Positions 1 to 64,000 of a stretch of 64,000 nucleotides of DNA are shown piece by piece. This DNA comes from Azorinus chamasolen. Lineage: Eukaryota; Mollusca; Bivalvia; Cardiida; Solecurtidae. The stretch spans positions 37,536,629 to 37,600,628 of the forward strand of contig OY755240.1 in assembly GCA_963576725.1 (NCBI GenBank). The letters are read 5' to 3'. Both the position numbers and the translations under genes were made by a program. The stretch's first letter is position 1, and the number at the start of each line of letters is the position of its first letter. The notes under the pieces are model-generated. The model saw nothing but the letters and a program-made list of their open reading frames with translations, made no database searches and was not told the DNA's origin.

Positions 1-3000
1 AAGTTCGAAATGCTAAATCGGGTTGAAATGATCGTCGCTTGTGATCAGCGCCCTAAAGAAGATGTACGGTATGAGTCGGCTTTCATGCCCCCGCGACAGG
101 CACCTCTCCTTTCCAGAAGGGTATTTCAAGCACAAGAAGCAGAAAAAGACTGCCCAATCAGATTTCACTCAACAGTGCAGGGTTAATTTTAGCATAAAAG
201 GACATTGCTTCCTATGGTTTGCATACCTTCAGTCACTGTCATCATTAATCGAAGATCTCAGCCGCATGTAGCCGGCTTCGGCGGAAGCAGCACCGAGTAG
301 CCGCAAAAGCCTTTTCACCATAGACCGGCTGGTATTTCCTGTCATGCCCAGTGGTGTTGTACATGGTTCCTACCCCAGTGCAAAGTACTGGCTCAAAGAA
401 TATGCCAAACAAAGCCAAACTATGGAAAAAATGTGTCCTTCGTGATGAGCCGCCAAGGCCTGAAAAACAGGGAAACCACATAAAATATACAAAAATCCTT
501 GAAAAATGCTTTAAGATACATGTTCAGAACTCTAATTTGAGTGTTTATGTTATGATTTAGCTAAATATTGTTGTTTCTTTAGTGAAACTGTCAAGTTATG
601 AGAAATTCACAATAAAAACAATGCTTTGTTACCTTTCTAAAGTCATCTGACCAACTAAGCTTCACCATATTCAAAGAACCCCAATAACAGAGGGCACTCA
701 AACTTCAAAACTCAAGGCCAGCAGATACAAATAGATTTCAGAAATAGAAATAGCATTCTTTTCCCTTGCTTAGCAGCCACAGAAATTACAGTCGCGTCTG
801 TCTGAAGCTACAAATAAGGGTTAAGAGTCGCCCGCTTTGCATGCTTGATGAACAATCTTTAGCGGTTACAATTTATGTAGTGCTCTGCACTGTTAAAGTT
901 ATTAAATGCAGAAAAAATGCAATAAAACTAGAAAGAGACACTCTGAAAATGCAAATTTGATTGAGATGAATATTAGATCTTGGAAATTATGTAAGAAAAC
1001 ACATTGGAAGAGCCAAATAAAATGACAGGAAGCACCGAAAGAGTCGGTCGCGTGGCTAGATCCAATGAAAAACTGCGATTTATGCGCTTCAAGCTAAATT
1101 TATGAGATGCTAAATGCTGGAATCTGTCCGAAACTTCACGAAATACTTTACTTTGCCAAATTTGATACATATGAGGGACCTTTGATTCCAGAAAAAGATA
1201 TTTCTCCAGCAGGGAGATGTCAAAAAGTAGCCTAAGGCAATTTTAGGAAGGCTTTCGGGCGATACCGACACTTCAAAGTTGCCCGTCATTAGCCAAAATT
1301 TCTCAATTTAATAAAAAATGCTTGAAATTCAACAAAAATATACTCAGCCGGGTTGTTCTATGCTGTTTAGATCCAGATCACAGAGCCTATCAAGGCCAAA
1401 TAGTCTGATATAAGTGCAGGAGAGGTCTTTATACTGAACCGTTTAACACATTTTTTTAAAAAATCTAAATTTCTTCAAATTTACTGAGATCTGTTGAAAA
1501 CTCTCTCATGTGCAAGCTTCTTTAGTCATAAATTACCTACATGTGAAATTTCAGGGCAGTAATCCTTACCGTTTTGAAGATATTCCATTTTAACAGTTTC
1601 TGTTATATTATAGGTGTGAGCCCGGTCACTTTTGCCCTTCTTTATTCTATGTAAAAACAGGCATTTTCTGCATCCCATAGCTACTTCCAGGCATAGATTT
1701 GGGTTATACCCTCTTAACACGTTCATATTTAGTCCAAACACAGTCTCTAGATCACCAGAAAACAAGGTCAAGAACGTTGACTTTTTTCGCTACACACAAA
1801 AGTATGTACACACCGTCTATTTTCGCTTTAAATCTGGGCCATTCTGACGCTCCACACACATATTTCCCAACATCCACCAGAGGAAGTAGTCCTGCAAGAG
1901 AGTCACAAAAAATGACCCCAATGGGCAGAGAATACACACAATAACTTGAAAATATGCAATTATTCAGCCTGTCAAGTTCTTAAGAGACACTTATTAGCTC
2001 ATATTTAAAGCACTGCAGTTCTAAAGAACTACTTCTTACTGTACTACGACCTCCGGAAGCAATTGCTCACCGGGGTCACACCAGAGTATACCCCCAATCT
2101 TATTTGAAACAGTATTTTTCAAATTAGTCTAAGTATTTAGATTATTTTGACTGAAAAACAACAAAAAGCAAGCTGATCTGACCATATTTGAATGATCTGG
2201 GAGCCTTCGAAAAGTCGACCCCTGTCGGCTAAATTGGCTATGCGGAATAAGCTGTTAGATGGCGATGTAGGCGAAAACTAAAATCCTAATTTCTTGAAAA
2301 GTTTTCATTTGATCTTGATGAAATAAAAGGCATAGCATCTCTCAGGCATTGATCTGTTAGAAAACAGCCAAATTATTAACTCTGATTCACAAAAAATACC
2401 CTTAAACTGGATATTTTAGTGATAACTGGTGTAAAATTTGGCTGAAATTCTTCAGTTTAAGACTAAAATTGTCTATAAAATGGCCTAATCATGAAGATCT
2501 TATACTGAGTTTGGATCCAGATCCTTATTTTAGCATGGACAAGCAAGTTCGAAATGCTAAATCGGGTTGAAATGATCGTCGCTTGTGATCAGCGCCCTAA
2601 AGAAGATGTACGGTATGAGTCGGCTTTCATGCCCCCGCGACAGGCACCTCTCCTTTCCAGAAGGGTATTTCAAGCACAAGAAGCAGAAAAAGACTGCCCA
2701 ATCAGATTTCACTCAACAGTGCAGGGTTAATTTTAGCATAAAAGGACATTGCTTCCTATGGTTTGCATACCTTCAGTCACTGTCATCATTAATCGAAGAT
2801 CTCAGCCGCATGTAGCCGGCTTCGGCGGAAGCAGCACCGAGTAGCCGCAAAAGCCTTTTCACCATAGACCGGCTGGTATTTCCTGTCATGCCCAGTGGTG
2901 TTGTACATGGTTCCTACCCCAGTGCAAAGTACTGGCTCAAAGAATATGCCAAACAAAGCCAAACTATGGAAAAAATGTGTCCTTCGTGATGAGCCGCCAA

Positions 3001-6000
3001 GGCCTGAAAAACAGGGAAACCACATAAAATATACAAAAATCCTTGAAAAATGCTTTAAGATACATGTTCAGAACTCTAATTTGAGTGTTTATGTTATGAT
3101 TTAGCTAAATATTGTTGTTTCTTTAGTGAAACTGTCAAGTTATGAGAAATTCACAATAAAAACAATGCTTTGTTACCTTTCTAAAGTCATCTGACCAACT
3201 AAGCTTCACCATATTCAAAGAACCCCAATAACAGAGGGCACTCAAACTTCAAAACTCAAGGCCAGCAGATACAAATAGATTTCAGAAATAGAAATAGCAT
3301 TCTTTTCCCTTGCTTAGCAGCCACAGAAATTACAGTCGCGTCTGTCTGAAGCTACAAATAAGGGTTAAGAGTCGCCCGCTTTGCATGCTTGATGAACAAT
3401 CTTTAGCGGTTACAATTTATGTAGTGCTCTGCACTGTTAAAGTTATTAAATGCAGAAAAAATGCAATAAAACTAGAAAGAGACACTCTGAAAATGCAAAT
3501 TTGATTGAGATGAATATTAGATCTTGGAAATTATGTAAGAAAACACATTGGAAGAGCCAAATAAAATGACAGGAAGCACCGAAAGAGTCGGTCGCGTGGC
3601 TAGATCCAATGAAAAACTGCGATTTATGCGCTTCAAGCTAAATTTATGAGATGCTAAATGCTGGAATCTGTCCGAAACTTCACGAAATACTTTACTTTGC
3701 CAAATTTGATACATATGAGGGACCTTTGATTCCAGAAAAAGATATTTCTCCAGCAGGGAGATGTCAAAAAGTAGCCTAAGGCAATTTTAGGAAGGCTTTC
3801 GGGCGATACCGACACTTCAAAGTTGCCCGTCATTAGCCAAAATTTCTCAATTTAATAAAAAATGCTTGAAATTCAACAAAAATATACTCAGCCGGGTTGT
3901 TCTATGCTGTTTAGATCCAGATCACAGAGCCTATCAAGGCCAAATAGTCTGATATAAGTGCAGGAGAGGTCTTTATACTGAACCGTTTAACACATTTTTT
4001 TAAAAAATCTAAATTTCTTCAAATTTACTGAGATCTGTTGAAAACTCTCTCATGTGCAAGCTTCTTTAGTCATAAATTACCTACATGTGAAATTTCAGGG
4101 CAGTAATCCTTACCGTTTTGAAGATATTCCATTTTAACAGTTTCTGTTATATTATAGGTGTGAGCCCGGTCACTTTTGCCCTTCTTTATTCTATGTAAAA
4201 ACAGGCATTTTCTGCATCCCATAGCTACTTCCAGGCATAGATTTGGGTTATACCCTCTTAACACGTTCATATTTAGTCCAAACACAGTCTCTAGATCACC
4301 AGAAAACAAGGTCAAGAACGTTGACTTTTTTCGCTACACACAAAAGTATGTACACACCGTCTATTTTCGCTTTAAATCTGGGCCATTCTGACGCTCCACA
4401 CACATATTTCCCAACATCCACCAGAGGAAGTAGTCCTGCAAGAGAGTCACAAAAAATGACCCCAATGGGCAGAGAATACACACAATAACTTGAAAATATG
4501 CAATTATTCAGCCTGTCAAGTTCTTAAGAGACACTTATTAGCTCATATTTAAAGCACTGCAGTTCTAAAGAACTACTTCTTACTGTACTACGACCTCCGG
4601 AAGCAATTGCTCACCGGGGTCACACCAGAGTATACCCCCAATCTTATTTGAAACAGTATTTTTCAAATTAGTCTAAGTATTTAGATTATTTTGACTGAAA
4701 AACAACAAAAAGCAAGCTGATCTGACCATATTTGAATGATCTGGGAGCCTTCGAAAAGTCGACCCCTGTCGGCTAAATTGGCTATGCGGAATAAGCTGTT
4801 AGATGGCGATGTAGGCGAAAACTAAAATCCTAATTTCTTGAAAAGTTTTCATTTGATCTTGATGAAATAAAAGGCATAGCATCTCTCAGGCATTGATCTG
4901 TTAGAAAACAGCCAAATTATTAACTCTGATTCACAAAAAATACCCTTAAACTGGATATTTTAGTGATAACTGGTGTAAAATTTGGCTGAAATTCTTCAGT
5001 TTAAGACTAAAATTGTCTATAAAATGGCCTAATCATGAAGATCTTATACTGAGTTTGGATCCAGATCCTTATTTTAGCATGGACAAGCAAGTTCGAAATG
5101 CTAAATCGGGTTGAAATGATCGTCGCTTGTGATCAGCGCCCTAAAGAAGATGTACGGTATGAGTCGGCTTTCATGCCCCCGCGACAGGCACCTCTCCTTT
5201 CCAGAAGGGTATTTCAAGCACAAGAAGCAGAAAAAGACTGCCCAATCAGATTTCACTCAACAGTGCAGGGTTAATTTTAGCATAAAAGGACATTGCTTCC
5301 TATGGTTTGCATACCTTCAGTCACTGTCATCATTAATCGAAGATCTCAGCCGCATGTAGCCGGCTTCGGCGGAAGCAGCACCGAGTAGCCGCAAAAGCCT
5401 TTTCACCATAGACCGGCTGGTATTTCCTGTCATGCCCAGTGGTGTTGTACATGGTTCCTACCCCAGTGCAAAGTACTGGCTCAAAGAATATGCCAAACAA
5501 AGCCAAACTATGGAAAAAATGTGTCCTTCGTGATGAGCCGCCAAGGCCTGAAAAACAGGGAAACCACATAAAATATACAAAAATCCTTGAAAAATGCTTT
5601 AAGATACATGTTCAGAACTCTAATTTGAGTGTTTATGTTATGATTTAGCTAAATATTGTTGTTTCTTTAGTGAAACTGTCAAGTTATGAGAAATTCACAA
5701 TAAAAACAATGCTTTGTTACCTTTCTAAAGTCATCTGACCAACTAAGCTTCACCATATTCAAAGAACCCCAATAACAGAGGGCACTCAAACTTCAAAACT
5801 CAAGGCCAGCAGATACAAATAGATTTCAGAAATAGAAATAGCATTCTTTTCCCTTGCTTAGCAGCCACAGAAATTACAGTCGCGTCTGTCTGAAGCTACA
5901 AATAAGGGTTAAGAGTCGCCCGCTTTGCATGCTTGATGAACAATCTTTAGCGGTTACAATTTATGTAGTGCTCTGCACTGTTAAAGTTATTAAATGCAGA

Positions 6001-8858
6001 AAAAATGCAATAAAACTAGAAAGAGACACTCTGAAAATGCAAATTTGATTGAGATGAATATTAGATCTTGGAAATTATGTAAGAAAACACATTGGAAGAG
6101 CCAAATAAAATGACAGGAAGCACCGAAAGAGTCGGTCGCGTGGCTAGATCCAATGAAAAACTGCGATTTATGCGCTTCAAGCTAAATTTATGAGATGCTA
6201 AATGCTGGAATCTGTCCGAAACTTCACGAAATACTTTACTTTGCCAAATTTGATACATATGAGGGACCTTTGATTCCAGAAAAAGATATTTCTCCAGCAG
6301 GGAGATGTCAAAAAGTAGCCTAAGGCAATTTTAGGAAGGCTTTCGGGCGATACCGACACTTCAAAGTTGCCCGTCATTAGCCAAAATTTCTCAATTTAAT
6401 AAAAAATGCTTGAAATTCAACAAAAATATACTCAGCCGGGTTGTTCTATGCTGTTTAGATCCAGATCACAGAGCCTATCAAGGCCAAATAGTCTGATATA
6501 AGTGCAGGAGAGGTCTTTATACTGAACCGTTTAACACATTTTTTTAAAAAATCTAAATTTCTTCAAATTTACTGAGATCTGTTGAAAACTCTCTCATGTG
6601 CAAGCTTCTTTAGTCATAAATTACCTACATGTGAAATTTCAGGGCAGTAATCCTTACCGTTTTGAAGATATTCCATTTTAACAGTTTCTGTTATATTATA
6701 GGTGTGAGCCCGGTCACTTTTGCCCTTCTTTATTCTATGTAAAAACAGGCATTTTCTGCATCCCATAGCTACTTCCAGGCATAGATTTGGGTTATACCCT
6801 CTTAACACGTTCATATTTAGTCCAAACACAGTCTCTAGATCACCAGAAAACAAGGTCAAGAACGTTGACTTTTTTCGCTACACACAAAAGTATGTACACA
6901 CCGTCTATTTTCGCTTTAAATCTGGGCCATTCTGACGCTCCACACACATATTTCCCAACATCCACCAGAGGAAGTAGTCCTGCAAGAGAGTCACAAAAAA
7001 TGACCCCAATGGGCAGAGAATACACACAATAACTTGAAAATATGCAATTATTCAGCCTGTCAAGTTCTTAAGAGACACTTATTAGCTCATATTTAAAGCA
7101 CTGCAGTTCTAAAGAACTACTTCTTACTGTACTACGACCTCCGGAAGCAATTGCTCACCGGGGTCACACCAGAGTATACCCCCAATCTTATTTGAAACAG
7201 TATTTTTCAAATTAGTCTAAGTATTTAGATTATTTTGACTGAAAAACAACAAAAAGCAAGCTGATCTGACCATATTTGAATGATCTGGGAGCCTTCGAAA
7301 AGTCGACCCCTGTCGGCTAAATTGGCTATGCGGAATAAGCTGTTAGATGGCGATGTAGGCGAAAACTAAAATCCTAATTTCTTGAAAAGTTTTCATTTGA
7401 TCTTGATGAAATAAAAGGCATAGCATCTCTCAGGCATTGATCTGTTAGAAAACAGCCAAATTATTAACTCTGATTCACAAAAAATACCCTTAAACTGGAT
7501 ATTTTAGTGATAACTGGTGTAAAATTTGGCTGAAATTCTTCAGTTTAAGACTAAAATTGTCTATAAAATGGCCTAATCATGAAGATCTTATACTGAGTTT
7601 GGATCCAGATCCTTATTTTAGCATGGACAAGCAAGTTCGAAATGCTAAATCGGGTTGAAATGATCGTCGCTTGTGATCAGCGCCCTAAAGAAGATGTACG
7701 GTATGAGTCGGCTTTCATGCCCCCGCGACAGGCACCTCTCCTTTCCAGAAGGGTATTTCAAGCACAAGAAGCAGAAAAAGACTGCCCAATCAGATTTCAC
7801 TCAACAGTGCAGGGTTAATTTTAGCATAAAAGGACATTGCTTCCTATGGTTTGCATACCTTCAGTCACTGTCATCATTAATCGAAGATCTCAGCCGCATG
7901 TAGCCGGCTTCGGCGGAAGCAGCACCGAGTAGCCGCAAAAGCCTTTTCACCATAGACCGGCTGGTATTTCCTGTCATGCCCAGTGGTGTTGTACATGGTT
8001 CCTACCCCAGTGCAAAGTACTGGCTCAAAGAATATGCCAAACAAAGCCAAACTATGGAAAAAATGTGTCCTTCGTGATGAGCCGCCAAGGCCTGAAAAAC
8101 AGGGAAACCACATAAAATATACAAAAATCCTTGAAAAATGCTTTAAGATACATGTTCAGAACTCTAATTTGAGTGTTTATGTTATGATTTAGCTAAATAT
8201 TGTTGTTTCTTTAGTGAAACTGTCAAGTTATGAGAAATTCACAATAAAAACAATGCTTTGTTACCTTTCTAAAGTCATCTGACCAACTAAGCTTCACCAT
8301 ATTCAAAGAACCCCAATAACAGAGGGCACTCAAACTTCAAAACTCAAGGCCAGCAGATACAAATAGATTTCAGAAATAGAAATAGCATTCTTTTCCCTTG
8401 CTTAGCAGCCACAGAAATTACAGTCGCGTCTGTCTGAAGCTACAAATAAGGGTTAAGAGTCGCCCGCTTTGCATGCTTGATGAACAATCTTTAGCGGTTA
8501 CAATTTATGTAGTGCTCTGCACTGTTAAAGTTATTAAATGCAGAAAAAATGCAATAAAACTAGAAAGAGACACTCTGAAAATGCAAATTTGATTGAGATG
8601 AATATTAGATCTTGGAAATTATGTAAGAAAACACATTGGAAGAGCCAAATAAAATGACAGGAAGCACCGAAAGAGTCGGTCGCGTGGCTAGATCCAATGA
8701 AAAACTGCGATTTATGCGCTTCAAGCTAAATTTATGAGATGCTAAATGCTGGAATCTGTCCGAAACTTCACGAAATACTTTACTTTGCCAAATTTGATAC
8801 ATATGAGGGACCTTTGATTCCAGAAAAAGATATTTCTCCAGCAGGGAGATGTCAAAAA
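1..8858. repeat. Tandem array of a 2544-bp unit, 3.48 copies
   Basis: Units start at 1, 2545, 5089 and 7633. The last is cut at 8858, where the sequence changes to Tc1-derived DNA. All short ORFs translate identically in every unit and spot comparisons found no substitution, so amplification is very recent or the array is partly an assembly effect. I see no rRNA, snRNA, tRNA or histone gene in the unit. The longest ORFs (about 80 codons) overlap on both strands and look random. One stretch (unit positions 270-443, + strand) is open for 58 codons and has a fairly protein-like composition (ends ...KQSQTMEKMCPS), but no family is recognised. Best described as a large-unit satellite or a recent segmental tandem duplication. 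Confidence 0.95.
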
Positions 8859-9019
8859 TTTAATAGACGGCCTTCAAATTGACCGAAGACGATTATGCAA
8901 CTTTGCGCTCGTGCTACCCGTGCAGCCTATGTACAGGTACAGATTAACCCTGACTGATATCCCTACTCGTTGTTCAATCATAAATCACAGTTCACATTTG
9001 AATTTCACTCGTAAGCAAG

Positions 9020-9911
9020 ATGCTACGGCTTCTAGAAAACGAACGAATTCAAGCTCTTATAAAACTCGCCGCTGGCGTCAGCGTTTCTGGCGTCGCTAGG
9101 CAGTTCAACTGCTCTCGAAATACAATTCGAAGTCTCCGACAACGTTACCAGCAGAATGGCAGCGTTAAGAGATAATCGTCGATCCGGTAGGCCGGGGGTG
9201 ACGACGGCACGTCAGGATCGACATTTGACGTTGACGCACATACACCAACGATTCAAAACGAATACAAGCACAGCCAGACAGTTTGGCATATCTAGGAGTA
9301 CGGTTTTAAACAGATTGCGGGCCAACGCCAACACATTGAGGGCTAGGAGACCTTATGTTGGCCAGATCCTAAATAACAGACATCGTGCTCTTAGACTGGT
9401 CCGAGTATTCAGACGTAAATGTGAACGTTTTGCACAGAACTGTTAACTGGAGCGAGATCGCTTTGGAGGGGGTAGTGTAATGGTATGAGGAGGTATAATG
9501 GCAACAAACCTTGTTGTTGTTAATGGTAACTTAGATGTTCAAGGTTATGTTAACCAGGTTTTACACCCAGTCGCTGTTCCTTTCCTACACCAGAATCCTG
9601 GTTGTTTAATGCATGACAACGCAAGGCCACACACTGCTAGGCTCACCATGAACTACCTGGATGCAAACAACGTTAACGTCTTACCTTAGCCGGCTTGCTC
9701 TCCAGACATGAATCCCATAGAGCATATATGGAATTTACTTGGTCGGAGGGCAAGGAAAACTCATGTCATCAATAATATCAATGACTTGTCTGCAGCCTTA
9801 GTGCATGAATGGAACACCATTCCTGACGTCGTCATTATACGTTACGTCAGATCTATGCGGTCAAGAATATTAGCATTGATCCGTAGACGAAGAGGCCATA
9901 ACAGATACTGA
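9020..9911 (+). pseudogene. Tc1/mariner-family transposase, decayed
   Basis: This is a DD34E-type transposase remnant. The N-terminal helix-turn-helix region reads from the ATG at 9020 (GVARQFNCSRNTIRSLRQRY), then shifts frame near 9165 into the GRPGVTT linker and a second HTH (9156-9446). An internal deletion joins HRALRLV directly to the RVFRRKCERF block, so the part holding the first catalytic Asp is missing. The later parts are recognisable: the RFGGGSVMVWGG-type block with Trp changed to stop, HDNARPHTA with the second Asp near 9617, and SPDMNPIEHIW with the Glu. Counting through one more stop gives 34 residues between Asp and Glu. The element cannot encode active transposase. Terminal inverted repeats were not found. 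The left boundary probably lies near 8859, where the satellite array ends. Confidence 0.92.
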
Positions 9912-10240
9912 TTAATTGTCGCGAATCGTTCAAAATCAAAAGGCGGGTGCGGAAAATTACAAATCTGCAACTTTCACTTTTCACCCCTGCGTTGTTCAGA
10001 CGTTAAATACTTTTCGGACAATTATCACTTCTAAAGTAAAAATAAACCATCGCAAAGCCAATACATTTTCGCACATTGTGGTACCAAATATGCATATATT
10101 CAGATACTGAAGTATAAAATAATGCCATTTAACCAACTGCACAGTTTCTTTTTCGTGTCAGTATAGGTGCACAACAACTCATGCTGGTCAACATTCATGT
10201 GAAATTTTAAATGTAAAAATTTCATAGTCCACTAACTTCA
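9912..10240. other. Unassigned intergenic sequence
   Basis: No ORF, RNA gene or repeat family is recognised here. It may include the 3' flank of the Tc1 remnant. Confidence 0.5.
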
Positions 10241-10385
10241 TCGAACCGGAACAGGAATAAGATATGCACAACTACGCATGGTGCTGATCAATCCAATGCA
10301 GTTTCATGATAATCATGCCCAAGGTTTTGGAGAAACTGTGCAGACAATGTAAACTCGGACAGATGGGCCGACAGACGGACGCCAA
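10241..10385 (+). repeat. M-type dispersed repeat fragment
   Basis: It resembles the monomers at 46500-46830: the words 'catggtgctgatcaatcc' and 'ggttttggagaaac' recur. It ends in a GACAGACGG-type simple repeat, as the M-type elements do. It is a partial copy without the terminal hairpin. Confidence 0.6.
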
Positions 10386-10800
10386 GCACAAAAACAAGGG
10401 CCATTGGGCCCTACATCGCTGACCTAAGTTACAGTAATATATTGACAATGTTTATTTCGCTCACCAGAGTTACAGTAATATATTGATAATGTTAATTTTT
10501 CAGCAGACAAACTTTCTAGTAGATGACAAAAACTTAGTGTTAACCCTTTCACTACCGAGCCAACTAAAATTGACACACAGATTAGATTCAGATCTAAAAC
10601 CAAGCAACTGTCTGACAAAGATCTAAACTGTTTACAACTGATCTAAATCTGATCTTTTAGAAATTCAAATGATGACAAATCTGATGCAGACGACATTAAA
10701 GGGTGAAAGAGCTAGGCAGTAACCTGGAGAGATTTTAGCATGATGTAACAGTTACATCATTACTGGTCAGTGCTGTAATCTTTAAACTGCAGTTTATCTT
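10386..10800 (+). repeat. C-type dispersed repeat (starts acaagggccattgggccc)
   Basis: The 5' hairpin (GGGCC..GGCCC) is followed by a CGCTGACCT-type word and 'gttacagtaatatattgac'. The same order recurs at 37164, on the other side of the split PLE-B copy. Text such as 'gatctaaactgtttacaac' is shared by both. Non-coding. Confidence 0.7.
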
Positions 10801-10801
10801 T

Positions 10802-11769
10802 GCTAGACTTTAGTGTAAAATGGTGTCGCCGAGAACATGCAGACAATAGTGTCCTTACAAAATGGATAAAACAAATTTCAAATATAATGGATACACGTAT
10901 CGCGTTTTACAAATCTAACATTCACCTTCTTCCGCCTAAACCTAAGACGTTAGTTCGCTTCTTAAAAAATTGTATACAAGAAGTTCACTCTAAATACGTG
11001 TTTGTTCCAGCTGATAAAGCGTCAAACAATGTAATTATCGTTTAACGACTTTATTATGTGGATGTTAGAACAAGAACTCACTAAGACAAAGTCATTTATT
11101 GTGGTCTCTAAATCTGAAAACGACATAATATCTGAACATGTTAATAAATGTAAACAGTTCAATGCTGATATATTAATCACACATCATAAACTTCCGACAA
11201 TGTACTGGATACCTAAACTCCATAAAACGCCATATTAATCACGCTTCATAGCAAACTCTGTCTCATGCACAACAACCACACTATCCAAACTAATTACATC
11301 GTGTCTAACAGCGGTCAAAGAACATGTCGAGCGTTACTGCGATAAAGCTTATGAGAATTCAGGAATTAACCTTTTTTGGTCTATAAAAACTCCAAATGAG
11401 GTTTTAACTAAATTAAAAATCAAGCAACACCAAGCTGACACTATAAGCACATATGCTTTTTCTACACTTTATACCACATTACCACACGATCTAATAAAGA
11501 TCAAACTTACAAATATTATAAATAAAACATTTGCTAGAGAAAAAGTATCATTTATTGCCTGTAATTCTAGACATGCGTTCTTTACCAATGACATTACAAA
11601 TAAATATACTTCGTGGACATGTTTAGATGTTTGTGACGCAATTACGTTTCCGTTAGACAATATATGTGTTCGTTTTGGTAATTCTGTATATCGCCAGGTC
11701 ATTGGTATTCCCATGGGAACCAACTGTGCTCCTTTAAGTGCAGACTTGTTTTTGTATTAATATTGATAA
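10802..11769 (+). pseudogene. PLE-B: divergent Penelope-like reverse transcriptase, left part
   Basis: This is a Naiad-like RT clearly diverged from the other copies in the window. It begins inside the fingers region (FSVKWCRREHA), continues through FVPADKASNNVIIV, LPTMYWIPKLHK and YAFSTLYTTLPH (motif A) to GIPMGTNCAPLSADLFLY (motif B). It then jumps by an internal deletion to AATATTGATAA, the end of the 'FNIDN' segment after motif C. The catalytic YLDD is lost in that deletion. Disruptions include a TAA at 11043-11045, where other copies have in-frame UGA, a frameshift after it, and a TAA near 11236. The copy is interrupted at 11769 by a terminal repeat and resumes at 36642. Confidence 0.85.
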
Positions 11770-12274
11770 TGTAGTACAGCTCGATTGTTAAGCCGTAGAG
11801 AACGTTTGTAGAATAGTTGAAGAACTGTAGAATGTGGAGTTGGTAGATGGATAACTGCTCCGATAGTATTTTATATGTTTATTATGTATCCTGGAATTCC
11901 AGATCGTAATATATAGCAGTGGTAATCCACAGACAGTAAAATAACAAGTCCAAATGTAAAAAGTAACTATATGAAAGCAAAATAATTTAGTCAGGATATC
12001 CCGAGTACTAGAAATCTAGCATGGCCTAAACACGTGTGTCTTTGTCTAACTCTACACTGTAACTCTTGCAGAAAGGGGGCCGAAGGGATTTAGTACATCA
12101 CGTGACTTTTGACAGGTAATTTGTACACAACGCTTATCGCGTCTTAATGGATTAAATCTTGCGTAATAGCTATCACCGTGCCGGCGGTATGTGTTGACAG
12201 TTATTACGCTAGATAAACGATCTGGAGAACAACTATAAATATGAATTAATGAAGTGTATGAATTTACCGATGTA
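11770..12274 (-). repeat. Terminal direct repeat 1 (LTR-like), uninterrupted
   Basis: It begins TGTAGTACAG and ends CCGATGTA on the + strand. By eye it differs from terminal repeat 2 at about ten positions (roughly 98% identity). At 12037 it holds the empty site (..gtgtctttgtctaac..) matching the Naiad insertion in repeat 2. The ends do not form the usual TG..CA pair, so the exact borders may be off by a few bases. Confidence 0.8.
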
Positions 12275-13214
12275 ATATATCCCCACATCCCGGAGAAGAT
12301 TACGCACTCGTAATCTAAATTTTGAGGAACATCATAAACAAATTTCATGATATCGATATTTTAACAAGAATTTTAGCAAAATGAAATATAATGCAGATTA
12401 CTTAAATGTTCAAAGGATAAACGATATGTAGAATGTATTAGTTAGGTATTCTTTTCATAGAATGATCATATTGCAATTCGAAATGTTGCAATTCGAAATG
12501 AGTAAGACCGTCTTGCGGGTCTTTTATAAGGGAATGAAATAATAAATATAACGGGAACCGAAATCGCGTTCCTGAACGTTATATGAAAATTGGAGAGCAA
12601 TGTCCCAATTAATTGTAAAACATGAATTGCAAATGTAAATATTTCTTCTTGAAGCAGAATACACAGCTAAGTATAGATGAATGAAGTAAGTATATCAATG
12701 AATTGCGTACCGACCAGTTGCTAAGTACTCAGGACAATATGTCTGTTGCTAACGATATCAGTCAAGCGGTATTCATTAGTATGCAATTTGCGTATGCATA
12801 TCAGCGGATTTGTAAACGACTGGAGATTACTACACAATTTATCAGAAAACCAAGACAACGCTACGTGCTTTGCGCCGTAGGTTTCCAAGTGTCAATTATA
12901 ATACTTAATACCTAGCAGCCAGTGTTCGGCATCGTTATGACTTTACGTCATATCGATTGCTAAACAAAACAGACCGATACGCTAATGACAGATCTTGATT
13001 AGTCAAGCAAGCAAACAAAGAAATTAGGATATGCACAATGAGATTAGCGTACTGGTCCAGTACAGATACATACTAAGTATAAGAAAACATGAAAATGCAA
13101 AAACAAGCATGTCACAGTAGTCAAAATTGAACTTTAGGATATGTACCAATGACAAATGTTGAATACAGCTAAACAATGATACTTGTACCGATGCAAATGA
13201 TGTTATCTACATGT
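12275..13214. other. Internal region of the LTR-type element, no gene recognised
   Basis: Short ORFs only (12703-12915 +, 12052-12348 -), with no recognisable domain. 12480-12690 is a diverged copy of 19260-19470: both carry 'ataacgggaaccgaaa', a 'cctgaacgttat' word and a hairpin of the form GACC...GCGGGTC. A 14-base direct repeat (gcaattcgaaatg) occurs at 12474 and 12488. Confidence 0.6.
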
Positions 13215-13224
13215 ACTTAGAAGT

Positions 13225-16200
13225 TTGCTAAAGGCAGGTGACATTGAATTAAATCCTGGTCCCATACAACACAACTTTCAACATAATTTATCTGTATTAC
13301 ATTGTAACATCAGAAGCATAAGACACAAACTTGAGTTTATAAGAGTGCATTTTTCTGATTTTAACATCTTGTGTTTTACAGAGACTCACCTCAATCAAGC
13401 TATTTTAGATAGTGAAATTTTGTTACCCTCTTTTGATAATCCCTATAGGAAAGACAAAACAAACCATGGAGGAGGCATTTTAGTGTACTTGAATAAAGAC
13501 TTAATACATGAAAGAATTGCTGAACTTGAAATTCATTGTGAAGAGTCCATCTGGGTTAAGGTAAAAATTAAACGTGAATGTTTTCTTATGGGTGTTTTCT
13601 ATAGTCCAAAGACTGCTGATGCTAATTTTTTTAATAAGCTTAATATAAACTTAGAAAAAGCCCTAGAAATTTCCAAAAATATAGTTTTATTAGGTGATCT
13701 GAATGAAAACTTACTTAATCCTAACTTTAATAATTTGAGAAATATCTTACTCCTCAACTCACTACAGAATGTCATCAAAACTCCGACACGGCAACAAGCT
13801 ATTTTGGATCCAATTCTTATTCCAGTTGACATGAATTATAATGAAGCTGGGGTTGAGGAAGTTCCAGATAATATAAGTGATCATAAAGTCACCTACATCC
13901 ACTTACCCTTTCATTATAATCTGCAACCGAGTTTTGAACGGACAGTTTGGATCTATAGAAAAGCAAGCTTTGATAAATTAAATGAAAAAGTAAACAGCTT
14001 TGACTGGTCATGTCTTTATGAAGGATCAGTACATGATGCATGTACATATTTTACTACTGTTTTTATGGATTTTGTAAAGTCATGTATACCTTTTAAAACT
14101 GTTTGTGTAAGACCAGATGATAAACCTTGGTATGACAGTGTAATTAGAAAACACTCTAGAAAAAGAGACAGAATGAAAACTATAGCAATCAAATCTGGAA
14201 AAACTCATGATTGGGTCAAATACAAACATCTCAGAAATAAAGTGAAAAACCTAAAAAACAAGCAAAAGAAATTTTTTTTAGTAATCTTGAAATGAATTTG
14301 ACAGATTTGCAAACAAATGACAGAAAAGGATTTTGGAAAATTATAAGACACTTTGTTAAAGAACATGATTCCTCTGCTAGTATACCACCACTATATGTTA
14401 CTAGTATAGATGGACAAACCCAGTTTTACACCACAAATAAAGAAAAAGCAAACTGTTTAAATGACTATTTCTGCTCAATTTCTACTATTAATGATGAAAA
14501 TGCCCGTCTGCCTAACCTGTGTTATAAAACTAAAAGTAGACTCTCTGAAATATCATTTACTAACTCTGAAATAGAAGAACTAATATTGACATTAAATGTA
14601 AACAAAGATTGTGGCCCTGACAGGATTAGTCATAGAATGCTTAAAGAATGTGTACACTCTGTAGCAAAACCTCTACAAATCTTATTCACAAGATCTTTAA
14701 ATGAAAATGTTTTTTCCAGACCAGTGGAAAATTGCTCATGTTACTCCTATTTATAAAAAAGGTGATAAGTCATCTGTTTCAAATTATAGACCCGTTTCAC
14801 TTTTTAAAAATACATATAATTATTTCATGGAAAATAATCTCAATTATAAAAACCAGTCTGGGTTTCTACCAAATCATTCTACAGTGTATCAGTTGGTAGA
14901 CATCTATCATCATATATGCCAAACTTTTGACCATAAACAGTTCTCCTGTATGATTTTCTGTGACATATCAAAAGCATTTGACAGAGTTTGGCATAATGGC
15001 CTTCTATTCAAACTTCAACAGAATGGAATTCATGGTAATCTTTTGAAATGGTTTTCTAGTTATTTACAAAATAGGCAACAAAGTACAGTCATACAAGCTG
15101 CTACTTCAAGTTCGAAGCGGATTTCGGCAGGGGTACCTCAAGGATCTGTGCTGGGACCGTTACTATTTTTAGTCTACGTTAATGATATCACTGAATCATT
15201 ACTGAGCCATGCTAGACTATATGCTGATGATAGCTCGCTTTTTAGTTCAGCATCTTCAATTCAAGATATAGAAGGTATACTTAATCATGACTTGGCTCAA
15301 ATATCTCACTGGGCACAAAGATGGCCTGTAAACTTCAATCCAAACAAAACTGAGGCAATGTTTTTACACTAAAAAGAAATGAAAGTTTGCCAAAATTAAT
15401 TTTTAATGAAACTGAAATTCATTTTGTTGAAAACCATAAACACTTAGGTTTAACCCTTAGCTCAGATGGACAGTGGTCAGCTCACATTGAAAATATATTG
15501 CTTTCTGCCTCTAGAGTAATTAATATCATGAGGAAATTGAAATACCAATTATCAAGATCTGCACTAAATCAGATATATTTATCATATGTTAGACCTTTGT
15601 TTGAGTACGCCTCAATTGTATGGGATGGATGTACAAAAAACGATGCAGAGTCTTTAGAAAAGCTGGAAAATGAAGCTGCCCGTACAGTAACTGGATTAAC
15701 TAGATCTGTATCTTTAAACAACGTATATAATGAAATGTGTTGGGAACCTCTAGCAAAACGAAGAGAAAAACAGAAATTATACTTCATGTACAAAGCTAAA
15801 AATAATATGTTTCCTTCTTATATTAATGACCTAGTTCCTCCAACTGTTGGAGATGTTACTGACTATCCCTTGAGAAACAGAGAAGTCATTACAACTTATC
15901 AAACAAGGACAGCTGTATTTCAAAAGACTTGTATCCCCTCTTCAATCAATTTATGGAACTCTTTAGATACTAACTGTAGAGAAAGTCCTACTTTTATCAA
16001 TTTTAAAAAAACCTTGCAGACTAATATTCCAATCTCAAAAGTTCCTCCTTACTATTTGATTGGTGATAGCTATCTATCAGTAATTCATGCACGTATAAGA
16101 AACAGTTGTAGCAACTTAAATGAAGATCTATATAATAATCATCTTAGACAGGACCCTCTGTGTTTTTTCTGTAATAGGAATGAAAATCCTGAACATTATT

Positions 16201-16382
16201 TCTTAAACTGTGATTTATTTTCAGAGCAAAGACAGGAAATTTTCATGCAAACCAGAGATTATCAACCCCTGAATGTAAACGAATTACTTTATGGCAATCC
16301 ATCTTTTTCTACAGAAGTAAATAACCTGATATTCAGTGCAGTTCAACAATTTATCACAAATACAAAAAGATTCGTAAATTAA
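13225..16382 (+). pseudogene. LINE ORF2: APE endonuclease, reverse transcriptase, C-terminal CCHC
   Basis: The polyprotein of a non-LTR retrotransposon, which nicks target DNA and reverse-transcribes its RNA there. The first codons encode a 2A-like peptide. Endonuclease motifs follow: HCNIRS, FTETHL (catalytic Glu), LLGDLNEN and ISDHK. RT motifs: CDISKAFDRVWH (A), GVPQGSVLGPLL (B), RLYADDSSLF (C, YADD), NPNKTEAMF (D). A C-terminal zinc-like motif lies near 16160-16215 (C-x2-C-x7-H-x4-C). Three frameshifts break it: at the T-run near 14272, at the T-run near 14710, and near 15372. About 15 residues are also missing after NYRPVSLF, before motif A. Otherwise few changes, so inactivation is recent. 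It looks like the jockey/CR1/L2 side of LINEs; the clade is not settled. Confidence 0.93.
13237..13263 (+). other. 2A-like ribosome-skipping peptide (GDIELNPGP)
   Basis: The nine residues match the 2A core D-x-E-x-N-P-G-P. They are preceded by LLKA, the hydrophobic lead typical of these peptides. In 2A peptides the Gly-Pro bond is not formed, so two proteins arise from one frame. 2A sequences at the N-terminus of LINE ORFs are known in sea urchin, lancelet and molluscs. Here the upstream protein is gone because the element is truncated at this point. Confidence 0.85.
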
Positions 16383-16844
16383 TGGGCCAAAACAGTCTTC
16401 TTTTTTCATTTTTTTTATCAATACATGTATAATCACCGCAAATATAGGCAAATTAACAACTTTCTGCAAATGTTTTCCATTAGAAGTTGGCTTGCAGTGC
16501 AGCACTCACATTTTGAAGTTTTGTTAGACCTGGGGAAACAGAGACAGACAGATACACAACTATACATGTAGTTTATCAAATTCCTTCTTCCTACTTTCCT
16601 ATCTTCCTTTTACTATCTTTCAGGCTATATGTGATATTGTTTTTGTTGCTGTCAAGATGCCTTGTCATTTTACTGCAATTAGTTTGCCCCTCTCTCTTCT
16701 CTATCTCTCTCACACACTGTCTCTCTCTCCCGCTCTCTCACTCACTTACTCATTTACTCACTACTCACTCACTCTCTTTCACTTACTCCATCTTACTAAT
16801 TTGCTTGATGATGTTGCTTTTTTTCTTGACTCTGACAACTTTTG
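16383..16844 (+). other. LINE 3' UTR with CT-rich tract
   Basis: Non-coding. 16681-16790 is a (CT/CA)-rich low-complexity run (ctctctcacacac...). No gene is seen. Confidence 0.6.
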
Positions 16845-17220
16845 ATTTTTATGCCCCCAAAGCTAGGCTTTGGCGGCATATAGTGATCGCACCGTGCGTG
16901 TGTGGGTGGGTGTGTGTGTGTGTGGGTGTGTGTGTGGGTGGGTGGGTGGGTGTGTGTGTGTGTGGGTGTGTGTACCTTTTGTCCGGAGTATATTTCCTTT
17001 GTCACATCAGCTACGGATACCAAATTTGGTGTGTGAGTTCATCTTGGGATGGGGGAGTGTCGCGTACCATTTTCATGTCACTGTGACCTTGACCTTGACC
17101 TTTGACCTTGATTTTACAAAAAGCTTGTCCGGAGCATATCTCCTTTACCTTACCAGCTACAGATTCCAAATTTGGTGTGTGAGTTCATCTTAGGATGGCG
17201 GAGTGTCGCGTACCATTTCC

Positions 17221-17235
17221 AGGTCACTGTGACCT
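17221..17235. promoter_or_regulatory. Perfect AGGTCA inverted repeat, spacer 3
   Basis: AGGTCACTGTGACCT is the consensus palindrome bound by oestrogen-receptor-type nuclear receptors. A DR1-type direct repeat (TGACCTTTGACCT) follows at 17242-17254. Binding in this animal is inference. Confidence 0.6.
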
Positions 17236-17535
17236 TGACCTTGACCTTTGACCTCGATTTTAAAAAAAGCTTATGCCTTACCAGCTACAAAAAGCTTGTC
17301 CGGAGTATATTTCCTATACCTTACCAGCTAAGGATTCCAAATTTGGTGTGTTAGTTCATCTTGGGATGGAGGAGTGTCGCGTACCATTTTCAGATCACTG
17401 TGACCTTGACCATGACCTTTGACCGATTTTACAAAAAGCTTGTCCGGAGCATATCTCCTTTACCTTACCAGCTACAGATTCCAAATTTGGTGTGTGAGTT
17501 CATCTTGGGATGGCGGAGTGTCGCGTACCATTTCC

Positions 17536-17550
17536 AGGTCACTGTGACCT
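17536..17550. promoter_or_regulatory. Perfect AGGTCA inverted repeat, spacer 3
   Basis: Same palindrome in another minisatellite unit, with a DR1-type site at 17557-17569. Confidence 0.6.
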
Positions 17551-17850
17551 TGACCATGACCTTTGACCTCGATTTTAAAAACCGCTTATACCTTACCAGC
17601 TACAAAAAGCTTGTCCGGAGTATATCTCCTATTCCTTACCAGCTAAGGATTCCAAATTTGGTGTGTGAGTTCATCTTTGGATGGAGGAGTGTCGCATACC
17701 ATTTTCAGATCACTGTGACCTTGACCATGACCTTTGACCGATTTTACAAAAAGCTTGTCCGGAGCATATCTCCTTTACCTTACCAGCTACAGATTCCAAA
17801 TTTGGTGTGTGAGTTCATCTTGGGATGGCGGAATGTCATGTACCATTTCC

Positions 17851-17865
17851 AGGTCACTATGACCT
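17851..17865. promoter_or_regulatory. Perfect AGGTCA inverted repeat, spacer 3
   Basis: AGGTCACTATGACCT: the spacer differs by one base while both half-sites remain intact. Confidence 0.55.
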
Positions 17866-17993
17866 TAACCTTGACCTTGACCGATTTTACAAAAAGCTTG
17901 TCCAGAGCATATCTCCTATACCTTACCAGATACGGATTCCAAATTTGGTTTGTGAGATCACCTTCAGATGGCGGAGTGTCGCGTACCATTTTC

Positions 17994-18008
17994 AGGTCAC
18001 TGTGACCT
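17994..18008. promoter_or_regulatory. Perfect AGGTCA inverted repeat, spacer 3
   Basis: AGGTCACTGTGACCT again, in the next unit. Confidence 0.6.
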
Positions 18009-18140
18009 TGACCTTGACCTTCGACCTCGATTTTACAAAAAAGGTTGTCCAGAGAATATCTCTTATACCTTACCAGCTGCGGATTCCAAATTTAATGTGT
18101 GAGTTTATCTTGGGATGGCGGTGTGTCGCGTACCATTTTC

Positions 18141-18155
18141 AGGTCACTGTGACCT
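18141..18155. promoter_or_regulatory. Perfect AGGTCA inverted repeat, spacer 3
   Basis: AGGTCACTGTGACCT, with a DR1-type site at 18156-18168. Confidence 0.6.
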
Positions 18156-18838
18156 TGACCTTTGACCTAGATTTTACACAAAGCTTGTCTGGAGCATTTC
18201 TCCTATACCTTACCAGCTACGGAATCCAAATTTGGTTTGTGAGTTCATCTTGGGATGGGGGAGAGTCATGTACCATTTTCAGATCACTGACCTTGACCTT
18301 CACCTTTTACCTCAATTTTACAGTCCGGAGCATATCTCCTATATCTTACCAGATACAAAAAGCTTGTCCAGAGCATATCTCCTATACCTTAAACGTTGAC
18401 AATCAACCCAGGGTCCTTTTTAACGTTGAGAATGACTTAGGGTCCTTTTTAACTAAGTTTTGACGCTTGGCTCTTTTCTTAGCTATCATAATCGTCAAAG
18501 GTTCTGTTTCTAATGTTAAGAACTGACTCCTGTGTCATTTTTAACAGCATCAAAATTTCATGTTACACCTGCATTACATTGTATTGTTTTTCCACCAAAA
18601 TGCATTTCGGTGTCAAACACTTTGGGGGCATTTGTCACCCGTGACGACCCTCTTGTTTTCATTTACCTACTCAACCGTTTATAAATTTACTTTTTTCAGT
18701 TTGATGCTGTGTTAAGTAACCATTATCTCTTTAGTTATGTATGATAATTTATGTAGGGAAGGGCTGTGTAACTTGTAGCCTAACCCCATTTCTGTAAAAA
18801 AGAGAGAAATAAAATATATTTAACCTAACTTAGAAGTT

Positions 18839-19685
18839 AAACTGGTTATATCTGGGTAACAAACATACAGCTGACGACATTTCCCTCCAACGACGATAAC
18901 GGTTTTACAAACACAATGGCGAAGGTGTGAAAGTTATTTTAAAATATATTTTGATTATACCTGTACGTGGTAAACTATCAATACTTTGCAAACCAAATGA
19001 TACTAATAATGTCTCAAAAACTGTAGAAATATTGTACTTTGTTAAAATATATATTCCCTTCGTAATTAACCGTAATGCAATTCCCAGAACAGTAAAAATC
19101 GACCAGCACGCGGGTCATATAATAAATGGATCCCTGGAAGCACCGTCCGTATCTGGGATCTGGAAGCAATGTTCCGAATGCATACACGTATAGTATTTAT
19201 GGAAGAGGAACAGATAATTGAACAAGTTACAAATTCGAACTACGGTTAAACTATATATTCCCTTCGTAGGTTAATCATTTTGCAATTTCAGGCAAATAAA
19301 TGACCAGCACGCGGGCCATGCAGTAAAGCATATAAAATCTATAACGGGAACCGAAACCATTCCTGAACGTTATTGAAACATGGGAGCAATATCCCGTAAA
19401 AGTAAACTAGTCGTTGAAAATATAAATGTCCCTACATGAAGTGGAATACATAACTGATTTTTTTGAATTAGAAGTAACAACTATAAACTCAGGGGAGCGC
19501 ACTGGTCCCGTGGAGAAAGTAGAAAAGCAAACTTGCCTCAATCTGCAGAACAAGCATGGATGTAATAGAAAATTTCAATTCAGTATGCTGAATATCATTA
19601 CAGATGCTGACGAAAGTATGTACTTTGGAAGAAAAACACATAATGCATGTAAAAGACAATTACACTGAAAAACCCATATAGTATG
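18839..19685. other. Internal region of the LTR-type element, continuing after the LINE
   Basis: Two short + ORFs (18927-19193, 88 codons; 19426-19668, 80 codons) have no recognisable domain. The block 'tatattcccttcgta...' followed by 'gaccagcacgcggg' occurs twice (about 19050-19115 and 19250-19316). 19260-19470 is homologous to 12480-12690. Confidence 0.55.
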
Positions 19686-20527
19686 AAAGTACAAAAATGA
19701 GTCATGCAGGAAACACCACATACAGAACAAACAGTCGCCCGAACAGCAACACAAGGAACCAGCAAATGTACATAACTATAAAAACAACAAGAGACGCACA
19801 AAGACAAAACAAACACACAATAGGGGGAAGATGGAAGCACCGCCTTGGAACGGTCAGTGACAAAAAACACTGGGGGGTTAAACCGGTTTATGGGCGCCCA
19901 ACCTCACACTTATTCCATCCCCACCCTAAAAGACAAACAGTGTAAATAAGCGTATCCCCTCTCCGACTAATCTACACATCCGCGACGGCAAATACAATGG
20001 TAAAGTGCATGTATAACGAAAACATTTAAGTGAACAAACTGTATCCACCTATCGCTAGTGTACTCAATGATTGAGCTGCAAACAGAGTAACTGTAGAAAA
20101 GTAAAAAAGGGTACGACAAAAACGAAATAGTACAGATATCCGACGTTCTCCTTCCATTTCTGGATTTAAGAGGTCGCCTTCATAGAGTACTAAACCTTTC
20201 TTGTCGGCGTACATGCAAAGAGGCCAGCGTGATTGCCAACTGTAAAAGGGTTGACAACCAAACATGCAGTATGTTGTAGTACTACAGGATCATATCCCTT
20301 TTTAATGAATTTTTTAACATATTTGATGAACAAAGTGAGAAAATGGGTATGTCCAATAATTTTACGAAGTTTGTAAATCACATCACCATAACATTCAGGA
20401 TGTGAAACACCGTGTCGCAGAAGCTCCTTGAGATTAGATTGGTACTTGCCAATAAGCGAGAGATTTCGATAGTAAAATTTAGAATAAGTTTTTCTTAGTT
20501 TATGGTATCTGTATCCTTGCTTAAGCA
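19686..20527 (-). mobile_element. Naiad copy N1, 5'-truncated, minus strand
   Basis: Reading the minus strand, it starts in the RT C-terminal region (LKQGYRYHK) and runs through HPECYGDVIYKL to the conserved end CTPTRKV-TAG (stop 20192-20190). SECIS and the full 3' UTR follow, ending TTTTTGTACTTT at 19686. Its 5' end abuts a 30-bp plus-strand Naiad 3' tail (20528-20557), an inverted junction of the kind typical for Penelope-like elements. Confidence 0.88.
20128..20192 (-). promoter_or_regulatory. SECIS element (Naiad N1)
   Basis: Minus strand: TAGTAC/GTACTA helix I, AUGA/GGAU quartet, AAA bulge and TCCA-GAAA-TGGA ministem, as in the other copies. Confidence 0.8.
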
Positions 20528-20557
20528 TGTTTCCCGCATGACTCATTTTTGTACTTT

Positions 20558-20818
20558 TATTATCACAACAGTGTTGCTTGTGCCGTGTGGTGGCCGTAAA
20601 AAGTCTCCCCGTACACGTAATCGATGTTGTTATCATTCTCTTGCAGGATATGCAAGTAACATACACAACTCTCATTCGTCTCTTACATCATCATAAGTAT
20701 GTCATGCACCTCGTGGTAGGTGTTGTGTTCACCAACAATTTGATGCACTTGGTAGCTACACTAATGTAATTGACGTGTTGATGAACACAATACAGGTGCC
20801 CCTCTATCACCTTCCAAT
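20558..20818 (+). other. Probable 5' part of Naiad N2
   Basis: Short open stretches in two frames contain protein-like Cys/His-rich words. An upstream frame joins the ORF at 20819 only after a shift, so the true N-terminus is unclear. Confidence 0.4.
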
Positions 20819-21976
20819 ATGAATAAAGTTAAAATACCTCTAATAGAACTGAAAGCTATAAAAATGCAATCTGTGTCGTCTGTACAAGTACCCAGAGATA
20901 TTTCTAATTTCTCTTCCCTTCAACCTTTTGTTCGTTTAAAACAACTTAATCTTCAGTCGGCATCATCTTTTCACATACCATCTCTTTCTATTAATAAATG
21001 TTTTTTCAATGGACCAAGAGTTTTACTTTCACCTTTAAAATCTGTTATCCAAAATGTTTCTTCTATTCGTAAACGGTCCTTATACAAGCGACACAGAGTG
21101 TATCCGATTATCCAAAAGTGCTTTGCTAAGAGGTGCATATGTTGTAGTAACATTTCTTGTAACTCCACTATTAAATCCACAGTTAATGGTAGAACATTTA
21201 ATGCCAAGATAAACTCAGACGTTGATTGTACTACTACTAATGTTATTTATGTTTTAACTTGAAACGTGCCTAGTTGCGGTATACAGTACGTAGGACAAAC
21301 AGGACGTGCTTTGAAGACTCGATTTCGTGAGCATGCATATCAGTGTCGAAATCGTAAACTAAACAATTTTTTATACCAACACTTTCGGAAATCTGGCCAT
21401 TCTTTTAAAGATGTTTTAGTACAAATTGTTGAGCATATAACATATGATAAGGAGGCTACTAGTAGCTTTAAATCGAAAGCTAGATTTATATCTGAATTAA
21501 ATTGGATCAAAAAATTGCAAACACCTTTTCCTTTAGGACTGAATGATAATATTTACCAGACTGGAAATATTTCTAAAAAACCAGATATAGATATTTTTTC
21601 AATTTTTTCTATAAGAAAACGCAAATCTCGATCACATGGCATTCGCAAAAATGGTAATAATAAACGAAAATCTCGTTTGAAAATGAATCTTCTTGATCTA
21701 CATACTTTTCATCGAACTTCTGGTAAACATGCCATGCTTTCTAGACTTTCCTCCTTATCTATATGTTCATTAAAAGATATTGACGAGCAAGCCGATAAAA
21801 TCATTTTTAGATCAGATCCTCTCATAGGAACGGCTAGTTTGATACAAAGCTTTACTCTACATGTTCTCAGACCGCACATTGACAAATTATCTGAACACCA
21901 AAGATTCTTCTTGAAAATTCCTTTTATTAATAAAGGTATTGATTTTATTGACCTCCAAAGTATTTTAGAGACAATC
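20819..21976 (+). pseudogene. Naiad copy N2: N-terminal domain and GIY-YIG endonuclease
   Basis: This part of the Naiad protein carries the endonuclease, which nicks DNA for retrotransposition. A basic N-terminal region is followed by Cys-rich CICC (near 21140), VIYVLT, an in-frame UGA (21260-21262), then SCGIQYVGQTGRALKTRFREH and the catalytic-Glu region FISELNWIKKLQTPFPLGLN. The frame is the same on both sides of the UGA, and GIY-YIG residues (Tyr, YVG, Arg, Glu) are all present. The UGA occupies the first Cys of the CCHH finger found in PLE endonucleases. A long linker (LLDLHTF...HVLRPHIDKL) follows and the copy is cut near LQSIL at ~21976; the reading frame then runs into unrelated DNA to 22072. 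The domain lies upstream of the RT, the permuted order defining Naiad. Confidence 0.88.
21260..21262 (+). other. In-frame UGA, probable selenocysteine site U1
   Basis: It lies between VIYVLT and NVPSCGIQYVGQT. Standard PLE endonucleases have Cys here (L-x-C-x-x-C). No other stop occurs in this frame from 20819 to 22072. Confidence 0.8.
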
Positions 21977-22185
21977 AAAGTACTGACAGTACTGAAGGTT
22001 TCGGACCATATATATGTCGATTGTGACTATACAATACGAAAAAGCTTGGTAGGGAAGGACTGGTACCATTGATACATAGTAATGGAAAAGTAGTAAAGTC
22101 AAGCAGGCAAAGCCACATGCAAGACGCAACCACCACCAAAACACCGATAGACAGCATGACACACACGCACACAACCACACCCCCA

Positions 22186-22214
22186 AACGCACACACACAC
22201 ACACACACACACGA
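22186..22214. repeat. (CA)n microsatellite
   Basis: About 13 CA dinucleotides within an A/C-rich stretch (22100-22310). Confidence 0.85.
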
Positions 22215-22329
22215 ATGAACACAGAAAACACAAAAAGAGACACAAGAACCAGGGACAAACGTTCCACAACATGAACAAACCACAAGCACAAAGACGCAAG
22301 GCAAACAAAGATGACCTCTAAAGCATTAT

Positions 22330-22900
22330 TTCCTGAACTAAAATGGTGTTTAATGGAACTGTTTGTTAAAATTGACAGGTCATCTGAACATAAATTGCTG
22401 AGAACTTTTCTGAAAATCCTGTCAGTGTTTTAGATATTGTTTAAAGAAATAAATTGATGATTAGTAGCACACATTGCAGTTCCAATAGCTCAATTTGCCA
22501 CTGTGTGCCTTACTTTAATTGATATTTGAATGTAGTAAAGGGTCATTACTCTATTATTATTTGGCCGACGTTGTCGTCATATAATGTGCCTCATGCACCT
22601 ATCCATGTAAATACCCCGTCAAATTTAAATTTAATCTGAGTAAGCTGTTCCAAGATATGACTTCTAACAGTCACATTTCCTATATGGCTATCTGAAAGCA
22701 ACAAAGGGTCATATTTCTGCTACTTACTGGTGGATTGTAACAGTATTTGGCGTGCATCAGTCACTTATCCATCTATACACTACAACCACGTTTGGATAAA
22801 TTATATATACCATGTGAATCTAAATATCATACAGTTAACAAGATTTAATTATAACAGAATATGTTGCAGAATGTCCCCTAAACGAAACTTATACTGGTAT
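22330..22900. other. Unassigned AT-rich sequence
   Basis: No ORF or RNA gene recognised. Confidence 0.5.
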
Positions 22901-23800
22901 TGGTGAGCGAAATATCTAAATTTCAACCAATAACAGGCCATAAGTGATCACTTGGTTACCATGGCAACTAACACTTTTGAAACAACTGCATATATATCCC
23001 TACTGACCAATTTTCCGAAAAATCTAATATGTAAATTGTGACCCATTCAGAGGACACCACTCCATTACCATGGCAACCAAGTATTTCAAAACAACTTGAC
23101 TGAGTTTGGGGTATCCAAATACCCCTAAATGCCAATTTTCAGCAAATTTGAATATCTAAAATTTTGACCAGTCAGATCCCACCATTCAGTTTCCATACCA
23201 ACAAATCTTTTCCAAAGACATACCAATCAATTCTGAGTGTCAAAATATCCCGACATACCAATTTTTGGGCAAAATCGAACAATATCTGAATTTGTCGAAA
23301 AAGATCTAAATTTTCGACCAATCAGTGTCACCATTCAGTTACCATGGCAACCAATTCTTTAAAAAGACCTACAAATTAGTCCCGAGTGCCAAAATATACC
23401 GTCATACCAATTTTTAGGAAAATCAACCGATACATGTACTTTCGAAACCCATACCAATTGATTTGGAGTACTAAAATATCCCATGATACCAATTTTCAGC
23501 AAAAAATCGAATGATATATAACTTCGCCAAACAATATCTAAATTTCGACCAATTATAGCCAACCATTTAGTTATGGTGATTTTCAAAAAATAAAAAGTGG
23601 GTTGTACATCTGCATGTATCAAGCAATATTCATATGAAGTTTCATTAGGATCGGACAACTACTGAGAAATGCGTTGGACAAGTTCACGACGGAAGAAGAA
23701 GAATTTGAAGAATAAGAATCGGAAGAAAGAATAGTAAGAATAAGAAACGGAGCAAACACAATATGTCCCTCTACTCCATTTTGGGATATTATTAAATACC
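22900..23800 (+). repeat. Degenerate ~170-bp tandem repeat, M-type-like end
   Basis: The words 'accatggcaaccaa', 'aataccaatttt' and 'tctaaatttcgaccaat' recur four to five times at ~170-bp spacing. The tract ends 'acacaatatgtccctctactccatttt', resembling the AATATGTCTCCC end of M-type elements, after a purine-rich stretch. Non-coding. Confidence 0.65.
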
Positions 23801-24540
23801 AGGGGGTGAAAATAACAGCATGCTTGTATGTTAACACAGATTAATGCAGGGGGAAAAAGCTTAAACACACACTACAAACACAAATTTGTCAAGAATTATA
23901 TACGTTCAGCATATGTTATAATTAACATTATGTAAAACATACAATAAAATAATTCCACTATATCTCTTTTATAACTACTAACTCTCTATAATTGGAGTAA
24001 TTATCCTTAAATGCTTACAACCTGGTCTCCTATAAAGACATTATAAACATGGATCTTAGAGAACTGAAAAGTCTATGATCAATGTTTACGATGCTTGTCA
24101 CACATGATGTAAAAATATAATTATGATCTTCCAAACTCAACATAAATTCTTCTGATGCATTCAGATTACAGATTGCTTTTGAGACTCAAGGTTATCCATT
24201 TATCTCCGGGCGTTTCACTACGGTCCGTGCTCCTTCGTGCCGAAGGGTCGGTGCCGAATATTATGGTTTTTTTTTAGCTTTCTTCAACTTCAACTATAAC
24301 TACTTATTATGCAGTGAGCACTGAACATTAAATTTACGTATTTCAAATAATAAATATGGACAATATTAGCCAATAAGCTCGATAACAGGTTTTTCTAATA
24401 AAAAAAAAATGCTTAAATTGCGGCCGATTTTAGGCTGCGAAATTCATATCCGCGGATATGAGTCATACCCGTCATATCGGGTGTTTATACTGTATCTTGC
24501 AATTTCCAGTCGTTATCTTCATTCCCATAGTTCGTGTGTT
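23801..24540. other. Unassigned sequence with small hairpins
   Basis: 24218-24262 contains GC-rich inverted words (ccttcgtgccgaagg). No gene recognised. Confidence 0.5.
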
Positions 24541-24557
24541 ATGTGTAGAGATTGACG

Positions 24558-24797
24558 ATGTTCCGACTATTATTCATTACTGTTTTCTCCGTAACATTGT
24601 CTGTACCCAATCCGACAAATTCAAGAAATGCTTGTAGATTTCAAAATATCCGCCCGACTTTCAGAAGTCGATTATTTTCTGGGCCATTTTACCGGCGCTC
24701 TGTGGTATATATTCGTACGCAACCAAATTTATCATATAACGTAGCATTTTACATGGCAAAAATATTGGTAATTGAAACAGTTGCATCCGCATTTTAA
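24558..24797 (+). CDS. Small ORF with possible signal peptide (hypothetical)
   Basis: Starting at the ATG at 24558, an ORF of about 79 codons begins MFRLLFITVFSVTLS, a short basic start with a hydrophobic core followed by small and polar residues, as in secretory signal peptides. The remainder is Arg/Phe rich and ends VIETVASAF. A donor-like GTATAT lies at about 24704, so this could be a first exon. No homology is recognised and a chance ORF is quite possible. Confidence 0.2.
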   Translation: MFRLLFITVFSVTLSVPNPTNSRNACRFQNIRPTFRSRLFSGPFYRRSVVYIRTQPNLSYNVAFYMAKILVIETVASAF

Positions 24798-25148
24798 TAT
24801 TTGACACAAATACCAAATGAAGAATTATCGATATCGTTTATCCAACGCATTGCACTTGGAACTATATTCTTGTCTAGGGGTGTTAACAAAATCACATTTT
24901 TGGCAAAATGAAAGTAGAAATACGGGTGAAATACACCCGTAGACAACTAAATCGTTTAATCGGCGCTACGTGATAAACATTCTGTCAACGTTAAACCATT
25001 CAAAAGTTCTGCATTTTGGGCTAATGAACGTATGCATTGTAAGCATAAATTGATATTTCGTAGTATAACAGTGGTCTGATTGCGCATTATGGGATATGAA
25101 TTTCTTTATAAATTTGCTTGAAGCATGCCATGGGGATGCATTACTATT
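24798..25148. other. Unassigned sequence
   Basis: No ORF, repeat family or RNA gene recognised. Confidence 0.45.
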
Positions 25149-25174
25149 AGGTTTCGGAAAGTAGTCCGAAACCT
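25149..25174. repeat. Perfect small inverted repeat
   Basis: AGGTTTCGGA and TCCGAAACCT flank a 6-base loop, directly beside the 5' end of Naiad N3. Confidence 0.8.
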
Positions 25175-25324
25175 AAAAATGTAATTGACACTATTCCTAA
25201 ATACTTTAAAAATACAGAACCACCTATCATCTGCTACAAATATAACAAACCCATCAGAAATACAATTTTCAACTATAATAAAATTGTGACCGACCTTAAT
25301 ATTAATGATAATATTCCTGATAAT

Positions 25325-25327
25325 TGA
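25325..25327 (+). other. In-frame UGA, probable selenocysteine site U2 (N3)
   Basis: It reads N-U-D-C-ATSKFC: the UGA stands in the first Cys position of the CxC motif that characterises the Naiad linker. Confidence 0.75.
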
Positions 25328-25738
25328 GATTGTGCCACCTCAAAATTTTGCTATTCTCCGGCTGGTCATGTGATTACTGGTAATTTTGAGATAACTAAAG
25401 ATAAACGTCTACGATCTCTTTTGAATAAAGGTCCCAAATATAGAATACCATCCTTGATAGATTTTAACTCTTGTCGAGTTCAGATTGCGGAGGCTTTACA
25501 AAATTTTAGTATTAAATGGTGTCGAAGAGAACATGTTGAGTCTAATGCTCTTTCTAGTTGGAAAAAACTAATTTTTGATATAATTGATAAACGCATTTCC
25601 TTTTATAGCTCTAATAAACACCTTCTTCCACCTAAACCTAGAATTTCTTTTAGACATCTTAAAAAGAGTTTACAGGATTTCCATTCTAAATACGTTTTTG
25701 TTCCTGCTGATAAGGCATCGAATAATGTGATTATTATT

Positions 25739-25741
25739 TGA
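25739..25741 (+). other. In-frame UGA, probable selenocysteine site U3 (N3)
   Basis: It lies between NNVIII and RLHYIEVL in the RT fingers, and the frame continues on both sides. Confidence 0.7.
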
Positions 25742-26786
25742 CGATTACATTATATCGAGGTCTTGAAGCAGGAAATTATTAATACCAAGTCATACATTTC
25801 AGTTACTGCTGACGAAAAGACCATCGTTTCAGACCATGTCAAAAAGTGTGAACAACTTGGAACCAATATTAAAATTACACAACATAAACTTCCTACAATG
25901 TATTGGTTACCAAAACTACATAAAAAAACCATATAAAGCGCGTTTCATTGCAAATTCTAGTTCATGTACAACTACTAAATTGTCTATACTTTTGACTTCT
26001 TGTTTAACGAAGGTAAAGGAACATGTAAAATTCTACTGTGATAAGACTTATGAAAATTCTGGAATAAATCTCTTCTGGTCTATTAAGAACTCTTCAGAAG
26101 TCTTAAACAAACTTAACATATGATAAGGAGGCTACTAGTAGCTTTAAATCGAAAGCTAGATTTATATCTGAATTAAATTGGATCAAAAAATTGCAAACAC
26201 CTTTTCCTTTAGGACTGAATGATAATATTTACCAGACTGGAAATATTTCAAAAGAACCAGATATAGATATTTTTTCATTTTTTTCTATTAGAAAACGCAA
26301 ATCTCGGTCACATGGCATTCGCAAAAATGGTAATATTAAACGAAAATCTCGTTTGAAAATGAATCTTCTTGATCTACATACTTTACGCCTTACTTCGGGT
26401 AAACATGCCATGCTTTCTATACTTTCCTCCTTATCTATATGTTCATTAAAAGAAATTGACGAGCAAGCCGATAAAATTATTTTTAGATCAGATCCTCTCA
26501 TAGGAACGGCTAGTTTGATACAAAGCTTTACTCTACATGTTCTCAGACCGCACATTGACAAATTATCTGAACACCAAAGATTCTTCTTAAAAATTCCTTT
26601 TATTAATAAAGGTATTGATTTTATTGACCTCCAAAGTATTATGTAATCGACACTATTCCTAAATACTTTAAAAATACAGAACCACCTATCATCTGCTACA
26701 AATATAACAAACCCATCAGAAATACAATTTTCAACTATAATAAAATTGTGGCCGACCTTAATATTAATGATAATATTCCTGATAAT

Positions 26787-26789
26787 TGA
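26787..26789 (+). other. In-frame UGA, selenocysteine site U2 (N4)
   Basis: Same position and context (DN-U-DC) as in N3 and N7. Confidence 0.75.
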
Positions 26790-27200
26790 GATTGCGCCAC
26801 CTCAAAATTTTGCTATTCTCCGGCTGGTCATGTGATTACTGGTAATTTTGAGATAATTAAAGATAAACGTCTACGATCTCTTTTGAATAAAGGTCCCAAA
26901 TATAGAATACCATCCTTGATAGATTTTAACTCTTGTCGAGTTCAGATTGCGGAGGCTTTACAAAATTTTAGTATTAAATGGTGTCGAAGAGAACATGTTG
27001 AGTCTAATGCTCTTTCTTGTTGGAAAAAACTAATTTTTGATATAATTGATAAACGCATTTCCTTTTACAGCTCTAATAAACACCTTCTTCCACCTAAACC
27101 TAGAACTTCTTTTAGACATCTTAAAAAGGGTTTACAGGATTTCCATTCAAAATACGTTTTTGTTCCTGCTGATAAGGCATCGAATAATGTGATTATTATT

Positions 27201-27203
27201 TGA
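27201..27203 (+). other. In-frame UGA, selenocysteine site U3 (N4)
   Basis: Same position as in N3 and N7; the reading frames on either side match. Confidence 0.7.
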
Positions 27204-27440
27204 CGATTACATTATATCGATGTCTTGAAGCAGGAAATTATTAATACCAAGTCATACATTTCAGTTACCACTGACGAAAAGACCATCATTTCAGACCATG
27301 TCAAAAAGTGTGAACAATTTGGAACCGATATTAAAATTACACAACATAAACTTCCTACAATGTATTGGTTACCAAAACTACATAAAAAACCATATTAAGC
27401 GCGTTTCATTGCAAATTCTAGTTCATGTACAACTACTAAA

Positions 27441-28574
27441 TTGTCTATACTTTTGAATTCTTGTTTAACGAAGGTAAAGGAACATGTAAAATTCTACTGT
27501 GATAAGACTTATGAAAATTCTGGAATAAATCTCTTCTGGTCTATTAAGAACTCTTCAGAAGTCTTAAACAAACTTAAGAACAAAAGGTATCTTGCATCCA
27601 CTGTAAGCACGTACGATTTTTCTACTCTGTACACAACTCTTCCTCATATTCTAATTAAGGATAAGCTTACTAACTTAATCCAGAAAGTATTTGCACGGGA
27701 AAAAACATCATTCTTGGCATGTAATGCTGAAAAAGCTTTCTTTACTGACGAGCAAATGAAATATTACACCAATTGGACTTGCTCAGAAGTTTGCGAAGCA
27801 CTTACCTTTCTTTTGGATAACATATTTGTACGTTATGGGAATGCTATATACCGTCAGGTAATTGGTATTCCTATGGGTACGAATTGTGCACCACTTGTCG
27901 TAGATTTGTTTTTGTACTGCTATGAGAGAGATTTCATGTTGCGTTTGAATCCTCAATCACAAGAAGATGTTATAAAAGCCTTCAATGAAACTTGTCGATA
28001 TTTGGATGATATTTTTAACTTAGATAACCCTTTCTTTGATGCTCTGATTCCTACAATTTATCCTAAAGAACTCAAATTGAATAAAGCTAACCCGTCCGAC
28101 AATTATGCAGCGTTTCTTGATCTCGACCTTAAAATTAATAATGGATTGATTTCTTCTAAAATATATGACAAAAGAGATGATTTTGATTTTAATATTGTAA
28201 ATTTTCCTCATCTTGACGGGGATGTTCCCCGTGCTCCATCTTACGGGGTTTATATATCTCAACTTATTCGTTTTGCTAGAGCTTGTTCATCTATTGACGA
28301 TTTTAACAGTCGAAATCTCATTTTAACTGAAAAGCTGCTTAAGCAAGGATATAGATACCATAAACTAAGAAAAACTTTCTCTAAATTTTACTATCGAAAT
28401 CTCTCGCTTATTGGCAAGTACCAATGTAATCTCAAGGTGCTTCTGCGACACGGTATTTCACATCCTGAATTTTATGGTGATGTGATTTACAAACTTCTTA
28501 AAATATTGGACATTTTCTCACTTCGTTCATCAAATGTGTTAAACAATTCATTAAAAAGGGATATGATCCTGTAG
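27441..28574 (+). pseudogene. Naiad reverse transcriptase core (N4)
   Basis: An open stretch of 377 codons covers RT motifs A to E and the start of the C-terminal part. All catalytic Asp residues are present (YDFST, YLDD). It is the best preserved RT segment here, but it is separated from its upstream half by the TAA at 27396 and loses frame near 28505, where other copies read KLRKIIGHTHFLTLF. Confidence 0.9.
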
Positions 28575-28663
28575 TACTACAACATACTGCATGTTTGGTT
28601 GTCAACCCTTTTACAGTTGGCAATCACGCTGGCCTCTTTGCATGTACGCCGACAAGAAAGGTT

Positions 28664-28728
28664 TAGTACTCTATGAAGGCGACCTCTTAAATCCAGAAAT
28701 GGAAGGAGAACGTCGGATATCTGTACTA
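28664..28728 (+). promoter_or_regulatory. SECIS element (Naiad N4)
   Basis: Helix I TAGTAC/GTACTA includes the UAG stop. AUGA sits opposite GGAU, followed by an ~11-bp helix, the AAA bulge and the TCCA-GAAA-TGGA ministem. Confidence 0.85.
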
Positions 28729-28850
28729 TTTCATTTTTGTCCTACCCTTTATTACTTTTCTACAGTTACTCTGTTTGCAGCTCAATCATTGAGTACACTA
28801 GCGATAGGTGGATACAGTATGTTCAATTAAATGTTTTTCAGCGGTTAGCT

Positions 28851-30365
28851 GTCTATTTTCTCTTTTGTTCTAGTTTTCCACCAATCAGAAACTATGTTAC
28901 ATTGTAATTTGCATATGACCTACTACGATTTTCTAGTAAAACGTATTTTCATTAGTTAATCCATTGACTGGCATACAGCCTTTTTATAATGCCTCTACAC
29001 ATGGCCAAACTGAATGTAGGACGTTTCGGCATAGGAAGTTTCGCCCCGGATGTTTCGGCCCAGAACGTTTTGGCCATCTATTTATTCGGCCCAGGACGTT
29101 TCGGCAAAAATTGAAAATTTGTAGTAAAAAGCAAAAATTGAATAATCAAAATCATTAAATAACTATCTATATGTTAAATATTGATATGTGGTCCATTTTT
29201 TTTGGTTTATACAGATCAGGATATTAGCTAAGCAGGTGACATATTCACACTTACTCAACCTTGGGTACAATGAGTGATAAAGAGGTGCTTTCAAATACTA
29301 TAGTCACATAGTTTAGTCATAAAAACAGCCTGAGACAACATTACTAATGATTTACTATCCCATTCAGTTTTGATTTTAGTCTTGGTCCATACTGTTTGCC
29401 ACTCACTTTATGCTTTTTGTTTTCAGTCAAAATGTTGTTTAGTTCAACTTTTGGTGGATTCAAATACATGTACAATACTGTAGTCACATAGTTGTTTATT
29501 ACCATGACCGGTAAAACAATATGAATTATTTATTACTTTGGCCATTATCAAAACTAGAGTATATAATACATAAACAATATTACTGAATAAAACTATATAG
29601 ATCTATTATCCACAAAAGGTGTGGATCAATTTTGACTATTCAATTTTTGGTGTGTCATACTTTATATCAGTTCCTAACCCATTATCGTACTTATCACCTC
29701 ATGGTAATGATTGCTGAGCATTTTTGCCAGTTTGCCAAAACCACTATTAAACTTTTAAACATTTATTATCATTTTCCTTACGGCTCTATCACCTGGCGCT
29801 TTGGATCAAGTAGTAGGTTGAGATAGCTAACTTTATATTGTTTTAAAAATACATGTATATTCAGTTAATGGTGTCACTAATGATGATGCACACACGCCAA
29901 TTAATGCGTTGATCCAGGCTATAGATAAATACCTTTCTTTAAGTAATTACAGCCTCTGCACAAACAAAAACTAAATTCTGTATGCTTTATTTAAAGTGTA
30001 TTCAATTAGTTATCTTCATATCAATATAAATATACATGCTTTCAAGTAAATTTTTATAATAGGTAAAATGAAGAACTAACTTCCGATAGTTTTAAAAAAA
30101 TACTTTTACATTGTATATTTTAATAGTGATGTCCTATAAAAGTAACTTGATTTTTTCCATAATTGCTTATTCTACTCCAAGTCATTTCCATTGCATGCTT
30201 CTCTGCTAGTATAATTACAAGCAACCCTTCATAGATCTAGTTCCCTGTACTAACAGAATTTCGAAACATTGAAATTAAGTTGGCAGAGATTTAATATCAT
30301 TATTGTTTTGTACATTATGTCAATATTTGAATGCCGCTGAATATCTTTTTAAAAGATATTTCTTG
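28851..30365. other. Unassigned AT-rich region with a small degenerate repeat
   Basis: 29015-29112 repeats the word 'ggacgtttcggcc' about five times with drift. No gene is recognised elsewhere. It may be internal sequence of the surrounding LTR-type element. Confidence 0.5.
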
Positions 30366-30706
30366 TTTCGTTATACATGCACTTTACCATTGTATTTGCC
30401 GTCGCGGTTGTTGTAGATTAGTCGGAGAGGGGATACGTTTATTTACACTGTTTGTCTTTTAGGGTGGGGATGGAATAAGAGTGAGATTGGGCGCCCATAA
30501 ACCGGTTTAACCCCCCAGTGACTTTTGTCACTGACCGTTCCAAGGCGGTACTTCCATCTTCCTCCTATTGTATGTTTGTTTTGTCTTTGTGTGTCTCTTG
30601 TTGTTTTTTCTAGTTATGTACATTTGCTGTTTCCTTGTGTTGCTGTTCGGGCGAGTGTTTGTTCTGTATGTGGTGTTTCCTGCATGACTCATTTTTGTAC
30701 TTTTAA
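30366..30706 (+). repeat. Naiad N5: isolated 3' UTR acting as pseudo-LTR
   Basis: The sequence matches the Naiad 3' UTR (gttatacatgcactttacc to tttttgtactttt) and is fused directly upstream of copy N6. A 3'-end repeat ahead of a truncated copy is the pseudo-LTR arrangement known for Penelope-like elements. Confidence 0.85.
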
Positions 30707-32311
30707 GAACAAAAGGTATCTTGCATCCACTGTAAGCACGTACGATTTTTCTACTCTGTACACAACTCTTCCTCATATTTTAATTAAGGATAAGCTTACT
30801 AACTTAATCCAGAATGTATTTGCCCGGGAAAAAACATCATTCTTGGCATGTAATACTGAAAAAGCTTTCTTTACTGACGAGCAAATGAAATATTACACCA
30901 ATTGGACTTGCTCAGAAGTTTGCGAATCACTAACCTTTCTTTTGGATAACATATTTGTACGTTATGGGAATGCTATATACCGTCAGGTAATTGGTATTCC
31001 TATGGGTACGAATTGTGCTCCACTTGTCGCAGATTTGTTTTTGTACTGCTATGAGAGAGATTTCATGTTGCGTTTGAATCCTCAATCACAAGAAGATGTT
31101 ATAAAAGCCTTCAATGAAACTTGTCGATATTTGGATGATATTTTTAACTTAGATAACCCTTTCTTTGATGCTCTGATTCCTACAATTTATCCTAAAGAAC
31201 TCAAATTGAATAAAGCTAACCCGTCCGACAATTGTGCAGCGTTTCTTGATCTCGACCTTAAAATTGATAATGGAATGATTTCTTCTAAAATATATGACAA
31301 AAGAGATGATTTTGATTTTAATATTGTTAATTTTCCTCATCTTGACGGGGATGTTCCCCGGGCTCCCATCTTACGGGGTTTATATATCTCAACTTATTCG
31401 TTTTGCTAGAGCTTGTTCATCTATTGACGATTTTAACAGTCGAAATCTCATTTTAACTGAGAAACTGCTTAAGCAAGGATATAGATACCATAAACTAAGA
31501 AAAACTTTCTCTAAATCTTACTATCGAAATCTCTCGCTTATTGGCAAGTACCAATGTAATCTCAAGCCGCTTCTGCGACACGGTATTTCACATCCTGAAT
31601 TTTATGGTGTTGTGATTTACAAACTTCGTAAAATTATTGGACATACCCATTTTCTCACTTTGTTCATCAAATATGTTAAAAAATTCATTAAAAAGGGATA
31701 TGATCCTGTAGTACTACAACATACTGCATGTTTGGTTGTCAACCCTTTTACAGTTGGCAATCACGCTGGCCTCTTTGCATTTACGCCGACAAGAAAGGTT
31801 TAGTACTCTATGAAGGCGACCTCTTAAATCCAGAAATGGAAGGAGAACGTCGGATATCTGTACTATTTCGTTTTTGTCGTACCCTTTATTACTTTTCTAC
31901 AGTTACTCTGTTTGCAGCTCAATCATTGAGTACACTAGCGATAGGTGGATACAGTTTGTTTACTTAAATGTTTTCGTTATACATGCACTTTACCACTGTA
32001 TTTGCCGTCGCGGTTGTTGTAGATTAGTCGGAGAGGGGATACGTTTATTTACACTGTTTGTCTTTTAGGGTGGGGATGGAATAAGTGTGAGGTTGGGCGC
32101 CCATAAACCGGTTTAACCCCCCAGTGACTTTTGTCACTGACCGTTCCAAGGCGGTACTTCCATCTTCCCCCTATTGCATGTTTGTTTTGTCTTTGTGCGT
32201 CTCTTGTTGTTTTTATAGTTATGTACATTTGCTGTTTCCTTGTGTTGCTGTTCGGGCGACTGTTTATTCTGTATGTGGTGTTTCCTGCATGACTCATTTT
32301 TGTACTTTCAG
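30707..32311 (+). mobile_element. Naiad copy N6, 5'-truncated, with complete 3' end
   Basis: It starts at KNKRYLASTVSTYDF just before RT motif A, runs through YLDD to TRKV-TAG (31801-31803), and has the SECIS and complete 3' UTR to TACTTT at 32311. An extra C near 31370 shifts the frame (two open parts: to 31409 and from 31294). It is followed immediately by N7 in inverted orientation. Confidence 0.9.
31801..31865 (+). promoter_or_regulatory. SECIS element (Naiad N6), reference copy
   Basis: Helix I 31801-31806 pairs with 31860-31865. UGAA 31811-31814 faces GGAU 31852-31855, giving the tandem G.A/A.G core. Helix II 31815-31825 pairs with 31841-31851 at 9 of 11 positions. The unpaired AAA is 31826-31828. 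Ministem 31829-31832/31837-31840 closes a GAAA loop. This meets the form-2 eukaryotic SECIS pattern; the stop codon lies inside helix I. Confidence 0.87.
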
Positions 32312-33433
32312 TTAAAATGAGATTTCGACTGTTAAAATCGTCAATAGATGAACAAGCTCTAGCAAAACAAATAAGTTGAGATATATAAACCCCGTAAGAT
32401 GGAGCACGGGGAACATCCCCGTCAAGATGAGGAAAATTAACAATATTAAAATCAAAATCATCTCTTTTGTCATATAATTTAGAAGAAATCATTCCATTAT
32501 CAATTTTAAGGTCTAGATCAAGAAACGCTGCATAATTGTCGGACGGGTTAGCTTTATTCAATTTGAGTTCTTTAGGATAAATTGTAGGAATCAGAGCATC
32601 AAAGAAAGGGTTATCTAAGTTAAAAATATCATCCAAATATCGACAAGTTTCATTGAAGGCTTTTATAACATCTTCTTGTGATTGAGGATTCAAACGCAAC
32701 ATGAAATCTCTCTCATAGCAGTACAAAAACAAATCTGCGACAAGTGGAGCACAATTCGTATCCATAGGAATACCAATTACCTGACGGAATATAGCATTCC
32801 CATAACTGTAAAATATGTTATCCAAAAGAAAGGTTAGTGATTCGCAAACTTCTGAGCAAGTCCAATTGGTGTAATACTTCATTTGTTTGTCAGTAAAGAA
32901 AGCCTTTTCAGCATTACATGCCAGAAATGATATTTTTTTCCCGGGCAAATACTTTCTGGATTAATTAGTCAGTTTATCTTTAATTAAAATATGAGGAAGA
33001 GTTGTGTACAAAGTAGAAAAATCGTACATGCTTACAGTGGATGCAAGATACCTTTTGTTCTTAAGTTTGTTTAAGACTTCTGAAGAGTTCTTAATAGACC
33101 AGAAGAGATTTATTCCAGAATTTTCATAAGTCTCATCACAGTATAACCTTACATGTTCCTTTACCTTCGTTAAACAAGAAGTCAAAAGTATAGACAATTT
33201 AGTAGTTGTACATGAACTAGAATTTGCAATGAAACGCGCTTTATATGGTTTTTATGTAGTTTTGGTAACCAATACATTGTAGGAAGTTTATGTTGTGTAA
33301 TTTTAATATCGGTTCCAAGTTGTTCACACTTTTTGACATGGTCTGAATCGATGGTCTTTTCGTCAGTAGTAATTGAAATGTATGACTTGGTATTAATAAT
33401 TTCCTGCTTCAAGACATCGATATAATGTAATCG

Positions 33434-33436
33434 TCA
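33434..33436 (-). other. In-frame UGA, selenocysteine site U3 (N7)
   Basis: Minus strand context VIII-U-RLHYI, as in N3 and N4. Confidence 0.7.
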
Positions 33437-33829
33437 AATAATAATCACATTATTCGATGCCTTATCAGCAGGAACAAAACGAATTTTGAATGGAAATCCT
33501 GTAAACCCTTTTTAAGATGTCTAAAAGAAATTCTAGGTTTAGGTGGAAGAAGGTATTTATTAGAGCTATAAAAGGAAATGCGTTTATCAATAATATCAAA
33601 AATTAGTTTTTTCCAACTAGAAAGAGCATTAGACTCAACATGTTCTCTTCGACACCATTTAATACTAAAATTTTGTAAAGCCTCCGCAATCTGAACTCGA
33701 CAAGGATGGTATTCTATATTTGGGACCTTTATTCAAAAGAGATCGTAAACGTTTATCTTTATTTATCTCAAAATTACCAGTAATCACATGACCAGCCGGA
33801 GAACAGCAAAATTTTGAGGTGGCGCAATC

Positions 33830-33832
33830 TCA
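33830..33832 (-). other. In-frame UGA, selenocysteine site U2 (N7)
   Basis: Minus strand context DN-U-DCA, as in N3 and N4. Confidence 0.75.
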
Positions 33833-34479
33833 ATTATCAGGAATATTAATATTAAGGTCGGCCACAATTTTATTATAGTTGAAAATTGTATTTCTGATGG
33901 GTTTGTTATATTTGTAGCAGATGATAGGTGGTTCTGTATTTTTAAAGTATTTAGGAATAGTGTCAATTATATTTTTGTCTCTAAAAATACTTTGGAGGTC
34001 AATAAAATAAATACCTTTATTAATAAAAGGAATTGTCAAGAAGAATATTTGGTGTTCAGATAATTTGTCAATGTGCGGTCTGAGAACATGTAGAGTAAAG
34101 CTTTGTATCAAACTAGCCGTTCCTATGAGAGGATCTGATCTAAAATTAATTTTATCGGCTTGCTCGTCAATATCTTTTAATGAACATATAGATAAGGAGG
34201 AAAGTCTAGAAAGCATGGCATGTTTGCCAAAAGTTATACGTAAAGTATGTAGATCAAGAAGTTAATAGTTCTACTGCATATAAAACACCAAAGAACTGAA
34301 TACTGTATATTAAAATCCAGAATGAAACGTAAAATTACTGAATTGAAGAATTCAAACACATTAAAAAAGCTATAAGATTGAAGATGTATGTACCGTCCAA
34401 ATGTAAAAGTAATAAGTATATAGTAAACTGTCAATGAAACTGGAATTCAACAACATCCTGTAGCTGGTGACATTCCATG

Positions 34480-35172
34480 TTATCGCCCGCGTCGATTTCG
34501 CCGACCACGATGAGGAAAGGTGTGAATGTTCTTATTGTTCGAATGATCATCGTACATGTATCCACGGTTTTGTTGACAAGAAGGTTGAAGATCAATTATT
34601 TCAAAATGGACATGTTCAAGTTGTTGTTGGTACATATCACAGGTATTTTCAAGTTCACGTTGATGACGAATATCTAAATTCAGTTGCATCTGTAAATTTT
34701 CATTTTCGAGTTCTTTCTTATGCAATTCACTTTCAATGTAACGAATAATTCCGAAAAGTTTGTCATTTCTTGATTCTAACGATTTTATTTGATCTGTGAG
34801 TTCCGCGTTGATATCCTCTGTTGTTTGGGTTGATGTTGTAGCGGTAATTATTGGCACTGCAGCACGAGGTCTCTGGTGAAGTGAGTTGTAGGTGCCTAGC
34901 TGCAGTAGTTCAGGAGTTTCCAGACAGTTGAAAGGTAGGTTTTCTGCCGTTATCCGGAGAATAAATGCCGTCATCCTGGTCCGATCACGTTTTAATTTTC
35001 TCTCCCGCTGTAACGACGGAAAAGAAAGATCTCTTATGCCGTGGAAGACGTGAGGCTGGATTTTACCGTTAAAATTCCGATGTCGCACTTTGGAGTAAGA
35101 AGGGTGTTCACATAAATGTCCATTGAGTTGCATTGGATGTCCAAAGTAAAAATCAATGTGGTAATCCAGCAT
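34480..35172 (-). CDS. 230-residue coiled-coil protein with basic C-terminus (possible gag/ORF1-like)
   Basis: An uninterrupted minus-strand ORF starts at the ATG at 35172, about 165 bases past the end of the right terminal repeat. Residues ~1-110 are mixed and Arg/Lys rich (RERKLKRDRTRM). Residues ~120-195 look like a coiled coil (ELTDQIKSLESRNDKL, KKELENENLQMQLN, RELENTCDMYQQQLEH). The C-terminus is strongly basic (GRRNRRGR). No zinc knuckle or enzymatic motif is seen. Its position after a terminal repeat and candidate primer site, with a coiled coil and a basic tail, suggests a structural protein of the LTR-type element. I do not recognise the family, so this is inference. The ORF is intact in a region where everything else is broken. 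Confidence 0.5.
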   Translation of the reverse strand: MLDYHIDFYFGHPMQLNGHLCEHPSYSKVRHRNFNGKIQPHVFHGIRDLSFPSLQRERKLKRDRTRMTAFILRITAENLPFNCLETPELLQLGTYNSLHQRPRAAVPIITATTSTQTTEDINAELTDQIKSLESRNDKLFGIIRYIESELHKKELENENLQMQLNLDIRHQRELENTCDMYQQQLEHVHFEIIDLQPSCQQNRGYMYDDHSNNKNIHTFPHRGRRNRRGR

Positions 35173-35320
35173 GTTTAGTTTGGGGAAGAATTTGGATTTA
35201 GCTCAAATCTGGCAGTGTCTGCTCGTTTGAATGGGGAATATGAATTTGCTCAAACCGGTAGAGTCCACTCGCTTTGTGAAAGTTCCGAAAAAGTGTACAG
35301 CACAAAATATATGTGAGTAC

Positions 35321-35337
35321 TCCCGATTCAACCACCA
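35321..35337 (-). other. Candidate tRNA primer-binding site
   Basis: Next to the right terminal repeat the + strand reads like a tRNA 3' end (TCCCGATTCAACCACCA, ending CCA). On the minus strand it starts TGG two bases after the repeat's ..CTACA end, the usual primer-site geometry. The tRNA was not identified. Confidence 0.4.
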
Positions 35338-35615
35338 ACTGTAGTACAGCTCGGTTGTTGAGCTGTAGAGAACGTTTGTAGAATAGTTGAAGAACTGTAG
35401 AATGTGGAGTTGGTAGATGGATAACTGCTCCGATAGTATTGTATATGTTTATTATGTATCCTGGAATTCCAGATCGTAATATATAACAGTGGTAATCCAC
35501 AGACAGTAAAATAACAAGTCCAAATGTAAAAAAAGTAACTATATGAAAGCAAAATAATTTATTCAGGATATCCCGAGTACTAGAAATCTAGCAAGGCCTA
35601 AACACGTGTGTCTTT

Positions 35616-36410
35616 AAGCAAGGATATAGATACCATAAACTAAGAAAAACTTTTTCTAAATTTTACTATCGAAATCTCTCGCTTATTGGCAAGTACCAAT
35701 CTAATCTCAAGGAGCTTCTGCGACACGGTGTTTCACATCCTGAATTTTATGGTGATGTGATTTACAAACTTCGTAAAATTATTGGACATACCCATTTTCT
35801 CACTTTGTTCATCAAATATGTTAAAAAATTCATTAAAAAGGGATATGATCCTGTAGTACTACAACATACTGCATGTTTGGTTGTCAACCCTTTTACAGTT
35901 GGCAATCACGCTGGCCTCTTTGCATGTACGCCGACAAGAAAGGTTTAGTACTCTATGAAGGCGATCTCTTAAATCCAGAAATGGAAGGAGAACGTCGGAT
36001 ATCTGTACTATTTCGTTTTTGTCAATCATTGAGTACACTAGCGATAGGTGGATACAGTTTGTTCACTTAAATGTTTTCGTTATACATGCATTTTACCACT
36101 GTATTTGCCGTCGAGTTTGTTGTAGATTAGTCGGAGAGGGATACGTTTATTTACACTGTTTGTCTTTTAGGGTGGGGATGGAATAAGTGTGAGGTTGGGC
36201 GCCCATAAACCGGTTTAACCTCCCAGTGACTTTTGTCACTGACCGTTCCAAGGCGGTGCTTCCATCTTCCCCCTATTGTATGTTTGTTTTGTCTTTGTGC
36301 GTCTCTTGTTGTTTTTATAGTTATGTACATTTGCTGTTTCCTTGTGTTGCTGTTCGGGCGACTGTTTGTTCTGTATGTGGTGTTTCCTGCATGACTCATT
36401 TTTGTACTTT
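35616..36410 (+). mobile_element. Naiad copy N8 inside terminal repeat 2
   Basis: It is 5'-truncated at KQGYRYHKLRKTF, carries an open C-terminal reading to TRKV-TAG (35946-35948), the SECIS and the 3' UTR with a short deletion near 36023. CTTT flanks it on both sides (35612-35615 and 36407-36410). The intact site in repeat 1 reads gtgtctttgtctaac, so the borders are known to within the CTTT overlap. Confidence 0.92.
35946..36010 (+). promoter_or_regulatory. SECIS element (Naiad N8)
   Basis: Same fold as N6. A C-to-T change at 35965 turns a C.A mismatch of helix II into a T-A pair. Confidence 0.82.
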
Positions 36411-36641
36411 GTCTAACTCTACACTGTAACTCTTGCAGAAAGGGGGCCGAAGGGATTTAGTACATCACGCGACTTTTGACAGGTAATTTGTACACAACGT
36501 TTATCGCGTCTTAATGGATTAAATCTTGCGTAATAGCTATCACCGTGCCGGCGGTATGTGTTGACAGTTATTACGCTAGATAAACGATCTGGAGAACAAC
36601 TATAAATATGAATTAATGAAGTGTATGAATTTACCGATGTA

Positions 36642-37163
36642 ATAATAACCCATACTATGATTCTATGATAACCTCAATTTACCCTAGAGAACTCAAGCTT
36701 AATAAAGCAAATAGTTCTGACATATATGCAGCCTTTTTAGATTTAAATTTATCTATAAACAATGGAACAATTTCTTCTGGAATTCATGACAAAAGGGATG
36801 ACTTTAATTTTAAAATAGTTAACTATCCTCATTTGGATGGGGATGTTCCCCGTGCTACATGTTACGGTGTATACATTTCTCAGCTTATTCATTTTGCTAG
36901 AGCTTGTTCGTCTGTTGATAATTTTAACAATCGTAACCTTATTATCACTGAAAAACTACTAAAACAGGGCTACAGATATGACAAACTTCGTAAAACATTT
37001 TCAAAATTTTACCGCCGTAATGTTCATCAGCAAATACAATTGTAGTTTACGTACTTTTCTAAAGTTAGGTATTTCACATCCGGAGTTTTACGGTGATGTC
37101 ATTTACAAACTTCGAAAAATTATTGGGCACACATATTTTGATACTTTGTTTGTCAAAAGTATA
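36642..37163 (+). pseudogene. PLE-B: right part, RT C-terminal region
   Basis: It resumes exactly where the left part stopped: NNPYYDSMITSIYPRELKLNKANS, then DVPRATCYGVYISQL and ARACSSVDNFNNRN, to HPEFYGDVIYKLRKIIGHTYF. A frameshift lies near 37020. It ends at a C-type repeat before the stop/SECIS region, so no SECIS remains. Confidence 0.85.
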
Positions 37164-38640
37164 AAACAAGAGGGCCATTGGCCCTATATCGCTCACCTGA
37201 GTTACAGTAATATATTGACAATGTTAATTTCAGTGGACAACATTTCTAGCAGATGATAGAAGCTTAGTGCACTGCTTTCACCCTTTCACTGCTGAATAAA
37301 CTTCAACTAGATTCAGATCTAATACCAAGTGACTGGTTGACCAAGATCTAAACTGTTTACAACGTGTGCCAATTTTGCCTTTGTCAAAATGCCTAAAACT
37401 GGTCTTTGAGAAATTCAAATGACGTCAATAAAGCTATGCAATTATACCTTGTGTACCAGGTATATAGGCAAATAAAGTGCTAGGCAGTACATAATGCCAG
37501 GTTTTGTGTGAAATGACCAATAAAAATATCTTTAAAAATCTTTTAAACCTTTCCCTCATATATACCTGTTTTTACGCATTAGCAAACAGAGTAGACCCAG
37601 CTCAGATGACTCCTACGGTAGCTGTCTAATCAGTGTCTGCTCTGTTTCTTTTGACACAATATAGATCTGATTCTACAGTTATTGTCAAAGCAAAAACGTC
37701 TCTTCACAGAAATAATGTGTTTTACGCATTAAAAATAAGAGTAGACCCAGATCAGACGACTCCTATAGAAACTGTCTGATCAGGGTCTGCTCTGTTTGCA
37801 TTTGACAACATATAGATTTGATTTTACAGTTTTTATCAAAGCTAAAACTTCTCTTTATTGAAATAACATGTTTTTACGCATTAGCAAACAGAGTAGACCC
37901 AGATCAATTTTTGTCAAAGCAAACAGGTAAAGGGTTAATAGGTGTTTAGATATAATTCTAGCTCTAGGTATGAATATCTGATGATAAGTCATTAGTTTTT
38001 TTAACAATTGAAATTGAGAAGAGTTACTAATTTTTTGTGTAACATTAATTATTGATTGACAATAATTTTGATTAACTGAAGACCTTATTTGTTTTAAAAT
38101 CAAATTAAAATAAATACAATTAGTAGCAAGGAGAAAAGACTTTATTAAACACCCAAATTCCAACTAAATGCAATTAATGAAGACTCGCATAATAAAATTT
38201 ATTAAGATAAATGATCATAATGAACTAATTTTTTTCCCAATCACATAAATTAACTGCAGAAACAAACATAACATTGTGCAAAGACCTATCATAACATCTA
38301 GCTGTGTAGCACCACAAATCACTCACACTACACACTATGGGGTAAATGGGTCAACATTCCTTTCAAAATGCCTTTAATTTTTCGTCTGCAACAAAACGTT
38401 ATTGTCATCTGCTTCAATTCTTAAAATAAACTTACTTTCATTTTTTGCAAAAATATGGTTAAGATGACAAACAGTTTGGATCCTGATGAGACGCCGCATT
38501 ATGGGGCCTCTCATCTGGATCCAAACTGTTTGCATAGGTAATCACAGTTTCACAACTAGCGTGCACAGAGTTATGAGTCATGCATTGACCTGGAGAGATT
38601 CTGTTCAGTGCTGTAACCTTTTAACTGTAGTTTCTGATGT
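37164..38640 (+). repeat. C-type repeat with ~140-bp tandem foldback units
   Basis: It begins acaagagggccattggcccta and the CGCTCACCT word, homologous to 10386-10800. From 37560 a ~145-bp unit repeats about 2.5 times, each holding the inverted pair GCAAACAGAG...CTCTGTTTGC. No coding sequence. The - strand ORF 37855-38163 has no recognisable domain. Confidence 0.7.
38468..38532. repeat. Long hairpin CAAACAGTTTGGATCC / GGATCCAAACTGTTTG
   Basis: 16-base perfect outer arms are followed by a T.T mismatch and 7 more pairs (GATGAGA/TCTCATC). Confidence 0.9.
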
Positions 38641-39459
38641 GAAGAAGTCTATTTAACCCTTAATTTCCCTCATATAAACTTGTTTTCATGCATCTGCAAA
38701 CAGAGTATACCCAGATAAGGTGGCTCCTATAGGATCAGGGTCTACTGTTTGCTAATGGAATTTGATAGAACTGTTTCTATGCCTTCTAAAACAGCTACAC
38801 TGATCCACCTTCCATATTTTATTATAAATAGTTATAAATAGAATAACTATTCAGGAGGTACTAGAACTCCAATGCAGTTATCTCCCTTTGTCCCGTATGG
38901 CTATGCTGATGAGACAAGGGAAATAACTGTGAGGAAATTCCTAAGGGGGAAACTTTTTAACTGTAGTTTCTGATGTTAAGAAGTCTAAAGTCTTGATATG
39001 CGTCCTGTTATGTTTTGTCTTGTGGCTATACTGTTTCTTGTTTAATGGTGTTTGGTGCGGTGTCATTTCGTGTGTGGCTCTCCCTGTTTGACTATTTTTC
39101 CATATTCAAGCATCTGCAAACAGAGTAGACCCAGATAAGACGGCTCCTATAGGGCCAATGTCTGCTTTGTTTGCTAATGGAATTCGATATATATGAGTCT
39201 ATGCCTTCTAAAATGGCCACACTGATCCACCTTCCATATTTCATTATAAATATTGTGTCCATAACTATTCAGGAGGTACTGAAATTTGTAATACACATAG
39301 AACTGGGAAAGGGTTAACCTCCAATGCAGTTATCTCCCCTTGTCCCTTAATGGGTATGCTGATGAGACAAGGGAAATAACTGCGAGGAAATTGCTAGCTC
39401 TGAATAAGGGGAAACCTTTTAACTGTAGTTTCTGAGGTTAAGAAGTCTAAAGCCCCAGG
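38641..39459 (+). repeat. Duplicated ~400-bp block with foldbacks
   Basis: The order 'catctgcaaacagagta..', 'tccaccttccatattt', 'aactattcaggaggtact', 'ccaatgcagttatctcccc', 'acaagggaaataactg', 'aactgtagtttctga' occurs twice (38690-38980 and 39110-39440). A Naiad-tail-like stretch (39005-39100) lies between. Confidence 0.75.
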
Positions 39460-40085
39460 GCGAGGCCAGTTTTGACCCAGGGGACATAATTTGAACAAAC
39501 TAGGTAGAAGTCTATTAGGTGATGCTTCATACCAAATATTTTAGCTCTAGAGTATGTGGTTTCAGAAGATTTTTAAAGGTTTTCATATATAATAAATTAT
39601 GAAGGGTGGTGATCCCCCGAAAGCAAAATTTGCAACACAGAAAGAGAAAATTGCAGACTCGGTTTTATTGAGTCTGTTCATGAGCAGTAATTGAAAGTGC
39701 AACACTACTCAAGCCCCCCTAGCACCGGCTTAAGCGGTATTCAATTTTCAGAACAAGAAGTACTGAAATTCATGATCTCGAAGGATCAGAAGGTATAACA
39801 CTGAGAATGAAGTACGGGGCGACGTCTATGTAAAACTTACAAACCCCTGGGCGGGGCCATTTTTGGCTTGGTCATCATTTGTACAAATTTGGTAAAGGAC
39901 CATTAGATGATGCTATATACCAAATATCAAATCTCTAGGAATTGTGATTTTCAAAGATTAAAAAAAACAACTTTTAAGTAGTGGGGCGGTGCCATTTTTG
40001 GACCGGGTGTCATGATTTTACCCCCAAGGTACATATCTGTGAAATTTAAGCGAAATCCTCCCAGTGGTTTAGGAGAAGTCATTTG
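39460..40085 (+). repeat. B-type monomers (pearl/Helentron-like)
   Basis: Monomers with 'gggcgaggccagttttgaccca' type text, 'ataatttgaacaa' and 'accaaatat..agctctag' occur, diverged. They end at 'ttaggagaagtcatttgaaa', followed by an A-type 5' end at 40091. Confidence 0.7.
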
Positions 40086-40282
40086 AAATACAAGAGGGCC
40101 ATGATGGCTCTGTATCGCTCATCTGGTTAAATGATGTCATGTGACCTATCAATTTTGACCCCAGGGGCACAATTTTAACAGTCTTGATAAAGCTCCACCA
40201 GATGATGCCCCATGCTAAATATGACAGCTCTGACCCCACCCCGACAAAGGAACGGGCCTTTTTGATCCCAGGAGAAAAAAAT
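40086..40282 (+). repeat. A/B-type repeat start (hairpin AGGGCCATGATGGCTCT)
   Basis: The 5' hairpin and TCGCTCATCTGG word are followed by one partial monomer, interrupted by Naiad N9. Confidence 0.65.
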
Positions 40283-41573
40283 GGAAAAAAGCTTTCTTTA
40301 CTGACAAGCAAATGAAATATTACACCAATTGGACTTGCTCAGAAGTTTGCGAATCACTAAACTTTCTTTTGGATAACACATTTGTACGTTATGGGAATGC
40401 TATTTACCGCCAGGTAATTGATATTCCTATGGGTACGAATTGTGCATCACTTGTCGCATATTTGTTTTTGTACTGCTATGAGAGAGATTTCATGTTACGT
40501 TTGAATCCACAATCACAAGATGTTATAAAAGCCTTCAATGAAACTTCTCAATATTTGGACGATATATTTAACTTAGATAACCCTTTATTTGACGTTCCGA
40601 TTCCTACAATTTATCCTGAAGAACGCAAATTGAATAAAGCTAACCCGTCCGACAATTATGCAGCGTTTCTTGATCTAGACCTTAAAATTGATAATGGAAT
40701 GATTTCTTCTAATATATATGACAAAAGAGATGATTTTGATTTTAATATTGTAAATTTCTCTCATCTTGACGGAGATGTTGTTTATATATCTCAACTTATT
40801 CGGTTTGCTAGAGCTTGTTCATCTGTTGACGATTTTAGCAATCGAAATCTCATTTGAACTGAAAAGCTGCTTAAGCAAGGATATAGATACCATAAACTAA
40901 CAAAAACTTTCTGTAAATTTTGTAAATCTCTCACTTATTGGCAAGTACCAATGTAATCTCAATGCACTTCTGCGACACGGTAATTCACATCCTGAATTTT
41001 ATGGTGATGTGATTTACAAACTTCGTAAAATTATTGGACATACCCATTTTCTCACTTCAAATATGTTGGCAATCACGCTGGCCTCTTTGCATGTACGCCG
41101 ACAAGAAAGGCTTAGTACTCCATGAAAGCGACCTCTTAAATCCAGAAACGGAAGGAGAACGTCGGATATCTGTACTATTTCGTTTTTGTCGTACCCTTTT
41201 TTACTTTTCTACAGTTACTCTGTTTGCAGCTCAATCATTGAGTACACTAGCGATAGGTGGATACAGTTTGTTCACTTAAATGTTTTCATTATACATGCAC
41301 TTTACCACTGTATTTATCCTTGTCTTTTAGGGTGGGGATGGAATAAGTGTGAGGTTGGGCGCCCATAAACCGGTTTAAACCCCGAGTGACTTTTGTCACT
41401 GACCGTTCCAATGCGGTACTTCCATCTCCCCCTAGTGTATGTTTGTTTTCTCTTTGTGCGTCTCTTGATGTTTTTATAGTTGTGTACATTTGCTGTTTCC
41501 TTGTGTTGTTGTTCGGGTGGCTGTTTGTTCGTTCTGTATGTGGTGTTTCCTGAATGATTCATTTTTGTTCTTT
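40283..41573 (+). mobile_element. Naiad copy N9, 5'-truncated and degenerate
   Basis: It starts at KAFFTDKQMKYYTNW before motif B. YLDDIFNLDN is present. The VPRAPSYG segment is deleted, a TTA-to-TGA change ends the frame at 40855, and there are deletions near 40920 and 41060. The 3' UTR is complete except for an internal deletion at 41315. Confidence 0.88.
41113..41177 (+). promoter_or_regulatory. SECIS element (Naiad N9), decaying
   Basis: Helix I, AUGA/GGAU and AAA are kept. One helix II pair and one ministem pair are lost (AAGCGAC; CGGA). Confidence 0.7.
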
Positions 41574-41628
41574 AAGTAGAGGACTACTAGATCATTCTAC
41601 ATACCAAATTTGGTAGACCTAAGCCTTT

Positions 41629-42327
41629 GATTTACAAACTTCGTAAAATTATTGGACATACCCATTTTCTCACTTTGTTCATCAAATGTGTTAAACAATT
41701 CATTAAAAAGGGATATGATCCTGTAGTACTACAACATACTGCATGTTTGGTTGTGAACCCTTTTACAGTTGGCAATCACGCTGGCCTCTTTGCATGTACG
41801 CCGACAAGAAAGGTTTAGTACTCTATGAAGGCGACCTCTTAAATCCAGAAATGGAAGGAGAACGTCGGATATCTGTACTATTTCATTTTTGTCGTACCCT
41901 TTATTACTTTTCTACAGTTACTCTGTTTGCAGCTCAATCATTGAGTACACTAGCGATAGGTGGATACAGTATGTTCAATTAAATGTTTTTTCGTTATACA
42001 TGCACTTTACCATTGTATTTGCCGTCGCGGTTGTTGTAGATTAGTCGGAGAGGGGATACGTTTATTTACACTGTTTGTCTTTTAGGGTGGGGATGGAATA
42101 AGAGTGAGGTTGGGCGCCCATAAACCGGTTTAACCCCCCCAGTGACTTTTGTCACTGACCGTTCCAAGGCGGTACTTCCATCTTCCTCCTATTGTATGTT
42201 TGTTTTGTCTTTGTGTATCTCTTGTTGTTTTTTCTAGTTATGTACATTTGCTGTTTCCTTGTGTTGCTGTTCGGGCGAGTGTTTGTTCTGTATGTGGTGT
42301 TTCCTGCATGACTCATTTTTGTACTTT
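41629..42327 (+). mobile_element. Naiad copy N10, short 5'-truncated copy
   Basis: It starts at 'gatttacaaacttcg', is open to TRKV-TAG (41816-41818), and has SECIS and full 3' UTR. It is flanked by CTTT (41625-41628 and 42324-42327) within a B-type monomer whose intact form reads 'gcctttt(a)aggttt'. Confidence 0.9.
41816..41880 (+). promoter_or_regulatory. SECIS element (Naiad N10)
   Basis: Identical to the N6 copy in all paired and core positions checked. Confidence 0.85.
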
Positions 42328-43650
42328 TAAGGTTTTTGACAACAAGATTTTTAAAGTTTTCAGTAAAACTTGGCACCCCCTAGGGCAGAGCCAGTTTTGA
42401 TCCTAGGGGCTTAATTTGAATGATCTTAGTAAATGTCTACCAGATGATACAATGTACCAAATTACACAGCTCTAAGCCTTTCAGTTTCGGACATGAAGAT
42501 TTTTAAAGTTTTTACTATATAACCCAATGTAAAACTTGTGATCCCCAGGGTGAGGACAATTTTAATCCAAGGAGCAGAATTTGAACAATCTTAGTAAAGG
42601 TCCACCAGATGATGTTAAGTACCAAATATCACAAATCTAAGCTTTTCAGTTTCGGACAAGAAGATTCTTAAAGTTTTTACCATACAATCCAATGTAAAAT
42701 GTGTGACCCCCAAGGCGTGGCCGTATTTGACTCAATGGGCATAATTTGAAGAATCTTAGTAAAGGTTCACCAGATGATGCTACATACAAAATAGCACAGC
42801 TCTAAGCTTTTCAGTTTCGGACCAGAAGATCTTTACTATATAATCCTATGTAAAACTTGTGATCCCCGGGGTTGGGCCAAATTTGACCCCAGGGGAAAAA
42901 TTTGAACAATCTATGTAGAGGTCAACTAGATGATTCTGCATACCAAATTTGGTAGCCCTAGGCCTTACAGATTTTGACAAGAAGATTTTTTTAAGTTTTC
43001 AGTAAAATGTGTGACTCCCAGGGTGAGGACAATTTTGACCACAGGGGCATAATTTGAACAATCTTAGTAAAGGTTCACCAGATGATACATCATACCCAAA
43101 TATCACAGCTCTAAGCCTTTTAGGTTTGAGACAAGAAGATTTTTTAAGGTGTTTACTATATAACCCAATGTAAAAGATGTGATCCCCAGGGTGTGGCCGT
43201 GTTTGACCCCAGGGGCATCATTTGAACTATCTTAGTAAAGGTTCACCAGATGATGCTACTTACCAAATATCACAGCTCTAAGCTTTTCGGTTTCAGACAA
43301 GAATGTCTTTAAAGTTTTTACCTTTCAAGTATTTACTATATAATCCTATGTAAAACTTGTGACCCCAGAGTAGGGCCAAATTTGAACTCAGGTGCAAAAT
43401 TTGAACAATCTATGTAAATGTTCACTAGATGATTCTACATACCAAAGATGTTAGCCCTAGGCCTTACAGTTTTTGACAAGAAGATTTATAAAGGTTTTAC
43501 TTTCATTTTGGACATTGGTTGCCATAGCAACAAGAGTTCTGCACGGAATCAAATTATTTGAATAACTTTGGAAGAGGTTGACCCAAGGAACATGTCTGCC
43601 AAAATTGGTAAAAATTCAGCAAGTAGTTTAGGAGATGTCATTTTAAGACA
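42328..43650 (+). repeat. B-type tandem monomer array (~165-bp period, about 8 units)
   Basis: Each unit has 'aagaagatttttaaagttt', 'ccccagggtg.ggcc', 'aatttgaacaatcttagtaaagg', 'caccagatgatgc' and 'accaaatatcacagctctaagc'. It closes with 'gcaagtagtttaggagatgtcattttaag'. Non-coding; pearl-like architecture. Confidence 0.85.
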
Positions 43651-43800
43651 AGAGGGCCTGAAAGGTCCTGACATCGCTCACCAGACAATCAGAGGAGAAG
43701 ATTTTCAAAATTTCTATAGAAAACTACTCGGTCGTGGGGCGGGCAAATTTTGACCCAAGGGGCATAATTTATGTAACTTAAAAAGAGGACCTCAAGTGAA
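43651..43800 (+). repeat. A-type 5' end and partial monomer
   Basis: The hairpin agggcctgaaaggtcct, then TCGCTCACC and AGACAATCAGAGGAGAAGAT. Confidence 0.75.
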
Positions 43801-44869
43801 GAAAATTTAAGAAAATGTAAATGAAAACATATAACAATGTAAATCTAAACAAGGGCATGTACAAAAGTGTGTATACCCTCTCCCTGGGCAAATTGGTTGA
43901 ATTTCAGAAAGAATATATTAATCTATACTTATGTTCAAAATTTCAGATAATTTCATTAAACCTTCATGAGTGATTATTATTCATATTTATGGAGTAATGG
44001 GTTAATTGTCCTAATTAATGTGCAACAGGCGAGATTTAACTGTAACAATTTGCTTTGCTTGGGTCTGCAATATTACTGCAGATTTACTACCAACAAGGGA
44101 GGCAATCCAGTTGTTATCAAAAAGGGAGATAACATACCTTTAAATGTATGCTAAAAATAGACACCAGTAAATGTTTAACTAGAGATATGCCAGCCTCCCT
44201 TAATTGGCTTGCAACAGCAAGCTTGTTGCAAACTTAATCCTAGTCAAAATCAGCTTGCGATTTAGGTTTGGGTTAGCTAGCATTTAGCCCTGGTTATTTA
44301 CAAGTTTAGTGAGCCAAGAAAACCCATCCATATACACAAATGATCTGCAATTATCCCTAGTCAATATGCTTATGGCTGGTCACTCACTCTTCAAAGGTCC
44401 TATACCTTTAGCCTGCTAATATTACACCAGCTACTTGCTTTGGTTTTTTTTTTCATTTATAATAACCTTTGCAAACAGTCTGGATCAAGTGTGGATCCAG
44501 ATGAGATACAAAGTAACTTGGCATCTCATCAGGGTCCAAACTGTTTTTCACTATGACATTTGTTTTTGAAAGGATATGGAAGGAAACAACTTTTGCAGCA
44601 GATAACATTATTTGCAGACAGTAATTGCTAAGAGTGCAAAGGGGATTGGAGGAAATTATGCTAGACACCAAATGACCTCCATAATAACCTGCATGATGTT
44701 TACAACACAAACAGCAAAGAGGTCCTGGGCATCAGTGAGGCTGATTGAGCACAGTGAAAAATATTGCAGCTGCATTTTTCTAGAGTGTATCTGGAGTGTA
44801 CTAGTAGTCTCCCAGTAATTAATGGTCAGTTTGAATTAGCTGAAACAGCAGCCAGCTCTAAGAAACTGG
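43801..44869. other. Unassigned region with one foldback hairpin
   Basis: No gene recognised. A foldback of the GCAAACAG family lies at 44471-44546 (gcaaacagtctgga .. tccaaactgttt). Confidence 0.55.
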
Positions 44870-45438
44870 CTACCTCTGGGGTGGGGCCAATTTTGACCCA
44901 AGGGGCATAATTTATATAACTTTTATAGAGGACCTGAACATGATGCTATGTGCCAAATATGAAAGCTGAAAACTTTCAAGTTTCAGAGGAGATGATTTTC
45001 AAATATTTCACTATATGTTTCTATAGAAAACAATGCACCCCTGGGGCAGGGCCAATTTTGACCCCAGGGGCATAAATTTTATAACTTTTTGTAGAGGACC
45101 TACACATGATGCTATGTGCCAAATATGAAAGCTGAGAATTCAGAGTTGAAGATTGTTTAAGGTTCAAATGGTTGATGCGGGACGACGCACACCGCACGAC
45201 GTCAGACATCAGGCGATCACAAAAGCTTACTCTGAGCACTTTGTGCTCTGGTGAGCTAAAAAAGCTGACGACTGACGACGCACACAGGGTGATCAAAATA
45301 CCTCACCTTGCCACTTTGTGCCAGGTGAGCTAAAAAGTTAACGGACAGACAGATGGACAGATGACAGGCGGTCACAATAGCTCACCTTTAGCTCAGGTGA
45401 GCTAACAATATGTCTCTCCAGTATACTGGGGTAGACAT
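44870..45438 (+). repeat. A-type monomers with four successive 3' termini
   Basis: Two A monomers are followed by hairpin-plus-terminus modules: GAGCACTTTGTGCTC then GGTGAGCTAA (to 45259); a second ending AGGTGAGCTAA (to 45333); a third AGCTCACCT..AGGTGAGCT (45379-45402); then an M-type hairpin ATGTCT..AGACAT (45410-45438). Confidence 0.75.
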
Positions 45439-45830
45439 AACTACATAGCGGTGTTCCTAGTAGGTCCATGAGATTTGCTACTTTTTGTCATGGTGCTGTT
45501 CCGTGTGTTATGTATATAGTGTTTCGGGCATGACTCATACTTGTACTTTCATGATATCACAATAATATTCTATTCCAAAATTAGAAGTGGCAATGTAAAC
45601 CAGTATTTTAATTAACAAATGCATTTACAATATAAGTTTTTCAGGGAAATCTTAATAAATAGTCCAAACAGTATTAGTCCAAAAAGTATTATTTCAATAC
45701 ATGTAGTCATGAGATGTTTTTAAAAACACATTATTTATTGACAAATTACTTTTAGGGCCTCAACCCATTTCTAGTATGAGCATGTGTAAAAGTACAAATA
45801 TGAGTCATACAGGAAACACCTCATACAAAA
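45439..45830. repeat. Two Naiad-like 3' tail fragments in inverted orientation
   Basis: 45485-45550 (+) ends 'gcatgactcatacttgtactttc'. 45786-45830 carries the same tail on the minus strand. Both differ from the main Naiad family. Unassigned DNA lies between. Confidence 0.6.
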
Positions 45831-46431
45831 CTAGAACTACCAGTAAAGGTGATTAATACGCCCACTAGCACATTTGACACAGAGATGGGGTTATAGAAAT
45901 AAAGCTCCCAACCACTTAAAGAGGCAGTCCCTACAATGATCGCATATTTTCAATAATATCATAAAACTTGGTATTTGTTATGCTCTATCATTATTATGAA
46001 GGTTCCCAATTTGAACTTATATCGAAAAATGCCCGTGATACAAATAAACCGATTTCATCAATACTGATAATTTTTGTTCTACAACACAATATTATCGGCC
46101 TTTTCCGTTAATTTCTTCCGCGTTTTGCCGATGATCACCCGATCCCTCCATTGTTTACGTAATATAGCTTTCGGAAGTGGTCGGAGAATCGCGAATAGGG
46201 CGAACAGTTACGAAACTAAAACCCAACCCGAATAAAACTGAAGCATCGGGGAGTAAAACCGGGATCGGCGATTTCAAACACATGGATGTTTTGTCGTTAT
46301 AAACGGTAATTGGATGGGGCTTTTTGCGATATACTACTTTTCAGCATATAAACAAATGAGTTTTGTACATTTAAGTGTTTATGAAACGCGTCAAATGTAG
46401 GGACATCCCCTTTAATTTTCATTTGTCAAAC
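45831..46431. other. Unassigned sequence
   Basis: No gene or repeat family recognised apart from a short stretch shared with 57720-57795 (tagaactacc..ctaaaggtgat). Confidence 0.5.
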
Positions 46432-47502
46432 TAGAACTGTTTTTGATACAAAAACGGATGTCTCCCCCAGCACATGGACAAAATTTCAAACTCTGCAGAA
46501 AATCATCGAACCGAAAAAAGGAATAAACTATGCATGGTGCTGATCAATCCTATTAAATTTCATTAAAATCTGATAAAAGATTTTGGGGGGAACCCCGTGG
46601 ACAAACTTTTCCATGTAAAAATTTCAAAGTCCCATAACTCTGCAGAAAATTATCAAACAGGAACAGGAATAATATACATGTATATGTACAAATAGGCATG
46701 ATGCTAATCAATCCTATGAAATTTATTGAATATCCAATTAATGGTTTTGGAGAAACCTTGCAGACAAAATTTCCATGTAAAATATTCAAAGTCCCATAAC
46801 TCTGCAGAAAATTAGAGGCAATAACTCCACAATTATTGAAGCCAGAGTTATGATACTTGTGCATAACACGTCCTTTCATCACACTCTTTCCATACATGAA
46901 AGTTCATTCCAATGACATCAGTAGAGCAGGAGTTTTTGATTGGAAAAGAAAATGTAACAAAGGACAATAACTCCAAAAGTATGAAGCAAGAGTTATGGCC
47001 CTTATACATGACACTTCCTCTAATCATGTTCTGTCAATGTATGAAGTTTCAATCGAATAGTAATAGCCATGTAGGAGTTATCATCCGGACAAGAAAGTGT
47101 GAAAAACTGACCCTGAATTGTGATCATGACCTTGACCTTTGAAGAATGTGCCTGAATCCTGCAGCTGCACATCGCCTTATGGGGAACATTTGTACCACAG
47201 CATTTTGAAATCCTTCCAAGGGTTTAAGAGATATGGAGCGGACACGAAGGGTGTGGCTAAAACCATTTGACCTTGACCTGTTACCTTGACCTTTGACCCA
47301 CGTGCCTGAATCGAACGCCCTGCACATCGTCTTGCTGAGTCAAACATTTGTGCCAAAGCATTTTGAAATCCTTCCATATTTGTGAGAGATGTGGAGCGGA
47401 CACGAGTGTGACAGACAGACAGACGGACGGACAGAGGGACAGACGGATAACTCAACCAAAAACAATATGTCTCCCCATTATCAATTGGGGAGACATAATT
47501 AT
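46432..47502 (+). mobile_element. M-type non-autonomous element
   Basis: The 5' end 'aactagaactgtttttgata..gtctcccc' is followed by ~125-bp monomers ('tttcaaagtcccataactctgcagaaaat', 46440-46830), other tandem text with TGACCTTGACCTTTGA words, and a GACAGACGG microsatellite (47411-47450). The 3' hairpin ATGTCTCCCC...GGGGAGACAT lies at 47467-47498. This is the pearl-type order: arm, core repeats, microsatellite, hairpin terminus. Confidence 0.75.
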
Positions 47503-47670
47503 GAAAAGGGAGATCTTTCGTTCATGCATGAAGGGACAAATCAAAACATTTATTGCAGGTGTCGAACTTCAGATGGTGTTCAACAATACTGCAAAATTAA
47601 AAAAAGTTCAGTTGAGGTATGACAGAGAAAAGGTAAAAAAAATCATTTATAAAAACAAGCCAGATTTTGA

Positions 47671-47815
47671 CAAGAGGGCCAGAATGGCCCCGAAGCGCTC
47701 ACCAGACAATCAGAGGAGAAGATTTTCAAAGTTTTCACTATATGTTTCAATAGAAAACTAGCCGGCCCTGGGACAGGGCCAATTTTGACCAAAAGGGCAA
47801 AATTTATCGGCGCGG
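47671..47815 (+). repeat. A-type 5' end with one monomer
   Basis: agggccagaatggcccc hairpin, GCGCTCACC, AGACAATCAGAGGAGAAGAT and a half monomer. Confidence 0.75.
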
Positions 47816-49245
47816 GGACATAAAGCCTTGCGTCTATATGTAATTCTTTCGGTGGAATTTCACTGGTAGGAGGGCTGATTTATCAAGACTTGTGAGAATA
47901 CAGTGGAACTGCAATTTGTGGGTTATGAGTGTAAAAACAGTATGCTTGGAATAATACATTCAATATAGTTGGAAACAGATCGACTGATCTGTTTCCACTG
48001 TATGATTGTTTGTATTTTGGAAATGAAAATGTTAGAAAATTATTTCTCCTATGGTCGGGGCTAATACAAAATGTAATACCGCAATGGCAAGATCATTAAC
48101 GATAACCACCGAGGAAATGTCTAAGATGTTGCGAAACCGAGTATGACTAAACACGGAAGGAGGATATTTGGCGAAATGAGGCGAAAGGAGGGTTAAAGAT
48201 TAATAACGGCTACTGATTAGTTATTAGAACATCTATTTTAAATATATTTGGCATTAATATACTGATATAAGCCTGGATATATGAACACATCATTAATATA
48301 TTGATGACATTTACATGATTACGGATTACTTGCTGCTTTCGCCACAGTACTAAATCCCGCGAAAGGAGCTCTTAAGTAATGTAATTGAATGCAGAACTGC
48401 GGTTTATCATTAGTGTTTTTAATTAATATATATACACCTATTTTATGCTAGAGCATGATTTAAGACCCAGGCATAACCTTTTACTTCATAGATACACCTT
48501 TGCAAACAGGGTAAACCTAGAGTAAACTCAAAATAGATGGCTCCTGCTGAATCTGCTCTGTTTACTTATGAACTAATATAGATCTGATGCAAAAGTTTCT
48601 GCCATGGTGAAAGCTTCCAGTGTTCAAATTTCCTTATGAAAATGCCACTAACTAATCGTCATAATGTCACTTACATGAACAATCACTGTTACTGTACGTC
48701 AGGCAATTTGGATCTTGTTGAGATGGCCAGTTACTCTAGGTTCAAAGTGTCAAGGCTAGACATACAATTGATATCTCGAATTGGATAATAAACATTACGG
48801 AGTTGTTATGAAAAAAATACTAGCATGTCTAAAATACCTACAGGAGTTTTCAGCATTACTCTAGGCCTGCAATAAGCTTTGAACTTAAGAAATTGTTCAG
48901 ATTAGAAATTGGATATATGTGTGCTTATGCCATTATAAAAAGTGGAATGATAAATATTCATGATGTCATTATTTCTTACATGAATATTTAACCTGAAAGA
49001 GGAGGGGATAAGGGGTCTAGTGTGAGACTGAAAGGGTTATTGTATAACTAGGGCCACCCGACTAACACGGCTGCCGTTTCAAGGGCCCTTTGTGATGAAA
49101 CTGAAGAATTTTGTTGCGTTACTAAGGCCATATGAGTAGATCTAAAACATTTAGACAGTTTGTTGACATTACTTAAATATTATATACATGTAAAATAGGG
49201 TTGATTATTATTCAGTAATACGCGCCTTTTGATGCTTTGCATCAA
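47816..49245. other. Unassigned region with two hairpins
   Basis: 47970-47997 is a perfect 12-bp inverted repeat (TGGAAACAGATC). 48501-48564 is a decayed GCAAACAG-type foldback. No gene recognised. Confidence 0.6.
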
Positions 49246-49590
49246 TGATTTTCTTGTATAACACTTGTAGAGGACCTAAACATGATGCTATGTGCCAATA
49301 TTATAAGCTGAGAACCTTCCAGTTTCAGAGAAGAAGATTTTCAAAGTTTTCACTATATGTTTCTATTGAAAGCTGGCTACTCCAGGGGCGGGGCCAATTT
49401 TGACCACAGCGGCATAATTTATATAACTTTTGTAGAGGACCTGAACATTAAGCTATGTGCCAAATATGAAAGTTATGAAACTTCCAGTTTCAGAGAAGAT
49501 TTTCAATGTTTTCACTATATGTTTCTATTGAAAGCTGACCACCCCTGGGACCCGTCCCAATTTTAACCCCAGGGGCATGATTCAAATTAT
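49246..49590 (+). repeat. A-type monomers, two units
   Basis: Typical text 'gtagaggacctgaacatgatgctatgtgccaaat', 'tccagtttcagag', 'cactatatgtttctattgaaa'. No terminal hairpin. Confidence 0.8.
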
Positions 49591-49674
49591 TATTTAATAA
49601 TTTATTTAAAATCTTTAATTTGGCATTCTTGAGCCTTTACATAATTTACCCTTCTTCTGAACTGTAATAATAAC

Positions 49675-50083
49675 TAGAGTTTGTTTTTGAGAAAAACACA
49701 AGTCTCCCCCAGTACCCCGCCCCCATAAGAGGAATGAATTCACCCCCTGGCACCCTCTACCCTGGCAACCATAAGAGGAATAAATTCATATGTCAAAATA
49801 GTATAGGAGGAGTTAGCTGCACAGGACTTTTTCGCTATTACTCTATATAAGGAAAAACTCCAAAGGGTCATAACTTCTGTCAAAATTGTTGCAGTCAAAA
49901 TTCCAAACCACATTACCATCCTCACATATAGCTGGTTTATGTGTCAAAGTTTGAAGGAAATCCCTCTAATAGTGTAGGAGAAGTTATCTGCATAGACAGA
50001 CAGATGGACTGATGGACGGGCAGACAGACAGAAAGCAAATCAATATGTCTCCCTCCCCTAAAGGGGGGGGGGGAGACATATCT
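49675..50083 (+). mobile_element. M-type element, short
   Basis: It starts 'aactagagtttgtttttgag..aagtctccccc' and has two monomers, a GACAGACAGA microsatellite (50003-50033) and the 3' hairpin atgtctccctcccc..ggggagacat. Confidence 0.8.
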
Positions 50084-50257
50084 ATAACTAGAATTTGTTT
50101 TTTAGTAAAACACGCCCCCCCCCAGCACCCATAAGAGGAATGAATTCATCCCCTGGCACCCTCTACCCTGGCATCCATAAGAGGAATAAATTCATATGTC
50201 AAAATAGTATAGCAGGAGTTAGCTGCACAAGATTGTTTCGTTATATATTCTATATAA

Positions 50258-51355
50258 TGGCGACTTCGTATTAATAGTGAAAAATCAAATGTTATTCATT
50301 TCAGGAACAAAGGGAAAAAAAGAAGTGGTTTTGATTTTAAATTAGGCAATGATACTGTACAGTATGTATCTGTTTATCGATATCTTGGGGTGCATTTACA
50401 TGAACATTTAGATTTTCAACAAACAGCAGAAGTATTAGCAAAAGCTGGTGGCCGTGCTCTTGGTGCTGTTATTTCAAAAATCCACAATTACAAAGATGTA
50501 GGATATAAAACGTACAGTAAAATGTTTTATTCATGTGTGGTACCTGTACTAGATTATTGTTCTTCTGTATGGGGTTTCAAACATTTGAATAAAATTGATA
50601 TGATTCAAAACCGAGCTATTAGATATTTTATGGGTGTTCATAGATTTGCACCGATTTTAGCAATAACAGGTGATATGGGTTGGATTAATTCCCCACACCG
50701 ACGTTGGGTTAATATAGTAAGATATTGGAACCGACTTGTAAATATGGATAGAAATAGGCTAACAAGACGTGTTTTTGAATATGATTTTAATTTTCAGGAG
50801 CACACATGGTGCTCAGATGTTAGACAAATACTACAAGATACTGGGATGCTAGACCACTATCGAAACAAAAAACAGGTTAATCTTTTGGATCTAGAAAATC
50901 GTCTTTTGAACTTGTATAGATTGGAATGGCGTCAGAAAGTTACAACTGTTGCTAAATTAAGAACCTTTGATAAATTTAAATTTGAATTTAATTTAGAGCC
51001 GTACTTACTGATAAACCTTTCAAAAGTTGAAAGGTCACATCTAGCACAATTGAGGTCTGGAATCCTACCACTAAAAATTGAAACAGGGAGATATGCGGGT
51101 CTTCCAGTACATGAAAGAACATGCAGTTTCTGTGAGGACAATGTAGTTGAAGATGAACTACATCTCTTGCTACATTGTCCAAAATACAACGATTTAAGAA
51201 AACTTTTATTTGATAAAGTAATCACTGTAGATGAAAATTTTAACAATTTAACTGACAGTGAAAAGATGGTCTGTTTGATACAAAATCACTGCGCTGGTGT
51301 TTCTAAATTTATTGTCAACAGTATGTATAGAAGGAGAGAATGTCTCTATCGCTAG
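50258..51355 (+). CDS. LINE RT C-terminal part (thumb, Zn-like domain), truncated
   Basis: The frame is open from 50258 to the TAG at 51353, 365 codons, with no internal stop. It starts at the RT motif D end (INSEKSNVIHF), then VYRYLGVHL (motif E/thumb) and SCVVPVLDYCSSVWG, the usual post-RT block. A C-terminal C-x2-C...H-x4-C motif follows (CSFCEDN .. ELHLLLHC, near 51123-51180). The endonuclease and RT catalytic core are absent. The intact frame implies recent insertion. It is a different LINE family from 13226-18827. Confidence 0.9.
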   Translation, partial: WRLRINSEKSNVIHFRNKGKKRSGFDFKLGNDTVQYVSVYRYLGVHLHEHLDFQQTAEVLAKAGGRALGAVISKIHNYKDVGYKTYSKMFYSCVVPVLDYCSSVWGFKHLNKIDMIQNRAIRYFMGVHRFAPILAITGDMGWINSPHRRWVNIVRYWNRLVNMDRNRLTRRVFEYDFNFQEHTWCSDVRQILQDTGMLDHYRNKKQVNLLDLENRLLNLYRLEWRQKVTTVAKLRTFDKFKFEFNLEPYLLINLSKVERSHLAQLRSGILPLKIETGRYAGLPVHERTCSFCEDNVVEDELHLLLHCPKYNDLRKLLFDKVITVDENFNNLTDSEKMVCLIQNHCAGVSKFIVNSMYRRRECLYR

Positions 51356-51629
51356 GATGTTGATCTTATTTTTGACTGTATTATAAGACATTCAACTTCT
51401 GAAACAAATAAACAAATATATATATTGGTATTTATATAGCTCATGTGCATAAAGAATGCTTATGTTATATACGTTATTTATTTCATATTTTGATGTTAGT
51501 CATTTTGTTTAAAGTGACTCATAGGCCCAACGTGGCCGGGTGTTGTTAATTGTTTGTCTGTAATATTTATATGCTATGCATAACACGATGTCACTATAAT
51601 AAAATATACTTACTTACTTACTTACTTAC
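50258..51629 (+). mobile_element. 5'-truncated LINE with (ACTT)n tail
   Basis: The coding region is followed by a short 3' UTR and a tail of ACTT repeats (51605-51625). The neighbouring M-type copy at 49845 supplies the empty site (ctatataaggaaaa); the filled site repeats TATA on both sides. Confidence 0.88.
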
Positions 51630-51810
51630 TATAAGGAAAAACTACAAAGGGCCATAACTTCTGACAAAATTGTTGCAGCCAAAATTCCAAACCACATGAC
51701 CATCCTCACATACATCCTCGTATAGCTGGTTCATATGTTAAAGTTTGAAGTAAATCCCTCAAATAATGTAGGAGGAGTTAGCTGCACAAAAATTTTTCCT
51801 ATAAATTCTA

Positions 51811-53249
51811 TACAAGAGGGCCAGAATGGCCCTGACATCGCTCACCAGGCAATCAGGAGAAGATTTTCAAAGTTTTCACTATATTATGTTTCTATAGAAA
51901 ACTAGCCACCCCTGGGGCGGGCCAATTTTGATCTTAGAGGCATAATTTATACAACTTTTGTAGAGGACCTGAACATGATGCTATGCGTCAAATATGAAAG
52001 CTAAGAACCTTCCAGTTTCAGAGGAGAATATTTTCAAATTTGTCACTATATGTTTCTATTGCAAACTGGCTACCCCTGGGGCAGGGCCAATTTTGACCTC
52101 ACGGGTATAATTTATATAGCTCTTGTAGACAACGTGAACATGATCCTATGTGTCAAATATGAAAGCTGAGAAGCTTCCAGTTTCAGAGGAGAAGATTTTC
52201 AAAGTTGTCATTATATGTTTCTATTGCAAACTGGCTACCCCTGGGACAGGGCCAATTTTGACTCCAGGGGCATAATTTATATAACTCTTGTAGACAACGT
52301 GAACATGATCCTATGTGTCAAATATGAAAGCTGAGAACCTTCCAGTTTCAGAGGAGAAGATTTCAAAGTTGTCACTATATGCTTCTATTGAGACATGGCT
52401 ACCCCTGGGGCGGAGCCAATTTTGACCCCAGTGGCATAATTTATATAACTTTGGTAGAGGACCTGAACATGATCCTATGTGCCAAATATGAAAGCTGAGA
52501 ACCCTGTAGATTCAGAGGAGAAGATTTTCAAAGTTTTCACTATATGTTTCTATTGAAAACTGGCCACCCCTGGGGCAGGACCAATTTTGACCCCAGGGGC
52601 ATAATTTATATAACTTTTGTAGAGGACCTGAACATGATTCTATGTGTCAAATATGAAAGCTGAGAACCTTCCAGTTTGAGAGAAGAATATATTCAAAGTT
52701 TTACTATATATTTCTATTGAAAACTGGCCACCCCTGGGGCGGGGCCAATTTATATTACTTATTGCTATTTGCCAAATATGAAATCTGAGAACCTTCCAGT
52801 TTCAGAGGAGAATATTTTCAAAGTTTCACTATGTTTCTATTGAAAACTGACCACCCCTGGGGCAGGGCCAATTTTGACTCCAGGGGCATAATTTATATAA
52901 CTCTTGTAGAGGACCTGAACATGATGCTATGTGCCAAATAAGAAAGCTGAGAACCCTGTAGATTCAGAGGAGAAAATTTTCAAAGTTGTCACTATATGTT
53001 TCAATAGAAAACAAGGCACCCCTGGGGCGGGGCCAATTTTGACCCCTGGGGCATAATTTATAAAACTTTTTTAGAGGACCTACAGATGATGCTATGTACC
53101 AAAGATGAAAGCTGAGAACCCTGTAGATTCAGAGGTGAAGATTTTTAAAGGTTCAAATTGTTGACGCCAGACGACGGGCGACGCACGCCAACGGACATCA
53201 GGAGATGAAAAAAGCTCACCCTGAGCACAAAAGTGCTCTGGTGAGCTAA
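51811..53249 (+). mobile_element. Complete A-type element (5' hairpin to 3' hairpin)
   Basis: 5' end agggccagaatggccct plus TCGCTCACC; about eight ~165-bp monomers; then 'ttcaaattgttgacgcc', a GACGACGGGCGACGC tract, 'ggacatcagg', AGCTCACC, the hairpin GAGCACAAAAGTGCTC (53223-53238) and GGTGAGCTAA. Both ends carry inverted words (gctcacc/ggtgagc). Non-coding. The structure matches pearl/Helentron-associated elements: a palindrome a few bases before a CTRR-like terminus. Confidence 0.82.
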
Positions 53250-53740
53250 ACATAACAAAGGGCAATAATTCTAACAACTATATGTTTCTATTGAAAACTA
53301 GTCCGCCCGGGGGCAGGGGAGGGAAAATTTTGACCCAATGGGCACAATTTATATAACTTTTGTAGAGGACCTGAACATGATGCTATGTGCCAAATATGAA
53401 AGCTGAGATCCCTGTTGATTCAGAGGAGAAGATTTTTAAAGTTTGCACTATATGTTTCTATTGAAAACTGGCTATCCCTGGGATGGGGCCAATTTTGATC
53501 CCAGGGGCATATAACTTTTGTAGAGGACCTGAACATGATGCTATGTGCCAAATATGAAAGCTGAGAACCTTCCAGTTTCAGAGGAGATGATATTCAAAGT
53601 TTTCACAATATATTTCTATAGACAAGAGGGCCAGAATGGCATCGCTCACCAGACAATCAGGAGAGAAGATTTTCAAAGATTACACTATATGTTTCTATAG
53701 AAAACTAGCCGGCCCTGGGGTGGGGCAAATTTTAATTCTG
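53250..53740 (+). repeat. A-type monomers and a second A-type 5' end
   Basis: Two monomers (53285-53620) are followed by a fresh 5' hairpin at 53625 (agggccagaatggc) and half a monomer. Confidence 0.78.
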
Positions 53741-54386
53741 GAAGAATAAATTAATCTTCAGATATGTTCATTACATCTTCATGAGTTCATATTATTATTC
53801 ATATCTTATCTTAAGATTGATGTACTTTTAACCCTTCCCCTGTTCTATGTTTATTCAAAATTTCAATACCTAGTGAATATTCATGGACAAAATAGTTGTA
53901 ATGAAATATGGAAAGTGGGACAGTATAGCCATTTTAGAAGTAAAGAAACATATTTCAAATTCCATTGACAAACATATAAGACCCTGATCAGACAGCTGCT
54001 ATAGGAGCCGTCTGATTTGGGTCTGTTCTGTTTGCAAATGCATGAAAAGTCATTTATATGAGGGAAAGGCTTAAGTAAACATATTATACGTGCATGTATA
54101 TTGTACACAAAATAAAAATAATTTAATGCAATTTGCACTATATTATATCATTAGCAAATACAGCAGATTGATCAGATGGCTACTACATGAGCCATCGGAT
54201 CTGGGTCTACTCTGTTTGCAAAGGTGTAGAAATGCATATTTATGGGGTAAAGGGTTAATTGTTCTATTTACAGGTCAGATCTAATTTGCAACTGACATTA
54301 TCCAGAAGGGAGGCAATCCAGTTGTAATCAATCAAAGGCCTGAATGGCCATAATGGCGTTCAGGTTTGATATGGATGTTATGTATA
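53741..54386. repeat. Region with two GCAAACAG-type foldbacks
   Basis: 53968-54036 (gaccctgatcagacag / ccgtctgatttgggtc arms) and 54152-54220 (gatcagatggct / agccatcggatc arms). The rest is AT-rich, without genes. Confidence 0.7.
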
Positions 54387-54409
54387 GGGGGGGGGGGGGG
54401 GGGGGGGGG
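54387..54409 (+). repeat. Poly-G tract, 23 G
   Basis: An uninterrupted G run. Its length is likely uncertain in sequencing. Confidence 0.9.
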
Positions 54410-54562
54410 TGATGTACACGTTAATAACAATAACGTCTTGGAATTGATAACAGGATTAATAACAACACATTTTTGTGAAACACTATGCCCCTGATTGTGA
54501 CAAATATAAATTTGACCCGTAATGTGACATTTAACTGTAATATAACCTTGATTTTAATAAGC

Positions 54563-54612
54563 CCCCCCCCCCAAAAAAAAAAAAATATATAAAAAAATAA
54601 AAAAAATAAAAA
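54563..54612. repeat. C-run followed by A/T-rich low complexity
   Basis: Ten C then A-rich repeats. Confidence 0.85.
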
Positions 54613-56579
54613 ATGTTCGCCTCTGTAAGTTGCATAGACATGCCAGGTTTGAAGTATGTATGTGCAATGGCTACAACGTTATTGCCAACATTAAAGTTTG
54701 AGCAAAGCCAACAAACCAACAAAGTCAGCCCCCCACCCATCCCCTTGATTCTTGATTGGGGGCATAAAAATATGACAGACTGAAACAAAAGGAGCCATCT
54801 CATGATCTGCTGTTTATATATTGACATGCTTGTAGTTTCTACTATGGCAAAAGAATATCTTAATTATATTCATGATGTCATTATTTCTTATATGAATATT
54901 CATGAAGTAAAGGGTCAATTAATGCTTTCATGTCCAAAGCTGATGCAAAAACTGAAGCACAACATCAAAAGGATACAAAGGCTACCTATAACCCTACATT
55001 TTTTGTTCAACTAATTCTTACACATAACATTTATTTTTCCATGTTCAGCACTCGTTTATTTTGAATAAATGTAGTCTGCTTACAAATTTGAAGGTAGACT
55101 GTTTTTCTTTTTAATTATTAAGTAGATCCATACATGTACATACAATTACGGTAGTTGTTTGGAACCTGATGAAACTCAAATTCAGAACTACAGTCAGAAG
55201 TAGAGTTGTAAGCTGGGAAAGACATTTCAACAAATTGCTACCTACTTTCGCTTTTACACGACACAAACGTCTTGAGCAGACTCGGCGGTTACACGATACA
55301 TAGAAGAGACAGTTGTTATTGACACTGGAATATAATTTGATTGAATATGTGTTGAAAACCTTCTATGGATAATACTTTCTTTGATAAGCCGATAGAACCC
55401 CGTATTTTTACGGTTTTACTTCTTGTAAGACTTAGACTTGTGTTGAGGTTGGGTGCCATAGTCAAAACACGCTGTTCGATGCGTGATAAATGTGTATATG
55501 GTATTTCTTTGACCTTGTCCTTTATGAAACTTCCTATTTCTAAGTTTGAGTACGGGTCAAACGGAAATGACCGAATGCGATGCAAAAGGCAGTTTGATTG
55601 GCTGAAGAATGTAGGTCTATATGCTAATCAGTTACGAATGAAAAATGCAATCGGAAACCTCGGCTATATTCATTCTGCTTTAGAATGCCAAGGTGTTGCG
55701 AAAACTACGGCAAAAATATTCGTTCGCGTCTTCTTCTTCTTCTTCCGATTAAAGTACAGGGCCCACTCTGGAGCATCGACGTACTTGGAGTTTATTAAAA
55801 TTCAAGACTTTTAAAAAGTTTATCTTTGTGTAGATTAGTAGTAATTATCTCACACAGCGAATTATTATTAAATACATGAAGAGTAAACAAATACATGAAC
55901 ATTTTACAACCAAACTAGTGCAGACTTGAAGAAAACTATTTTGTCTTGCGCATGTTCACTAGACAAGTGAACTCGTTGCCGTAAGGAGACCGACTAGTAT
56001 ATGGCGTTTGAACACCATAAAAAGTGTGAAAGGGAGATGTATGCTTAAAATAGCCAGCTAAAAATAGACACTGCTCTCCAAGATGCAACAGAACACTTGA
56101 ATTTGTATAAAGCTGAACTTCACAGCAGATACAGTTATAGGATATATATTGATAGCTGGCAGCTTAATGCAGGGCATAGATATGGAAAAAAAGCTTTAAG
56201 AGCTTTCTGCATTTTGAGTATTATCCACAAAGTTTTCTCAATCTAAAATGAGTGTGTGTAATTTGTCTAAACACAATTTCTACTCTACTGATCAGGCTAA
56301 GGGTGATTACCAATACACTCCCACTTGCCAGCTAGTCCTATCAGAGCACTGGCTTATCTCTGAATATGGGGAAAACTTTAACCTGTAGAACCTTTAGACT
56401 GTAGATGTGAAAAAGTCTATATACACAGGGCAGGGCCAATTTTAACCTCAGAACTATGATATTAACAAAATTCATAAAGGTATTCTAAGTTAATCTATAC
56501 AACAAATATCTAAGCTCTGGGACATGCAGTTTTGACAAGAAGAGTTTCAAAGTTTTCCTATGCATATATAGTGATCACA
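54613..56579. other. Unassigned region with overlapping ORFs on both strands
   Basis: 55365-55814 (+, 149 codons) and 55316-55585 (-, 89 codons) overlap. The minus ORF (NLNTSLSLTRSKTVKIRGS..) has somewhat more balanced composition; neither has a recognised domain and both may be chance. Diverged A-type text starts near 56420. Confidence 0.35.
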
Positions 56580-57002
56580 TGGGCTGTTTAAGCAGTCAGC
56601 TACAAATAAGCTGTCAATCCCTGGGGTGGGGCCAATTTTGACGCTAGGGCCATAATTTATATAACTTTTGTAGAAGACCTGAAGTTGAAGCTATGTGCCA
56701 AATATGAAAGCTGAGAACCTTCTAGTTTGAGAGGAGAAGAATGTCAAAGTTTTCACTGTATGTTTCTATTGAAAACTGAAAACCCCTGGGGCAGGGACAA
56801 TTTTGACCCCAGAGGCATAATTTATATAACTTTTGTAGAGGACCTACAGATGATGCTATGTACCAAAGATGAAAGCTGAGAACCCTGTAGATTCAGAGGA
56901 GAAGATTTTTAAAGGTTGAAATTGTTGACGCCCGACGACGGACGACGGACATCAGGCGATCACAAAAGCTCACCCTGAGCACAAAAGTGCTCTGGTGAGC
57001 TA
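56580..57002 (+). repeat. A-type monomers ending in a 3' terminus
   Basis: Two full monomers, the GACGACGG tract, AGCTCACC, hairpin GAGCACAAAAGTGCTC and GGTGAGCTAAA. Confidence 0.82.
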
Positions 57003-57246
57003 AAAACAATGCACACCTGGGGCGGGGCCAATTTTGACCCCAGGGACATAATTTATATAACTTTTGTAGAGGACCTACAGCTTATGCTATGTGCCAAAGA
57101 TGAAAGCTGAGACCCCTGTAGATTCAGATGAGAAGAATTTTAAAGGTTCAAATTGTTGAAGACGAACGACGGACGACGCATGCCGACGGACATCAGGCGA
57201 TCACAAAAGCTCACCCTGAGCACTTTGTGCTCTGGTGAGCTAAAAA
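57003..57246 (+). repeat. A-type monomer with its own 3' terminus
   Basis: One monomer directly after the previous terminus, then GACGACG tract, AGCTCACC, GAGCACTTTGTGCTC and GGTGAGCTAAA. Confidence 0.82.
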
Positions 57247-57625
57247 TACTGAAGACAGAGCTACAAACCTTATGCACTGTACTTTGGGTCAATGTGATCT
57301 ATCTGTATATGGAGTTTGAAGTCAATAGCTTTTATACGTTTGAAGTTATGATCTGGACAAACCAGATTCTGACAAATATAACAAAGGGCAATAACTCCAA
57401 AAATACTGAAGACAGAGTTATGGACCTTGTGCACTGCACTTGTAGTCAATGTGTTCTATTTGTATATGAAGTCTGAAGTCAATAGCTTTTATACTTTGAA
57501 AGTTATTATCTGCACAATCTGGATGGACAGACGGATGAACAGATGGTCAAACAGACGGACGGACATGATGACTCCAGTATACACCCCCCCCCCAAAAAAA
57601 AACCCCACTTCGTTTATGGGGGTAT
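57247..57625 (+). repeat. M-like element end with ~165-bp doublet
   Basis: 'ataactccaaaaatactgaag..cactgtact..gtcaatg' occurs twice. A GACAGACGG microsatellite (57521-57565) and a C-run/G-run terminus (tatacaccccc .. gggggtata, 57579-57626) follow. Confidence 0.7.
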
Positions 57626-57626
57626 A

Positions 57627-57725
57627 CCGAACAGCCGCCTGCACAGCACCGCAAGAAAACAGTACGGTAATTATGCATAACTACCAAAACACAAAGAGAC
57701 ACACAAAGACAAAAACAAACTAGAA
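57627..57725 (-). repeat. Naiad-like 3' UTR fragment, diverged
   Basis: The minus strand resembles 'gtttgttttgtctttgtgtgtctc' and neighbouring text of the Naiad 3' UTR. Confidence 0.45.
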
Positions 57726-57884
57726 CTACCACTAAAGGTGATGAATACCACCACTAGCACATTTGACACAGAGATGAGGTTTATAGAAATAAATCACTAC
57801 AGTATCTGCTACAGTTTAAACAGAAAAACAGAAAACCTGAAATTTCCTAAAAATTTCTAAGTCAAAATGCTGTAATTCCTTTAA

Positions 57885-58100
57885 CAATAGGGCCATTATG
57901 GCTCTGATACCACTCACCAGACAATCAGAGGAGAAGATTTTCAAAGTTTTCACTATGTTTCTATAGAAAACTTACCACCCCTGAGGCAGGGCTTCATTTG
58001 AACCCAGGGGCATAATTCATATAATTTTTGTAGAGGACCTCAAGATGATGCTATGTGCCAAACATGAAAGCTGAGAAACTTCCAGTTTAAGAGGTGATTT
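57885..58100 (+). repeat. A-type 5' end with one monomer
   Basis: agggccattatggctct hairpin, CACTCACC and AGACAATCAGAGGAGAAGAT. Confidence 0.75.
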
Positions 58101-58248
58101 CTAATTAGCACACAGTTTGGATTCTGATCTGATGCATATGTGAACTTCATATGTGGTTTGTACAAGAGAGTTAATTGTAAGATTGATATGCATTAACCCT
58201 TTCTTCCATAAATGCACCTTTCTATGCCTCTGTAATAGTCAATTTATG

Positions 58249-58307
58249 AAACCATTGTGATAAATAGGGCATTTGCTCCTATGGGGCAAATTTATCACAA
58301 TGGTTTC
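58249..58307. repeat. Hairpin ACCATTGTGATAAAT
   Basis: Arms AAACCATTGTGATAAAT and its complement enclose a GCATTTGC..GCAAA inner stem. The left arm recurs at 62713. Confidence 0.88.
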
Positions 58308-58734
58308 AAATCTACACAATTCTGAAATTTTCCTTTTGTCTAATTAATGCTCATTTTAGGTAGATTTATTCAAAGAGGTAGGATCTAAAAATAACCTATG
58401 AGGGAATGGGTTAAAAACAGTGTGAACAGACAATAATTCTGAAGCAGACAACATAACAGTGAACAGGAACTTGACCTCTCCAATAATTGCATAACACTAA
58501 CCTAGGCTATCTGGAGTCCAAGATAAAGGGAAACCCTTAGATTGTAGAAGTCTATAATAAAGTATAATCCACAGAGCAGGACAGGGCCAAATTTAACCTC
58601 TGAACTATGATATTTACAAAATTTATAAAGATATACTAAGTTTTTGACAAGCAGATATTTAGAGCTTTCCCTATGCCTATAACTAGTGAACCCAGCACTC
58701 TGCTAAAGAAAACTTAAACAACAGTCTGCTTCAA

Positions 58735-59697
58735 ACAAGAGGGCCAGAATGGCCCTGAAGCGCTCACCAGACAATCAGAGAAGATTTTCAAAGTTTTCAC
58801 TATATGTTTCTATAGAAAACTAGCCGGCTCTGGGCCGGGCCAATTTTGACCCCAGGGGCATAATTTATAAAAACTTTTGTAGAGGACTTGAACATGATGC
58901 TATGAGCTAAATATGAAAGCTGAGAACCTTTCAGTTTCAGAGGAGAAGATTTTCAAAGTTTTCTCTATATGTTTGTACTGAAAACTACCCACCCTGGGGC
59001 GGGGCCAATTTTGACCCCAGGCCCATAATTCATATAAATTTTGTAAAGGACCTATACATGATGATATGTGCCAAATATGAAAGCTAAGAACTTTCCAGAT
59101 TCAGAGAAAAAGATTTTCAAAATTTTCACTATTTGTTTCCATTAAAAACTGCCCACCCCTGGGGCGGGGAAAATTTTGACCCCAGGGCCATAATTAATAT
59201 AACTTTTGTAGAGGACCTGAACATGATGCTCTGTGCCAAATATGAAAGCTGAGCGCCTTCCAGTTTCAGAAGAGAAGATTTTCAAAGATTTCACTATTTG
59301 TTTCTATTGAAAACTGCCCACCCCTGGGGCGGGCCAATTTTGGCCCCAGGGCCATAATTTATATAACTTCTGTAGAGGAACTAAACATGATGCTATGTGC
59401 CAAATATGAAAGCTGAGAACCTTCCAGTTTCAGAGGAGAAGATTTTCAAAGTTTTCTCTATATGTTTCTACTGAAAACTACCCACACCTGGGGCAGGGCC
59501 AATTTTGACCCCAGGGCCATAATTTATATAACTTTTGTAGAGGACCTGAACATGATGCTATGTGCCAAATATGAAAGCTGAAAACCTTCCAGTTTCAGAG
59601 GAGAAGATTTTCAAAGTTTTCACTATATGTTTCTATTGAAAACTGCCCATCCCTGGGGCGGGCCAATCTTGACCCCAGGGCCATAATTTATATAACT
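58735..59697 (+). repeat. A-type element, left part
   Basis: 5' hairpin agggccagaatggccct, GCGCTCACC, and about six monomers. Split by Naiad N11 at 'tataact'. Confidence 0.82.
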
Positions 59698-60704
59698 GAC
59701 AATTATGCAGCGTTTCTTGACCTAGACCTTAAAATTAATAATGGAATGATTTCTTCTAAAATATATGACAAAAGAGATGATTTTGATTTTAATATTGTAA
59801 ATTTTCCTCATCTTGACGGGGATGTTCCCCGTGCTCCATCTTACGGGGTTTATATATCTCAACTTATTCGTTTTGCTAGAGCTTGTTCATCTATTGACGA
59901 TTTTAACAGTCGAAATCTCATTTTAACTGAAAAACTTCTTAAACAAGGATATAGATACCATAAACTAAGAAAAACTTTCTCTAAATTTTACTATCGAAAT
60001 CTCTCGCTTATTGGCAAGTACAAATGTAATCTCAAGGTACTTTTGCGACACGGTATTTCACATCCTGAATTTTATGGTGATGTGATTTACAAACTTCGTA
60101 GAATTATTGGACATACCCATTTTCTCACTTTGTTCATCAAATATATTAAACAATTCATTAAAAAGGGATATGATCCTGTATTATTACAACATACTGCATG
60201 TTTGGTTGTGAACCCTTTTACAGTTGGCAATCACGCTGGCCTCTTTGCATGTACGCCGACAAGAAAGGTTTAGTACTCTATGAAGGCGACCTCTTAAATC
60301 CAGAAATGGAAGGAGAACGTCGGATATCCGTACTATTTCATTTTTGTCGTACCCTTTATTACTTTTCTACAGTTACTCTGTTTGCAGCTCAATCATTGAG
60401 TACACTAGCGATAGGTGCATACAGTATGTTCAATTAAATGTTTTTGTTATACATGCACTTTTAGGATGGGGATGGAATAAGGGTGAGGTTGGGCGCCCAT
60501 AAACCGGTTTAAACCCCCGGTGACTTTTGTCACTGACCGTTCCAAGGCGGTACTTCCATCTTCCTCCTATTGTATGTTTGTTTTGTCTTTGTGCGTCTCT
60601 TATTGTTTTTTCTACCCATGTACATTTTCTGTTTCCTTGTGTTGCTGTTCGGGCGAGTGTTTGTTCTGTATGTGGTATTTCCTGCATGACTCATTTTTGT
60701 ACTT
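59698..60704 (+). mobile_element. Naiad copy N11, 5'-truncated, ORF end intact
   Basis: Starts at DNYAAFLDLDLKINNGM and is open for 191 codons to TRKV-TAG (60271-60273) without disruption. SECIS and a 3' UTR with one deletion (near 60460) follow. Flanks are left tataACT and right gtACTTTTGTAGAGG, against the monomer's tataacttttgtagagg. Confidence 0.92.
60271..60335 (+). promoter_or_regulatory. SECIS element (Naiad N11)
   Basis: Same fold as N6; one T-to-C change lies in the 3' internal loop (atatccg). Confidence 0.85.
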
Positions 60705-60890
60705 TTGTAGAGGACCTGAACATAATGCTCTGTGTCAAATATGAAAGCTGAGAGCCTTCCAGCTTCAGAGGAGATTTTCAAAGATTTCACTATTTGTTTC
60801 TTTTGAAAACTGCCCACCCCTGGGGCGGGGCTAATTTTGACCCCAGGGACATAATTTATATAACTTTTGTAGAGGACCTGAACACATGGT
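60705..60890 (+). repeat. A-type element, right part
   Basis: The monomer continues (gtagaggacctgaacataatgc..) with one more partial unit. Confidence 0.8.
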
Positions 60891-61796
60891 TCATACAGAC
60901 TTTCCAAACATAAAATCAGGGTCTTTTTAGGGACTCCATTCACTAAATTTAGGGCCTCAAAAAGTATGTAAGTCATAGCTGAACGGTATGTTTTTGACTA
61001 AAACTCTTATTTCTAATAATAAGTACACTTACGGGTACCTACCTAATACCTAAACTGTTTTCAGTTTTATTACCATGTCACTGATCTTTCTTTCCAGCTT
61101 TGTATCTAAAACACTTTTCTCTTTTGCCTTTTCCCCAGAGAGCATTGGATATGGCTATGTGAGAAAAAATTATATCATTTTCTGGTGGGGGAGGAACAGT
61201 AAAGTTAAACGTATCCATGCTTCTTTGTGTAAACTGATTGTTCATTTTGTGTTGTTCACATTTCCCATGTGACCACAACGCATTCTATCCCATCTTACCA
61301 AGATCAATTGATTTATGACACATTTTACAATATGTCTTGAAAGGCTACGCAATCGCGTTTTCCGTAATTCATATGTTTGGAACGAAGTTTACATTATTAC
61401 ACAAGGACCCCTCGCCCGGGAAGGTTTATACTTTCAGTTTCACGAAATCGTCGCCAACTAGGCAACTATCACTGTTTTTGTTTCTCAACAATTGTCAACG
61501 CCATTTCTTTCTCTAGCCATCTTGTGCAAAACTTATTTTTCACACTGTTGTCGTAATATCTGTCTGTGCTTCTCATTTATGTCTAACATTCAGATCAGTT
61601 GACATTACAGATACAGAATTTCATACCACGGGCGCCATATTGGAATATTGAACAAACACTACATAATACGAGTGACTTGATTGGCTGCAGGACAAGAGTC
61701 TCGTTATTTGATTAGCTGAACTGAAATCTCACTTTTAACGTGATAAACGTTATTAACGCGGATTCACTTGGAATATATAGTAAACAAAAGAGTTGT
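60891..61796. other. Unassigned sequence
   Basis: No ORF with a recognised domain. Less repetitive than its surroundings. Confidence 0.45.
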
Positions 61797-62195
61797 CACG
61801 GGTGACAAATGCCCCCAAAGTGTTTGACACCGAAATGCATTTTGGCGGAAAAACAATACAATGTAATGCAGGTGTAACATGAAATTTTGATGCTGTTAAA
61901 AATGACACAGGAGTCAGTTCTTAACATTAGAAACAGAACCTTTGGCGATTATGATAGCTAAGAAAAGAGCCAAGGGTCAAAACTTATTTAAAAAGGACCC
62001 TAGGTCATTCTCAACGTTAAAAAGGACCCTGGGTTGATTGTCAACGTTAAAAACAGATCTTGGGTAAATTCTTAACGTTTTAAAAAAAAGACACGGGGTC
62101 AAATTTCAATATTAAAAAAACATGCTGTGTTGATTTTTACTGTTAAGTTGATTCTTAACGTTTAAGAAAGACCCTATGTCGATCCTTAACGTTAA
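61797..62195 (-). repeat. Second copy of the 'aacgtt' minisatellite tail, inverted
   Basis: It begins ttgtcacgggtgacaa, then cccccaaagtgtttgacac, and has several ~35-bp 'aaaaaggaccctgggttgat' units. It matches 18390-18650 on the opposite strand. Confidence 0.85.
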
Positions 62196-62330
62196 CAAGA
62201 GGGCCATGATGGCCCTGAAATCGCTCACCAGAGGGAAAGATTTTTAAAGTTTTAACTACATGTATGTTTCTAAACAAAACTGGACACCTGTTTTGTGGGG
62301 TGTTATTTGACCCTTTCTCTGTACAATTAT
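62196..62330 (+). repeat. A-type 5' end
   Basis: agggccatgatggccct, TCGCTCACC and a partial monomer. Confidence 0.75.
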
Positions 62331-62751
62331 AATGGCAAGCTTTCTGGGATAATTTGCTTTATTATAAATATTTTCTAAGTCCAATACCGAACGTTTACCG
62401 ACCGTTAACTTGGAAAGCATATTTCGCACAAAAAATATGTGGAAAAGTTTCATTTTCCATTACATATTACTACGCATAACCTAACAACTCCTTGATATAT
62501 TGCGTATTTAGAAACGAACGACAACTCTTGTAGAGCACGTTTCGTAACAAAACCAGTTCACACCGGGACGTTTCGAACCCCTTCAGAATTAGAGTACTGA
62601 TGATTGTTTCAAAGCAGAAATTGTATAAAAATCGCGATTTCAACAATTTATACAAACGGAATTGTTATGGAAATGGAAAATTAAAACTTGTTAACAATAA
62701 CTGGTGATAATAACCATTGTGATAAATAGAGCATTTGCCTTAGTGATAAAT
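62331..62751. other. Unassigned sequence
   Basis: No gene recognised. A half hairpin of the ACCATTGTGATAAAT family lies at 62712-62738. Confidence 0.5.
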
Positions 62752-62924
62752 TAGGGGATAACCGTTGCGTATTTGAAGATTTGCAGCAGTATATCGGTGG
62801 TTTATATGTCGCAAATTTAGTTTTACATGCGACGCGTTAGCGGAGCATGTAAAATGATTATTTGCGACATATAAACCACCGATATACTGCTGCAAATCTT
62901 CAAATAAGCAACGATTATCCCTAT
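62752..62924. repeat. Long near-perfect foldback, ~75-base arms
   Basis: Outer arms run from 'ggataaccgttgcgtatttg' to 'gtcgcaaat' and return as the complement. The inner stem TTTTACATGC/GCATGTAAAA closes a ~14-base loop (62831-62844). Only a few mismatches. Confidence 0.92.
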
Positions 62925-64000
62925 TCTAATGAAACCATAGATCCAGATGGCAAAAAACAAACAATACTTTAAGTCCTTTGATATTTTCTCTCTGTCGTCA
63001 TAACATGACGTCATGAAACACCGCATATCTCCGCATTACGCATATAGAAAATAGTTCTCCCGGAGCCAAGCAATTCAATTATTGTGCTTATATTTAATAT
63101 ACCAAGAACTGGTGTTGTCACTTGATGCTTTGATTTTCACAAATGAAAACCGTTAAGTCATGGTCCTTTCAAAACTACGAAAGATGAATCAAATTTGACC
63201 TCGACATTGCTCGAAATTCCACAATAATTGTAAACGGAATTATTTATTTTTAAATTGTTTGCAATGTGGAACTGGTTGCATATTCAAGATACTTTGGCTG
63301 ATTGGTGTATTTGATTAGAATGATGATATGCATAGTGGACGTGCAAATGGAAATTATCAGGAGCGACAATCTACAGGCATGTTTGGAATTTGCAACGAGC
63401 CCTCGAGTGGTCTAGAGTGGGTGGGGCGAATTCTCATTATGGGATTGTCCTTGAAGAATTGAAGAATACTGCCGCTTCTGATTGTCGGACGAGTCGGCAT
63501 TATAGCTTTGGACACTGGCTTCATTCTGATGACCGACCGGACGTTTTCATTATTTCCCTGGTTTTGACACCAGCATAGGCCAACAGCTAGTGCATGATTG
63601 CGGTCTCTCGGACACAGTGATTTGTGTTTTAAAACTTTTGGCGAAACAAGCCTCAGCAGAAATTGTTTTCATCATTTCGTTCAGCACACGCTCACCAACA
63701 GGCCTGGATGCGTATATGATTCTTCATAATCGACTGAACGTTTGGGTTACTGAATGAAATGGTTCGATCACGGGTGCAGTTTTATCAGGTATGTTTTCAG
63801 AGATTTACACCTGTTTTCTCAATCCTGCATGAATCATAAACAGTACTTTTGTCAGAGATCTTAGGTTTTCTATGTACACCAAGAAGAGCGAAATTCAAGG
63901 TTATGTCAAACCACTTTTCTCTGGAAAGCTTTGAGATTGATGGCAGAGAGGAAACCTGAGTTTTTTAGTGTTTTCAGATCATTGTCTGTAATCAGTTGGT
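62925..64000. other. Unassigned sequence to the window end
   Basis: A 62-codon + ORF (63390-63578) has no recognised domain. No RNA gene or repeat seen. Confidence 0.45.

What the first reader, a model, noticed from the sequence alone, without database searches (positions are those of the whole stretch)
20819..34262. Naiad retrotransposon with three UGA codons at conserved Cys positions
UGA occurs in frame at the first Cys of the endonuclease CCHH finger (21260), at the first Cys of the CxC linker (25325, 26787, 33830) and in the RT fingers (25739, 27201, 33434). U2 and U3 are kept in three of three Naiad copies although other lesions differ between copies. Selenocysteine in clam Naiads is published; the per-site pattern here is direct sequence observation.
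Basis: partly seen in the sequence, partly recalled or inferred. Interest (0 to 1): 0.9.

Follow-up and report, generated by a model that had tools for sequence, protein, structure and literature searches.

The report
Selenocysteine-coding Naiad retrotransposon in a clam-like genome
This stretch holds broken copies of a jumping gene whose enzyme appears to be made by reading three "stop" signals as the rare amino acid selenocysteine, a kind I recall as already reported from clams.

Summary
The UGAs are at the stated places. One further, older window copy has TAA at the third site (11043).
The window lies in an unnamed 1.72-Gb genome. At 74 distinct places of two subfamilies cut from it (71 readable), the three codons are TGA at 149 of 152 sites, TAA at 2, TGC at 1, TAG at 0. 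One copy of each subfamily compared: synonymous sites saturated, dN/dS about 0.05-0.07 after U2 and U3. The SECIS shows compensating changes between subfamilies; one passes Rfam's SECIS_1 cut-off, the window's does not. In longer relatives the three positions are nearly always Cys.
Best reading: an autonomous Naiad Penelope-like element encoding one protein with three selenocysteines. The kind is known: Craig et al. 2021, whose content I recall and could not read. Additions here: a fourth Cys position that may be Sec in relatives, site-by-site Cys/Sec mixing, and a terminator codon inside the SECIS stem.

The parts
20774..22072 (+). 5' part of a Naiad copy: N-terminal region and GIY-YIG endonuclease, interrupted by one TGA (U1); Naiad homology traced to about 21988
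   Evidence: Pfam PF01541 24.8 bits, cut-off 22.6
21227..21229 (+). TGT (Cys) at the fourth site U0, which shows Trp letters in some relatives (possible UGA there)
21260..21262 (+). U1: in-frame TGA at a Cys of the endonuclease
25238..26114 (+). linker and start of the RT, copy a, ending at a junction with another Naiad fragment (26113-26643)
25325..25327 (+). U2: TGA at the first position of the CxC linker motif (copy a)
25739..25741 (+). U3: TGA in the RT (fingers by recall), copy a
26700..28663 (+). linker, RT and tail, copy b; carries its own stop at 27396-27398 and a frame change near 28511
26787..26789 (+). U2: TGA (copy b)
27201..27203 (+). U3: TGA (copy b)
28664..28732 (+). SECIS-type hairpin beginning at the TAG terminator (28664-28666)
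   Evidence: Rfam SECIS_1 26.0 bits, E 0.0044; R1 94.3 bits, but this copy is in the model; fold
32307..34261 (-). Naiad copy c (linker, RT), with frame lesions
33830..33832 (-). U2: TGA (copy c)
33434..33436 (-). U3: TGA (copy c)
10806..11763 (+). divergent, decayed subfamily-B RT fragment
11043..11045 (+). U3 position of the divergent copy: TAA, not TGA
20124..20192 (-). SECIS-type hairpin after a Naiad tail
31801..31869 (+). SECIS-type hairpin after a Naiad tail (RT fragment 30702-31800)
35946..36014 (+). SECIS-type hairpin after a Naiad tail
41113..41181 (+). SECIS-type hairpin after a Naiad tail, weaker fold
41816..41884 (+). SECIS-type hairpin after a Naiad tail
60271..60339 (+). SECIS-type hairpin after a Naiad tail

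Best explanation
These are broken copies of a Naiad-type Penelope-like retrotransposon whose working copies encode a single protein of roughly 1,060 residues (start codon not determined): an N-terminal GIY-YIG endonuclease, a CxC linker, then a telomerase-like reverse transcriptase. Three Cys positions (one in the endonuclease, the first of CxC, one early in the RT) are encoded by UGA. The host's selenocysteine machinery reads these as Sec, directed by a SECIS hairpin in the 3' untranslated region. The hairpin starts at the true terminator, which is UAG or UAA and never UGA in the copies seen, so the terminator is not itself open to recoding. Shown by sequence: the codons, their conservation, the open and selected frame past the sites, the hairpin and its covariation, and the Cys relatives. 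Inferred: that Sec is actually inserted, that the residues bind metal or act in redox chemistry, and that copies with these features drive transposition.
For: TGA at 149 of 152 distinct sites, 74 places, 71 readable. 148 of the 150 scored hits have an open frame of exactly the 137 residues between U2 and U3, that is, a stop at both. Equal codon spacing in both subfamilies (288, 138 and 490 codons) and dN 0.18-0.21 with saturated dS; dN/dS 0.074 (U2-U3) and 0.053 (U3-stop), one A and one B copy. SECIS at the terminator: seven window copies, E 0.0044, 36.3 bits over the cut-off of 35 in B. On 12 hairpins (10 distinct) 95.2% of cells pair, 6 pairs change on both sides, and slid controls pair 42-55%. 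Terminator next to the hairpin: 45 TAA, 37 TAG, 0 TGA of 82 matches (duplicates included). Cys at all four sites in 76 of 110 new longer relatives, the other 34 mostly not covering U0 and U1. L062, read as DNA at about 30% identity, has Cys at U0-U3, and neither L062 nor L061 gave an Rfam SECIS hit at E up to 1. Domain order: P0344 passes both cut-offs with GIY-YIG before RVT_1; P0305, P0320 and P0287 show the same order with RVT_1 below its cut-off. The RT model's 12 best PDB matches are telomerases.
Against: Subfamily A's hairpin is below Rfam's gathering score (26 against 35). Two of five covariation measures do not beat the shuffles: pairs changed on both sides 62 of 500, further pair types 488 of 500. 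Nothing shows translation or Sec insertion. tRNA-Sec in this genome was asked for but not answered. One B copy has TAA at U1 and one, the window's, TAA at U3. With exact flanks, the changed U3 codons that I searched for (13 TAA, 9 TGG, 7 TGT, 1 TGC) look like plain decay, so conservation among young copies proves descent, not selection; the weight rests on A against B and on the Cys relatives. Pfam finds no RT domain in the window's own RT piece.
Confidence: 0.93

Rival explanations
1. The UGAs are ordinary nonsense mutations of a founder copy, spread because its RNA was mobilised in trans by intact elements.
For: The window's copies are broken, and many young copies share the UGAs by descent alone.
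Against: Two subfamilies saturated at synonymous sites keep all three as UGA, with dN/dS about 0.05-0.07 past U2 and U3; all three fall on Cys positions of relatives; the SECIS changes by covariation.
Confidence: 0.03
2. The UGAs are read through by ordinary suppression (Trp or another residue), without selenium.
For: Some relatives in the protein collection show W at exactly these sites: U2 9 and U3 10 of 240.
Against: Of the alignment columns with at least two W and two C, C plus W make up more than 90% of residues only at the four sites; the next columns reach 80% and 54%. Nearly all other uninterrupted relatives have Cys there, and a SECIS would then have no role.
Confidence: 0.03
3. UGA really terminates: the element makes separate endonuclease, linker and RT proteins by reinitiation.
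For: The pieces between UGAs are long open frames.
Against: U1 (residue 163 of the translated window piece) lies inside the GIY-YIG match, residues 157-250, so the cut would fall within a domain; the same positions are plain Cys inside longer uninterrupted proteins of relatives.
Confidence: 0.02

Closest known systems
Naiad Penelope-like elements with selenocysteine (Craig, Yushenova, Rodriguez, Arkhipova 2021, doi 10.1093/molbev/msab225, PMC8557442; seen here only as a reference-list entry, content recalled)
   Same: N-terminal GIY-YIG endonuclease, CxC linker, RT, very high copy number, in-frame UGA at Cys positions; recalled abstract: Naiads in spiders and clams independently encode selenoproteins with several selenocysteines
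   Different: Could not be compared site by site because the paper is not held. Which of the four-site pattern, the subfamilies and the terminator-in-SECIS arrangement it already reports is unknown to me.
Rfam RF00031 SECIS_1 (eukaryotic SECIS)
   Same: AUGA/GA core, AAA before the apical helix, helix I and II; passes the cut-off in subfamily B
   Different: Subfamily A scores 26 bits, below the cut-off; helix I includes the stop codon
Cys-encoding Naiad-like proteins (for example P0287 Pinctada imbricata, P0344, contig L062)
   Same: Same domain order; Cys at all four sites
   Different: No UGA at the sites; no Rfam SECIS found in L061 or L062, the only two looked at

Membership tests
Naiad (N-terminal endonuclease Penelope-like element) | GIY-YIG endonuclease N-terminal to the RT (recalled definition) | tested here: met
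   Window endonuclease PF01541 24.8 bits, cut-off 22.6; its frame continues into the RT in L017 and L027. P0344 passes both cut-offs in that order; P0305, P0320 and P0287 pass for GIY-YIG with RVT_1 below cut-off; P0251 and the window's RT piece show no RVT_1
Naiad (N-terminal endonuclease Penelope-like element) | CxC motif in the linker (recalled) | tested here: met
   U-x-C here; Cys at residue 440 in all 118 of 121 relatives that cover it, and C (111), W (6) or L (1) at 438
Naiad (N-terminal endonuclease Penelope-like element) | CCHH finger in the endonuclease (recalled) | tested here: inconclusive
   U1, the following Cys (C in 91 of 91 that cover it) and nearly invariant His residues; metal binding not tested
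Naiad (N-terminal endonuclease Penelope-like element) | RT related to telomerase, with an insertion in the fingers (recalled) | tested here: inconclusive
   Top 12 Foldseek matches are telomerase, E 2.8e-4 to 2.5e-2, but TM-scores are about 0.2 and the model has mean pLDDT 62; the insertion was not delimited
Naiad (N-terminal endonuclease Penelope-like element) | Tandem or inverted, truncated insertions (recalled) | tested here: met
   Head-to-tail units at about 3,961 bp (A) and 4,483 bp (B) from the places listed; inverted fragments in the window
Naiad (N-terminal endonuclease Penelope-like element) | Placement in a tree of Penelope-like RTs | not tested
   No reference set of named elements was built
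Eukaryotic selenoprotein gene | In-frame UGA aligned with Cys of homologues | tested here: met
Eukaryotic selenoprotein gene | SECIS in the 3' UTR, with core quartet and covarying stems | tested here: met
   Core letters and pairing; three of five covariation measures beat all 500 shuffles, two do not
Eukaryotic selenoprotein gene | Rfam SECIS_1 gathering score | tested here: inconclusive
   Reached in subfamily B (36.3 of 35), not reached in subfamily A (26.0); nothing at gathering score in the whole window
Eukaryotic selenoprotein gene | Host Sec machinery (tRNA-Sec) | not tested
   Requests not answered
Eukaryotic selenoprotein gene | Sec in the protein | not testable with these tools
   Needs protein data

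The most novel reading that the evidence does not exclude
Selenium supply gates transposition. Full-length endonuclease-RT needs three serial Sec insertions, so its yield would fall steeply when Sec decoding is weak. Lineages tune this by swapping Sec and Cys at four positions one by one, while the terminator is locked into the SECIS stem as UAG or UAA.
Probability: 0.2. Interest if true: 0.75.

Novelty: new member of a known kind. Interest (0 to 1): 0.42.

Why it matters
A selfish element that needs selenocysteine at several positions is unusual: Sec is costly and inefficient (general knowledge), and these look like structural Cys positions rather than classic redox sites (inference). The data make it testable whether Sec gives a gain (metal binding, redox control, or a selenium-dependent brake) or is drift held in place by a SECIS. 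They also warn that ordinary annotation breaks such elements into 'pseudogene' pieces.

Tried and rejected
Rfam at gathering score found nothing in the whole window; the hairpin appeared only with a restricted region and an E-value threshold. Pfam on the whole read-through protein and on P0005 gave 0 families at E up to 0.1; of the two window pieces only the endonuclease passed a cut-off, and the RT piece showed no RT domain. A PDB sequence search gave only one chance-level hit, E 0.77. The endonuclease model is poor (pLDDT 48.7); its best fold match is I-TevI at E 0.26, used only as a hint. A viral-contig scan gave no relatives. A genome-contig scan gave five contigs filed under bacteria, of which two (L061, L062) cover at least one UGA site. 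The source DNA of the W-bearing proteins could not be reached, so W = UGA stays an inference. In the alignment I added 11 earlier proteins to the 110 new ones (9 of the 11 bear W at a site) and left out P0008-P0010, which one search shows with Cys at U3; some single states there may be alignment slips (P0177 and P0007). An earlier column scan also lists columns with a single W or C in a column dominated by the other, for example 231 and 773. Seven literature searches listed no paper that I recognised as reporting Naiad selenoproteins; the 2021 paper is not held.
Full report
What was checked. U1 is seen in one copy, U2 in three and U3 in three.

Genome copies. The window lies at G000:C6:37536629-37600628 of an unnamed 1.72-Gb genome in 137 contigs. 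A search with the 137 residues between U2 and U3 had 10,320 candidates; the 150 scored all match at 100%, so this family ("A") is large and young. In 148 of these 150 the open frame is exactly 137 residues, meaning a stop at both U2 and U3; the two others have 507 (L004) and 445 (not fetched). A 35-base pattern around U3 with TGA occurs 2,719 times with up to two mismatches. Thirty A loci were cut out. U1 is TGA in 12 of 12 readable copies, U2 in 29 of 30 (the other TGC, L004) and U3 in 30 of 30. In L013, L017, L019, L025 and L027 the only in-frame stops between codons -420 and 620 from U2 are these three TGAs; L017 then ends at TAG.

A second subfamily. Searching with the divergent window copy gave subfamily "B"; 30 loci were cut by that search and 20 longer ones fetched. 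Six of the 20 are places already held, so there are 44 distinct places. With these duplicates removed, U1 is TGA in 13 of 14 (one TAA, L085), U2 in 25 of 25 and U3 in 40 of 41 (one TAA, L031, the window copy). Sites that could not be aligned were not counted; three places (L036, L039, L041) have no readable site. Over A and B: 149 TGA, 2 TAA, 1 TGC, 0 TAG of 152.

Selection. One A copy (L017) against one B copy (L034): protein identity 69-75%, DNA identity 70-72%, dN 0.18 (U1-U2), 0.21 (U2-U3) and 0.18 (U3-stop). Synonymous sites are saturated, dS being infinite by the formula, 2.8 and 3.4, so dN/dS is 0.074 and 0.053 where it can be computed. The spacing of sites and terminator is the same in both (288, 138 and 490 codons). 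The frame after each UGA has therefore been under purifying selection as the same frame, while unconstrained positions have randomised. Young copies alone would not show this: with exact flanks the changed U3 codons searched for are 13 TAA, 0 TAG, 9 TGG, 7 TGT and 1 TGC (four of the TGT lie in one tandem array), which looks like ordinary decay. The other single-step codons, the exact TGA count and U2 did not complete.

The SECIS. Straight at the terminator lies a hairpin with AUGA, an AAA before the apical helix and GA on the 3' side. Rfam SECIS_1 matches the window copy with 26.0 bits, E 0.0044, below the gathering score of 35, and B with 36.3 bits, above it. Against dinucleotide shuffles, six of seven window copies fold at z -1.9 to -2.9 and the one at 41113 at z -0.6. 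A third 3' end ("C", L004, L032, L045) has its own version. On 12 hairpins (10 distinct) the named structure pairs in 95.2% of cells; 20 cells and 6 pairs change on both sides. Slid structures pair 42-55%, and 0 of 500 shuffles reach the covariation score, the percentage paired or the number of cells changed on both sides, though 62 of 500 reach the number of both-side pairs and 488 of 500 reach the number of extra pair types. The sequences fall into three groups, so events are fewer than cells. The third base of the terminator is inside helix I and changes with its partner (GC in A, apart from the odd A copy; AU in B; GU in C). A regular-expression scan of the fetched loci and the window found 82 terminators beside the hairpin: 45 TAA, 37 TAG, 0 TGA (duplicate places included). 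A covariance model built from these hairpins finds seven copies in the window and none in L061-L064 at E up to 1.

Relatives. Of 240 related proteins from two searches, all that the two listings showed (1,017 and 237 matched), U2 is an apparent stop (the protein ends just before the site) in 63, Cys in 46, Trp in 9 and Asn in 1; U3 is a stop in 40, Cys in 19 and Trp in 10; U1 was rarely covered (4 W, 1 C); the remainder do not cover the site. A third search for longer proteins gave 110 new ones; 76 of the 110 read Cys at all four sites. With 11 earlier proteins added (9 of them bearing W at a site), the 121 read: U0 77 C, 5 W, 3 D, 1 P; U1 84 C, 5 W, 1 R, 1 A; U2 111 C, 6 W, 1 L; U3 111 C, 6 W; the others have a gap or do not reach the site. 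Among columns with at least two W and two C, C plus W exceed 90% only at 139, 150, 438 and 576; the next reach 80% and 54%. Three of the four are U1-U3; the fourth (U0) is TGT in this genome, in 12 of 12 A and 9 of 9 distinct B copies that could be read. I read the W at the four sites as TGA translated with a code in which TGA is Trp; this is inference, because the DNA was out of reach. Distant contig L062 has Cys at all four in DNA and no Rfam SECIS.

What it is. The endonuclease piece passes Pfam's GIY-YIG cut-off. Relative P0344 passes both cut-offs with GIY-YIG before RVT_1; P0305, P0320 and P0287 show the same order with RVT_1 below its cut-off; the window's own RT piece shows no RVT_1. 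The RT of the Cys relative P0005 matches telomerase best, on a modest model with low TM-scores. Copies occur head to tail (about 3,961 bp in A, 4,483 bp in B, from places). This fits Naiad Penelope-like elements as I recall them from Craig et al. 2021, seen here only as a reference (passages). I recall that its abstract says Naiads in spiders and clams encode selenoproteins with several selenocysteines; if so, the central finding is known.

Verdict. A confirmed, well-supported member of a published kind, with useful details: SECIS at the terminator, covariation across three 3' ends, the same three UGAs in two deeply diverged subfamilies, and a probable four-site Cys/Sec mosaic. Not shown: translation, Sec insertion, activity, or the host's Sec machinery.

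Noticed in passing
window 1-8858: Head-to-tail array of a 2,544-bp unit with 100% identical copies and no ATG/GTG/TTG-started ORF of 110 aa or more overlapping 1-9600; a recent satellite or an assembly effect.
   Followed up: partly
window 51887-53588, 58805-59763 and related copies from 42356: Repeats with a spacing of about 165 bp, satellite-like, in the same stretch as Naiad fragments.
   Followed up: no
L004 (G000:C16:2615089-2618499): A-type body with TGC (Cys) at U2 joined to a C-type 3' end: a natural Cys variant and a chimera.
   Followed up: partly
G000:C18:57989922-58001840: Four copies spaced about 3,961 bp with TGT (Cys) at U3: a Cys variant multiplied in tandem.
   Followed up: no
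terminator and SECIS, for example window 28664-28732: The stop codon lies in SECIS helix I and its third base changes together with its partner between subfamilies.
   Followed up: partly
window 34480-35202 (-): A 240-aa open frame (stop to stop) next to the Naiad cluster, not identified.
   Followed up: no
L061, L062: Naiad-like contigs filed under bacterial MAGs: probably eukaryote contamination of genome bins.
   Followed up: partly
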